Shown piece after piece: positions 1 through 64,000 of a stretch of DNA of 64,000 nucleotides. The stretch comes from Poronia punctata. Taxonomy: Eukaryota > Ascomycota > Sordariomycetes > Xylariales > Xylariaceae. Position numbers and translations under genes: made by a program. The notes under the pieces are model-generated. The model searched no databases and had not been told where the DNA came from. It saw nothing but the letters and a program-made list of their open reading frames with translations. The stretch lies in NCBI GenBank assembly GCA_022579005.1, contig MU401598.1:37567-101566 (forward strand), in the 5' to 3' direction. Each line of letters starts with the position of its first letter. Within the stretch, counting starts at the first letter, position 1.

Positions 1-1557
1 GCTCCCGCGGTAAGTCCAACGTCAATTCTCAGTGTGACGGTAGTCTCCAGTCAGCTAACAAACGTCGCTTTCTTCCCATTACATGTAGGCTGTCCCAGCT
101 ACTTCTGCAACCACTTCTCCCTCGGCAGCGCCCACGACGGCGCATATCCTCGAACCATTCTGGGAGTATCGCTTCGAAGTGCCGCCCGACTCGAACCTGA
201 CAATCAAGCTCGTTTCGGGAACGGCCGAGAAAGATGGTATAGAGCTGGCCCCCAATACGCTATATACCTTCACGGCGACCAAAACTAAGATCAATACCTG
301 GCACGGATGCACGCTTGAAATCACCCCGCCAAGTTCGGGTACGTATGATGCATACACATCGGAACCGACAGCCGAAGAGACTCCCATGGTCAGCTATTTG
401 AACTTGCACTTCAAGCTCGAGTCGCTACGCGCTGCGGCCCAGAGAACCGGGCAGATGGGGCCACGTGTGCTCGTTGTAGGCCCTCCCAATGCCGGAAAGT
501 CGAGCCTTGTACGCACTCTCGCCTCCTGGGCCACGCGTATGGGCCGGCAGCCTCTCGTGACGAACACCGACTCTCGCGAGGGTATGCTCACCCTGCCGGG
601 CACCCTGAGTGCCGCCGTCTTCGCCACCCTGATCGACCTGACGACGGATTGGGGCAGTCTCCCGAGCAGTGGCGCCAACGCCATACCAGTGAAGCTGCCG
701 TTGGCGTACTATTACGGCCTTCCGCATCCCAGCGATAACCCAACCTTGTTCAAACGTATGTTGGGCCGCCTCGCCGTGGCTGCCACGTCGAGACTCGCCG
801 AGGATCCCGACGTGAAGGCCTCCGGTATGTTGATCGACAGCGGTGGCGTTCCGACGGGGTCAAAGGCCACTACGTACTACGATTTCATCAGTCATATTGT
901 GTCCGAGTTCTCGGTCAACATCGTCGCCGTGCTTGGGTCTGAACGGATCACCAGCGAGATGCAAAAACGTTTTTCCGGCCAGACCACAAGTGTAGGCGAG
1001 ACAGTCACGGTTATCGGGCTGGAAAAATCAGGCGGCGTTGTAGAGCGTGACGAGGGTTTCATGCAGACCATACGCGAGTCGGCTATTAGAGAATACTTTT
1101 TTGGAAACGCCAAGATGACACTCAGCCCGTTCACGCAGCAAGTGGACTTCTCGGCCGTGTCCATATGGCGGATTAACGAAGGTAACGGGTCATCCTCCCT
1201 TTTTATTCCCCACTATCCTTTGAACAGCTAAGCTGACCGGCCATTCAAGCGGATTCAAAATCCTCGGGTGACAGCAGCGGCATTACCTACGATGAAAGAG
1301 AAACGTTTACGGACACGATTGAAAAGGCGGAGCCGTCTCTCATGCTACAGAACTGCCTTTTGGCGGTAGCCTGCGCCTCGGTACACGATGCGCCAGATAC
1401 CATACGCGACGCCAACATCATGGGCTTTGTCTTCGTGGCTGACGTAGACGAGAAACGCCACCGGCTACGCATCCTGGCGCCTGTGTCTGCTCGCCTCGGC
1501 GATAGGCCTCTGCTCTGGGGCTCTTGGCCCGAACACATGGTGAATCTACTCATATGA
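1..1557 (+). CDS. clp1: Clp1 mRNA cleavage/polyadenylation factor subunit, 5'-truncated by the window edge
   Basis: Clp1 is a nuclear subunit of cleavage factor IA in pre-mRNA 3'-end formation, related to polynucleotide kinases. Proposed exons are 1-9, 89-1181 and 1250-1557, about 469 residues visible; the start codon lies before the window. Introns are 10-88 (GTAAGT...TAG) and 1182-1249 (GTAACG...AAG, with GCTGAC branch), and both keep the frame. Seen: an N-terminal beta domain ending in INTWHGCTLEI, a P-loop GPPNAGKSS near 478-507, TNTD and PGTLSA-like segments typical of Clp1, and a C-terminal domain with DAPDTIRDANIMGFVFVADV and ILAPVSARLGDRPLLWG. The length fits the family (about 450-460). 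Fungal Clp1 proteins have a P-loop but yeast Clp1 lacks kinase activity, so catalysis is not assumed. A simple GTAGT repeat follows at about 1577-1597. Confidence 0.95.
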
Positions 1558-4500
1558 GAGTCAGCCATGCCAGGGCTGTAGTGTAGTGTAGTGTAGTTCC
1601 AATGACTTAAGTTGTATCCGGCAACCGAGAAGCTGTCATGCAAATGTCAAGTTTTCTCGAGAAGGCTTCATGGTCACATCATGAGGCCAGAGTGGGAGAG
1701 TCACTTGTGTAGTTTCAACAGTTTTTGAAATACCTTTGGGATACAGATTTATAGGAACGGAATAACATACCCCAATAACACACCATTGAATATTGCCAAT
1801 ATTGCCACTGCCAAACTTTCCTTGATACGGCTGGGGCTAGTTCGGCTCGAGAAGCCAGCTTTGTGTACGTTTATGCCCACACAACGTGTGAACGCCAGCA
1901 ACTACTCGCAGGCCTATTGAGGATGTACGGTTATGTTTTACCTTTGCACATATCAAATAGGATATGGGCAACAGCCTGGAAGCATACTACAAGCATATAT
2001 TTTGCGGATATTTTGCGGCTATTTTGCAACTACTTAAGTGTTGCAGTCCCCACCTAAAGCAGAAGCTAAGTTGGCAAAAGTACTCGGCTAACATGATTTG
2101 GTAGTATGAATTGGAGTGGAATAGATTTTGGGCAAGGAGTTAACTAAAGGAGACAGACAGCAGTGGTTACAAGATCTAATAGGTATTCAAGCTCACGGTA
2201 GGTATCATGCTATTGTGATCAACATCAGCTACTGCTACGTACGTTAAGCTGGGACAAAGAGCTTACAAACTCTTTGAAAGAAATTGTGTCCTGCGTTGAA
2301 TTACTACCTAATGTTGGGAAAATAAACTTGGACCTACCACAATACTATCGTATTAAACGGTTGTAGCCAGTAGGAATTCTTGCGAGGTCTCATTTTTGTA
2401 ATCGGTTTGCCTCTACACGTATTCTAGATTAGCCAGCCCCCCCAAGGTCTGCCAGATCAGGCAGGTCGCTGGCAAGATGCATCCCCACTATGCATGCCTA
2501 CCTGCATATGCACTCCGCTTTCACTACGCAAGTATGGCATGCAATCGTTCCACTTGAATACGGTCAGAGCCCGATACAGACAAGGTCAATTCTGAACCAT
2601 TCGGCTGGAATTCTTGACCTGGGCTGATTGCGACCTGGATACCTCTGGGGGATTAAAGGAGTGAGCCCCATCAGGGTGCCATGTTTGTTACCTTGCTGCA
2701 CGTCATATCTCAACAATATATGCCTATGCAGCAAGCAAGCCCAAAGCAATCATATATATTTGATAGATTATGTTTGTTAACCTACCTTATTCACACATTT
2801 TTAAGACTCCTTTTACTCTTTACAAAATATTGGCTGTTGCTATTGTTGTCCAATAGTAAAATAAATCCTGACCTCAAAATAAAGTGTGGCTGCTTGGAAA
2901 ACACCAAACCCCTTAACCTAGCTTAAACTACCTAGATCAGGTCTAAAAAGCCTGACTAATGCTTATATATACCAAGATTAGTCCGTCCTAGAGTTAACCT
3001 AGGCACATGATTCCAATTACGAGTAGGTAATAACAAGTACCTATGTCCAGATATATAATACGTGTATACCAAAAAGTAACATGTAAGTCTAGTCAGGTAA
3101 TTCCGTAGCTGTTACAAAACAAATGAATTGGTGTGCTTGGCTACAGAAGCCCCGACCTGGGTATGCTTGGTACTGCGGAATAGTGTTGTTGATGTTAAAC
3201 ACCACCTATAATGATGTACATACTTTTATAACACGAGGCAGTCTACTTGTAAAGTAGGTAGTGTGTGCATCCTACCTAGTATGCAATCGGTGGTTGAGCC
3301 GAGTTAGCTCTGAATAGTTACATACGTCTAACCTAAAATACATTTGGTTTGTAGACAGAACCACTCTGTGGCCTTGTTCTAGAATATTTCTACGCCGCAC
3401 TTTCTGCATGTTATAAGGTCAAGTATTGGCATCAATTACTCATCTTGGCTAGTGTGAAAATGGCCTTGAACATTATATATGTCCGCCGCTATACGCGTAC
3501 TTTATCTACGTGCCCAGATGCTGGGTCAGCGGTACTTTGCAAGATAGGCGGGATTTGCAATAGGCGTCATCACGATCTATCAACGTCAACATTGTTAATT
3601 GTAGATGGGCAGGCGTGGCGGGGTAGGTAACCTTAGTACCTTGTAGAGTAGCGTCAGTTGGCTTAAAGTGGGAACAACGTTACACGAAACGCAATCATCC
3701 AACTGCCACCGGCGGTCATCTACCAAATGGTAAAGTTGAAGCCAAAGGCGGAATAACCATATAGCGCTGTTAGGAATCGAACCCAACCCCACTTATGTGT
3801 ATGCCCTCAGGTACGTACTTTATCTATGGCGAGGTGTCTTATCTACGATATCAGGATCCTCTTCCGCTTTTTAGTCAACCGGACCAACCCACCAAGTAAA
3901 AGCTCGGCTGCAACGAAGGGATTCGATTATCCGGAGAGCCAACCACATGGGCCATAGCCTTCCCATGTTTGCACCCAAGAGGTTTGGTCCCAAGACAGAG
4001 TGACAGAGCTGCACTGGAGAATGACGAGGAGACTACAGTGAGGAGAAGGACGACATGAAAGACGACGCTGGCATGTACTGCGGTTCCTCCCCACCCCCTA
4101 AATGAGACAGGTACAGCAAAGTATGCTGTAGTGGAAAGAGGGGGAGAGGAAGCTAACGACTGAGCGGCACGATGCAAGGCAATGGCAGTTCACCAGGTTG
4201 CGGTGGGTGGCCGACACAAGAAGAGGAAAAAAGGAAGGACACAAGCAATTTCTAGAAAAGAGACCACCAAACTAGTGTGTAACAGGGTAGCCTTGGCTGC
4301 TGAGCGGCTCTGGGCGAATTCTTGGAGGAGTTCTTGGAGTGAACTTTTTAGTGTCGTATGTGATGTTCCCAATGTCGTGATGGGCCGTAATCATTATTAG
4401 CTTGACGAGGTGGCCCCGATGTCTAACGGCGAGCCAATTACATTGCCGCTTTATTACTTAGTTGAGTTGTGTATACCTACATCGACGACAGTAGTCTTGA

Positions 4501-5466
4501 CGATTTCCTCCCTCCGCCGGGCCTCCTTCAGCCTTGGCCTATTTGATAATGATAAGAACACCTGCCTAAAACGGTAGGGTATCGCTGCTACTGTTCGTCC
4601 GTCTGCGAGGTCCGCAACTGCCATTCTGGCGGAGGCGTCCTTGCCTAGCAGTCCGAGCAAGATCCCTAGCTTGCAGTTAAGAGATGCCAAGCGCGCGGAC
4701 CAGAATGCTGACGAACAGAAGAGGAAGTGGCTATTCATGTCGAAACCCCACCAGTGAGAGGCCCTATCTAGTAATCTAGGTACTGTTGACCTAGGTGATT
4801 ACTTGACCAAATCAATTCCTCCCCATTGGGTGCTCTGCGCCAAGGGCAAAAGCGAAGGCCTGCCCAAGACCTTGGCCCGGGACTTGGCACCGAAGCCTCT
4901 CCCGACAACGCCAATTGATATGCACACCATCGGCGTGCTTGACTACACAAAATACCGAATAGGCGCTGTTAAGGGTGGTTGCTGGCAGTTGCGGCCGACT
5001 CCAGGCCATTCTTCCCATCGGAATATTACCCTCATTTGGATTGGCCAAAAATACTGTCAAGGTCTTTTTAACCAGTTTTGACGGGCCCCGGGGTATGCGA
5101 CTGATATAACTGGGTTGGAGGAGGCGAGTCATCCCACCCAGAAGGAGGGATGCTGTATATCGGGCTGCTTGAAGTCTCGGCGACCGACAAGACACCAATC
5201 CTAGTCATTCAGAACGGGCTTCCATGTTCCAGGCCTCCTCGCGACGCATAGGAGCATCGCACCGGATCGAGAACAGCGGTTCAAATCCCCGGTGAAGGGA
5301 TGCCCCCTCTCCCCCTCCCCCCCTCCCCCCCAATCTACCAACAGTCTAGCAGCAACATGATAATCTTGCTGTCTAACGTCAAGACTGGACCCGCCTTTGG
5401 GGGGTGGGGGTTTGGCGCATGAGGCGAGCCCTGCAAACCCTTCCACGTGGTGTTTGATGCTGGGGA
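1558..5466. other. Intergenic DNA, no supported gene
   Basis: About 3.9 kb of moderately AT-rich DNA. I see the clp1 3' region, a four-unit GTAGT pentamer repeat near 1577-1597, and many short open frames without family resemblance, splice logic or coding bias. Two tRNA B-box-like strings (3772-3784 minus and 5279-5289 plus) lack a foldable tRNA around them. The last few hundred bases become pyrimidine-rich and are probably the promoter of the peptide transporter. A conserved short gene or a non-coding RNA cannot be excluded. Confidence 0.6.
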
Positions 5467-5473
5467 TATATAA
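5467..5473 (+). promoter_or_regulatory. Probable TATA box of the peptide transporter
   Basis: TATATAA lies about 160 bp upstream of the ATG at 5633 and is followed at about 5505-5530 by a CT-rich stretch, the usual setting of a fungal transcription start. A single TGATAA word at 5358-5363 could bind a GATA factor, which would suit nitrogen control of peptide uptake, but one site is weak evidence. Confidence 0.5.
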
Positions 5474-5632
5474 CCAGCAGAACGCCAGCCCCATCATGCC
5501 AACGCCCCCTCCTCTCTCTTCTCTCTGATCGCCGTCAGTCCAGCTCTCAGACCCCCAACATTCCCTGGCACTCCGAAGAACATTCTTTTGTAGTTCTTTG
5601 TAGTGGTCTGAGACCACTCCGACGTCTCCAAG

Positions 5633-7667
5633 ATGGCCGGTGGGTATCATGCTACTTACGGCGTTCAGCCGGGCCAGAGTCGATTTGCTAACGCATCACA
5701 GACACACAGACCACTCTCGCGACCGTCGTTGCCTCTGTGGGCGCCGTCCGGGCCTCGGCCGACGAGAAAGTCACCCACGACGGCAGAGTCTCCGAGCGCA
5801 GCGGTGATGAAGAAGGAGTCCTCTACGACGATGAAGGACACCAGCTCTGGCAAGGCCTCGTCCTTCCGACCGAGGAGGAAAAGAGGACGCTACGGCGGGT
5901 ATCTGGCAAGATGCCTGTGACGGCCTACATGCTGTGCGCCGTGGAGTTCGCCGAGCGGGCGTCGTACTATGGTTGCTACCAAGTATACAAAAACTTCATC
6001 CGTGCTCCTCTTCCTGTCGGCTCCGAAGGCCCCGGAACGGGCGCCACCTACCCCGGCAGTCAGCGTACTGCCGGTGCGCTGGGCAAGGGCTCGGCCGTGG
6101 CCTCGGCCGTCACTGAATCGTTCAAGTTCCTGGCATATGCCTTGCCCATCTTCTTCGGCTGGATCGCCGATACCAAGTATGGCCGCTTCAAGATGATCTG
6201 CTGGGGCGTCGGAATCTGCGGCGTCGCTCATATCATCATGATCATTTCTGCCCTCCCAACCGTGTTGCAAAGCGGAAACGCCTTTGGCCCCTTCGTCTTC
6301 TCCCTGTATCTCCTGGCCATCGGGGCGGCGCAGTTCAAGCCCAACATCTCGCCTACCCTCATCGATCAGAGCCCGCACAAGAGAGCTCATCTGATCACGG
6401 AGAAGAGCGGGGAGAGGGTTATCGTCGACCCCGAGGACTCGATCAACAGCATCATGCTGTGGTTCTACATGTTGATCAACGTGGGCGCTGTGTTCGGCAT
6501 TCCCACGACGTATCTGGCCAAACTCGTCGGGTACTGGGCCGCCTACCTGATCCCCACCATCCTCTACCTAATGCTCCCTCCCCTACTGTGGTGGCTCAAT
6601 CCCCGCCTGGTCAAGCAGCCGCCGGGAGGGTCCGACTTGGGCAACGTCTTCAGGGTGATAGGTGACGTCTTCGCCAACGGGGGTTGGGCCAGAATCGGCC
6701 GTGCAGGGTTCTGGGATATCGGAAAGCCCAGCGTGCGTAGAGCTGCCGGCAGCCACAAGCGGTACACATACGACGACAACTTTGTCCACGACGTGAGGCG
6801 GACCTTCCAAGCCTGCGCCATCTTCCTGTTCGCGCCCGTCTGGCAGCTCAATGACTATGGCCTGGGTGCCGCTGCCAATGCTTTGACGGCTGCTCTGGAC
6901 ACTAAAGGTCTCCCCAACGATCTGTTTGACAATCTCAACTCGGTCAGCATTGTGGTTTGTGAGTTATCCCCCCCCTTTCTCGTACGCCCCTTGGAACGAC
7001 ATGATGTAGTGAAACGGGCACACGGCTGACGATGGTATGCTTAGTGGTACCCATCATGAACCACATCGTCTACCCCTTGCTGCAGAGGCATGGCATCAAG
7101 TGGGGTTCCATCTCCCGCATCACTTTCGGCTTCGCTATGGGCACTGTCGGTGGGTTGGGCTACGGTCTTCTACAGTACTACGTGTACAAGACCTCCCCCT
7201 GTGGTTTCAATGCGTCAACCTGTTCCGAGATTATGCCCGAAGGCGTGCCTGCGTTGGCACCGATCCCATACGGGCTTTATGCCATCCCCGTCGTCATTGG
7301 CGCCATGTCAGAGGTGTTTGTCAATGTCTCGCTGTACGGTATCGCTTATTCCATGGCCCCCAAGAATATGAAGGGCCTCGTCGCTTCCTTGAACCTGTTC
7401 AATAGCGCCATCGCTGCCATCATTGGCCTGGCTGCCGCCCCGGCAATCAAGGATCCCAACCTCACCTGGATATTCTTCGGCCCTGTCATCGCTGGCGCTA
7501 TCCTGACCGTCGTCTTCTGGTTCTTGTTCCATCACCTCGACCAGGAAGAATTCATACTGAACACGGACATGAATGACCTCAAGGGCCCCGAGATCAGCAG
7601 TGACGAGGAGTCTTCACAAGCGGTCGCCCAAGACAAGAAGTTGGTTACGGACGAGAAGAAGGAGTGA
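5633..7667 (+). CDS. ptr2: PTR2/POT-family di-/tripeptide:H+ symporter
   Basis: Plasma-membrane proton-coupled uptake of di- and tripeptides. Proposed exons are 5633-5639, 5702-6958 and 7045-7667, giving 628 residues, normal for fungal PTR2. Intron 5640-5701 (GTGGGT, branch GCTAAC, ends ACAG) makes a 7-nt first coding exon; only this pairing keeps the frame open (MADTQTTLATVV). Intron 6959-7044 is GTGAGT...TTAG. Seen: acidic cytosolic N-terminus, then the proton-coupling ExxER motif in VEFAERASYYG (about residues 81-91), about 12 hydrophobic helices, the family signature around WFYMLINVGAVFG (about 254-266), a long loop with QLNDYG, and a charged C-terminal tail. It converges with the exchanger gene downstream. 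A GTG-initiated single-exon reading starting at 5737 is less likely. The substrate is inferred from the family. Confidence 0.95.
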
Positions 7668-9474
7668 CGGCAGCTCCGAGCTAGGACCAGGACAGGAACG
7701 AAATCTAGCTTCTAGATAGCTTTCATGTCATCCTCATTTCGACGCGGTGCCGCCGAGGTACAATCTGGGGTCTCCACGGCATAATGTAGCAATATTATTG
7801 TGGGTTGAACATTGCTTTGTCCGAGGTACCTTGGTGATAGTAGTCTAATATATTTACTAATAACAACTCAATTTGTTCGCATGACTGTTTGCTGTTCGCG
7901 ACGAGAAGTGAGAGGGTGGGTAGGGCAGGTACCTAATCAGGTTGCCCGGCTTGGTGTGTCAGCCGGGGCAGAAGATGATAAACGGTGATTTACCAAGCAT
8001 CGGAGGGGATCAACCAAGTTCAAGGAAGAGCCGGGGCTGGCGTTCAGTGCAGAACTGGTTTGTCGGCTTTATATCGGGAGAGCCTGAGAGGAGCATAGAG
8101 TATGTGTTGAATGATTGCGAGTGCGACAAATTGATTATAAGTTTTAATAAAAAGTTAGAGAGAATAGCATGAGATAACCTAAACATTTTACCTAAGGTTA
8201 GGCAGGTGCATGTAGTCTGTAGGTAAAAACGTGATTTACGTATAGGAGATGATGACGGACTGACTCATCGGTCAGCGCATCCCGTAATCCCTGTTGATAA
8301 TTTAGGCGCTTATGACATTGTCCTGTTGCCTGCCAAGCTCCGGGGCTAGATTAGGTAAATGGGGTATTCTTTGCCTGTGAGGCGCAACCCAGTCATGCCA
8401 GTGAACCGAAATCGACCTGGAACGTGTCCTTCTACCTCTGTACGCCTAGAGTTCCTGATGTGCCCCGTACCGATAACTTTTAAGTAGAAGGGGAATCATG
8501 TTAGCTACAACCTGAAACATTGAAGCAGGTCGTCTCTAAGCTGAATGCGTTCAGTACTTTGACTATACTCGTATTGTACTAACCAGCATACATGTCAGAT
8601 TTCCGCCTAGCATGCTGAGGATATATCATATATGTACATGTATGTGAGATAATACTACGAGTATGTATTTGTAATGCAAAGATACAGTACTATACGTATC
8701 TACGTGTATGTATACTGTCATCCTTTGACTGCGGCGGGGCCTGGAGGGGTCGAGATTGGTCAAAATGATCGCACCCAGATCCCTTCGATCAAATGCAATG
8801 GTTACGTGTAGTAGTATGCACGCGACCCAACCTCGGAAAAATTGAATACTGCTCTGTAAGTTACTGTTGGCAATGTCAACATGACAAGCCATGTATTGTT
8901 GCTGATAAGCTAACCCACGACTACCAAAGGTCTGCCTCTGCCCCCTTGCGCAGTCATTTGAACAGCCGCGGATGCCAAGCATCATCAGACAACAAGGCCT
9001 GACGATATCTCAGAGAAAAAGGCAGACGCGGGAAAAAATTGATTGCTGCCGCTAGAACGTCTTAGCACAAATTGCAAGCGAATTATATGAAAAGAACAAA
9101 AGAGAAAAGCTAAGTTAAGAAATGACAGATAACGCCGTATTCGCCTTGGCTCCATTCCCTTTCCATCTGTCTTGTACAAACCGAGTGTCGGGCTCGCATA
9201 AGGGGTATCCTATTAAAATTTGTTGCTTGAAGAACGCACGTCTCGTATGCCACAGCATGGCAAGGCGGATAAAAGAGGGTACGGGCGCGGCCGTGTCCAC
9301 TTTAGTATGCCGTCTAGCGGCCGGTCGAAGGTTTTTGCGAAATATTATTACAAGGGGGTTGGGCTAGGTGCCAGAACGTGGAGTTGCCGATGGTTAGTTT
9401 CGGGCATAAGTGTAACAGCTCATCTACTTTGTTGATGGCCTGCCCATTGGAGTGCGAGGTTTCGGATTGGGCGC
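7668..9474. other. Intergenic region between convergent genes
   Basis: About 1.8 kb shared by the 3' ends of the peptide transporter (plus) and the Ca2+/H+ exchanger (minus). Composition is slightly AT-rich. Open frames are short and unconvincing, and I see no RNA gene or mobile element. Confidence 0.6.
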
Positions 9475-11381
9475 TCACGACGGAACGGGGACGCCGGTAC
9501 CATTGGGATAGTCTGTTATTCAGGGTCAGTCTGGAATTTTCCTCCCCCAAGATTGTCGATTGTAGGATAGCAAAGCTTACAGAAGGCGCAAACGGCGATG
9601 ATGACATAGAGAGCAATTAGCTGGACACCCTCCAGCCAATGACTCTTTCCATCGCCAATTAGATAATTGACGAGGAGAACGGAGACGAAGAGCGTGACAA
9701 CTTGGAAGGTGTCAAAGGCAAGCGTCATTTCCTCGTTGCCTATACCCCAGCCGATAATAACAAGTAGAGGGATGAGAAACAGCGCGACTTGCATCGAGGA
9801 TCCGATGGCCACCCCTATCGCCAGGTCCATCTTGTCTTTGACGGCCACCGTCACGGCGGTCGCGTGCTCACAAGCGTTCCCTACGATGGGAATAAGAATA
9901 AGACCGATAAACTCCTCGCTGACGGACTCTGCAATCGGCTCGATGCCGCTGACCAGCCCTTCGGCACAAAGAGCGATAACCACGGTACATAGTGTGAGGG
10001 TTGCCACAGCTACCCAAAAGTGCAATTCGGGCACTTCGGGCCCTTCTTCGTCCATGGGCGCCCGCATGAGCTCGCTGAGCTGGCCATCCTCGCCGCGCAC
10101 AGCGGCGACGCCGGCCACGTTAGCCCCCAGATTCGAGACGCCCGAGGCCACTGGATTCTTGGGCACGCCCCGGCGCCTTTTGAACACATCCTTGGTGGCA
10201 ACCTTCTGGCTTTCCTCGTTGAAGACACTGCTGTGAGTTTTGAGTTGAAAGAGTAGATAGGACGCGTAGATGAGCAACAAAATGACTGAAACGCCACGAG
10301 ACAGTTGAGGAACCGCAGAGGGTGACAGCTTGTCGATCTTGTCATCCGAGTACAAATCGGGAGTGTGAGAAAAGATGGTCGGGACGATCAGACTAGCCAC
10401 AGAAAGGGCGAGTAGACTGGCCGCTGTCTGCGCGACAGTTGAGTTGAAGAATTGCTCTGCCCGGTTGAAACCTCCGGCCACAAAACAGAAGCCCAGAACG
10501 AGAAGCAGATTAGACAACACAGAACCGACAAGAGAGGTCTGGACAACCGTAACCTGGTTATCCAAGAGGGCGATAATGGCAACGATAAGCTCGACGGCAT
10601 TTCTGGACAGTGTTAGCTAGGTTTTCTTTCGATCAGACTTGTAGCTGAGTATAGAAAAATTGGGTGGGCTAAGGGCAGCTTACCCGAAAGTTGCGTTAAT
10701 CAACCCGCCTAGAACGTCGCCAGTGCGAAGCGCAATCTGCTCCGTAGAATAACTTAGCATAGCGGCGAGTGGGATGATGGCAATGAAGTTGACGACAAAA
10801 ACAGCTGGGCCAGGGATTTTAAGAGCCCATATCACGATGCCGGCAGGAGCAGCGAGCAAAAGCACATTGATCCAAGAGCTGAAGAGCGTTCGCTGTATTT
10901 GGTTCGCAAATGTGAAATTTGGTCTTTCGGCTTTCGAGTCGTAGTCTTCTACACCGTCTTCTTCCGGCTCGGCACCCCCGACCGGCACCCCCAGTATTTT
11001 CCGACGTTGTCGCGGGAGACCTTCGCTCTGCGCGGTTTCCGGGCTACCAGCCGTGGTTGCTGGCGAATCATACATGTCGTCGGCTTGTGTCATAGGGTCA
11101 ATGTCTCGGCTTGGGCGTGAAGGCTGCACAGGACCGCGGAGAGAGCCCGGGGCCGTGGCTACTTGGTGGAGGTGTGAGGTTTCATGACCACTGCTTTTCC
11201 CTTCCTCTGCGACGCTGTAAGTGTTGGCTCGGCGGTTTGTTGCAAACGAGTAGCGGTTGAAGGGATTCAACCAGCCATATTTCAGGTCCTCGGCGGTTCT
11301 TCCGGTCCGATGCGCTGCCGTCTTGATCTTAATGAGGTTGACTGAGTCGAAAGAGTTAGCGGACGATACCCGACGACGCAT
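9475..11381 (-). CDS. vcx1: Vacuolar Ca2+/H+ exchanger (CAX/VCX1 family)
   Basis: Moves cytosolic Ca2+ into the vacuole against H+. Proposed exons on the minus strand are 11381-10684, 10602-9581 and 9512-9475, giving 585 residues. Introns are 10683-10603 (GTAAGC...CAG) and 9580-9513 (GTAAGC, branch CTGAC, ends AACAG). Seen: a cytosolic N-terminus of about 165 residues with FDSVNLIKIKTAAHRTGRT; a hydrophobic core; repeat c-1 NATFGNAVELIVAIIAL spanning the first splice junction (about 230-246); an acidic central loop ending in DEEGPEVPELHFW; and repeat c-2 IVGNACEHATAVTVAVKDK (about 470). The second intron matters: reading through gives a tail KLCYPTIDNLGGG unlike the family, whereas splicing gives ..CAFYYPNGTGVPVPS, a typical CAX ending. 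Calcineurin/Crz1 control is known for yeast VCX1 but is not shown here. Confidence 0.94.
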
Positions 11382-12845
11382 CGTAGCAGTCTTTTCTATG
11401 GCTATTGTGATGACTAGGTAGGTAAAAATAAAGAAATATGGAGTTTGGATTAGTCACGCGACTAGTAAGCGAGTGGAAAGACTAGGAGACCAGGGGTGGG
11501 CGGATTCAACAAGAGTAGTACTGGTCGCTATTGAGTGGCGCTCAGGCTACCTTTATTCCTCTGTTCCGCCCTCGTCTTCTGTTTCTGTTTGGCCCTGTTT
11601 GGTGCAGGATTTGTTGTCTTCAACGGGAATGTTTTCTTTGTGTCCGTCCGGCGGGGCTAGTTGTTGCCGGTGCTGCTAGGAATGCTGGTCAAGAGACAGA
11701 GAGTAGTGGCACCAGCATTGCTCTAACCTAGGTCCAACAGCAGCCTGAAGCAAACATACAAGCGCAGCAATCTCCATCAAAGTCCCCGAGGGCAGATAAT
11801 GGACCCAAAACAGGGAGGGTAAATAAGGGTTGTGAGAGAGGCGGGAGTCTGGTGAAGGCTGAGACACAAAAATGGCATGAGCCCAAGAGCAGTACAAAGT
11901 CGGAAGGATTGAATAATATAGGCGATGTCATCAGAGGGTGGCTGGGTGGGTCTACGGACAACCCAGCCAAGCCACTGGTCTTGGTTGGCAAAGGGCGCTA
12001 TTCAGTAGTGAGGCTGCCAACTTTGCAGCGCCAACGCTTGAGGGGAGAGCTTGATCAGATTGGCGCTGCCAGGTTGGGAGTCCCTTTTCCGCTAAGGACC
12101 GTCTCTTGGGCCGTCTCTCAAGAGCCTTTTCCAATCCTTGGCCATGTTGCTATTTGTGTCTTGCACGGCGTGATACTGCTCTGTACGGTTACTGACCTAG
12201 TGTAGGGGGACTTGGGCAGGAGACAGAGAGTAGGTAGACTGGTTGGTAACATATTGTATAGCACAGGAATAGTCTTCTTAGGTAAAAGATAAACTCATCT
12301 TGCCATAACAAGGCTTGGTGGATTGGTGTAGGGTGGAATTCAGAACTGAAAAAGGGTAATTTTATGAAAAGGGCCTGATGCCTCCAACTTACAATGTTCT
12401 TTGGACATGGTTGGATTGCCTACACATGAACAGCAGAACGCGATTAGCCCTGTGTTGGTGTTGGTATGTGCGCGTAGAGTTTAAATTGACCAAAGTATCA
12501 TGACAACATATGTCATATGTGTTTCTGCGTAGGGTAGTTACCTCGTTATATTCTTACCAGAATATCCAATGCCAGAGGTGTCTATCTATGGCGTGTCTGG
12601 TTGAGCTTGTTTGTTACTAGGTAGACAAGAATAAGAGGGAGAAAGCAAGTTTAGGGGGAGTAAGTGCCCGAGTTTACGAGGGATAATTGTTCCTGTTTTT
12701 AATTGCCATCCCGTTTCTATAGGAGAAATCCGTCCAAAAGAGGCTAGCCGATTCCCTCTTTTGGACGAAAATCTGCTATTGCCAAGACATTCTGTATTTT
12801 ATAGAGAGGTTTTCTTGGCATTGGGCACTGCTAATAACTACCTAG
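11382..12845. other. Upstream region of the exchanger and transition to the satellite block
   Basis: About 1.5 kb that should hold the minus-strand promoter and 5' leader of the exchanger. Pyrimidine-rich patches occur near 11570-11640. No convincing gene: the longest frame (11852-12205) has no recognisable domain. A perfect 13-bp inverted repeat lies at 12731-12767. Confidence 0.6.
12731..12767. repeat. Perfect 13-bp inverted repeat (hairpin)
   Basis: Arms CGTCCAAAAGAGG (12731-12743) and its exact reverse complement (12755-12767) are separated by 11 nt. It lies alone about 100 bp before the satellite block. It could be the remnant of a small inverted-repeat element or a structured RNA; nothing decides. 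Confidence 0.8.
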
Positions 12846-13390
12846 CCACATAGAATTAGCTACAACATAGCTACAAGGTTAGGTTAGCTAAGGTAAGGTC
12901 TATGACCTTTAGAATTTACCTGCTATGGCTATGACCTTTGGGATTGACCTGGCAGAGCTATAGCCTTTTGAATGACCTACATTAGCTATTATTATTACTA
13001 TTGGAAATGACCTGCCATGGCTATGACCTTTAGAATTGACCTGCTATGGCCATTACCTTTGGAATTTACCTGCTAGAGCTATGACCTTTTGAATTGACTT
13101 ATATTAGCTATGACCGTTACCTTTTAAGTTGACCTGCTAGGGCCATTACTTTTAGAATTGACCTGGCAGAGCTATAGCCTTTTAAATGACCTAAATTAGC
13201 TATAACTATTACTTTTTAAAATGACCTACTAGGGCCCTGACCTTTTAAAATGACCTGCTATGGCTATTACCTTTGAAATTTACCTACTAGGGCTATTACT
13301 ATTACCTTTAAAATTGACTTGTTAGGGCTATTACTATTACCTTTTAAAATGACCTGCTATAGCTATGACCTTTAAAATTGACCTACATTA
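12846..13390 (-). repeat. Satellite-like tandem repeats, inverted orientation
   Basis: A degenerate series of roughly 30-45-bp units built on words such as TGACCTGCTATGGCTATGACC and CTTTAGAATTGACC. Read on the minus strand these are the GGTCATAGC...GGTCAATTCTAAAG words of the arrays at 13391-13655 and 17022-18731, so this segment is inverted relative to them. No coding potential. Confidence 0.8.
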
Positions 13391-13658
13391 CCTACGGCTA
13401 TAGGAGGTGACTGTAATGGTTATGACTATAAGAGGTCATTTTGAAAGTTATGACCAAGGGGGGTGAATAAGGGGTTTAGCTTAGGTGATTTCTAGAGCTA
13501 AGGGCTAGGGGCGGCGACTAGAAGGGTTATAGCTATAAGAGGTGACTAGAGGGGTTATGACCATAGGGGTTGAATTTTAAAGTTAAGGGCTAAAGGTAAT
13601 AGGTCAGGTGATTTTTAAAGCTAAGGGCTAGGGGGGTAAGTAGAAAAGTCCTGACTAA
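13391..13658 (+). repeat. Satellite array, segment 1 (left of element D)
   Basis: Tandem words GGTTATGACTATAAGAGG, GATTTCTAGAGCTAAGGGC and AAGGGGGGTGAATAAG in plus orientation. The array stops at 13655 and resumes after 17024, with TAA (13656-13658) duplicated, so the two pieces were contiguous before element D inserted. Confidence 0.8.
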
Positions 13659-16600
13659 GAGCCAGTTTAGCAACACTTAAAATGCCTTTAAAACTTTTTT
13701 ATTTTGTAGGACTATATATTGCTTAAAACGCTAAAATATGCGCTTTTTTTAATTTAGTATAGTAAAAATGCTAAAATTTATAATATATTATTAAAAAGTA
13801 AACTAGCAAATTTTTAACTATACTTTTTATATTTTTAGTATATATTATTATTTTTAGCTATTAAATTAACTAAAAATAGCTTAAGTTATTATAAAATATT
13901 AAAAAAATAGCTTTAAAAACTTTTTATTTATAAAAAGTAAAAAGTTTTTAAACCTTTTTTTTTTATATTAAAATCTATTTAAAATATTTATTTTTTTAAT
14001 AATATTTTTTAATATAAATAACTTTAAAATAAAAGCTATATTAAGTAAAGCTATTATAGCTATTAATAACTTTATTAGCAAGTTTATTACTAAAATAAAT
14101 ACTATTATTTAAAAGTTTAAAATAAAAGTAAACATTATTAAAAATAACTTTATAATAAACTTTAATTTTTTAGTAAGTAAAGTTATAATAAAATATTTGC
14201 TAAAAATATTTATAACACTATATTTTAGTTAAGTTTATATATAAATAAGCGTATTTTTAATATATTAGTTATTTAAATTAAAAAATATATATTAGTTTTT
14301 AATTTATAAAATGTATTAGTATTTGCTAATACTTAATAATTTTTTTATAAATTTATAAGTAAAATAATACTTAATAGCAAGTAAGCTTTATTTAAAATTA
14401 CTTAATTTTAATTATTTATAAAGTTTTTAATAATATATTAGCAATAATACTTTTACTTTTTAACTATTTTATATACTTTATAAAAATTAATATTATAGTA
14501 AACAAGATTATAAAAAACTTTAAAGTATATTTATATTTTAAAAACTATATAAGCTTTATTAATAGTACTTTAATATATGCTTATATGCTAGCTTGTTAAT
14601 AAAAAATATATTAGTATTAAAAAAAATATAATATTAAATATATTAATAGTAATAAATTTAAATTATATATTTATATATACTTTTAAAAAGCTTAAAAGTT
14701 TAATATATAATATAAACGCTATTAAAATTGCTAAATTAAAAAAAGGTTTTATAGTACTTAAAAAAATACTATTTAATAAATATAAGATTTCGTTAAAAAA
14801 AAGCTATTTATACTTATATTTTAAAGTATATTACTATTTTAAAAAATAAAGTATTATAAAAAAACGCTTTAATTTAAAAAAAAAGCTTTTTAATCTTTAG
14901 CATTTTTTTTATAAATTAGCATTAAAAAAGTTTTTAAGATTTTAAAAAAGCGCTTTAAAATTATTTGCTTTTTTATACTTAAATATAGCTTTAAAAAGTA
15001 AACTAATATTATATATATAATTATAATACTTTATAACTTTATTACTTTTATATATTATAACCTTTTATTAAATAAATAAAATAATAATTAAAAATTTAGC
15101 TTAAATATAGCTTTTAATATAATGTTAAAAAGTAGCAAATAGCTCTATAAAAAGGCTGCAACTTTAACTTTTAACTTTTTTAAGCTATAAAAAGCTATAA
15201 ATAATAGTTTATTTATAAAGCTTTAAAATAATACTTTTAAAAAAAATAAACTGCTTTTAAAACTAAATAGTATAAAATATATAGCTAAACTATTGCTAAT
15301 ATACTAGTAAGCTGCTATAAAGTATTAAAATAATAAAAAATATAGCATACTTATTAGCTTTTTAAAAAAATTAAACTTTATAAAAATAAGTTAGTTTTTA
15401 TATTAATATTTATATATATAAAATAAGTATAAAAATATTAAGTATAAAAGTTTTAAATATATTAAAAAGTTAAACTTAGTACTTATTTTATAGCTTTAAT
15501 AATTATTATATTATTTATACTTTTTTTAATTTATAATATTAGTTATATAGCTTTTTTAAGTTTTTATTATAATATAAACATAATACTTATACTATTAAAA
15601 TAGCATTTTTTTAAAAAGTACTAATATTTGCTATAATATGCTTTTTTAATTTTATTTTTATTATAATATTTAAAGCTTATTACTTTTATAAATAAAAGCT
15701 TACTATATTATATAGCAAAGTTATAAAAGCTTTAAGCTAGCTAAGCGTTTTATATTTTTTTTAAATATAAATAAAGCGTTTTTTTTATAATATTTAGTAG
15801 GTTTTAGTTTATTTAGTATTAAAGTTATAAAAAACAGTATTTTAAATTAAAAATATAGTATAATTAGTAATTAAAGCTTTATAAGCTATAAGATTTTAGC
15901 TTTATATTTAATTTTTTAAATAGTAAGTATATAAGTAATTATTATAGCCTAGTAAGCCTTATATACTATTATAGCTAATTTACTAGTAGTTATATTATTT
16001 AAATAAGCTTTTTTATATTAAGCTTATAATAATATACTTTTTAAATGAAGCTAATTATTATTTTTATTACTTTTTATATTAAAATAGTGCTTTTAAAAAG
16101 CTTTAAGTATAGTAAATCTACTATTTTAATTTATATTAAACCTAGTACTTAAATATTTTATATTAAAAAGCTTTTAATAAGTATTAAATATAATATATTT
16201 AGCTATATATTTAGTATTAAAAATGCTATTAAAAAGGCCTAGTATAAAAGCATATAGGCTATAATTATAAAAAGTATTTTTTATAAAGTTTTAAATAACT
16301 TTATAGCTTTGCTTATTACTAACGTTAAGCTATTAAATAATTAAAATACTTTTATATTTAATATAGTAAAAAGCTAAAATAAATATAATAATAGCTTTAT
16401 TAGCTTAATTATAAGCTTTTTTAAAGTATAAAAGTAAAGCTATTTATTTAAATATAAATTTATTATAAATATAAGTTTAAAGTAAGTAGCTAGTTATATT
16501 AACTAAATTTTAAAGCTTTATTTTAAGTTAGCAATATTAAATATTTATAAATATAAGCATTATAAAAATAACTTACTATATATTTTAACTAATATAATAT

Positions 16601-17021
16601 TTTTAAAGTATTAGCTATAATAGTTAATAAGCTAAAGCTTTTATTATTATTGCTAGCGCTGCTATTTTTAATAATATTAAAAATAATATTTTAAATATTT
16701 TAAGTAAGTAGTTTAAAGCTATTATATAAAATAATTACTACTATAGCAGTAGTGCTTAAAAAATATTTATTTATAATATTATAGCTGCTAAAAATATAAA
16801 AAATTGCTTATAAAAAAGCATAAAATATAATTTTTTAAAAGTTAGTAGTAAGCTAAAGCGTACATAATACTAGCTAAAATAAATAAGCACAAAATATCTT
16901 ATATTTTTTAATACTTTAATTAACTAGCATTATACTTTAACTATATTTAGCTAGAAAAAGTAAACACTAATATATTAAAGTTACCGTGGCCCTCGGAACT
17001 TTTTAGCTACTAAACTAGCTT
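13659..17021 (+). mobile_element. Element D: RIP-decayed DNA transposon, probably PIF/Harbinger-like
   Basis: A 3.36-kb AT-rich insert in the satellite array. Its left end GAGCCAGTTTAGCAAC and right end (reverse complement AAGCTAGTTTAGTAGC) form terminal inverted repeats. TAA flanks both sides (13656-13658 and 17022-17024). A 3-bp TAA duplication and the GGGCCTGTT-type terminus of its un-RIPped relative F (62008-63645) are typical of PIF/Harbinger elements. The first ~300 bp match F's right-hand 300 bp on the minus strand, and the last ~110 bp match F's left end, nearly all differences being C-to-T or G-to-A. Any transposase frame is destroyed. Which strand coded is unknown; plus is assigned only relative to F. 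Confidence 0.72.
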
Positions 17022-18731
17022 TAAGGTGGTTGAAATCTAAAGCTATAACTAAGGGGGGTGACTAGAATGGTTATGGCCAAGGGATGTGACTGGAAAGGTC
17101 ATGGCCAATAGGAGGTAAAATCTAAAGCTATGGCCAAGGGGGGTAAATAAGGGGGCTAGGTCAGGTGATTTTTAAAGCTAAGGGCTAGGGGGTTGAAATC
17201 TAAAGCTAAGGGCTAAAGGGGTGACTAGAAGGTTTATGGCCAGGGGTGGTAAAGGGTTATGGCTAAGGGAGGTGAAAGCTAAAGCCATGACTAAAGGGGG
17301 TGAATAAGAGGGCTAGGTTAGGTGATTTCTAAAGCTAAGGGCTAGGGGGTTAAAATCTAAAGCTATGGCTGTAAGGGTGTTAAAATCTAAGGCCATGGCT
17401 ATGAGAGGCGACTAGAAAGGTTATGACTAAGGGGTTAAAATCTAAAGCTATAACTAAGGGGGGTGGTTAAGAAGGTTATAGCTATAAGAGGTGAAATTTA
17501 AAGCTATAGGGGGTCTAGTTAGGTGATTTATAAAGCTAAGGGCTAGGGGGTTTAAAGGTTAAATTTAAAGCTAAGGCTAAAGGGGGTGACTAGAAAGGTT
17601 ATAGCTATAGGAGGTAAAATTTAAAGCTATAATTAAAAGGGGGTGAATTTTAAAGTTAAGAGCTAAAGGGGGTAGTTAAAAAAGTTATAGCTATAAGAGG
17701 TTATTTTTAAAGCTATTAGCAAGGAAGTTAAAATTTAAAGCTATAGCTATAAAGGGTAACTAAAAAGGTTAAGGCTTAAAGGTGTTAAGTTAAGTGATTT
17801 TTAAAGCTAAGGCTATAAGGGGTAACTAGAAAGGTTATAGCTAAAAGAAGTAAAATCTAAAGCTATAAAACGTTAAGTTAGGTAATTTTTAAAGCTAAGG
17901 GCTAAGGGGTTAAAATTTAAAGTTATAACTAAAAAGAGTAGTTAAAAAAGTAATAGCTATAAGAGGTAATTAAAAGGGTTATAGCTATATAAGGTAACTA
18001 AAAAGGTTATAGCTATAAAGGTTAAATTTTAAAGTTATAGCTAAGGGGGTAAATAAAAGGACTAGGTTAAGTAATTTTTAAAGTTAAAAGTTAAAGAGTT
18101 TAAATTTAAAGCTATAGCTATAAGCTAAAAAGGTTAAGTTAGGTGATTTTTAAAGCTATAACTTAAAGAGGTGATTTTTTAAGCTATGAGGTAATAAGGT
18201 TAGCTAAGGTAATTTTTAAAGCTAAGGCTATAAGGGGTAACTAAAAAGGTTATAATTAAAGAGGGTAAATTTTAAAATTAAGGGCTAAAAAGGCCAGGCT
18301 AGGTTATTTTCAAAGCTATAAACAAAAGGGGTAAATTTTAATGCTAAGAGCTAAAAAGGTTAAGTTAAGTAATTTTTAAAGCTAAGGCTATAAGGGGTAA
18401 CTAAAAAGGTTATAATTAAAGAGGGTAAATTTTAAAATTAAGGGCTAAAAAGGCCAGGCTAGGTTATTTTCAAAGCTATAAACAAAAGGGGTAAATTTTA
18501 ATGCTAAGAGCTAAAAAGGTTAAGTTAAGTAATTTTTAAAGCTAAGAACTAAGAGGTTAAAATTTAAAGTTATAACTAAAAAGAGTAATTAAAAAGGTAA
18601 TAGCTATAAAAAGTAACTAGAAAGTTTATAGCTAAAGGGGTTAAAATTTAAAGCTATAACTAAAAGTGTTAAAATTTAAGGCTAAAAGCTAAAAGGTCTA
18701 GGTTAGGTTATTTTTAAAGCTATAACTAAAG
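17022..18731 (+). repeat. Satellite array, segment 2 (between elements D and A)
   Basis: About 1.7 kb of degenerate tandem repeats. Recurrent modules are GGTGACTAGAAAGGTTATGG, TAAAATCTAAAGCTATGGCC, and GGCTAGGTTAGGTGATTTTT followed by AAAGCTAAGGGCTAGGGGG, giving a higher-order period of about 110-160 bp. RIP-like decay increases rightward: GG and CC words near 17.1 kb become AA/TT-rich by 18 kb. It ends at TAAAG (18727-18731), duplicated on the far side of element A. Confidence 0.85.
18211..18530 (+). repeat. Exact 160-bp tandem duplication inside the satellite
   Basis: Positions 18211-18370 and 18371-18530 read identically base for base, whereas neighbouring units of the array differ at many positions. 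The duplication therefore arose after the surrounding decay. Confidence 0.93.
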
Positions 18732-18930
18732 TAATACAACGTATTATAAAGGGACCTATTATAAGGATAAAGTCCTGTAGCCTTAGATTAAATAGCTAGA
18801 TTAAATAAAAACTAGCGCACTAAGGTCAATTAGTTAGTAATAACTAATTAACCTAACCTTGCTAAATTCCTTTTTTTTTAAATTATTAATTTACAAAATT
18901 TACTACACTACCTTATAGTTCCTTTTACTA
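18732..18930 (+). repeat. Element A left LTR (199 bp)
   Basis: Aligns over its whole length with 26485-26683, differing mainly by transitions. It begins TAATAC and ends TTTACTA; the canonical TG...CA ends are both changed to TA, as RIP at CpA would do. Its outer edge keeps GC words (CGTATTATAAAGGGACC) that have decayed in the right LTR. Confidence 0.9.
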
Positions 18931-21900
18931 AATAGTATAGTAAGTATATAATTAATATAATTAATTTTAGTTATTTTCTATTTTTTTGCAGTAGCAAATA
19001 AGTATAAATTAAAAAGTTTATTGTTTTTTTAAACCTTAAAGCTTGATTTACACTTTTCTAAAGGCATAAAGCCCCTCTAAGCAAAGCAACATTATAAAGG
19101 TTATTTTTTTAGACCTTTTATAAAGCTATTTAATTAAAAAACTAGTTAAAGTTATTTCTTTAAATTTTTTTAATTAATAATAAGTTAATTATACTTTTGC
19201 AAAAGCTTTCTTATATTAAACAAAAACCTTATAAATAAGTAAAAATTATATAATTTCTTTTAAATAGCTAAAGCTATTTTTATACTACTATATTTAAGTT
19301 GTAAATAAAGCAATCTTTTATAGCGCTAACGTTTATAGTTATCTTTACTAAGGCCTAATTTATTAAAACGCCTAGCTATACCCTATACGTTATAAACTGC
19401 TTATTTTTTTAAACTTATAAAATATAAAAGCATTACGCAAAATACTTATTTTTTTAAATTTATACTAAACGTTTTTTTTTACTTTTTATTTATTATATAC
19501 ATTTATTTTTTATATTTTTTTTTAGTTAAGCAAGCTAAACAAATAAAATAAATAATAATAGCAGCAAAGCTAATAACAACCTTATTATAAGCAATATTAA
19601 CAAATTAAGTTATAAGTTTTAAACAATTTATACTATTAATATATTAACTTTACTAAATTATTACAATTTACTTAATTTTTAAGTACTACTTAAACTTTAA
19701 TAAAACTTATAAAATAATTTATATACTATAAGCGCAAAAAATATTAAAAAATAAAAAAATAATAAAGCAATATAGCAAGCTTTAAAACAAAACGTATTTA
19801 ATTAAAAGCAGTTTTAAAAGCAAACTAATTAAACTATTAAGTACTTAATAAATTAAATTAAAAAAGTAAACAATTTTTAAATAAATATAAAATTTAATAT
19901 AAAGTTTATAATAAGTAAAATAAACTTGTTTATTTAAACTGCTTAAAGTAAGCTAGCAATACTATAACTATTAACTTTAATATAAGCATATTTAATAAGT
20001 TAAAAGCAAGCGTACTTTATACAAAAGCAAGCGTACTTTATATAAAAGTAAGCGTACTTTATATAAAATCTAGCACAACTTAATTTAGCATACTTTATAT
20101 AAAAGCAAGCGCGCTTTATAATTTAAAAACAAATTTAAGTAATATAACTAGCATAAAAGCTAAAAATAAAAATAGTATACTTATAACCTACTTAGTAAGC
20201 GTTTAAACTTTACATATTTAAAATAAATATATTATATAAAAAAATTTTAAACTTTAAAAGCCTTTTTTTAAGCTTAAGCTAAGCTAACAACTTTTATAAA
20301 AATAATAATACTTTATTATAAGTTAACTTTTAATTAACTAATTATATACTTTTTAAAAATAACTAACTTTAAATTTAATTTATAAAGCTTTTAACTTAAT
20401 AATCTTTAGTTTAACTTTTAACTAAACTAGTAATAATAAACACTTTAAAAAATTATTTTAACTACTTAAAAAAAACCTAATTTTTTATATTATATATATA
20501 GTTAAAACTTAAACAAAAACTATAATAAAATAAATAGTAAGCAAAAGCTTTTAAAAAAGACTTTAAAAAAAACCTAAGCAATAGCAATAATAATAGCCCC
20601 TTATAAAAACTATTAAAACTTATAAAGCTATAAAAACTATTAAGTTTACAAAAACTATTTAAAAGCAATAAATACTTATACTATAATTTAATATTGCTAT
20701 TTAGCAATAACTTTAACAATTAAAAAAAAAAATTAAAAAAAAAAATATTAATACTTTTATACTTAACTTTAAAAATCTAAAAAACTTTAATTAAGTAAAT
20801 AAAAGATTTAAAACTATTTATATAAACGTATAGGCCTTTATTAATAAAATTAATACTATATTAAAAAATACTAAAAGTAGCACTTATAAAAGCTAGTTAG
20901 TATAGCTATAGCTTACTTTATTAAGTAAAGCTATAGCTTATTAATAAAATTTAGTTTTTACTATTAAAAAAAAAACACTTTTAAAACAAAAGTATTTAAA
21001 AAATAATAAACTAACTTAGCTAACATTTTACTATAGCCTTAAGCATTGCTACTAAAAAAAGCAACCTTTTATAGCTTAAGCTTAAAAATATTATATATAA
21101 TAAAAACGTATTAAAAAAATACTTTTAAAAAAAACTTAAATATACTAAAGCAAGTTACTTATTAGTAAGCAATAATTTTAACTAAATAAAAGTGATTATA
21201 GCTATATAGTTAATAATAAACCTAGCTTTAAAGCAAAATATATTTATACTTAACTAAAAAAAAAGTTTTAGCAAATATTTTAAATTTTTTGCTTATAAAA
21301 AAGCAATACTTTTATTAGCAGCTAAATTTATATACTTTTAAGTTTAAAAAAAAAAAACAAGCAAAGCAGCTAAATAACTTTTTTAAAAACTAATTAAATA
21401 ATAAAAGCAATAATAAAACTAAAGGCTGCTAGCAAAATAAACGCAAAAAAAGCTATAATTACAATAAAAGTTAAAATTGCAACAATTGCAATTATTATAA
21501 AAATAACTATAAAAAAAACAAATACTAATTTAAAGATTAGAAAAAAAACAAAAATAAACCTTAAAACAAAAATAAAAATAAACCTTAAAACAAGAACAAA
21601 TCTAAAAATAAAAATAAAAAAAAAAACTATTTAAACCTAGCAAAAAAAAAAAAGTTAAACTATAAATCTAACTTAGCTAAAAGCTTAACAAATTTATTAA
21701 AAAAAACCTTTTTAAATTTAAAGTTAAACAAGGTATTTATAGTTATTAACTATAATATATATTATAAATATTATAATAGCATATTTTTAAACTTAAAAAA
21801 AAAAAAACGCTATAGCTAAAAGTATACTTAAAAACTTATAAAGTTTTGCAACACTTTTACCTTAAAGCTACCTAGGCTAAATTACATAAAATACAACTAA

Positions 21901-24900
21901 TCTTTTAAGTTACAAAATTAACTATTTAAGCACTTAAAAAAATGCTAAAAAAAAACAAATAAAAAACCTAATTTAAAACTTAATAATAAAGTTTATTTTG
22001 CTAGGTCTAATAAATTAAAAATCCTAAGACTACGCATTTAAGTTATAACCCCTTTAAAAACCTAAACAAAAAAACTTATTAGTTAATCTTAATACTTTTA
22101 CTTATACATCCTAGTTTGCACAAAGCCTAAATTTATAAAAATAACTATTTATTTTAATATTAAAATAAGTTATAACATTATTACTTATAACTTATTAAAT
22201 ATAACTATATATACTACTAAAAAACAGTTAAGCAAAGTTTAAAGTATTAATAGTAAATAAATTAAATATATTAAATAAGCTACTTTAAAAATATATATAA
22301 TAAAAACAAGTAAATTTAAAAACAAATAAATTAAATTTATAGTATTTATATAAGTATTAAATAAAATTATAAAACTTTAAATACTATTAAAAACTAATTT
22401 TAATAATACTTATAAAGCTAAAATCGACTTTAAAACCTAAACTATTATATTTAACGCTATAAAAAGTTTTAATACTCTTTTTATAATTTAATTAAAGTTA
22501 TACTTTTATATTTAAAAAGTAATGTTAGCTTATAAAGTACTATTAAAACTAAAAAAAACCTTATTAGCTTTAACTTAATATAAATTGCTACTATTAAACT
22601 AAAATTTTACTTTTAAATTAATATATAAAAATACTATTTTTTTGTTTATAAAATTAACTACTTTAAATATTATAATTATAGCTAACTTATTATCTAAGCT
22701 AAAAAAAGTTAAAAAAAGTATAAAAGTAAGTATTATTAATAAATAAACTAAAATTAAAGTATAAAAAGCTACTTAAAAAAAATGTTTAAAAGCTATAGTA
22801 GTAGTAGCTATAATATTATAAATACTTATACTTATTAAAGCAACTAGTAAAGTAAATATTGCTAATAATGTTTTTATTAAATACTTAATTAATTTTAAAA
22901 TATTAAACTTACTTATATATATAGCTTTAGCTACTAAAAAATACTTTACTTTAAGTAAAAAAGTATAAAATATAATAACTTAACTAAAAATTATTAAAGT
23001 TTTTAATACTAAAACTAATTAAGCTAAAAATAAGAAAATAAGTAACTTTAAACTTAAAGTAATTAAATTTTTATTAACTATAAAAATTTAAAAGCTTTTT
23101 AAAACAAAAGAAATTGCTAAGCTTAATAAATAGTTTATATATGCTAAGCTAGATTTTGCTGCTAGCAAAATTATTTAAATTTTAAAAGATTTTTTAAAAA
23201 TTTAAACTAATTAAAAAATTATTAATATTTTAAAAAAAAACTAAATAAAAATACCTTTAGTAAATAATTAGCAATAAATAAAGTTAAATAGTTAACTTTA
23301 CTTTTTTAGCGCTAAAAACTAAGCAATTATTAATAAGGTTTTTAATAAGCTATATAAGCAAAATTAAATAAAATAAGTAAATAAACTAAGCCTTTTTGCT
23401 TATTTAATATTTGTTGCTTATTAATAAGTAAAAAAAAGTATATAAACTAAACTTATAATAAACTTTTAAGCCTTTAATAAAACAGCCGTACTTAATAACT
23501 ATTTACTACTTTTATAATTAAAAGTAATTAAATTAGTTTAAAAAAAACACTATATTATTATAATAAATACTATAGCTTTTTTTTACTAATTTAAAGTTTA
23601 TTTAAATTATTAAAACTAATTTATAATAATAAGCTTATAAAAACTAAAACGCTTTATAGTAGCACTTATAAAATTTTATAACTTATTAGCATATATTTAA
23701 TATTTTATAAACTAAATATTAAAACTATATAAATTATTTTATAAAGCTTTTATTAATAATATTATTATATTTTTAAATAATAAAACTAGTTACTTAAAAT
23801 ACTTATAAAAAGTATTTAACTTATTTAAATAAAAACAAATTTTAATATTACTTAAAAAGTTGTTTTTAAAATATTTTTTTATAAAATTACTAAGCTTTTG
23901 CGTTAACTTTTTTAAAATGTTAATAATTAAGCATAAGTTAGCTGCTTTTAAAAACTTTATATTTTTAAACAACTTAAAAGCTTTAAAACAATACTTTAAC
24001 AGTAGCAGATTTTTATAAATATTGCTACTATACTACGCTTAATATGCAAAACTTTTATAAAAAAAAAAAACTGCTTTATTAAACAAAAAATATAAAAAAA
24101 AAAAAGTATTAAATAGCAATTTAAAAAAATATTAAGCTTATATTTAATTAACTTATTTTAAACTTATTAAAGCTAAACTTATATTTTTTTAAGCTATATA
24201 AAACTTTATTTATAAATATACTATTTTTAAACATTATAACTTAGCGCAAACTTTGTTTATATAAGTAAACACTTTACTAAAATAAAAATTTAGCGTTATA
24301 TTATTTTATACTAAAAAAAACTATAAATAGCAACTTAATATATTTATTTTAAACACTTAAATAAAACTAATTATATTTTTAAGCTAGTTATTATTTTAAC
24401 TAAAGTTAAAATATAAGCTTTTTAAAATAAAAATAGCATATATAATATAGGCTTATAAACGCTTTAAAACAATAATTAAAGCTTTAAATAACTTAGTAGT
24501 AGTATTAATAAACTATTTAGCTACTAAAAAAATATTTAACTAAACTAGCTTTAATACTGCTTTAATAAATAAAGCAAATAAAAAGCTAATTAATATATTA
24601 ATTTACTTTTTTTAATATAGCTTATAAACTTATTACTTTTTAAAATAACTAAACTTTATTTTAAACGTATTAAGCTAGCTTTAAAACGTTATTAATAAAG
24701 TAAATAAAAATAGCAAGGTAATTAAATTAAATAAAAAGCCTACGTTTAACTAAATATAGTTAGTTAGCAAAATAATAGCTATTATAAATCTTAAAATAAA
24801 AAAGAAATTTTAAAAAAGCTACAAAAAAGACTTAAAGTATTACTAAATTTTATAAAAAATTTAAAATAATAATAAAAACGTTATAAATTTTTTAAAGCCT

Positions 24901-26484
24901 AGCTATTTATTTAAAGTTATTAAAGGTTTAATTTATAATATAAACTAAAAAAAAACTAAAAGCTATATATACTAAAAAGTATAATAGCAACGTTTATAAT
25001 AATAGCACATAATAATAAACACTACTTTAAAAAATAATATATATTATAAGACTTAAACTAATACTTAATTTAATTTAAAATAAAGCTAGTTAAAAAGTAT
25101 ATTAACTACTATAATATATGCAAACTTTGTGCAACTTTATAAAAAAAGCTATATAGTTTTTATTAAGCAACAAAACTAATAAATTTATGCTTTATAAAAA
25201 CTATAGCTATAAACTTTATTATAAAGCTTTTAAAAGTTAAATTAGCTAACTTACTTTAAAAACTAAAAAGCTATAAATACTTTAATGCTTTAATAATAAC
25301 TATTTATATTATATTTAAATAATTACTACTAATACCTAGCAATATAAAGTATATTGTTAAAAATTAAGTAGCTATATTTACTTAAATAATCTTACTAACT
25401 AACTAAAGTGTTTTATTAAGCATTATTTTAAACTAAAACTAAAAGTTTACTTTAGCCTTTTAAAAAAAGCTATAAAAAAGTTTTAGCGCAAAACTTCTAA
25501 TATTAATAGCTTACTATTTATAAACAAACAAAGCTTTAAAATAAAAAAATTAAATAGTTAAAATAGTAATACGTTACTTTTGCTTTAAGCATTTAAAAAA
25601 AAAATAAACTAAACTATTACTAGCATTATAATAAAACCTAAATAGTAGCTACTTTAAAACTATTAAAGCTTTTGCTTATAAACTACTATTTAAATTTTAA
25701 CTACTTAAATTTAATAATATTATTATATAGTTAAAAAAAATAATCTTAATAATATTAAATTTAAATAAGTTAAACACTTTTTAAATTTACTTTTAATAAA
25801 ACGCAAAACTAGCTATAAACTTTGCTATTACTTACGCTAAATAATATTATAATTAAAAGTATAAACTAATTAAATTTAGTAAAAAAAACAAAGTCTATTT
25901 TTAACTTTATTATAAATATTACTTATTTAGTTAATTATTTTAAAAATACTTTTAACAACGCGCTAGCTTTTAAAAAGTAAAAAAAAAAATTAAAAAACTA
26001 GCTTATAAAATTAATTTACTAAAAACCTTTAAAATATATCTAGTTATATTTATAGCTTACTTATCTTTTAAACAAAAAAGTAAAAACTTGTTTTATTAAT
26101 TTATCCTAGCACTAAGTCTAATTTAAAATAATTAACTAAACTTAAAAAAAGCTAGTAAATTATTTAAAGTTAAAACTATTTTAAATTACTAACTAGACTG
26201 CTTTAAAAAAAGTTTTTAATATTTAGTTAAATAAAAAAGTTATAGTTATAAAAATAACTAATAGCGCTTTAAATAATAATTGTACAGCGCTAAGCAATTA
26301 ATTTAAAAGTATTAAAACTAGTTAAAAGGTTAGCTAAAAACAAAAAAAGTTATACTTAATAAAACTAACTATAAGCAGCAAAAAAAACCTTATAAAATAA
26401 AAAAAACAAAAAAAGTGTAAAAATAAACAAATTAGCACTTAAAATTGTTAAAGTCAACGTTACTTTCTTTATATAGCCAGCACT

Positions 26485-26683
26485 TAATATAACATATTAT
26501 AAAAAGACCTATTATAAAAATAAAGTTTTATAACCTTAAATTAAATAGCTAAATTAAATAAAAACTAGCACACTAAGGTTAATTAGTTAGTAATAATTAA
26601 TTAACCTAACCTTGCTAAATTCCTTCCTTTTTAAATTATTAATCTACAGAATTTACTACACTACTTTATAGTTCCCTTTACTA
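26485..26683 (+). repeat. Element A right LTR (199 bp)
   Basis: Partner of 18732-18930. Here the inner (left) part is more decayed, while the outer end keeps TTCCTTCC, CTACAGAATT and GTTCCC, which are TT-rich in the left copy. Confidence 0.9.
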
Positions 26684-27115
26684 TAAAGATATTAAAATTT
26701 AAAGCTATAAAAGGTTAAGTTAAGTGATTTTTAAAGCTATAACTAAAAGGGGATAACTAGAAAGATTATAGCTATAAAAGGTTAAGTTAGGTGATTTTTA
26801 AAGCTATAATTAAAAGGGGTTAAATTTTAAAGCTATAATTAAAAGTGTTAAAATTTAAGGCTAAAGGCTAAAAGGTCTAGGTTAAGTTATTTTTAAAGCT
26901 ATAACTAAAGGTGTTAAAATTTAAAGCTATAAAAGGTTAAGTTAAGTAATTTTTAAAGCTATAATTAAAGGGGAATAGTTAAAAAGGTTATAGCTATAAA
27001 AAGTAACTAAAAAGGTTATAGCTATAAAAGGTAAAATTTAAAGTTATAGCTAAAAGGGGTTAAATTAAAAGCTATAGCTAAAAAGGCTAAATAAAAAGGT
27101 AAAAAGAGGTTATAG
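26684..27115 (+). repeat. Satellite array, segment 3 (right of element A)
   Basis: Resumes with TAAAG directly after the right LTR. It contains the same modules as segment 2 (AAGCTATAACTAAAAGGGG, GGTTAAGTTAGGTGATTTTT, TTAAAATTTAAGGCTAAAGG), strongly decayed. Joined to segment 2 it forms one array once element A is removed. Confidence 0.85.
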
Positions 27116-28560
27116 CTAGCTTATATCTTATAAACTCGGGTTTAATTATACTTTTAAAGCTTTTAGTTATTTTTTATATAGAGTATTTATTTATATATAA
27201 GTAAATAAAGTATATATATATATACTTAATTATATTAGAAAAGATTTATAACGCATATTATTTATAACGCTTTTTTATTTAAACCTTGTTTTAAACTAAA
27301 TTATAAAATATATAAATAAAATTATTAAAATATAAGGCTATTTAATATAATTTTATAAAATAATAATAAAAAATTATTTTTAAATAATTATATAAATATT
27401 TTATATTAATATTTTATAATATAAAGATTAATTTTTATATTTATAATTATATTTATTTAAAATTAAAACTAAATTTTATTTTAAATTATTATAAAACTAT
27501 TTATATATATTAATATTATATTAATAATTACTATAATAATATATTTTTTTATTATATATTTTTTTATTTTAATATTTATTTTAAAAGTAAAATAAATATT
27601 TAATATTAAAATTTTATTTTTTATTATATTTATTAAAATTATATAAAAAATGCTTTTATAACTAGTTTAAATAATAATTTATTTAAAGGTTATAAGTTAA
27701 TAATTTTTAATTATATTTTTAGCTATATTTTTAAATTTTATAGCTTTTAGCTTTAAAAATCATTTATTTTAACTTTTTAGCTTTTTAACTTTAAAAGTTA
27801 TTTAATTTAACTTTTCTAGCCTTTAATATTAAAAATCATTTTATTTAACTTATTAATAATATTTTTAATTATGCTTTTAAAGATAATATTTTATAATAAT
27901 AGCTAATATATATTATTTTAAAAACTATAATTATAATAAGTTAATTTTAAAAATTATTACTATAGCTAGTATAAGTTTTTTAAATAGCTATAATTATAAT
28001 AAGTATAATAAAACACTTACTTATAAAACCTACTAGCTGCGCTATAAGTATATAAACTATATATAAGCTAAACTTATACTAACTAATAGCTAAAGCTTAG
28101 CTAGTTATATCTTTTTAAATCTTTCTAGCTAGTTTTATTACTTATTTAGCTAAGTAAATAAAAGTTACTTAATATACCTAGTTTTTAAAATTGCTAGCAA
28201 TATTACCTTATAACTACCTTATTACTAAAACCTTTATAATAAGTTAATTTAAAAGTTATAATTTTAAAAAGTTGATTTTTTAAATATTATTAAATATATA
28301 ATTGCTTATATAGTATAGCTATATATTAAACACTAAATTTTTAAAAGCCTTAGCTTTTTTTTATAGTTTTAACATTTTTTATATAAAATTCTTTATAGTC
28401 TTAATATTTGTTTTTAAACTAGAGCACATGCTTAATCTTATAATATTTTTTCCTATTATAGCCTGTTAAAGTTTTACAGCCAAAAACTTTAGTAGCAGCT
28501 TAGGTAATAATTCCCTCTTAAAATCAAGGGCATTACATTATAGCCTTTAGCTTTAGTGAC
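27116..28560. other. AT-rich gene-free tract with an inverted satellite remnant
   Basis: Nearly pure A+T with no usable open frame. At about 27690-27860 the words AGCTTTAAAAATCATTTA and CTTTTTAGCTTTTTAACTTT are the reverse complement of decayed satellite modules (TGATTTTTAAAGCT), so part of the tract is satellite in inverted orientation. The rest (27120-27680 and 27870-28500) is unidentified RIP-like DNA. Composition becomes normal again near 28500. Confidence 0.65.
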
Positions 28561-29163
28561 GGGGACGCGTCTACCCCTGGGCCTTTGCAGTCTACTGTAA
28601 CCTACTAGGCAGGTGTGATTGGAGGTAGAGGGCTAACCCACTTACGTGTATAAGACCAGGTAAAGTACCTACTTGGACTCATTCCTTATCATTGGTACCA
28701 ATGATATGAAAGGCCGTTGCTGTATGCCTTGGCCAAGTACAAAAACCTCCTTATATGTAGCTCACATAAAACGTGAGCTGCCATGTATATTGGGTTCACC
28801 TCTAACTGGTAGGGGGCAGGTGTTCTAGACTTCAGGTCACAAGTCACAAGCAACCAGTGGAGCTGAACTTGAGCCCACACCGTCTTTCTTTGTTTCACCA
28901 ATACTGCGGACTTAGTAACACTCAGTGCTCGCCCCAGTCAGGCCCCGGTCCATCTCGCCTTATGACACTCACGATCCATGACAAGGCCTTCGTTAAGTTC
29001 CCGGTAAACAGTGGTATCTTCAGTGCGTCACTCCCCACAGTCCTACTCAAAGTAAACTAACACAAAGTCATAGGATAAAACACACACGCCACGTCAATTG
29101 GCCTTGATGAAAGGCCTGTACACCAAAATTTTCGATACAAAAATTGGCGGCAACAGTGGGATA
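28561..29163. other. Spacer between AT block and iml1 3' end
   Basis: About 600 bp of normal composition. It probably contains the iml1 3' UTR and terminator on the minus strand. Small palindromes are visible (ATTGGTACCAAT near 28692; AGCTCAC/GTGAGCT near 28758-28780) but no gene. Confidence 0.55.
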
Positions 29164-32100
29164 TTAGTACTGGACACTGCCTCGTCGGAACAGCAAGGAA
29201 TTTGTTAGGCTAGGCGTACTTGCCCTGGGTATGGGACTAGCCAGTTGGTCTAGTCCCCCAGAACTGAGTATGCCTGGAGGTAGCCCAAGAGAAGGGATGC
29301 TATAATCGGGAATCACTCCCCCATCCGTGGGCGCTGCGGATGGTGTCTCTACTCCCCTTTCTAACACCTCTTTGTAAAAGGCTCGAAGGGATTCTTTGTC
29401 GGTGCAAAACGCAACAAAGTCTTCCTTGAGCCCCTCAGGGACGGGAAAGGATGTGGCAGGCCCGCAACCCAGTTTGGGCCCGGAGGAACTGCGGGCAGGC
29501 GACGCGTCAGAAACCGACGCCCTGGACCCAGCGGGCGTAAATAGCACCGGTCTCGTCAATGGCGAGGGAACGGGCGCTGCCTCGATGGGCCGGTTATTCG
29601 AGTGGGTATTGGTGGAGATGTTGAGTCGGCCAAGTGTCGCTTCGGTGCGCGTCTGTGATTGTGACGTTTGGGTAGCGACAACTCTGTTTGTGTATAAGCG
29701 GTTGGCTGCTAGGAGGAAATCGCCGTCGTCTGTGATCTCCACCAGGTGGGCCCCAGAGCGGTGTATATATTGCGAGTACTTGAAATCCGGTCTACCCCAG
29801 GAGTAGCTGACATCTACATTGATCGGGAAATTATGAGCGGCTTCGTAGTCGAGCACATAGTCCAGTTTCTTCAGAATGGCCTTTTGGTAGAGATGTCTGC
29901 AAGCCTGTGGCTGGGGGCTGAACGAGCCAGAATCGAAATACGTAGCTGGCCGCTGATTCGGGGGTGGAATGGCAAGCTTGACCAAGTACGGCTTCCGGAA
30001 CGCGTTCACTTCGTTGAGCCTGCACCCCTCTGCAATGGGCACCTCCACCAGACGAAGGCCGTGTAGGCCCGCTATGGCCCCCCAGTTCTTCAATGCATCC
30101 TCGATCAGTTTTGCCGTCACATTCATCCATTCCAGTCGTATGTGGAAACAGTTATCGGGGTTGTGCAGCCTGTCGTAGTGGAGGTTGATCCTTTCCGGCC
30201 TAAATGACTTCTTGCGAGGGTCTATGTCGTATTTTATCATCTTACTCAAGACTACTTTGGATCTTTTGCCCCCGCCACCGCCCCCGCCCGTGTTCTGATT
30301 GATGGATATGGTCGTTGGCGTCGTGTCGCCGGATGTCTGACCGGGCTCGCCGTCGACCGACACGGCCCTTGGAACAGCCAGTTGAAAGAGCCGAGGAGAT
30401 TGCAAAGACGCGTTTTCCGGCGCCGGCGTCGATGGCATGGAGACGTCTCTCTTCCTATTGAACCAGCCGGGCGGGTGGAGCTTAGCGTAGTCGCTGGCAA
30501 TCTGGTAGAAGTACTGGCCGTCCCTGAAGTTGTGCCGTTTTTCCACATGGACGAAAATGCCGCGCTCGCGGTCCTTCTTCGAATCCCGCGGCTCCCTGTC
30601 CTTATCCTTCGACTTGTCGTCGTCGTAGACCATCAAAGAGTTCCCCAGCTCAACTGCTTCTTCGCGGCTCTCTAGGTCTTCGAAGTTGTCGAGCAGCCAC
30701 GTAGTCATATCCGATCCAATGAAGCAGTGGTAATGGAGCCGGAAATGCCACCGCCGCGTCTGCATCCGGATACCGCCAGCCTCGACGGGTTGTTGAATGG
30801 CCTCTGCAAGGGCCGCCACGTTGAAGTTGGACTTGGAGAAGCGCTCCTTGTTTGATACGAGACCCTTACGGACGACACCCTCGACGTTCTCAAATAGAGG
30901 CAGCGTCTCCATTTCGGCGGCAATAACTACCGAGGCATCTTCTGTCTGGTAAACAATATCGAGTGGATTGGGGTCCCTTTTCCCGGCACCCGCACTCTGG
31001 AACTGACGTTCTGACGAGGGAACATAGCGATGCCGTTGCCACAGCTGGGCGAGTTTCTTTATCCCCTCAAGCCGTACTTCTTCCACATCATCCTCGTGTT
31101 TTGTCTGAGGCACCGAAGAAGTTCTCGGGTACATCGGTATCAGCACAAAACGAGCGCGCCAAAACCGAAGGTTTTCCGTCATCTCATCTGTATGTCCTGC
31201 GAGATAAGAGTCGATATAATTCCAGTTCCTCTCGGGCTTCGGCGTCATTACGTCTATGTTGACGCTCTCGTACGTCTCATCAAAGACCGTGCGGATCGCC
31301 GGCCTATATGGCGGCAGTGTCTGCCCCAGTTGCGGGGGGAGCTCGGTCGGCTTGCGCACGAATATATTCACCTCCACTTCCGTGCCGTTCACGCACGATA
31401 GTTGGTGTATTGTATTACCGACACCCATAAAAATGCATGTCCCGTCGCCCACAGTCTTGTCTATGGAGAATATGTCGGCGATGCGGACCGCCTTCTGCTC
31501 AAAAGCCTTAGCCACGGATGGCCCGATGATCACTTGGAAGCCGTGCGCAAAACGCGCGCTGACGAGCTCCTGCAGAAGCTCTGCGCGAGAGGGCTGGTCA
31601 TCTGTAATGTCATCTTCGATCTCTTGAGCCACATTGTACGGCTGTCGTTGGTATTCCTTGTTGAACTGAGTTGGTGAAGGGAAATGCTCCGTCGTCAAGG
31701 GAACGGCGGCTGGGCACGACAGCGACTTCCATTTCATTACTTTCATTTCAGACGGTACTGGAAACACGTGCTGCCAGCGGCTAAACAGGACCGAGTCGTC
31801 CACTTTGCTTGCATCAGGATTGGATGGGTTCAGAAGGACCAACCATGGGGCCATTGCGGTCGTGGGTGAAAGAGTGGAGGGCAATTCCGGCACTCCGCCC
31901 GCTCGCAGTTTGGAGGTGTAAAGCTTCTTGTGGTCTTCTTCCCTCAGTACGTTGGAATATTGTATCTCTGGTTCGGCACGGGCGCTCCTAGCCATCGGAC
32001 TAGCTACGATCGGCCCCGACTTTAATGTACTCAGGGGATCCGTACTTGAGGAGGGATTCCTGATTTGGATCGGGCGGGCCGGTGCGTTGGACCCAAGGCC

Positions 32101-34746
32101 CTGCCTCTGATCTCCCAACGGATAGTCCGGGAGATCTAAGGAAGGAGACGGGGCGCCAGACGGCACTGGTTTCGCCAACCCCGTTCCAGAAAGAGGTCTA
32201 GCAGGCGTTGTAGGTGTCAAGCTAGATGACGATGGGGTCCTAGCAATGCCTGCCCCTGAGGGCTGGATCGCGTTTACGTGCTCCGTTTTCAGTTGGGCAG
32301 ATGCTGCTTTCGGGGCCGCGATACCAAAGCCCCTCTGGCCAAGGCTAATGTGCCTCATCAACTTTGGTGTCTTAGCCGCAGTGGCCTTGGCTTGGGTGGC
32401 GGACGTAACTACGCCCTGGCGGGACACTGCGGGAGATTGGCTATGCTCGGGTTCCAGTCTCGCTGAGGCTACACTAGATGAAAGAATGCCTAGCGCAGCA
32501 GTTTTGCGCTTGTCACTAATGGACGTTCCAAAGAGGCCGGTGTCTTCGAGCAATTGTCGCTTGGTTGCCTCGTCGAGTTCCCGATTCCCATAGGGGCCTA
32601 ACGGCCGGCGTTGTGACGGAAGCTTGGCTCGAGATTCATCAAAAGCCTGCAGTCGCTTCCAGAGTGAGGTCTCACCAGGCCTAGTGAGCTTTTCCGGCAC
32701 GAACTTCTGGAATCCATAAACGGGCTCGAAGAGTGCATCGGGTGTCTTGCGGTTTCGAGATTGAGAAGATTCGCTATACGGCTTAGACACAGGTGCTGGA
32801 AACGAGGGGTCTAAGCTGAGATAGGGGGTTTCAATCTCATTAGTCTCAAGTACGCTCCTCATCTGGAGGTCGTACAGTCGGCACCGGATGGCGAACTCAT
32901 CCCGTGAGTCGTGACTCAACGCATGGTTCATCGTAGAAAGCGTAGCGCCATGGAAAGCTAAAGCCTCTTCCGATTTCCCGGTCCAGTACGAGACGTGTAA
33001 CCACTGCGGTAAGGCAAAGGCCCATTCCTCAGTCGACGACCTCGTCCCTATGACCTCACTTCGACTCGTGGAATCGGCGACCTTGACGGGGGAGAAGGAC
33101 TCGCCAGTGGTGGAATAGCTACTGCCCAAAGGAGTGGCCTGCTTTGGCGTGCTGTCGCGGCTGCGCAAGGTGCAGGGTTGCGACGGATGGGTGGTGCCTA
33201 GAAAATGGGGGTTGCGGTACCTAAATAGCGGAACAGAGTGCAAGGGCAAATTGGGGATACATATAAGGTCAATCCCGATCCCGTTGCCTATGAGAGCCTC
33301 GGTGGTCCGCCGGAGGGATTCGTACTCCACCTCAAAGACACCTGGGCCCGGGCTTATCAACACGATAGATATGCCAGTTCGCAACAAGTCCCGATCAACA
33401 TAGTCAGACGCATAGATTGAGGATGCAAGGTTGACTGCTTCGAGGAAGTTACCGTACATGGCTGAAGACGGTTCGGCCCTGATTTTGGAAATAGACGCGC
33501 CCTTGTTACTAGGGATTCCCGGACCAGCCATTGCGCTGGCCATGGCCTGACGGTGATGGATATTGATATCACGCCGGAAAACGTTAAACTCCTTCTTCAA
33601 TTCGTCCAAGATTTTGGTCCATTCGCCACTTGATATCTCACTCACAACAACACGGTAGAAATCCTTGTATGGCCGCTTCTTGCCCGATGTCTGGAAACCA
33701 GTATAGTAGTGGTCGTGGAGTGTCGAGTTGGCCAGGTCTGTAGTCAGACCCGCATCATATTCAACGCGAGCAAAAAGAACGATGCTGATTAGATGTTTCA
33801 CTTGTAGTGTTGCCCATTTCTTGAATAGCGCAGGCAGGAAGCCGTTGACGACCTTGTAGAACATAATCTCTCCAGACCCGTCCGAGTCGAACTCCCACAT
33901 TTCGCGTGCCATCTGGATGAATAACATATACCTCGCCGACTCGCTTCGGAAGATCGGGCGAGTCTGGCGCCCGAAAAAAGCCGATTGAACCTTGTGGCCA
34001 TCTACAAAAACGGTGGTGATTGTAGCCTTAATTGTACCCAGAAAATAAATGACCTGGCCTTTATACACCGTCCTGTCAGCTAGGTCCGCGACGGCAAGCC
34101 TCCACATATCGGATCGTGACATGTACATGTCTTTGAAGGAAAGTTCCACATGCGATGCTTCTACGGCGGGCGCTGACCTGTCGACGGGCGCCAGCACCAC
34201 TTGCGTTCCCTTCCTCAAGTTGAAAGCGTCTCCGACGTGTTTGGCAACGTACACCTCTACAGTTGGCATACGGGCCTTCAAGTCTTTAGGCATATCTTTC
34301 GCGACAAAGACGTACCGCCGGTTTATGTCGCTTGAGGCTTTAGCATCCAGAGGAGCAGGGGAGGCGCGCTGGTAAGATGCCGACCTTGAAGAGCTATACA
34401 GAGAAGACTGAAATCGATCGCCGCGGTCCCCATCCAATTTCGTCGGCGTTACGGACATTAGAGCGCCAGGCTGCACGGGCCCCCCACCGAGAAGATCGAA
34501 GTTTAAGAGGACCTCATCACGAACCAGCGACTCGTTGATCGTCACCGTACAGACACGTTCAGCGGATCGCTTTGAAAATGATGGTTCACGAATTGTCGAG
34601 TTACTGGTAACAGACGCGGTATCGGGAGACTTGGACGGCTCTATAGAGAGCTTGTCGGTGCTCGATTTGCTAAACTGTCGCAAATGAGCTGTCCAGTGCG
34701 AAGGACGCCGGGGCGCCGAAGGCGAGAGAGCTGCATTTCGAGACAT
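29164..34746 (-). CDS. iml1: Iml1/DEPDC5, GATOR1 (SEACIT) subunit
   Basis: With Npr2 and Npr3, Iml1 forms the complex at the vacuolar membrane that acts as GTPase-activating complex for the Rag/Gtr GTPase and restrains TORC1 when amino acids are scarce. A single uninterrupted exon encodes 1860 residues, a little longer than yeast Iml1. Seen: an N-terminal domain with VTINESLV and VYVAKHVGDAFNLRKGTQVVL (about 170-190); the hallmark GISIVLISPGPGVFEVEYES and GIGIDLICIPNLPLHSVPLF (about 460-520); long disordered Ser/Pro-rich linkers; a DEP domain (about 1325-1420) with HCFIGSDMTTWLLDNF; a glycine run GGGGGGGKR near 1500; and the C-terminal domain with LHYDRLHNPDNCFHIRLEWM. The ATG at 34746 is the first in frame. 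The gene is intact although AT-rich repeat blocks lie on both sides, and an LTR begins 200 bp upstream. Confidence 0.96.
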   Translation of the reverse strand: MSRNAALSPSAPRRPSHWTAHLRQFSKSSTDKLSIEPSKSPDTASVTSNSTIREPSFSKRSAERVCTVTINESLVRDEVLLNFDLLGGGPVQPGALMSVTPTKLDGDRGDRFQSSLYSSSRSASYQRASPAPLDAKASSDINRRYVFVAKDMPKDLKARMPTVEVYVAKHVGDAFNLRKGTQVVLAPVDRSAPAVEASHVELSFKDMYMSRSDMWRLAVADLADRTVYKGQVIYFLGTIKATITTVFVDGHKVQSAFFGRQTRPIFRSESARYMLFIQMAREMWEFDSDGSGEIMFYKVVNGFLPALFKKWATLQVKHLISIVLFARVEYDAGLTTDLANSTLHDHYYTGFQTSGKKRPYKDFYRVVVSEISSGEWTKILDELKKEFNVFRRDINIHHRQAMASAMAGPGIPSNKGASISKIRAEPSSAMYGNFLEAVNLASSIYASDYVDRDLLRTGISIVLISPGPGVFEVEYESLRRTTEALIGNGIGIDLICIPNLPLHSVPLFRYRNPHFLGTTHPSQPCTLRSRDSTPKQATPLGSSYSTTGESFSPVKVADSTSRSEVIGTRSSTEEWAFALPQWLHVSYWTGKSEEALAFHGATLSTMNHALSHDSRDEFAIRCRLYDLQMRSVLETNEIETPYLSLDPSFPAPVSKPYSESSQSRNRKTPDALFEPVYGFQKFVPEKLTRPGETSLWKRLQAFDESRAKLPSQRRPLGPYGNRELDEATKRQLLEDTGLFGTSISDKRKTAALGILSSSVASARLEPEHSQSPAVSRQGVVTSATQAKATAAKTPKLMRHISLGQRGFGIAAPKAASAQLKTEHVNAIQPSGAGIARTPSSSSLTPTTPARPLSGTGLAKPVPSGAPSPSLDLPDYPLGDQRQGLGSNAPARPIQIRNPSSSTDPLSTLKSGPIVASPMARSARAEPEIQYSNVLREEDHKKLYTSKLRAGGVPELPSTLSPTTAMAPWLVLLNPSNPDASKVDDSVLFSRWQHVFPVPSEMKVMKWKSLSCPAAVPLTTEHFPSPTQFNKEYQRQPYNVAQEIEDDITDDQPSRAELLQELVSARFAHGFQVIIGPSVAKAFEQKAVRIADIFSIDKTVGDGTCIFMGVGNTIHQLSCVNGTEVEVNIFVRKPTELPPQLGQTLPPYRPAIRTVFDETYESVNIDVMTPKPERNWNYIDSYLAGHTDEMTENLRFWRARFVLIPMYPRTSSVPQTKHEDDVEEVRLEGIKKLAQLWQRHRYVPSSERQFQSAGAGKRDPNPLDIVYQTEDASVVIAAEMETLPLFENVEGVVRKGLVSNKERFSKSNFNVAALAEAIQQPVEAGGIRMQTRRWHFRLHYHCFIGSDMTTWLLDNFEDLESREEAVELGNSLMVYDDDKSKDKDREPRDSKKDRERGIFVHVEKRHNFRDGQYFYQIASDYAKLHPPGWFNRKRDVSMPSTPAPENASLQSPRLFQLAVPRAVSVDGEPGQTSGDTTPTTISINQNTGGGGGGGKRSKVVLSKMIKYDIDPRKKSFRPERINLHYDRLHNPDNCFHIRLEWMNVTAKLIEDALKNWGAIAGLHGLRLVEVPIAEGCRLNEVNAFRKPYLVKLAIPPPNQRPATYFDSGSFSPQPQACRHLYQKAILKKLDYVLDYEAAHNFPINVDVSYSWGRPDFKYSQYIHRSGAHLVEITDDGDFLLAANRLYTNRVVATQTSQSQTRTEATLGRLNISTNTHSNNRPIEAAPVPSPLTRPVLFTPAGSRASVSDASPARSSSGPKLGCGPATSFPVPEGLKEDFVAFCTDKESLRAFYKEVLERGVETPSAAPTDGGVIPDYSIPSLGLPPGILSSGGLDQLASPIPRASTPSLTNSLLFRRGSVQY

Positions 34747-34945
34747 TTAAGCCCTAGTTAGCCAACATCGGCAAGACCAAACTTGAGCATGGTTAAGTTA
34801 TTGAATTGATGTTGAAGCACAAATACTGTCAGAGAAGGCTTAAGGTCGAGGTTAAAAAGTGCCTATGTAAGTACATAATGTAAGTTGCAAATAGCAAAGT
34901 GTTAAAGTTAGAACTTGGCAAGTGGCAGGAAAACGTATGATTAAT
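34747..34945 (-). promoter_or_regulatory. Compressed iml1 upstream region, ending at a retrotransposon LTR
   Basis: Only 199 bp separate the iml1 start codon from the left LTR of element C. The last five bases, TTAAT (34941-34945), are the element's target duplication. Any promoter must lie in this short stretch or within the LTR. I see no clear TATA box. Confidence 0.6.
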
Positions 34946-35195
34946 TGTCACGGATAAGTGGGTCTGCGAGCACCTGGCACCTTACTTAGCAGATCCTATA
35001 GCTAACTAACAGCTATAGCTATGTTCTTAACAAGTATAAAAAGGGATCTTTTATCTTATACTATATATTAGTTTTCTAGATTTATAAGGTTATATAACAA
35101 TATACTAAATTAACTATATTATATAGACTTTAATTGCTTTTATATATAAGTACTAATTTGTTTTTTAAATTTAATTAACTTTTACTTTTATAAAA
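34946..35195 (+). repeat. Element C left LTR (250 bp)
   Basis: Starts TGTCACGGATAAGTGGGTC. The matching position in the right LTR reads TATTATAAATAAGTAAGTT, every difference being G-to-A or C-to-T. The first ~95 bp are barely mutated; the inner part, from about 35100, is decayed. Confidence 0.88.
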
Positions 35196-35502
35196 GTTAT
35201 AAGCCTAGTTTGCTTTAAAATTAATACTTTATTTTAATTAGTTTAATTAGTTAAACTATAGTTTTTTAAATTTTTAATTTATTAAATTTTTTATTATTTA
35301 TTACATTAAATTATTAAATAATTATTTTTATTTTAACATTATTAATTATAACTATTATTATAAAAACTATTTTTAAAAATGCTTACTTTATTTTATTAAT
35401 AAAGTAGTTTTAATAGTTTAAAACTTTAAAGCACTACGCTAAAAAAAGTAAGTATAAAAGTATATAAACTTTAACGTAATTAATTTTAACTTTTATATTA
35501 AT

Positions 35503-35807
35503 TATAATAAAATTAAGAAAATAACCAGTATAAAGACTAATATATACTTTATATTAACAATAGAATTTAAAAGTAAAAAACTAGAAATTAAAATATATAA
35601 AGCAGTATTGTTTATATTTATTTAAATTTTTTTTATTTTAAGTTTTTATTATAGCCTTTGCTTAAAGTTTAATTATAATTACTACCTTTTATTATAAGCT
35701 TTTAATAAAAAGGTAGTAAGTATAATCTTATATTTATAAAATTAATAAAATTAATAAAATTAATAAAATTAATTAATTTAAAAACTAAAAACTATTTTTT
35801 TATTATA
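35503..35807 (+). repeat. Element B left LTR
   Basis: Matches 42291-42586 along its length. The outer edge keeps AAGAAAATAACCAGTATAAAG where the right LTR has an A-rich version. The inner end is decayed to runs of A and T. Confidence 0.87.
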
Positions 35808-38800
35808 ATTTTTTTTTTATAAAAAGAATTTGCTTTAAATTTTAAAAAATTTGCTGTTTTCTAGTTAACTATGCTTAGGATTAAACTAGTAACGTAGCAA
35901 AAACTAACACTTTTAAGCAGTAAAAGGTTACTTTTAGCATATGCTATTAAATAATTAGTAAAGGCTTTTAATTTTTATGTTTTTTCTAATTACGCTAATA
36001 ATTAGCTTTTAAAATTTAAATTTTATAAATTAGTTTATATAGTAGCTTTTATTTATAAGTTTAAAAACTAGAAACTATTTTATTAAAATTTAAATATTTA
36101 TATTTTATAAATATTTGCTTTTTTATACTTTTTTTATTAGTTATTTTTAATATTAAACTAGATTTAATTTTTAATATTATAAGTAGTTATTATTTTTATA
36201 AGGTTTTAAGTAAATATTTTCTTTTATAGCTTATAGCTATTTTATTAAATAAGTTAGTAGTTTAGCTTTTATTAAATATGCTTTATAAAATTAATATAAC
36301 TTTTTAAATATATTTTAAAAGTTAAATATTAAATACTATATATTATTTAAATCTTATTTTTTTTATAATATTTAATAGTATAACTTACTATATTAAACTT
36401 GCAATAATAATATTTTTTTAATTTTTTATTTTTTATTTTTTAATAGTTTATTTATAATTTTACTACTTAAGCAAAGTAGTTTTTATTTAAAAAGTAAAAT
36501 ATTTAAATATTTATAAAAATAATTAATATAAAACTATTTTTTTTTTTTTAAAACATAAAAAGCTTAAATTTAAATATATATTTATATTGTTTTTTAATTA
36601 TTTAATAATAATAGTAAGTTATAAAATAGTTTAATTTATTATTAAAGCAGTTTATTTATATTTTTGTTTTTTTAATAATATATATAAGATTTTTAATTAT
36701 AAAGTTAAAGTTATAATAATATTTATTAGCTTGCTATATTATTTAGTTTTAAGCTTTTTAAATAGCTATTTAAGCTACTTTAATATATTGCTATATTTTA
36801 GTTATAAAGTTTTAAGCTTACTAGCAAAATAATTGTTTTATTAAAATTAAGCAAGCAAAGTTTTTAGTTTTAAACTTTTAATTAAAACTTATTTTTATTA
36901 GTTTGCTTATAATAATTGTTTTAAAAAATAATTTATTAAATAACTTATATAATAAAAATATTTAAACTATATTTATAGCTAATAGTTTTACTGCTTAATT
37001 ATTTTAAAAATAGCTAATATAAAGTTAAAAGCGCTGCTTAAAGTATTAGTTTATTATTTTAGCTTATTTTACTATTTGCTTATATTTAATAATAGTAAAG
37101 TTTAGCTTAACTTTATAAATTTTTAATAATTTATTTATAAAGTTAAATATAAATTATAGTTTTTTATTACTAATAAAGCTTTTTAGCTATTTAAAAATAT
37201 AGTATAGCTTTTTATAATATATTTAAGCTATGTTTTAAGCTATTATAATATTTTTATAAAAAGTTATTTATAATTTTTTAAATAAACTATTTATAATTAT
37301 AAAAGTATTATTATATTTTTTTATTATAAAAAAAACTTTTAAAGTTTATAACTAAATATTGCTATAAGTATTTAAATATTAGTGATAGTGTTAATTTTTT
37401 TAATAACTTATTATATAGTACTTTTATAGCTTTATATAAGTAGTTAGCTATATAGCAATTTACGTTTTTATATAAACTTATTTACTAATATTATTATACT
37501 ATTAACTTTTTAGTTTTGCTACGTTTTAAATATATAGTAGTAATTTAAGTATATACTTTTTAAATTAACTTAATATAAAAGTAATTAATATTTAAAACTA
37601 TTAGTTAGCTTTTATAAAGTAATAAGTTTTTATTATTATTTAGTTTAAAAATTTTATAAATTTAGCTTTATTTTTTAAATTTTTTAAACTAAAGTATATT
37701 TTATTAGCTTATATAATAAAGTTTACTAAAATAACTTTAAATACTTTTAATAAAGTTTAATTATTTATTATATAAATAATAAGTTTAAAAATCTAGTTTT
37801 TAAAAACTTAACTTTTAGTAATAAGTTAAAATAAAGCTATAATATATAGTTTTTTTTTAAGTTTTTAAGTTTTTTTATAGTTTAAATAAAATGTTTACTA
37901 ATATATTTTTTAATTTTAGTTAATAAGTTATTATAAAGTTATATTAAAAAATTAGTTTTGCTTATTTTGCTTATTAAAAATTTAGTACCTTTTTTATAAT
38001 AAAATATTTTAATGCAAAATAATTTATTAGTACTATAAATAGCTTATAATCTTGCAAATTAATTAACTTAGCTTTTTAATATAATAAAGCTTTTATAATA
38101 GCTAGTATTTTTTTGTTATATATTTTATAATTAAGCTTTATATTATATAATGTTTTAAAATAAAAAGTAACTAGTTTTTAGTTATTAAAATAATTGTTTT
38201 TTTATAAAAAGACGCTTATAGCTACTTTGTTTAATATATTTGTTTTTACTAATATTTTAGCGTTAAAAAAAAGTAATAAAAAATTAAAGCTTTTATTAAT
38301 ACTACTTAAAAGGTATTAAATACTTTTTAATATTTATTTATTTATTTTATAGTTAACGCTATATATATTAAGTTATTTAAAGGTTTTGCTATTTTTTATA
38401 TTTTTAAATAAATTAATAGTAAAAGTTATAAAACTTTAAAAATAATTTAATTTTTTTTAAGTTAGCTTTTTTTTTATTTATAAGTAAGGTTTAGTATTTT
38501 ATAACCTTAACTTTTTTTTAGTTAATTTTAATTTTTTTTATACTTATAATAAATTTTAAAAATTTAGTTTTTATTATATAAAATTTGCACTTTTTAATAT
38601 TAGCTTGCAACTTTACTTTTTATAACTAATTAAGTATTTATAATATATAGTGTTAATATTTTAACTTATTATTTAAATATATTAGTATATTGTTAATATA
38701 TATAATATAAAAAACGTTTAAATAACTTTAAAAAGTATTATTAATAAATTTTTAAAAGGTTGTTAGGCTATTAATAAGTTTAAATAAAAAAACTTTAAAC

Positions 38801-41800
38801 TTATAAGCACTATACTAAGTATAAAAAGCTATTAGGTTTTTATTTTCTTTAGCTATTTTAATTTAATAAAAAGGTTATTAAATATTTATTTTAGTAAATA
38901 TTTTAGCTTAAGCTAATTAGGTTAGCATTTTATTAATTAAAAAAAAAGTATTAGTTTTTTTAAGTAAGTATATTTAACTTATAATAATATATATATAGCT
39001 AAAGCAAGCTATTACCTTTTTAGGCAAAAAAGATAAAAGCTGCTTATAATATAGTTATTAGTTTAATAAACTTTTTTTATAAATTGTTTTAAATATAATT
39101 TTAATAAGTTTTAGCTTTTTTTAAAGTTATTTTATATAAAAAACTATATTTTAAAAATTCTAGTTTTTTATTTATAATAATATAATAATCTACTTTTACT
39201 TATTTAAGTAGCATTTTATTTAAACTAGCTTTACTAAATATATTTAAGTGTTTATAGTGTTATTTTAGTATAATTTATTTTACTAAATCTTATAAATCTT
39301 ATTAGTTAGCAAAAAGCATTTTTTTTTATAGTATTTAATAACTTGCTTTATTTTATATAAAAAAAGTATGTAGTATTTTATGTTTTTTTATTTAGTAAAT
39401 ATTATAAAAGCTTTAGCTATAAAAGTAAATATTTAAAAAGCATAATGTTTATATTATTTATAATTATTTTTTTTAACTTATATAGTTTTTAACTATTAGT
39501 TTTTTTTTGTTATTTTTTAGCAGCTTTAGTTAGTTTAGTAACTAAATAAGTTAATTATAATTTTTTTTATTTAAAATGCAGTTTATTTAGTTATATCTTT
39601 ATATTATATAATTTATACCTAAATTATTTTTTTAAACCTTAAAAGGTTTTAATATTATAATAAAATAAGTAGGTTTAAATTAAAGTTTAAAAAATTATAG
39701 TTTAAATTTTTTTACTTATAAGGATTTTTGCAATTTTTAAATTTATTATTAAATTAAAAAAAATAAATTTGTTTTTTATTTTTTTAGTTATTTTTTTATT
39801 ATATTATTTTTTATTTTTTGCTTTTATTAACTAGTTTTAATAATAAATATTAGCAGCAGCCTTAAAATATAAAATTAGGTTTTTTATAAAGTTTATAGCT
39901 ATTTTAAAAAGTTAGTATACTAGCTTTTAGTTATTTAAAAATAATAAACGTTTTTAATATAAGTTTATAAAAATATTATAGTATTAAAAAAACTTTTTTT
40001 TTAAAATTATATTATACTTTATATTAATAATAAAAAAAAGTATATTATATAATATATAACCTTATACTTTTAAATAAGCTTGCAATGCTTAATTTATATT
40101 TTATACGCTTTTTTTGTTATATTTTACTATTAGTGCAAGTTTAAAACTTATAATTTTTTTAGCTTAAAAATGTTTTAATATTTTAGTAGCAAAGCTTATA
40201 TTTAATATAAAATATAAATTTACTTTTATGTTTATAAAAGCTTTAGTACTTAAAGTATATTTATTGTTTATTATAGTATAGTTAACTATTAAAAGATTGC
40301 TTTTAAAAAGGTTTTTTAAAAAGTTAAATAAAATATTTTAATATGTTTTTATTTTTAAAGCTAATATAATACTATGCTTAAAATAAAAGTTTAATTTTTT
40401 TAAGCTAGTTTTTTTTTGTTTATTTAATAAATTTATAGCTTTTATAGCTTTAGCAATAATAAAACTAACTTAAGCAGTACTTAATTATTTAAATTTTGCT
40501 TTTTTAGCATAGTTACTGCTTTAGTGCTCTTATTTATAGTAAATAAAATACTATTTTTTAATAATTAATAATTTAGCTTACTTAAAATCTAGTTTAATAT
40601 AAATAGCACTATTTCTTTTAGTTTTTAAACTTAAAATCTTATAATAATTAATGTTTATTTTTTATTTTATAGTCTTTTTTTTTTTTATATATAGCTTTAG
40701 GTTTTATAGTAAATTTTTTAAGTTAAGCTATTGCTTTTTTTTTAAACTTAAGTTAAATATTTTTAAAATTAGCTTTTTATTTGCTTAAAAAGTTTTTATA
40801 TTGCTAATAATTAAAAATTTAAGCATATTTATAATATTATATAAAGGTAATAGTTAAGTTTACTTTTTTTAACAAGCAAAATATATTAAATTAGTTTAAT
40901 AATTTATTATATATATTATGCTTAAATTTTAATAAAAGTACTTTAGCTTAACTAGCTTATTTAGTAAATTTAATTTTAAAATTACTAAATTTATTTTTAT
41001 TAGCTATTTTAAAATCTTAGTACTTAATTTATATTGTTTTATACTTATTTAGATTATAGTACTATTAATAAAAGTGTTTTAATACCTTTTTTAAAGTTTT
41101 TAAAGTTAGTTTGCGTTTTTTTTTAATAAAATAAAAAATACTAATTTTTTAGCAGCTGTTCTTTTTATTTAACTTATAATATAAATACTTTTATTATTAT
41201 TATTAATAAAATAATTATAGTTTCGTTTTAATTTTCTTTTTAATAGCATATACTAATATTTAAATTAAACTTTAAGCTTTTTATTTATTTTATTGCTAAT
41301 AAAAATAAAAAGTAAGTTTATTTTTGCTATTTGTTTGTTTTTTATTTTAAATTTATATAATTTATTAAATTTTAAAGTAAACTAATAAAATTAGTTTATT
41401 AAAGCAACAGCAGCTATAATTATAATTTAATTTTTTAAAGCTATATTAGTTTTTTTTAACTTTTATGCTTTTTTTTGCTAAGCTATACTAGTAATATGTT
41501 TTTTTTTAAAATTTTAGTTTTAAAAAGCTTAACTAAGCTTAATAGCTTAAGCTTATATTATTACTATGTTTTTATTTAATAACCTTACTATATTATATAG
41601 TTTTTTATTAATAAATAGCGCTATTTATAATATTAACAACTTATATTTAAATTTTTAAAATATAATTTTTTAATTTTTAGTTACTATTTTAATAAACTTT
41701 TTTTTATTTATTAAGCTATAAAAGTTAAAATATGCTTAAATACTATTTAAAGTTATAGCTTTAAATAGTATTGCAAAAGTTTATTTTTTTTTAACAAAGT

Positions 41801-42290
41801 AAGTAGTATTAGCTTTTATTTACATTTATAGTTTTTAGTTTATTTATTTCTTAGTAATTAAAAACCGGGCTTAAATAAATGCTTTATTACTTACAACTTT
41901 TATAAAGTAATTAAAAAAAGTTAAAGCTGCTTTAATTTTTTAAAAATTATTTTTTTTATTTAGTTTATATTTTTTAGTATAAAAAGTTGTTAGTTTATAA
42001 GCAAAATAAACAAAGTTTTTAAATATTTACTATATTAGTTTTTTATATTTTTTTAAGTTTTAAAGCTTTATACTTTAAAAATTGTTTAAGTTAAACTAAA
42101 CTTAACGTTTAGCTTTAAAAGTATATAAGCTTTTAAAAGTAATAACTAAAAAATATACTTTATTTAGCATAGTATTATAAAAAGTTATTAAAAACTAAAT
42201 ATTTATTATATTTAGTTTAGTAGATTTTAATATATTAAGTAGTAAAATAATTATAGTTTTTTTAAATAGTTAATATAATAACTTTTAAAT

Positions 42291-42586
42291 TATAATAAAA
42301 TTAAAAAAATAACTAGTATAAAAACTAATATATACTTTATGTTAATAATAAAATTTAAAAGTAAAGAATTAAAAACTAAAATATATAAAACAGTATTATT
42401 TATACTTATTTATATTTTCTTTATCTTAGGTTTTTACTATAGCCCTTGCTTAAAGTTTAATTATAGTTACTACCTTTTGCTATAAGCCCTTAACAAAAAG
42501 GTAGTAAGTACGATCCTATATCTATAGGATTAATAGAATTAATTAGATTAATTAATTTAGGGACTAGGGACCACCTTTCTATTACA
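42291..42586 (+). repeat. Element B right LTR
   Basis: The outer end keeps GGGACTAGGGACCACC and GTACGATCC, which are A/T-only in the left LTR. Ends in CA directly before the TTAAT target copy. Confidence 0.87.
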
Positions 42587-45500
42587 TTAATAGCTAAATT
42601 ACTATGCTTACTAAAAAAAAAGCTTATAAACAAGACTTTTATAAGTTAAAAGATTTTTAAGCTAATAAAAGTATAAATTTAAAATTAATACTATAAAACT
42701 ATTAAAGTTATATTTGCTTTAAATAGTTTTTAAAAAGTAACTAACGCTAGCTATAAGTTTATTTAAAATTAAATTAATACTTTTATTAAGCTATTAATTA
42801 TTTTAGCAATTAAAGCATAGCTAAAAGCTAAGCTTAAAAATTAGTTAAAAAATGCTTAAAAGCTTATTTAAAAAATTAAGCAACTTTTTATATTATTAAA
42901 CATTATTATTAATATTACTATGTTAATAAAATACTGCTATTTACTTAAATAAGCTACTTAATAAAAGGTAAAAATAAATAAATAATATAAAAAATAGCAT
43001 ATAAGCTATAATAAAGCTAAAATAGCTAGTTTTTTAAAAGTATAAAAAAAGCTTATAACTAAAAGTTAGCTTAAAGCTATTAAAGTATAAATTGCTTTTA
43101 AATAAGCTAGGCAACAGCTTTATTAGCATACTATAAATAAGCAACTAAAATATTTACTTATTATGCTTATAAAATACTTTAACGTTTTTAATACTTTTAT
43201 TAATAAAAAAGTAATTAAAAGGAAAAAAAACTAGTATAGCGCTTTTATTACTACTAAAAACAATTTTGCGTTTAAATTAAATAATAAAGCTAAAAGAAAT
43301 TTAAAAGCTTTAAGCATTAGTATTTTTACTTACTAAACTTTAAAAAAAGCATTAGTAAGCGCTATATAAATATAGTTAGCTAAAGCTATTAGTTATTAAA
43401 TTAATTACTTATAATAAAGTTAAGCTTAAAAAAAGTATAGCTAAAAAAATTAAATAATACTATAAGCTTATATGCTAAAAAAACTTATACTAAAAAATTA
43501 ATTTTAAAAGTTTTAAAGTTAAAAAAGTAAACTTAAAATTTAAAAAATTAAAAAGCTAAAATAATAAATCTAATAAGTAGCTTAATATAAACTTAGTATA
43601 TATTATTATTAATTACTTTCTTATTACCTTATAAAAATTTAAAACTTATACTACTTTTAATAATAATTTTTTTTAATAGTACTATTTTTAATAACTATAA
43701 AGCTGTTTATATTATTAACTAAATTAAGCTTTTAAAGATTAACTTTATTACTTTTATTAAAAATAGTAATATTATTATAGCAAGCTTAGAAACTTTTTTT
43801 ATTTAGTATAAAGGTTATAAAATTATAAAAAGTCTATTAAATAGTATAAGCAAAAAAAATACTAATATATTAATTTTAAAAAATATAGCTTTAGTTAAAA
43901 GATTTTTTATAAATATTATATTAAAAGCAAGGTTGCTTAAAAAAAGCGTTTAGTATTATAAATTAGATTATATTTTACGTTTTAAAAATCTTATATTAAG
44001 CGTTATTATTTAAAAATTAAAAAATAGTATAAAATAACCTTTTCTAAATATAAGCTTATTTATTATTACTTTTTAAGTTTTTTAATAACTAAACTAGTTT
44101 TTATTAATTTTAAAATTTATTTTAATATAGTAAAACTAATTACTATTGTTTTATATAAGCAACCTTAATACTTTTTAGCTAAGTTACTTAAAGTATATAA
44201 AGCTTTAAAAAACTTATAGTATAAAAAATTAAAATATTTTAGGCTTAAACTTTTATAAGCATTAGTTTACTAGGCTAAAAGTATAAAAATTAATAAAATT
44301 AAGCATATAAAGTATAAAGCGTATACTTAAATATATGCTATATAAGTAATCTTTTAAAAGCTTTTAAAAAAGCGCATAGTGCGCCTTTACTAGCAGATTT
44401 TTTAAAATCTTTTTAATTACTTTATAAAATATAATAGTTTTTAATATAAGTTATTAGTAAAAAATAAGTATAGTAATTACTTATACTTTAAAGCTTTAAT
44501 TTTAAAAAACTAGCTGCTTATAATTAATACTATTTAATTAATAAATTAATAAATTAATAAATTAAATAGTAATTTAAATTATTAATTTGCTATATATATA
44601 ATAATAATAAAAAAGCAATAATTTATAATTTATAAACTATAGTATATAAGCGCTAAGCTAGTAAAAAAAAGATTATTTTAAAAGGTTTTTTTATATACGT
44701 TAAAAAGCTTATTAAAAGCAAGTTGTTTTAACGGATTATAGCTAAAAGCAGCTTATATAGCTATTTAGCTATATAACTAAAGCTTTTTAAAAGCTAATAA
44801 CTTATATTTACTTATAAAAGTGCTTTATTTATAATTTTAGCAGTACTATTAATAGTACTTACTAGCTTAAATAGTTAATAAGTTAGTAAATTTTAAGCTA
44901 AGCTAAAGCTTAGTTAAAGTTTATAAATATAAAGCATACTTTATAAAGCATAATAAACTTATTACTTATAAAAAGCAAAACTATAAAATAAAAGCAAAAG
45001 CTTATATAAATTATTTAATAAAATATAAAGTAATAAATTTATATAAAATCTAAATTTTAATAATTAATAAAATTATTATTATATAAAATATTTAATTTAA
45101 TAAAAAGCTTTTTTATAATATATAAGCAAAGCTATAGCTTAATAAAAGTATATAAAAAATAGTTAAGTAGCTTATTATATTAAATAAACAAATTTTTAAT
45201 TTAGTAAACTTATAAAGCGTTAAGGTTACTATATAAAGCAAAAATAGTACTAGCGCTTTAAAATTTGGAAAAATAAAAAGTATATAACTACTAGCTAACT
45301 TATTAATTAAAAGCTAATTAAAAAAGTATAAATTAAAAGTAAACGCTTTTAAAAAGCATATAAAAGCTAGCAATATTATTTTTTATTAATTAAATATAAA
45401 AACTTATAACTTTTTAATTATTTTTAAAGTTAAAAAAATAACTAAGTAAAGTAAAAGATTTATTAAAAGTTATAAAGCTTATATTTATACTTAGTAATAT

Positions 45501-48500
45501 ATAAAAAAAGCTAAAAACAAGTAGTATAACTACTTAAAAAAAAGTATTTAAAGTTAAAACTAAAAAGTATACTTATTAAAAATAGCTACTTTAAAATTTT
45601 TAAAATTAAAAAACTTTACTTAAAATATTATTATAGTTATTAAATAAGTAAATTTAGCAAAATTAATAGCTTTAAAAAACTTAAAAAAATTAATTATTAA
45701 CTTAAAAAAATTAATTACTTAGTTAAAAAAAAATTTAACTATAAAAAGCTATTAAGTAATAAAAAGTTTATAGCTTGCTTATAAATAAAATTAGCTAAGA
45801 ATTTAAAGCTTGCTTACTAATTAACTTAATTATAAAGTATTTGCTTTTATTTAAAAAATATATTAAAAATAAAAAATATATACTTTAAATAATTATAACT
45901 AGTTTAACTTTTTAAAAATTTACTTTATAAAGCTAAAAAAAATAATTTAAAAAAGTAATAAAAAGCATTATATTTTATATATAGTAATTATAGCTACTAT
46001 AAATTAACGTTAAGCTAACTACTTAAAAGCTGCTTTTAAACACTTTAAAATTAATAAAAAAAACTTAACTAAGCTACTATTAAAGTTTTAGTATAAGCTT
46101 TTTAAACATTTATTAAAAAATTAATTTTAAGCAAATATAGTAAAAAAAATTAAAAACTTATAAAAACTAAGTACTATAAAAAAATTATAAAAGTTATTAT
46201 AAAGTATAAGCTATTACTTTTAAAATAAATATTTAATTATAAATTTAATAGTTAAAAGTATTTAAATATATATAAAGCATATTTTATAGTTAAAAGTAAT
46301 TTTTAATAAGCTAATATGCTTTAATTTACTTATATAATAACGCTTATAGCTTAAACGCTATGCTTTATAATAGTTTTAATAGCTTACTATAACTTAAAAG
46401 TTAAATAATTTAATATAATAAGCGCTTTTTTTAATATAAGCAAAAAAAATTAAAAGCTTATAGCTTATAAGTTATTTAATAGGTTTAAAAATAAAAATAT
46501 AGTAATATTGTTTAAAAAAGTATTATATAAGCTAAAAGATTTGCTATTACTTTAGTATTAAAGATTTGTATATACTTTTTACTTATATAATATAAATGCT
46601 TTAATTAAAAAACTTTGTTTTTTTTATACTTAAAATTAAGCTATTTTTATTATTTTTTATATAAACAACTTCTTAGTGCTATATTGTTTAAAGTAAAAAG
46701 CTAAAGTATAAAAGATTATTAACTAAATTAAAAAAATATATAAGCTTAAAAAGCAAAAAAATATAAGCTAGTTTTTAAGTATAAAGATTACTAAAAATTA
46801 TAAAAATTAAAAACTATTTTTAAGCTATAATTAATATATTAAAAAGATTATAAAAAAGTATTACTTAGTAAATAATAGTTAAATTTTAGCTACTTTATTA
46901 CTATTTTAAAAGCTTAAAAAGTACATAAAAAAAGTAACTAAAGCGTAAATAATTTTTTTTAAAAGCTTATAAATTTAATTTTATATACTATAATAATAAT
47001 TTAACTAAATATAGCATTTATAGCTTTATAGCTATTAAAATTTTTAACTAATTTAAGTGCAAAGCATACTAAAGTAATAAAATAAATAACTTAATACTTA
47101 TACTATATTTAAAACTTAAAAACTATATATATTATTTATAATTAAAGCATATAAGCTTTATTAATTGCTAAAAATATATTTTTTATAAATAATCTTAATA
47201 CTAAAAAATCTTTTTATAAGTATATTATATTTTTATTTAAAAATATAATTAGTTAAAAAGCTATATAATAAAGCATAGTTACTATTTTTATTACTAAAGT
47301 AAAAATTTATATATTAGTACTTATAGCTAAAAAAATTATAGCATTAAAAAAGTTATTGAATAATATTTAGCTAAACTTAGGTTAAGCGCTTATAATTAAC
47401 TTAAATAATTAATAAACAATTTACTTAGTAGTAAAAAAGCATAACTATATAAAAACTTATTTATACTATATAAATATTTAAAATATATAAATTAAATAAA
47501 AATATAAAAAAAGCTTATTTTAAATAATATACTTTTTTATAAATTAAATACTTGCTAATAAACTTATAAAAACTTTTTTTATATTAAATTTAAATACTTT
47601 AAAGCTTTAATTAACTTATAATATATAAATTTTATAATTAAAAAAAAGCAAAAAAAGTACTAAAAATAAAATTAATTAATATAAGCTTAAAAGCTTGCTT
47701 AAATAAAAAGTTAAATAATTTTAAAAATTATAAAGCAATTTTTTTTATTTTATTTATTTAAATAAAACAAAAAAAATAGCGTACTATAGCGTACGCAACT
47801 TTAATATTAACTAAAAGCTTATTAATACTAATAAAAGTAAAAGCAAAAGTAAAAGTATTAAAAAAAAGCGTACTAAAAAGTAAATAGTTAAAGTTAAACT
47901 GCTTTTTTAAAATGCTTAAAGCAATATAAATTGCTATTTATATATATTTCTTTAGCTTATAATTAACTATATTAGTATAAAAATTATTAAATATAAATAT
48001 TAATATTTATATATAGCTTACTATATTTATAACTAATAAATTTTTTTTTTTAAAAAAATATTAAAAAGCAAAAAAAGAATATAAAAAAAGCTATATAAGC
48101 AATTAATATATATTATATATAATTTAAAAAAATTATATAACTTAATAAAAATTACTTATATAAAGTAATAAAAGTACTTAAAAGTATAAAAATAATAAGA
48201 AATATTAGTAATTATATTATAATAATTACTATTTTAGCTTACTATAGCAAACTAGTAATAATTTAAATATAAAAAAGCATAACAGCTAGCTTTTTTAAAG
48301 CGCTTTTTAGTTTTAAAAAAGCTTTTATAAGCTTTTTTTTTATTTTTAGCTTTACTTTTACTTTTATTTTTATGCTTAAAGGCAACTAAAAAGCTTAAAC
48401 TAGCTTTAAAAAAGCAAAGCTGCTACTAAGTAGTTACTTAGCTTTTTTTTTTTTTTTTTACTTTTTTTTTAACTTTTTTTTTTAACTTTTTTTTTACTAA

Positions 48501-49288
48501 CTAAGCTTAAAAGCTTAAATAATAAGTAAGCAAAAAGTATAAAGAAACTTAGCAAAAAAGTAAACAATAAACTAAAGGTTGCGCTTTTTTAAAGCGCTAA
48601 AGCAGCTATTTTAATAGCAAAGAAAAATTAACTACTAAAAATAAGCTACTACTTATTAATATAAATACTTACTATATTATAAAAAATTATATTACTACTT
48701 ATAAAAGCGTAAAGGTTTTAGCTGCTAGCTTTTTAAAAGTATTAGCTATTTTGTTTTATTTTAAAAAATACTAAAAAAGTTAACAAAGCACTTAAAACAC
48801 TACTAATAAATTAATTATAAAAAGTAATAAGTACTTATAACAACTAGCAAAAAGTTTTTTTTAAAATAATAATATATTTAATTAACTATTACTATATTAA
48901 AATGCTTTAAAAGTATATAAAGCTATTAATTTATAAAATTTACTTATAAAAAGGTATAAGCGCATTATTAAAAAAAAAGCAAAAAAAGCAAAAAAATTAT
49001 AAAAAAGGTTAGGTAATAAAGTATATTTTAAAAAGCTTTTACTTTTTTTTACTTAATAGCCTTTATAGCACTACTATTTATAACTACTTATATAATAACG
49101 TAAAAAGATATTAACTTAAACTTTATAATTAATTAAAAATAGTTTATAATGCAAAAATAAAAGCATTTCTAATTTTTTATTTTGCTAACTACTTACTTAA
49201 AAAATACTAACTTTATATATAAACATTTTATTTATACTTATATATTTAAACAGCCTTATTATCTACTAAGTAATTAAGCTAAAAAGTA

Positions 49289-49538
49289 TATTATAAATAA
49301 GTAAGTTTATAAGCACTTAGTACTTTACTTAGCAAATCTTATAGCTAACTAATAACTATAGCTATGTTTTTAATAAATATAAAAAAAGATCTTTTATCTT
49401 ATACTATATATTAGTTTTTTAAATTTATAAGGTTATATAACAATATACTAAATTAACTATATTATATAAACTTTAATCGCTTTTATATACAAGCACTAAT
49501 TTGTCTTCCTAATTTAATTAACTCTTACCTCTGCAAAA
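49289..49538 (+). repeat. Element C right LTR (250 bp)
   Basis: Same length as the left LTR. The inner start is fully decayed, while the outer end keeps TTTGTCTTCC and CTCTTACCTCTGC, which the left copy has as TTTGTTTTTT and CTTTTACTTTTAT. Confidence 0.88.
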
Positions 49539-49543
49539 TTAAT

Positions 49544-51493
49544 TATATTATATATAAAAAGCAATTTATTAAAGATAATAAGTTATTAAACTAAATAAAA
49601 TTAATATAAGGTCTATATAGTAAAGAAAATACAGTTATAATAAAAACACTTTTAAAAGAAAATAAGCTTTTACTAAGAGGTTTTATTTATTTATTTAGTA
49701 CTAAAAAAAACTATAAATAAAGATTCTTTTATATATATAATAAAATTAATTATATATTTTCTTATTATTAACTAAGTATTAATAATTAAAAGTTTTATAT
49801 ATTAAGTATTATTATTAAAGTATAATAAATATAATAATTTAGCTATTATAGTAATAATTATAAAAGTTATATTAACTTGTTTAAAAATATTAATATTTAA
49901 AATAAAAGATTTAAATTTAAAACTAAACTTTTAAGCTATAAAAATAAACTAACTTTAAAAATTAAAGTTTATAGCTATTTTTTTATAAATAAAGCAGTTT
50001 ATATTTATATAGTGTTAACTTTATTAAAAGTAAAACTAAAGTAAACAAATAATAATTAATCTACTTTTATATAACTTTTAAAATAATGCTTTATAAGTTT
50101 TTATATTTAGCTATAATTAATATTAGCTACTTTTTTATATAAAAAGTATTAAAATGTTAATTTATTAATAGCAACTTATATTATACCTTAAAAGTTAAGT
50201 ATAAATGCTTTATATGTTTTATTTTAAGCAATTAAAGCAAGTTTTATCTTTAAAACCTTAAAATATACTTATATAATAATAATATATAAAAAGTATTTTT
50301 ATTAAGTTTTATTTTAAATTTATTTTATATAAACTAAAGCTTATTAAAAAGTACTTTAAATAATTTAAAGTTTAACGTTTTTAGGTTTTTTATTTAACTT
50401 ATATAAAGCTTATTATAATTTAATTAGTTTAATATATTAATATAGGATTATTTTATATAATTTTAAAATATTATTAAAAAATAGCATAGTATTATATTTT
50501 ATAAATATAAACTTTTTAATATATTGTATTAAAATTATATACTTTATTATAAAGATATTATATAGTTATTCTATATAATTTTAATATTTTTACTATATAT
50601 TATAAAGTATTATAAATAGTTTAAGCTTTATATATTTATTATATAACATATTTTAAAAAAACCTATTTAATAAATAAGGTTTTATAACTAGTAATTAAGT
50701 AGTTATAAATTAAATAAAAAGTAGTACATTAAAATTAATTAGTTATACTTAGCTAATTAACTTAACCTTGCTATATTTTTATTATTTTTATTATAATTTA
50801 TCTATAAAATTTACTATATTAATTTATAGTTTTTAAACACTTAACTATACTTTATATACTATAGTTAACTTATAGTTTTAAATTTATTGCTATTATAAAA
50901 TAAAGCAGTTTTATATAAAAATTAAAAGTTAAAGCTTATTTTTTATATTTCTTTTAATTTATTTATTTATTTAAAAATGCTATAAGCTATAATTTTCTTT
51001 TTATATTTTCTTTATATAAAGCCTTTTAAGTTAATTATAATTAAAGCAGCTAAAAAACTATATTAATATATAAAGTATAAATTAGCTATTAAAAACCTAA
51101 TAAATACTTTGTTTATTAAAGTAAATTAGCTTACTTATTATAACTTTAATATTTAAAGCTGCGTTTTTAATAATAGTGTTATTATTAGTTTTTTATAGCT
51201 TATTTAATTTATATACTTATATTTATATAAATAATAATTAATTAAAATATATATATTATAATATATTAATATTAATAATAGTTTTTATATAATTTAAATA
51301 ATAGCTAACTAAATATTTTTAATACTAGCTTTTAAAATTAAATAACCTTTAAAGTTATTATATATAGCTTAGCTTTTAAATTATCTAGTTATAATTTTAT
51401 TTATTTAATATTTTAATATGTTATATTTAATTTATACATTTTTAAATAAGAACTTGTAAACAATCAGTTATCTTTAAAACTCAGTATAACTAA
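49544..51493. other. AT-rich tract containing a solo LTR
   Basis: About 1.9 kb of RIP-like DNA between element C and the SDR gene. Apart from the solo LTR at about 50639-50842 I can identify nothing. Composition returns to normal abruptly at about 51480, next to the SDR stop codon. Confidence 0.6.
50639..50842 (+). repeat. Solo LTR of the element A family, heavily decayed
   Basis: It shares with the 199-bp LTRs of element A, in order, TATAACATATT, AACCTATT, TAAATTAAATAAAAA, CTAATTAACTTAACCTTGCTA, TCTATAAAATTTACTA and TTATAGT. No second copy or internal region is visible nearby, so it is a solo LTR, likely left by LTR-LTR recombination. Confidence 0.7.
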
Positions 51494-52606
51494 CTATTCT
51501 TTTAGCAGTATATCAATATAGTAATCATCTTGCAGCTCTTTGCTTAGCTGGTCTTTAATTATGTTATGCGTCAATTGCATAAGCCTATCAGCCAGCGCAT
51601 CATCCTGTGCCATTTTGTCACCAGTCTCTGGGACAGCTGGTGGACAGATATACTGACCCGAAACTTTTATCACGGTTGCTGCGAAAATGGCCGGCGTAGC
51701 ACCTTCAAACTGATCCTTCTTGAATGGCTCCATGCCCAGCGCCATAGCATAACCACCGAGGGGAAAGGGTTCAAATATGTCTTGCTTGCTTTGTTTCGTA
51801 CTAACAAAGCCAGGATGAGTTGAATTCATCAGAATGTTAGGATGACCCGCCCTGGTTACCTTCCTTGCAAAGTAGCGCGAGTAGAGCATGTTTGCCAGTT
51901 TGCTACGACCGTACTGCGGGTTTGGCCCTAGGTCTCGATTTAACTCGTCAAGGCTTTCGAATCTGGTATCGCCTGGCGCTTGACGGTGGGCATTGCTCGC
52001 CTGGTTCACAATTCGAACAACGTTGCCCTTTGACGCCGTTTTCTTCATCAATGGCAAAAGGCGGGAAGTCAAGACGACGTGGCCCATGTGGTTTAAAGCC
52101 ATGTGTCGGTCTACTCCGTATTCAGTTAATTGATATGTCATGATCCCCCTGCCGGCATTGTTGATCAAGATGTCAAGCCTGCCGGTGTCTTTCTGGATCT
52201 CATCTGCCACCTTCATCGTTCTTCCCCAGTCAGTCAGATCGCACTGGAACCAAACGGTCTTGTCTGCAGCACCCTGTCCAATATCTTTGGCAATTGCATC
52301 TTTAGCACCCTTAACAACCGATTCCGACACGGAGAGGATATAAATCTTGGCGATATTGTGCTTCAGCAATGTGCTAGTTATTCCGTACCCTATCCCTTCG
52401 CTACCTCCCGTTACAACAGCCACCTTCCCGGTCAGGTCAGGGACGTCGTCTAGGTTGAATTGATCTTGACAAAGCCAACGTCAACAAATATTTGATCCTA
52501 GTATTATTGTCTATCCTGGACAACAACCACCAGCGACTTTATAACACAAACGATAGCCGCAGAGGAGGGTGGATGGCGATCAGCTCTACTTACGAGTTGC
52601 AAGCAT
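51494..52606 (-). CDS. Short-chain dehydrogenase/reductase (SDR)
   Basis: An NAD(P)-dependent oxidoreductase of the classical SDR fold. Proposed exons on the minus strand are 52606-52594 and 52464-51494, giving 327 residues. The 13-nt first exon (MLATH..., donor GTAAGT) joins through a 129-nt intron ending CAAG to HQFNLDDVPDLTGKVAVVTGG. Without it no ATG precedes the nucleotide-binding site and the frame meets a stop. Seen: cofactor motif TGGSEGIG (about 22-29), the NNAG motif, catalytic Ser in VNQAS, and YGRSK as the Y-x-x-x-K pair (about 188-192). The sequence resembles fungal retinol-dehydrogenase-like SDRs; the substrate is unknown. The stop codon lies almost on the border of the AT-rich block. 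Confidence 0.92.
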
Positions 52607-53187
52607 TTTCGCCTTGCCCCCAAAATTCTCTCCAATTGTGTTCTGCTACAAGTCAACAGAGGAAGGGCCGGCGAGGCCGTTGGATTTGCGCGCTTGCCTT
52701 TACGGCGTCCAATATATTAGATGCGAACATCCTGACAGGCGGTTTCATAGATAATGCTGGTGTTTCTGGGACCGGGTGTTGTAAAGTACTTGTAATCGGG
52801 GGCAACGCCAGAGCGGCAGTTTTCGCAACGGGCCGGGCTCGGGCCGGCGAAAGATGGATCGCCTTGCGACGGCCGTTTTGAAGAAGCGCACGCATATTCC
52901 TCAGCTCTTTTGGTGGTGAAGCTTGGGAGCGTGTTTGTCTGAATGACAGGCTCGCTGCCGTGGTACAGTCCAGCTATATGTACTAAAAGGCAGCGTAGAA
53001 CAGACTTTGTCCTTCATCATTCCATCATCATCGCGCCTGATCCATGACGGCATGAGCCTAATTGATGCACTGGCCGCTCTTTGTCCGTCACCATTCTCAT
53101 GACGCAACAAATGCCCCTGCTTCCAGCCGCCTTGTCATTCACTGTGCAAATGCTGAATAAGCAACTTCTGATCGGTAAGACCAAGTA
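52607..53187. other. SDR promoter region and spacer before element E1
   Basis: About 580 bp of normal composition upstream of the SDR gene. Several overlapping open frames occur, none with recognisable features. It ends at the TA (53186-53187) that precedes the terminal sequence of E1. Confidence 0.55.
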
Positions 53188-53283
53188 CCATAGTGGCCCC
53201 TGCAGGGTAGAGTAAACCGTCCATCAACTGTTGAAGTGGGGTAAATGGTTGGTGCACGGTCCATGATTGGTTTACAGACAGTT

Positions 53284-53400
53284 GAAACGCGCTAACTGTT
53301 TAAAGCCATGATCGTTCAGAAAATTCGCACGTTCTGGCCAATTAAACGTTTGAAGGGCTTAAACGTTCACAGATCCGATAAACGTTTACGCGTTCATGGC
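53284..53400 (+). repeat. E1 left subterminal AAACGTT cluster
   Basis: Three exact AAACGTT words (53344, 53361, 53380) plus variants (GAAACGCGC, GCGTTCATGG) about 95-210 bp inside the left end. The word is near-palindromic when extended to AAACGTTT. Confidence 0.75.
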
Positions 53401-53427
53401 CTGCAAAATTGATTTGGGCTGATTGAA

Positions 53428-53550
53428 CCCCCCCCCCCCCCCCTCCCACCTGTATAACCTGAGGTCTCGTCTTTCTTTCTCAACACCATCTCCGCCACCA
53501 GAACACCACCACCACCACCACCATCATCATCATCATTATCATTATCATTA
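53428..53550 (+). repeat. Poly-C run and CCA/TCA triplet repeats in the E1 leader
   Basis: A run of 16 C at 53428-53443, then ACC and ATC triplets at about 53503-53550. These lie upstream of the first E1 gene, in its presumed promoter or 5' leader. E2 has a run of 13 C at almost the same distance from its left end. Confidence 0.85.
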
Positions 53551-53726
53551 GTTTTTATAAATATACATACATTATCTCTGTATCTCGTCCGTGTGTCGTG
53601 TGTTGTGTGTCGTTGCTCTTGCGTTTGGTGTCGTTGCGCTGTTGTGTGTCGTTTCTTTGTCTCTTCTTTGTCTTACCTTACGTAACCCCCGGTCCCTCTC
53701 CGGCTCTCCGGCTCCCCGCCGCCGCC

Positions 53727-53899
53727 ATGGATATCGACGCGTTAGAGAAGTTGCTGGCAGCAGCCAAAGCCAGAGAAGCCGTAAGCTTAGAGTAAACATA
53801 ACCTAATCATCAGGTTAAATAACAATGGTACCAGGAAATGCAGCAGCAGCAGCAACAACAACAGCCCCCGGCCCCGGCCCCGCCTGTCCAGCCCCAGCC

Positions 53900-53930
<31 letters not shown>

Positions 53931-55369
53931 AAGCCCGCTGCCCCCAAGGAGCCTGTATGTATATGTTATATATGTCAAGATATGTCATATATATGAGTAG
54001 ACATGTCTAACACTTTGTCAACACTTTGTCAACACTTTGTCATGGACGCTTGCTGACTTACGTAATAGGAGAAGACCCAACGGGAAAAGGACCTGGACGA
54101 CGTCCGCGCCAAGCGTGGAAAAAGAAAAAGAAAGCAGCCCGCCCAGACGGCAGAGGACCAGGAGGCCGAGGACATTGTTGCCAAGGCCGACGAGCAGGTC
54201 AATCGCCGCCACCGCGGTAAGTCGTTTTAATATTACGTGTGTTGTCTTGTATATGATACCTCTAGGTCGACTGATCTTTGCTTCTTGATGTGGTTGGTGC
54301 TTTGCTTAACATATAAACTCGTACTGCTTTACTATAACATTGCTTGACAAACGTAAGTGACCGAGAACATACCTATTGCTTAATCTATTAGCTTGTTGTT
54401 TGACTGCGTATCCAAGAGCTGTATATGATTAGGATCATATATGTAGTTGATACTAACAAAAACAATAGAAGTCCGATGGGAACATTTTCTCTACGGAGAA
54501 ATGAAGAGTGCCCGCTTAGAGGGCCTTATGAAGAAGATCTGTGGCGACATTAGCCCAGATGAAAAAATATATGACGAGGAGCGCCGGGCCGTGTTGGCTC
54601 TACATCGACGTTTTCAAAACGAAACGTTGAACAATGCCTTGGTAAGTGTTTAGAGTGCTGTTGCCATACAAACCTCTTACATTTTGTAGAAATTTGTTCG
54701 CCAAATGATCCAGGGCGACGATATGGTACCGGGCGTCTGGGCCGAGCTGGCCGATCTTCGGATCAATCATGATCCTGAAGTTTTACAAGAAAAAATCGGC
54801 AGTGCGTGGTCTTGGGACCGTTTTTATATTATTTGGCATTGGTTCCGCGATTTCGTCGATGGTGAGAATAGCAAGCCGCTTGCTAAATATTATTGCGAGC
54901 GTATGTTGTTTTTCTGTTCCCTGCGACATTGGTTGATTAGCTAATATACAAAGCAGAGATGTGGCAGTGGGTGGTCCTTGAGACCATTCAATATATACGT
55001 ATTGAGAAGAAGAACCCTCGGGAGAAGGCCGGCGCGCAAAAAATGCGCATCGAGCGTTACGTCGCCCTTCCTGGGCATGAAAATTTTGTCAAGGTCCGTC
55101 GGGACCATTTTGTTGAAAAAAGCCCTGCGCTCAAAGGTTCCCGGGGCGCCAAGAAGCAGAAGGTGGACGTCGCCGCTGCCCGAGCCCACGTCAAGATGAC
55201 GGCCCCCCCCCCTGCCGACGACGATGAAGAGGGCCAAGAAGGCGGAGAAGGCAGAGAAGGAGGAGAAGGAGGAGAAGGAGGAGGAGAAGGACAAACCGGG
55301 GCGGAGGCCTCGGGAGGAACACAAGCTGGGGCGGAGGCATCTGGGGCGGCGGCCTCGGGAGGAGCATAA
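53727..55369 (+). CDS. E1 gene 1: low-complexity protein of unknown function, six exons
   Basis: Proposed exons are 53727-53780, 53835-53954, 54069-54216, 54469-54641, 54690-54900 and 54957-55369, giving 372 residues. All five introns are GT-AG; the third has a perfect TACTAAC branch. The start MDIDALEKLLAAAKAREA sits in a GCCGCCGCCATGG context. In order: a short helix; a Gln run and Pro/Ala-rich segment ending in an Ala run (exon 2); a basic patch KRGKRKRK that could be a nuclear signal (exon 3); a folded-looking middle with RWEHFLYGEMKSARLEG, WSWDRFYIIWHWFRDFVDG and MWQWVVLETIQYIRIEKK; then an acidic Glu/Gly-rich tail. I do not recognise the family. Its place inside E1 suggests a transposition accessory or DNA-binding partner (inference). 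A C10 run at 55203-55212 precedes the tail, and a second frame is open there. Confidence 0.72.
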
Positions 55370-55671
55370 GGAAGAAGAGGACGACGATGACGATGACGAT
55401 GACGACAATGTTTGCTTTCTTCTTTCTCTTGCTTCTCGGTATCGGTATTCGTTGGCGTTGGCGTTGGCGTTGGCGGTGGTTTCGGGTTTGGTTTCGGGTT
55501 AGGTGGCTTGGATGTTGCTTTTGTTATACAATTTTGCTTCCTATATTTAGCTTTGCTTTGTATATTATACATTGCATTGCTAAATAGGTACATAGCTCGC
55601 CTTTTTGTTAATAATACCCATTGCCATGGCTTGCTTCTATTCTCGTAAATCTTATGCCATTGACGTGTTAC

Positions 55672-56487
55672 TTATGCTATAATAGACACATCTGTTGATT
55701 GTGCTAGAGAGTCTAAGGTATGTCGAAGCTGACCACGCCCTTCTTTCTGTTGCGTCAAGTTTTGGACTCTTGAGCGCGCTTCTTGAACTGTTGCAACACT
55801 ACACGGCGTGGATATATTCAAGTGTGCTTTCTTGGCCACGAGCCCTTCTTTCTGTTGCGTCAAGTTTTGGATTTCTTGAGCGCGCTTCTTGAACTGTCGC
55901 AACACCATGGGGTCGACGGCGTGGATATATTCAAGCTTGCTCTCTTCTGCCCTTATGTCGTCATCGAGTTCGTCCACTGTCTTTCCTTGTAACTCGGTTA
56001 GATACGCGAGCCTGTCCTGGTTGTGGTTGATCACATCGCCAACTTGGGCATCTTCCTTGAGCTGTTCGCATTCCCCCTTCATCCGGTGGTGGTTGATCGC
56101 ATCGCCAACTTTGTCTTTGGCAGCCCGGGCATCTTCCTTGAGCTGTTCGCATTCCCCCTTCATCCGGTGGTGGTTGATCGCATCGCCAACTTTGTCTTTG
56201 GCAGCCCGGGCATCTTCCTTGAGCTGTTCGCATTCCCCCTTCATCCGGTGGTGGTTGATCGCATCGCCAACTTTGTCTTTGGCAGCCCGAGCATCTTCCT
56301 TGAGCTGTTCGCATTCCCCCTTCATCCGGTGGTGGTTGATCGCATCGCCAACTTTGTCTTTGGCAGCCCGAGCATCTTCCTTGAGCTGTTCGCATTCCCT
56401 CTTCATCCGGTGGTGGTTGATCGCATCGCCAACTTTGTCTTTGGCAGCCCGAGCATCTTCCTTGAGCTGTTCGCATTCCCCCTTCAT
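55672..56487 (-). CDS. E1 gene 2: tandem-repeat coiled-coil protein, 5' end unresolved
   Basis: An open frame of at least 271 residues on the strand opposite the other E1 genes. Its N-terminal half is built of 27-residue repeats (unit MKGECEQLKEDARAAKDKV, then GDAINHHR), five full and one shortened by five residues. A charged helical C-terminal half follows (GKTVDELDDDIRAEESKLEY, with NLTQQKEG twice). The heptad-like charge pattern predicts a long coiled coil. The frame is open upstream to 56562 (..GVNSTCSDNIDVLYNTTNHHQ) with no start, so an upstream exon is likely; CTGAAG there could be an acceptor, but I cannot place exon 1. It shares a divergent upstream region with gene 3. Function unknown. 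The antisense frame of the repeats is also open but gives odd Trp/Ser-rich protein and is probably a shadow. Confidence 0.55.
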   Translation of the reverse strand: MKGECEQLKEDARAAKDKVGDAINHHRMKRECEQLKEDARAAKDKVGDAINHHRMKGECEQLKEDARAAKDKVGDAINHHRMKGECEQLKEDARAAKDKVGDAINHHRMKGECEQLKEDARAAKDKVGDAINHHRMKGECEQLKEDAQVGDVINHNQDRLAYLTELQGKTVDELDDDIRAEESKLEYIHAVDPMVLRQFKKRAQEIQNLTQQKEGLVAKKAHLNISTPCSVATVQEARSRVQNLTQQKEGRGQLRHTLDSLAQSTDVSIIA

Positions 56488-56495
56488 CTGGTGGT
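56025..56495 (-). repeat. 81-bp tandem repeats within E1 gene 2
   Basis: Units start at 56091, 56172, 56253, 56334 and 56415, each 81 bp and nearly identical. They are preceded by a 66-bp unit from 56025 that lacks 15 bp. The period is a multiple of three and the frame is kept. Differences between units are only a few bases, so the array is recent or kept uniform by recombination. Confidence 0.95.
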
Positions 56496-56562
56496 GGTTG
56501 GTTGTGTTGTATAAGACGTCTATGTTGTCGCTGCATGTGCTGTTTACCCCTAGGAACTTCAG

Positions 56563-57054
56563 TTAAAAGGAGGTACAAACCTCATAGTTGACAACAAAAG
56601 CTTTAAACTAACCAGAAAAATAAGAAAAATAAATATAAAACGTATAAACAATATGCTAAAAGCAAATAGAACGTATTCTTAATGCCCGGATCTAGATTTT
56701 TCTATTAGCAAAGGCCAAATAACTTAACGTTAAGGCTGTATCGTAAGCAAAAAGATACATACGATTTTAACTCCCTTAGTATGGCAACCACGACCGTTGG
56801 TGTAAGATAGATGGAAAGAGCGCCTCTTTTCCACCCATCTTTCCCACACTTGGAGAATTTCCCACCTTTGCAGGGAAATAATTCTTTTCCCCATGGTTCT
56901 GCAGTGCACTCTGCACAAGTGCACAACGTTTAAGGTCCTTTTATTCAACGCAACACCCGTCATTGCGTACACATTGCATCGCATTGCATGTACCACTTCT
57001 CATAATACCTATTCGAGGGTTACATTTGTTATTCGTATTTCTCCTCGACTAGGC
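56563..57054. promoter_or_regulatory. Divergent upstream region of E1 genes 2 and 3
   Basis: About 490 bp between the open frame of gene 2 (minus) and the chosen ATG of gene 3 (plus). The left half is AT-rich (56581-56760). In the right half the gene 3 frame stays open back to an ATG at 56893, but that stretch reads like leader sequence. Confidence 0.45.
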
Positions 57055-60000
57055 ATGGCGTTGCGTATTCGGAGACGAGGCAATCGCCTGGCGATTATTG
57101 CGCAGATTCAAGCCCAAGCCGCCGCTCGTGCCCGTGCGAGAGAGGCCGCTGGCGAAGGCGAAGGTGAAGGCGACAATGGCGCTGGTCCTAGTGATCCTAT
57201 GTCTATGGACAACAGCCTTATAGACATATCTGCCAATGCAGGTCTAGATGATGAAGACATCCCCGATTTTGCGACTGTAAGTCATAAGAACACGGGTCCG
57301 AAATTTAACTATAGGTTATTAACAGTTAGCCAACAGGACTTTGACGACGTCGAGTTAACAGAACAACTGCAACATATGCGTGACGAGGCTAGCTTACTCT
57401 TCGATCCCCTAGAGGTGACATCTGAGGGAAACGTCATCGAGACAGCGCAAGACGGAGACTTTCCAGACATCGAAGAACTCCAGCAGCTAGCCGACTTCCA
57501 GATTATCGACGAAGATCCTCCCGAAGACGACGATATATCTGATGGTGACAATGAAGAGATTGAAGGAGGCCCTGTTGTCGAGCCTGGTTTCGATGGAGGT
57601 TCTGCTGAAGAGCCCGAGACCTTGCTTGCTTCGTCTCGCAAACCCTGGGACGACGAAGATAAGTCTGAACCGATCCCACATCGTCGCAACTTCAACCTCT
57701 TGCCAGACCTCCACATGGCATTGGCTACCTGGACACAGCTGAACGGCATTACCAACAGTGCCTATCGTGGCCTCAAAGAAATCCTCCAGAGTCAGGTTAC
57801 CGCTGATACTCTTGATGACATTGCGACGTTACCCGTGACGGTGCACACATTGAAGAATACAATGAAGCGACGCCTCCCATTAATCGAAATGAGAAAAGCG
57901 AGCATCCCATTGCGTGCTGAGAAGCTCTCGACCGCCAGACTATCGCGCAAACAAGGTGGAGTGCCAAACCAGGACTTGTACTACTTCAACTGCGTCGAAT
58001 ACTTAAAGGCTTTGATCCTATCAAAGATTAAGGACGACATGTACTTCGGCTTGGCCCTTCTTGTTGACGACAAAGACAAGATCCATCCATGGCATTCCCG
58101 TGCTTGGGCTTCGTCTGCAAGGTCTACCTCAGGACAATTCGCCCGTGGCCGTGACGGAGAGGTCATTCTTCCATCTGATTTCGTCGTCTATGAATGTCAT
58201 GTGGTCAACTGTCCTACTTGCCACCGAGGTGAGACGACCTATCATCATGGCCGAGTCGTGGAGGTTTGGCGCGACCAGCGTTCTGAACCGCTTACAGTCC
58301 AGGGTGAAGTCATCCTCCGGATCGAGCCTATCGTCCGCCTTAACTATATCAAGGGGGCGTTAGCTGACATTGCAGATGACTTTGAAAACTTTATGCTAGA
58401 AGATACACCTGATAACGAATACGTCCTGCTTGAAAGTCAAGGCATGATTGTTGCGCAAGATCATGTACAATGCTTAGTACCTGTTAAGGTGCACATCGAC
58501 AACAGTTATGGAAGCAGTGTCGACCTTCCCGACGATACCCCGGTGTCCGATATACCCGCTTACGACTGGTTTATTCGACGGAAAGTAAACACTGCGCTTA
58601 AACGGTTCTTCCCTATCGTGCAAAGCGATCCAATCCGAGCCGAACTTGAAGTGGAGGAGTTTACGCGAGAGGCTATTATAAAGTCGCTTAGCCGAGAGAA
58701 CGTATACTCCGTTCCTTTTATTCTGTTTGCTGATGGCTTCGGCCTGTACCGCACCATGCACAAGTCGATCATGGGCATATATCTAGGCATTGCCTCCTTG
58801 AAGAGAGCTGATCGACTAAGACAGATGAACGTGATGCCGGTTACCCTAGGACCCCACGGGTCCAATGACGACGATGTCTGGAAACAGATAGGCCATAGTC
58901 TCCGAGGCGTCGAAAACGGACTTGAAGTCGACTTGCATGGCCAGCCAGCTTTTATTTATGGCCACGTTCTCTTTTTATCTGGCGATTTCCCTCAGCAACA
59001 AGAGAACTCTGGCTTTCGTCGTCCTACAGCCAAGCAAGGCTGCCGCATGTGTGATGTGACCTTGACTGATCGAGGTAACTTGGACTTTGATTTGACCAGT
59101 GGACGCCATCATCGCCACCATCACGAGATCATGAGACAACGGGCCAGTATGAATCTCAAGCCAAACAAAGCACAGAAAGAGAGAGTAGCAAACATGTTTG
59201 GTCTTGCCATGGACACTCCAATGCTCTTCAACATCATTCCGGCTTTAGATGTTATCCGAACACGGCCAGCAGACGTGGCACACTCTGAACTTGGTGGTAT
59301 TACCAAGATGATCCATCTGCTAATCATCGATCAGGTGCTCACGCCAACAGGAAATACAGCATATGCCAAAGTTATGCGTTTGTTTCCGCTTCACCCTGGA
59401 TGGCCACGTATCCAGTCACCCCATCATGTGCTGCAATACTCTCTTACAGAACATGGACGTTGGGCTGTTGTTGCTCCTATTCTCTTCCGAACGTGGTTGA
59501 AAGCTAATTCGAACTATGTCAAGTTATCTTTTCGCAGGGCCATCAAAGAGGTCTTTGCCCGAGGTATTCGACGAGGAGAGTTTGGTGAAGATCCTGACGA
59601 GATCGATATTCTTGTCAAGATCCTCGTTTCCAACGTATCAACTGTTATCTTGTTGACGACAGATAACTTGCCAGTTCAGTATCGCGATACGGGACGCTTT
59701 AATGAGCAGGTTAAGCAGAGTCGTCGCTTGTTTCAACTCTTCTGTGAGGCGACCTCGACTGCCGTGTCGCGACGTTCGCAATCCAGATCAGCCGAGCCTG
59801 TAGGTTCTATGCTGCCTACAGTTGCTAGTGGCACTGAGGCAATAGAGTCTGGCCCTGCTGCCGTGAGCGCCGCTATCGCAATTCAGTCCGTTGAGGAGAT
59901 AGAGGATCCTCAAGTTGGACTTGAACCTGTCGAAATGACCACGGCAAAGTCGACAAAATACAAGCTGTGGATGTCTCGGCCTAACGTCCATATCGGCTTG

Positions 60001-61477
60001 CATTATCAAGAAGTGCTTGAGGAGTACGGGTTGCCGTCGCTTCCAAATGTCATCGTCTTCGAGATCAAACACAAGTCAGTCAGAGTTTTCTTAAGCTTTC
60101 CCCTCCCGAATTAAATGACGCACATGCTAAGCAATGGAAAATAAACAGACTGTGGAAGAAGATGGTGTATACGACTAACCATAGGGCCCCCGAGAAGGAC
60201 TTGTTTGCGTGGGAGAACGTGGCGCAGACGCTGCGATTTGTGTTGCTGAACTCCTTCGCAGACACCGATCGTGAGCTGACTAATCAGCTTCAAAACCTAA
60301 ACTCTACGACGCCCTCACTCTTTGCAAGCATCACCCGGGGACAGCTGGTGCCAGGTGGTGCTAACGGCGACGACGAGGTTGATGATGATGAAGCTGGGAT
60401 TGTCTTGGTAGCCCGCCATGAAAGCTACATCGAGGTGGGGTTGACTGCGCAACTCAGACCTGAGACGCGTCAAAAATTGGGATTGGCCACGAGAGAGAAA
60501 GACTTCTCTCCAATGTACCGACGGATGCTTACCTCAGCCTATGCCAACCATTACAGCCGCCAGGTCACAATCATGGGTACGGGCCAGAGACTCAAGTGGT
60601 GGGGCTCTGTGACTTGGTCTACAAAGTACGTACAGTTTCCTTCGGTGATACATCCTTTTGGTGGTTTCCTCCCCTTGTTTTGGTGGTGACAAGATGTATT
60701 CGAGGTCCGACTCGAGGTCTCTTGGTCGGTGGTTGTATCCCGTGTTACGAGGTGTACCAAGCCTGGCAAATGATCTGTCAGCTTGTTTCTTTCTCAAGAG
60801 GCTCGTGCTCAGTTGTATCTCAGAGATGTGGCTCATCTGGAAATGTATCCCGAGACGTGGCTCATCCCTTTGATGTACCAGTCCTTTTGCCAAGGGTCTT
60901 GATTCCGGTTTTTTTACTCCCCTTATGCATTGATTACGTGTGGCCACACCACTTCGGAAGTGAGGGGAAAGGCTAATCAGGTGATGCAGGAATGAGCTCA
61001 CCGGTATGACGAATCGAGTAACCAAACGACCGAATCAACACGTCAGATGCCGAACCGAGGAAAACAACACAGTCTATGGCCGAATTGATCACATTTTCTC
61101 GCACGCGGCTGTGTACGGTACGCCCACTGTTTCTTTTTACCCTCCCCGAATCTACCCGCGGTTTTTGGTCAACTGTGTCCGAATGTTTCCGCTGACTTGA
61201 GGACTTTCTAGGTGACGAACGCGTCCGCGTTTTCCTCGTTGTATCTCCCGTTAGTCAGACAGGTATCGCTGAAGACGATGTCGACCAAGCGACAGGCCTC
61301 GATATCTACAGTCTCCAGGATCCCATTATTGTAGGTCTACCGGCTTTGTCACAGGAGAACGTCTACATGGTCCCATTCAAGCCCGACGCGAATCACAACT
61401 GGATGTTCGTATCCGACTTCGAAGACCGCAGCGATTGTCGACTCCTTCATGTCAATTGGAACGTCGGTTTCATGTAA
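57055..61477 (+). CDS. E1 gene 3: probable transposase (CACTA/Plavaka-like), four exons
   Basis: Proposed exons are 57055-60074, 60149-60625, 60990-61117 and 61212-61477, giving 1296 residues. The introns (74, 364 and 94 nt, all GT-AG) each restore frame: KHK|LWKK, STK|NELT and VYG|DERV. I chose the ATG giving MALRIRRRGNRLA over 56893, which adds Cys-rich leader-like residues. Seen: a basic N-terminus; a long acidic region; CHVVNCPTC then HH (about 380-395); FADGFGLYRTMHKSIMGIYL (about 557-576), like the DG-x-x-(L/P)-Y/F-(K/R) acidic strand of CACTA-type transposases; GCRMCDVT then a His cluster (about 662-690); and DVIRTRPADVAHSELGGITK (about 731-750). The C-terminal part, PEKDLFAWENVAQTLRFVLL and VYGRIDHIFSH, resembles uncharacterised fungal proteins I know only as hypothetical. 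The transposase role rests on these motifs plus its place inside E1. An in-frame 60-nt intron at 57277-57336 is possible. Confidence 0.78.
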
Positions 61478-61482
61478 GTCGG

Positions 61483-61600
61483 GATGGATGGGATGGGGGC
61501 AATGGCACAGGATGGATGGGGGAATGGGGGCAATGGGACAGGATGGATGGGGGAATGGGAATGGGAATGGGGGTGTGGGTGTGGGTGGGGGAATGTAGCA
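61483..61600 (+). repeat. G-rich minisatellite after the gene 3 stop codon
   Basis: Imperfect repeats of GGATGGATGGG, GGGGGCAATGGCACA and GGGAATGGGAATG begin a few bases after the TAA and end in GTGTGGGTGTGGGTGGGGG. Many closely spaced G3-G5 runs on the plus (mRNA-like) strand make G-quadruplex formation in the 3' UTR possible. Confidence 0.85.
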
Positions 61601-61675
61601 TAAGTCCAAAAGCCACCTGAATGGAATCAATTGCCCTGAATGATCAAATCAGAAATAACCGTTGATGCGTGATAA

Positions 61676-61905
61676 ACACTTAAAATTGCAAACGTTCGGA
61701 ATGACAGACGTTGAAAAGGGCTGTAAACGTTTGGAAGCCATGAACGTTTACACTGATAAACGCTTACAGAGCCGATAAACGTTTGGGCGCGATAAACGTT
61801 TACGGGCCACAAACGCTTGTGGCTGGTTAAACGCTTAAGCCACTTAAACGTTTGAAATTCATAGACGAATGCTCATTAGTTCACCGACCCATGAACGTTC
61901 ACCAC
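61676..61905 (+). repeat. E1 right subterminal AAACGTT cluster
   Basis: Five exact AAACGTT words (about 61690, 61725, 61777, 61794, 61846) plus variants AAACGCTT (three), GAACGTTTAC and GAACGTTC in 230 bp, spaced about 15-25 bp. Several sit in the longer context GATAAACGTTTAC. The cluster ends about 60 bp from the right terminus. Confidence 0.85.
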
Positions 61906-62196
61906 CCACCAACTGTAATTAAACTATCTATTTACAGTTTATTCTACCCACCCAAGGCTGGTACGGTACGTGGTCCCCTATAATTATGTCAAGTTTCTAG
62001 TGACTAAGGGCCTGTTCGGCAGCAAAAAAGCTCCCAGACCTACAGTGACTTCGATACATTGATGTCTACTTGTCCTAACTAAATACAGCCAAAGCGCGAC
62101 GCTAGTAAATCGAGGTATTTGAGAGTATTGATCTTGACCTCCTTACCCACATGCACCTAGCCCCCCCCCCCCCTCCAACCCCTTGACCTACCTACC

Positions 62197-63035
62197 TACC
62201 GTAGCGGCCCTTGCAGGGTATAGCCAACCATCCATAGACCATTAGCCCTACTCCAAACGGCTAAGTGGCCTTTAATACTTGCAATTGCCAACGTTTACCT
62301 GGCTAAGCGTTAAAGAGCCTTTTAAACGTTTATAGCCCGTAAACGTTTAGCTAGCTATAAACGTTAAGTACTTATTTTCTTTATACAATTGTATACGCAA
62401 CTAAGTACTTTAAAATTAAAATGCAAAGCTACTTAGCCTGCCCCCCCCCCCCCTTTCTTAATTGCTATAGCTAAAGCTACTACTTAAAGCTATAAACTAC
62501 TTAACATAATAGTTGCAATACTTTTATTCTTATATTAATAAAAATAAAAAGAGTACTTGCATATATACGTAGCTATAGCTATATAGTTAATTTAAATAGC
62601 TATATATAGCAATAATTCTAACTTTAATTTAAATCTTAACCTTATAAGTGATTTAAATTTCCTTTTATACCTATTTTGTTTTATAAACCTACTTACCTTA
62701 TAATTTAAAATTAGACAGCCTGCTATACAATCTAGTATAGCAAGTTGTCGTTTTTTTGATTAATTAATTGATTAATTAACTGATTGATTAACTAATTAAT
62801 TAAATACTTAGGTTGTAAAGGTAGGTTTATAGGGTGTAGGTTAAGGTGTTATAAACGCTTAATAAACGCTTTAATAAATAATTAAACGCTTAATAAACGT
62901 TTAAACGCTTGATAAACGTTTAAACTAATAGACAAATGCTTATTTGTTTATAGCCTCGCAAACGTTTATGACCTATCAACTGTAATTAGACCATTTATTT
63001 ACAGTTTATTCTACCTACTAGAGGCTGGTACGGTA
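62197..63035 (+). mobile_element. Element E2: non-coding derivative of E1, nested in F
   Basis: About 840 bp. Left end CCGTAGCGGCCCTTGCAGGG and right end AACTGTAATTAGACC...TTTACAGTTTATTCTACC...GGCTGGTACGG match the ends of E1 nearly word for word. Both subterminal AAACGTT clusters are present (62285-62370 and 62845-62965), and a C13 run lies about 245 bp from the left end, as in E1 (240 bp). The centre is AT-rich with no frame. Flanks read TACCTA on both sides, which could be a 6-bp duplication, but this lies in ACCT-rich DNA. The precise start may be 62197 or two bases later. Confidence 0.75.
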
Positions 63036-63078
63036 CCTACAATTGCATCGCCAACCTCGCTGACGCTAACTAGGTCGC

Positions 63079-63276
63079 CCTACCTACCTACTTACTTACC
63101 TACTTACTTACCTACCTACTTACCTACCTACTTACCTACCTACTTACCTACCTACTTACCTACCTACTTACCTACCTACTTACCTACCTACTTACCTACT
63201 TACTTACTTACCTACCTACTTACCTACTATACCTACCTAGTTACCTACTATACCTACCTACTTACCTACCTACCTA
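63079..63276. repeat. (CTAC)n/(CTTA)n tetranucleotide microsatellite
   Basis: About 200 bp of CCTA, CTTA and CCTACTTA units, interrupted only by two CTATA steps near 63226-63252. It lies between E2 and the right arm of F and perhaps grew from the ACCT-rich sequence at the E2 insertion site. It is not the telomeric TTAGGG repeat. Confidence 0.92.
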
Positions 63277-63355
63277 TTAGCTGTAGCGTAAGTGGCTAGG
63301 TAGGTTAATAAAGTGGCTAGATTGGCAGGTAGGTTAACGTAAGGTCTATAGTCTA

Positions 63356-63388
63356 GGAGCTTTTTACCTTATAGAGGTAAAAAGCTCC
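63356..63388 (-). repeat. Perfect 14-bp hairpin conserved in the D/F family
   Basis: Arms GGAGCTTTTTACCT and its exact reverse complement are separated by 5 nt (TATAG). Element D carries the RIP-decayed counterpart near 13913-13955 at a comparable distance from its left end, so the hairpin belongs to the element. Confidence 0.85.
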
Positions 63389-63648
63389 CAGACCCAATTT
63401 TTCTAATAAAAGTAGAATATCTGGTCACTTTAGGTTAGCCTGCTAGCCAAATCTAGTAAAGCGTGCTAAGGGTACAGAAAGTACGGTTAAATTTTTGCAA
63501 GTCTACTTTTTAACAATGTACTGTAAAATTTAGCGTATTTGCTATACTAAATTAAGGAAAGTATACATCTTAGCGTCTTAGATAGTATATGGCTCCACAA
63601 AACGCAAAAGTTCCCAGGGCATTTTAGGGGTTGCCAAACACACCCTAA

Positions 63649-64000
63649 TAGGTATATATAAGAGCATGTTTATTTTATTGTTTATTGCCTATAATAGTAA
63701 AGACAAGCAAAAAGCATAAATACTGTGTTTAATAAATAGCTTTTAATAAATCTCTACTTTTAATATACTAAAATTTATTTGTTTTTATTTATAGTATATA
63801 GCTAATTAAATATAATTATTTTATAAAAATATTTAATATTATATAAATAGCTTTTTATTTATTTATTTTATTTATTTTATTTATTTTATTTATTTTATTT
63901 ATTTAATTTATTTTATTTATTTTATTTATTTTATTTATTTTATTTATTTTATTTATTTTATTTATTTTATTTATTTTATTTATTTTATTTATTTTATTTA
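63649..64000. repeat. AT-rich tract with TTTATTTTA tandem repeats at the window edge
   Basis: From about 63700 the DNA is almost pure A+T. From about 63860 to the end it is a regular series of TTTATTTTA-type units (9-10 bp). It looks like the start of another AT block continuing past the window; the cause (RIP-decayed repeat or simple-sequence expansion) cannot be told. Confidence 0.75.

Follow-up and report, generated by a model that had tools for sequence, protein, structure and literature searches.

An apparently intact DNA transposon of Poronia punctata encodes a transposase with a predicted RAG1-like core and a predicted BAH-like module

CACTA/EnSpm, Mirage, Chapaev, Transib and RAG1 together make up the CMCT group of transposases and their relatives. 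RAG1, which rearranges antibody genes, is itself derived from a transposase, and its chromatin reader, a PHD finger, is supplied by a separate chain, RAG2. Transib elements create 5-bp target-site duplications, and the En/Spm element encodes two proteins, TnpA and TnpD, the first of which binds and pairs the element ends. In the part of a recent account considered here, the CMCT clade is characterized by the residue signature D, D, C(2)C, H(3–4)H, E and by ends that are mostly CA..TG (PMC12730594). The same part assigns CAC..GTG ends and 3-bp duplications to EnSpm, TGT..ACA or CATCA..TGATG ends to Plavaka, and a 6-bp duplication with the ends TAYGG..CCRTA to IS3EU (PMC12730594). It also contains the description of ESTA, an EnSpm-like lineage that duplicates TA and that Kojima named in 2025: its defining features are the TA duplications and RAG1-similar transposases bearing C(2)C and H(3–4)H, and it is reported there from rust fungi, in some cases with a TET/JBP gene (PMC12730594).

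Here we describe an element, E1, from the xylariaceous fungus Poronia punctata. It lies in a window of 64,000 nucleotides (contig MU401598.1, positions 37,567 to 101,566 of the forward strand; all coordinates without a contig name refer to this window), for which a sequence-only reading had proposed an autonomous DNA transposon with three genes. The limits given there are exact: E1 occupies 8,779 bp of the plus strand (53188..61966), begins with C at 53188, ends with G at 61966, and is flanked by TA on the left (53186..53187) and on the right (61967..61968). Its ends, CCATAGTGGCCCCTGCAGGGTAGAGTAAAC on the left (53188..53217, plus strand) and CCGTACCAGCCTTGGGTGGGTAGAATAAAC on the right (61937..61966, minus strand), are imperfect inverted copies with the motifs CCRTA...TACGG and agree in 20 of their first 30 bases, a score that is reached or exceeded by one in 200,000 random pairs drawn from E1. 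The proposed signature core GGGTAGARTAAAC, by contrast, occurs five times in the window at up to two mismatches where 3.8 occurrences are expected and is thus not rarer than chance, so that the case for E1 is carried by its ends taken at full length, by where they lie, and by the existence of further copies. The clusters of AAACGTT that had been noticed inside both ends (left array 53344..53387; right array 61690..61853, with a period of 17–19 bp in five of seven plus-strand spacings) are equally real: counted on both strands, AAACGYT has five occurrences in the left 350 bp and 13 in the right 350 bp, as against two across the intervening 8,079 bp, whereas 1,000 shufflings of each end yielded means of 0.11 (left) and 0.36 (right) and maxima of 3 and 4. 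All three coding units are present as well, the third encoding a protein of 1,276 residues instead of the 1,296 first read. E1 is a real, apparently intact DNA transposon of P. punctata.

Searching the ends of E1 in its own genome, the check that the earlier reading had recommended, revealed further copies with the same ends. A second full-length copy (C116:3260-12000) contains both ends, gene 1, gene 2 on the minus strand, and gene 3. Across 8,572 aligned bases it matches E1 at 65% raw identity; of the 3,006 differences, 2,832 are changes from C in E1 to T here, or from G to A, and the reverse direction accounts for 32; the changes peak at CA/TG sites, where 84% and 88% are altered. The C116 copy is heavily mutated by RIP. 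With RIP-type positions set aside, only 174 of 5,740 positions differ, so that E1 and the C116 element are close copies. Judged against the generally known thresholds, the RIP indices of E1 (0.73 and 1.16) carry no RIP signature; those of the C116 copy are 1.53 and 0.39. E1 unmarked by RIP, in the same genome as a close sister in which RIP has removed roughly three quarters of the G+C pairs, is a constellation that a late arrival, a transfer, or an escape might produce. As a separate observation on composition, the window is mostly 10–20% G+C at 14000–28000 and at 35000–51000, bordering DNA of balanced composition and with a G-rich break near 17000–19000, and its 36–50 kb portion has RIP-like indices of 1.55 and 0.31.

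Shorter relatives share the ends. The nearby element E2 (62199..63033, plus strand; 835 bp) is TA-flanked, has ends like those of E1 and has no open reading frame of 50 residues or more, for which reason its earlier description as a non-coding derivative holds; the evidence supports E2 as a non-autonomous derivative of an E1-type element. Genome-wide, 25 pieces similar to E2 were found, part of which were inspected for their ends; besides E2, E1, and the C116 copy, there are seven near-complete E2-like copies (one each in C375, C158, C288, C244, and C495, two in C146), plus fragments, and C405 has an additional E1-like left end that is interrupted by the end of the contig. All 15 left ends inspected start with TAC(C/T)RTAG and 14 of 15 right ends end in TA (the exception lies in C54), figures that include one set of ends located by best match to a consensus, a procedure favouring right-looking ends; the left end of the C288 copy was read separately from that set. 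Two side observations concern the surroundings of these copies: On its left side (C158:93594-93759), the C158 copy is flanked by a repeat with about 30 listed copies, many of them within 700 bases of a contig start; this repeat is subtelomere-like or assembly-breaking. Beside E2, the motif AAAAAGCTCCCAGACC occurs at 62024–62041 and 63378–63395, in one case immediately downstream of an inverted partner, and may be the end of a further small element.

The target-site duplication was read from empty sites. For the joined flanks of six copies, 40 of 341 candidates were scored and none was an empty site. The joined flanks of three more copies yielded one, C219:229-399, which extends across the point where the C288 copy is inserted and is 72% identical there. 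This paralogous empty site reads GTTAATAAGCGC TA GCTGCA, whereas the occupied C288 site reads GTTAATAGGTGC TA, element, TA GCTGCA: a single TA stands against one on either side of the insertion, which identifies TA as the target-site duplication. The join scored 137 with one TA, as against 130 and 126 for joins with two TAs and no TA, respectively; the surroundings are repetitive and AT-rich, but the 20 bases about the insertion point align ungapped. The duplication is thus observed for the C288 derivative, and from this empty site we infer the same origin for the TA pair around E1. A 3-bp duplication, TAC, as suggested by the first ends, was dropped: the third base is part of the end.

Gene 3 (57055..61477, plus strand; exons 57055–57276, 57337–60074, 60149–60625, 60990–61117, and 61212–61477) encodes the putative transposase, and the five-exon model equals the P. 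punctata nr protein P0001 in every residue. Its candidate catalytic and zinc residues, whose positions were computed from the exons, are D540 (58732..58734), D624 (58984..58986), C643 and C646 behind it (59041–59052), and H959, H963, and the glutamate E983 (59989..60063). All seven are present in 67 of 71 aligned family members, E1 included; three of the four exceptions are gapped and one has Y in place of the second C. These residues fit the D, D, C(2)C, H(3–4)H, E signature of the CMCT clade. Moreover, H963 and E983 are 20 residues apart, the same distance as between their RAG1 counterparts H942 and E962. Structure modelling predicts a RAG1/Transib-like core fold for gene 3 (E1 exon 2 folded alone reached a pLDDT of 31.7 and was unusable). 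The residue signature and the predicted fold bear out the earlier assignment of gene 3 as the transposase of a DNA transposon. In Pfam, gene 3 found no match above chance, and against the PDB its sequence and an 18-row profile returned nothing relevant. PF02992 (Transposase_21) has no match in the P. punctata genome and none in any control genome either, so that its absence carries no weight.

Relatives of gene 3 were sought among proteins, and the DNA search covered the P. punctata genome. A first protein search returned 17 proteins including gene 3 itself (7,998 candidates scored), and a second search with a profile returned 86, several of them rows of that profile (7,994 candidates scored). 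Their named hosts include Xylariales, Trichoderma, Colletotrichum, Ascosphaera, Blastomyces, and lichen fungi, with metagenomes as the remainder, and their database names are hypothetical or uncharacterized protein. Within P. punctata, distant relatives in C1, C64, C132, C289, C434, and C149 have 19–31% identity and are riddled with stops; we regard them as additional and more ancient families with this type of transposase. An end-like pattern matches once each in C289 and C149 and nowhere in C1, C64, C132, and C434. The C-terminal part of gene 3 (60990–61477) includes a conserved stretch, GRIDHIF...VGLPAL...VYMVPF...WNVGFM, that distant relatives also have.

Ahead of the catalytic core, the model predicts a second module. 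In the structure search, rows 33–50 are mostly BAH domains of differing proteins (ORC1, DIM2, EBS, SHL, PBRM1, Rsc2, MET1) with an rmsd of 2.9–4.5 over 115–143 residues, i.e. the predicted structure includes a BAH fold. The aligned segment of E1 comprises residues 312–505 (58048..58629, plus strand) and contains C361, C366, C369, and H377, a CCCH motif that is kept in 53 of 71 members. Sequence searches did not show the likeness: PF01426 (BAH) has no match at E up to 1 among 38 members and none at E up to 10 to the segment of E1 itself, and a profile–profile comparison with two BAH domains of Poronia was not significant. This absence of sequence similarity is what a BAH look-alike would lead one to expect, namely an inserted beta-barrel that carries a zinc knuckle and whose function is DNA binding or dimerisation rather than chromatin reading. 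The strand that should hold the aromatic cage, located by means of the known BAH cage motif, reads IQE-like in the family consensus when inspected by eye, and the conserved CCCH motif would suit contact with DNA; the structural matches to BAH domains from such different proteins point the other way, and we regard the look-alike as possible, though somewhat below an even chance. In what follows we retain the predicted BAH-like module with its CCCH motif. The titles and abstract openings returned by literature searches mentioned no BAH domain in a transposase, no report of E1 in Poronia, and no SMC5 capture.

How, then, does E1 compare with the systems introduced above? E1 very probably belongs to the CMCT group, with ESTA as the closest described kind. 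Transib, ProtoRAG (BbRAGL), and RAG1 share with gene 3 the predicted core fold and the order of catalytic and zinc residues but differ from it by an identity of only about 10% and by the BAH-like insertion; Transib, moreover, duplicates 5 bp and E1 TA. The placements first suggested, CACTA/EnSpm, Plavaka, and KDZ, do not fit by ends or duplication size. E1 resembles CACTA/EnSpm in its CMCT motifs, its subterminal motif arrays, and a second protein but matches neither the ends nor the 3-bp duplication of that lineage; with Plavaka it has CMCT motifs in common but not the ends, and the Plavaka profile PF18759 touches three of 38 gene 3 relatives at E up to 1 (highest score 26.7 bits, cut-off 26.3) and not P0001 of E1 itself. 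Instead of the 8-bp duplication of KDZ (Zisupton), only TA is found, and no longer flanking direct repeat was seen by eye. IS3EU differs in its duplication, and the ends of E1, CCRTA..TACGG, are reversed relative to its own. For the CMCT group as a whole, the core fold, the residue signature, and a duplication within the range of 2–5 bp are all found in E1; CA..TG ends, which apply in most cases and are not strictly defining, are not. ESTA comes closest, with its TA duplication (observed in E1's family on a derivative copy), its CMCT motifs, and its RAG1-similar transposase, and everything by which it is defined in the part of the account considered here (TA duplication, RAG1 likeness, C(2)C and H(3–4)H) recurs in E1 (PMC12730594). 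E1 might consequently be nothing other than an ascomycete ESTA, and the BAH-like domain an unremarked feature of ESTA or of CMCT elements at large, a possibility that we place just short of an even chance. Against it stand the rust hosts of ESTA in that part of the account, as the named hosts of the gene 3 family include no rust, and the ends, mostly CA..TG in the group (PMC12730594) and CCRTA..TACGG in E1; E1 further differs by gene 1 and the SMC5 piece treated below, and its likeness to ESTA is one of description.

The two additional genes had been suggested to encode helper proteins, which is plausible for gene 1 and not supported for gene 2. Gene 1 (53727..55369, plus strand) encodes a basic protein of 372 residues in six exons in our model, as compared with 254 residues in the nr entry P0018, whose model begins later. 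Its hits were four in all: P0018, two proteins of Xylaria intraflava, and one of Parahypoxylon ruwenzoriense, the relatives having 46–57% identity. In Parahypoxylon, gene 3 and gene 1 have consecutive locus tags (001475, 001476), and in X. intraflava the tags are two apart (540483, 540485) on contigs of equal length, so that gene 1 adjoins gene 3 in two other genera; for P0020, the second gene 1 protein of X. intraflava, the hits contain no matching gene 3. Because 46–57% identity means that these are no recent copies, genes 1 and 3 travel together in at least three genera; in the remaining gene 3 hosts, no gene 1 was found. A Pfam search with gene 1 returned nothing relevant, its conserved part being without a known domain, and its profile hit only huntingtin in the PDB, owing to low-complexity sequence. 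Its position and composition make gene 1 the leading candidate for binding to the AAACGTT arrays, a role we consider plausible.

Gene 2 (55672..56487, minus strand; first ATG at 56487, open frame up to 56562) is a frame of 271 residues within captured SMC5 sequence. Its DNA similarity to the host gene at C161 spans 55722..56493 (minus strand), and C161 encodes SMC5 of the host (match to PDB SMC5, E 1.2e-59). The proteins agree by 75% over 114 columns and by 96% over 28 residues, and single repeat units of gene 2 agree with SMC5 DNA by 95–98% over 85 bp; the homologous region is a coiled-coil piece of SMC5 only. Five tandem 81-bp units occupy 56080..56484 (minus strand), the C116 copy has three, and host SMC5 has one, from which it follows that the capture predates the split of E1 and C116 and that the array number has changed since. 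Against Pfam, gene 2 produced only weak matches, which stem from its repeats. Could the coiled coil of SMC5 have been recruited as a selected accessory gene, its repeats expanding to aid transposition, for instance in end pairing? The frame is open across all five units and the piece is present in both full copies; a unit of 27 codons, however, keeps the frame automatically, the common ancestry of E1 and C116 evident from their few non-RIP differences deprives the shared presence of value as a test of selection, and the tail of gene 2 is, on our reading, a frame-shifted repeat of SMC5 sequence. We consider such recruitment improbable. The idea of gene 2 as a conserved helper was rejected on the host SMC5 match: gene 2 is part of the host SMC5 gene, captured by the element and amplified in tandem, and not a conserved transposition gene in this genome.

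Taken together, E1 is very probably an autonomous cut-and-paste transposon of the CMCT group, with gene 3 as transposase, gene 1 as helper, gene 2 as passenger, and E2-type elements mobilised in trans. Gene 3 would act as a DDE enzyme (D540, D624, E983) with CxxC and HxxxH motifs on a RAG1-core-like predicted fold, which, to judge from this fold, would cut at the CCRTA ends and join them into TA sites, thereby duplicating TA as seen for one derivative. The BAH-like module may make contact, at the ends or at the target, with nucleosomes or with proteins of chromatin. The most likely role of gene 1 is to bind the AAACGTT arrays and help to pair the ends, by analogy with TnpA of En/Spm; gene 2, the captured and tandemly expanded SMC5 fragment, would be carried along, and E2-type elements, which retain only the ends, are presumably moved in trans.

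Beyond this single element, we tentatively propose, at somewhat less than an even chance, that ascomycetes harbor widespread unannotated RAG1-like transposons in which a built-in BAH reader with a CCCH motif ties cutting or insertion to the state of nucleosomes and gene 1 binds the AAACGTT arrays. As the gene 3 family mostly escapes Pfam, many annotations of fungal transposons probably lack it. One genome offers an intact-looking E1, a RIP-destroyed sister, short derivatives, and a piece of a host gene expanding in tandem. If the proposal is true, the transposase would be a one-chain counterpart of RAG1 plus the PHD finger of RAG2, and a fungal RAG1-like transposase with an in-chain BAH-like domain would make the chromatin dependence of such enzymes testable.
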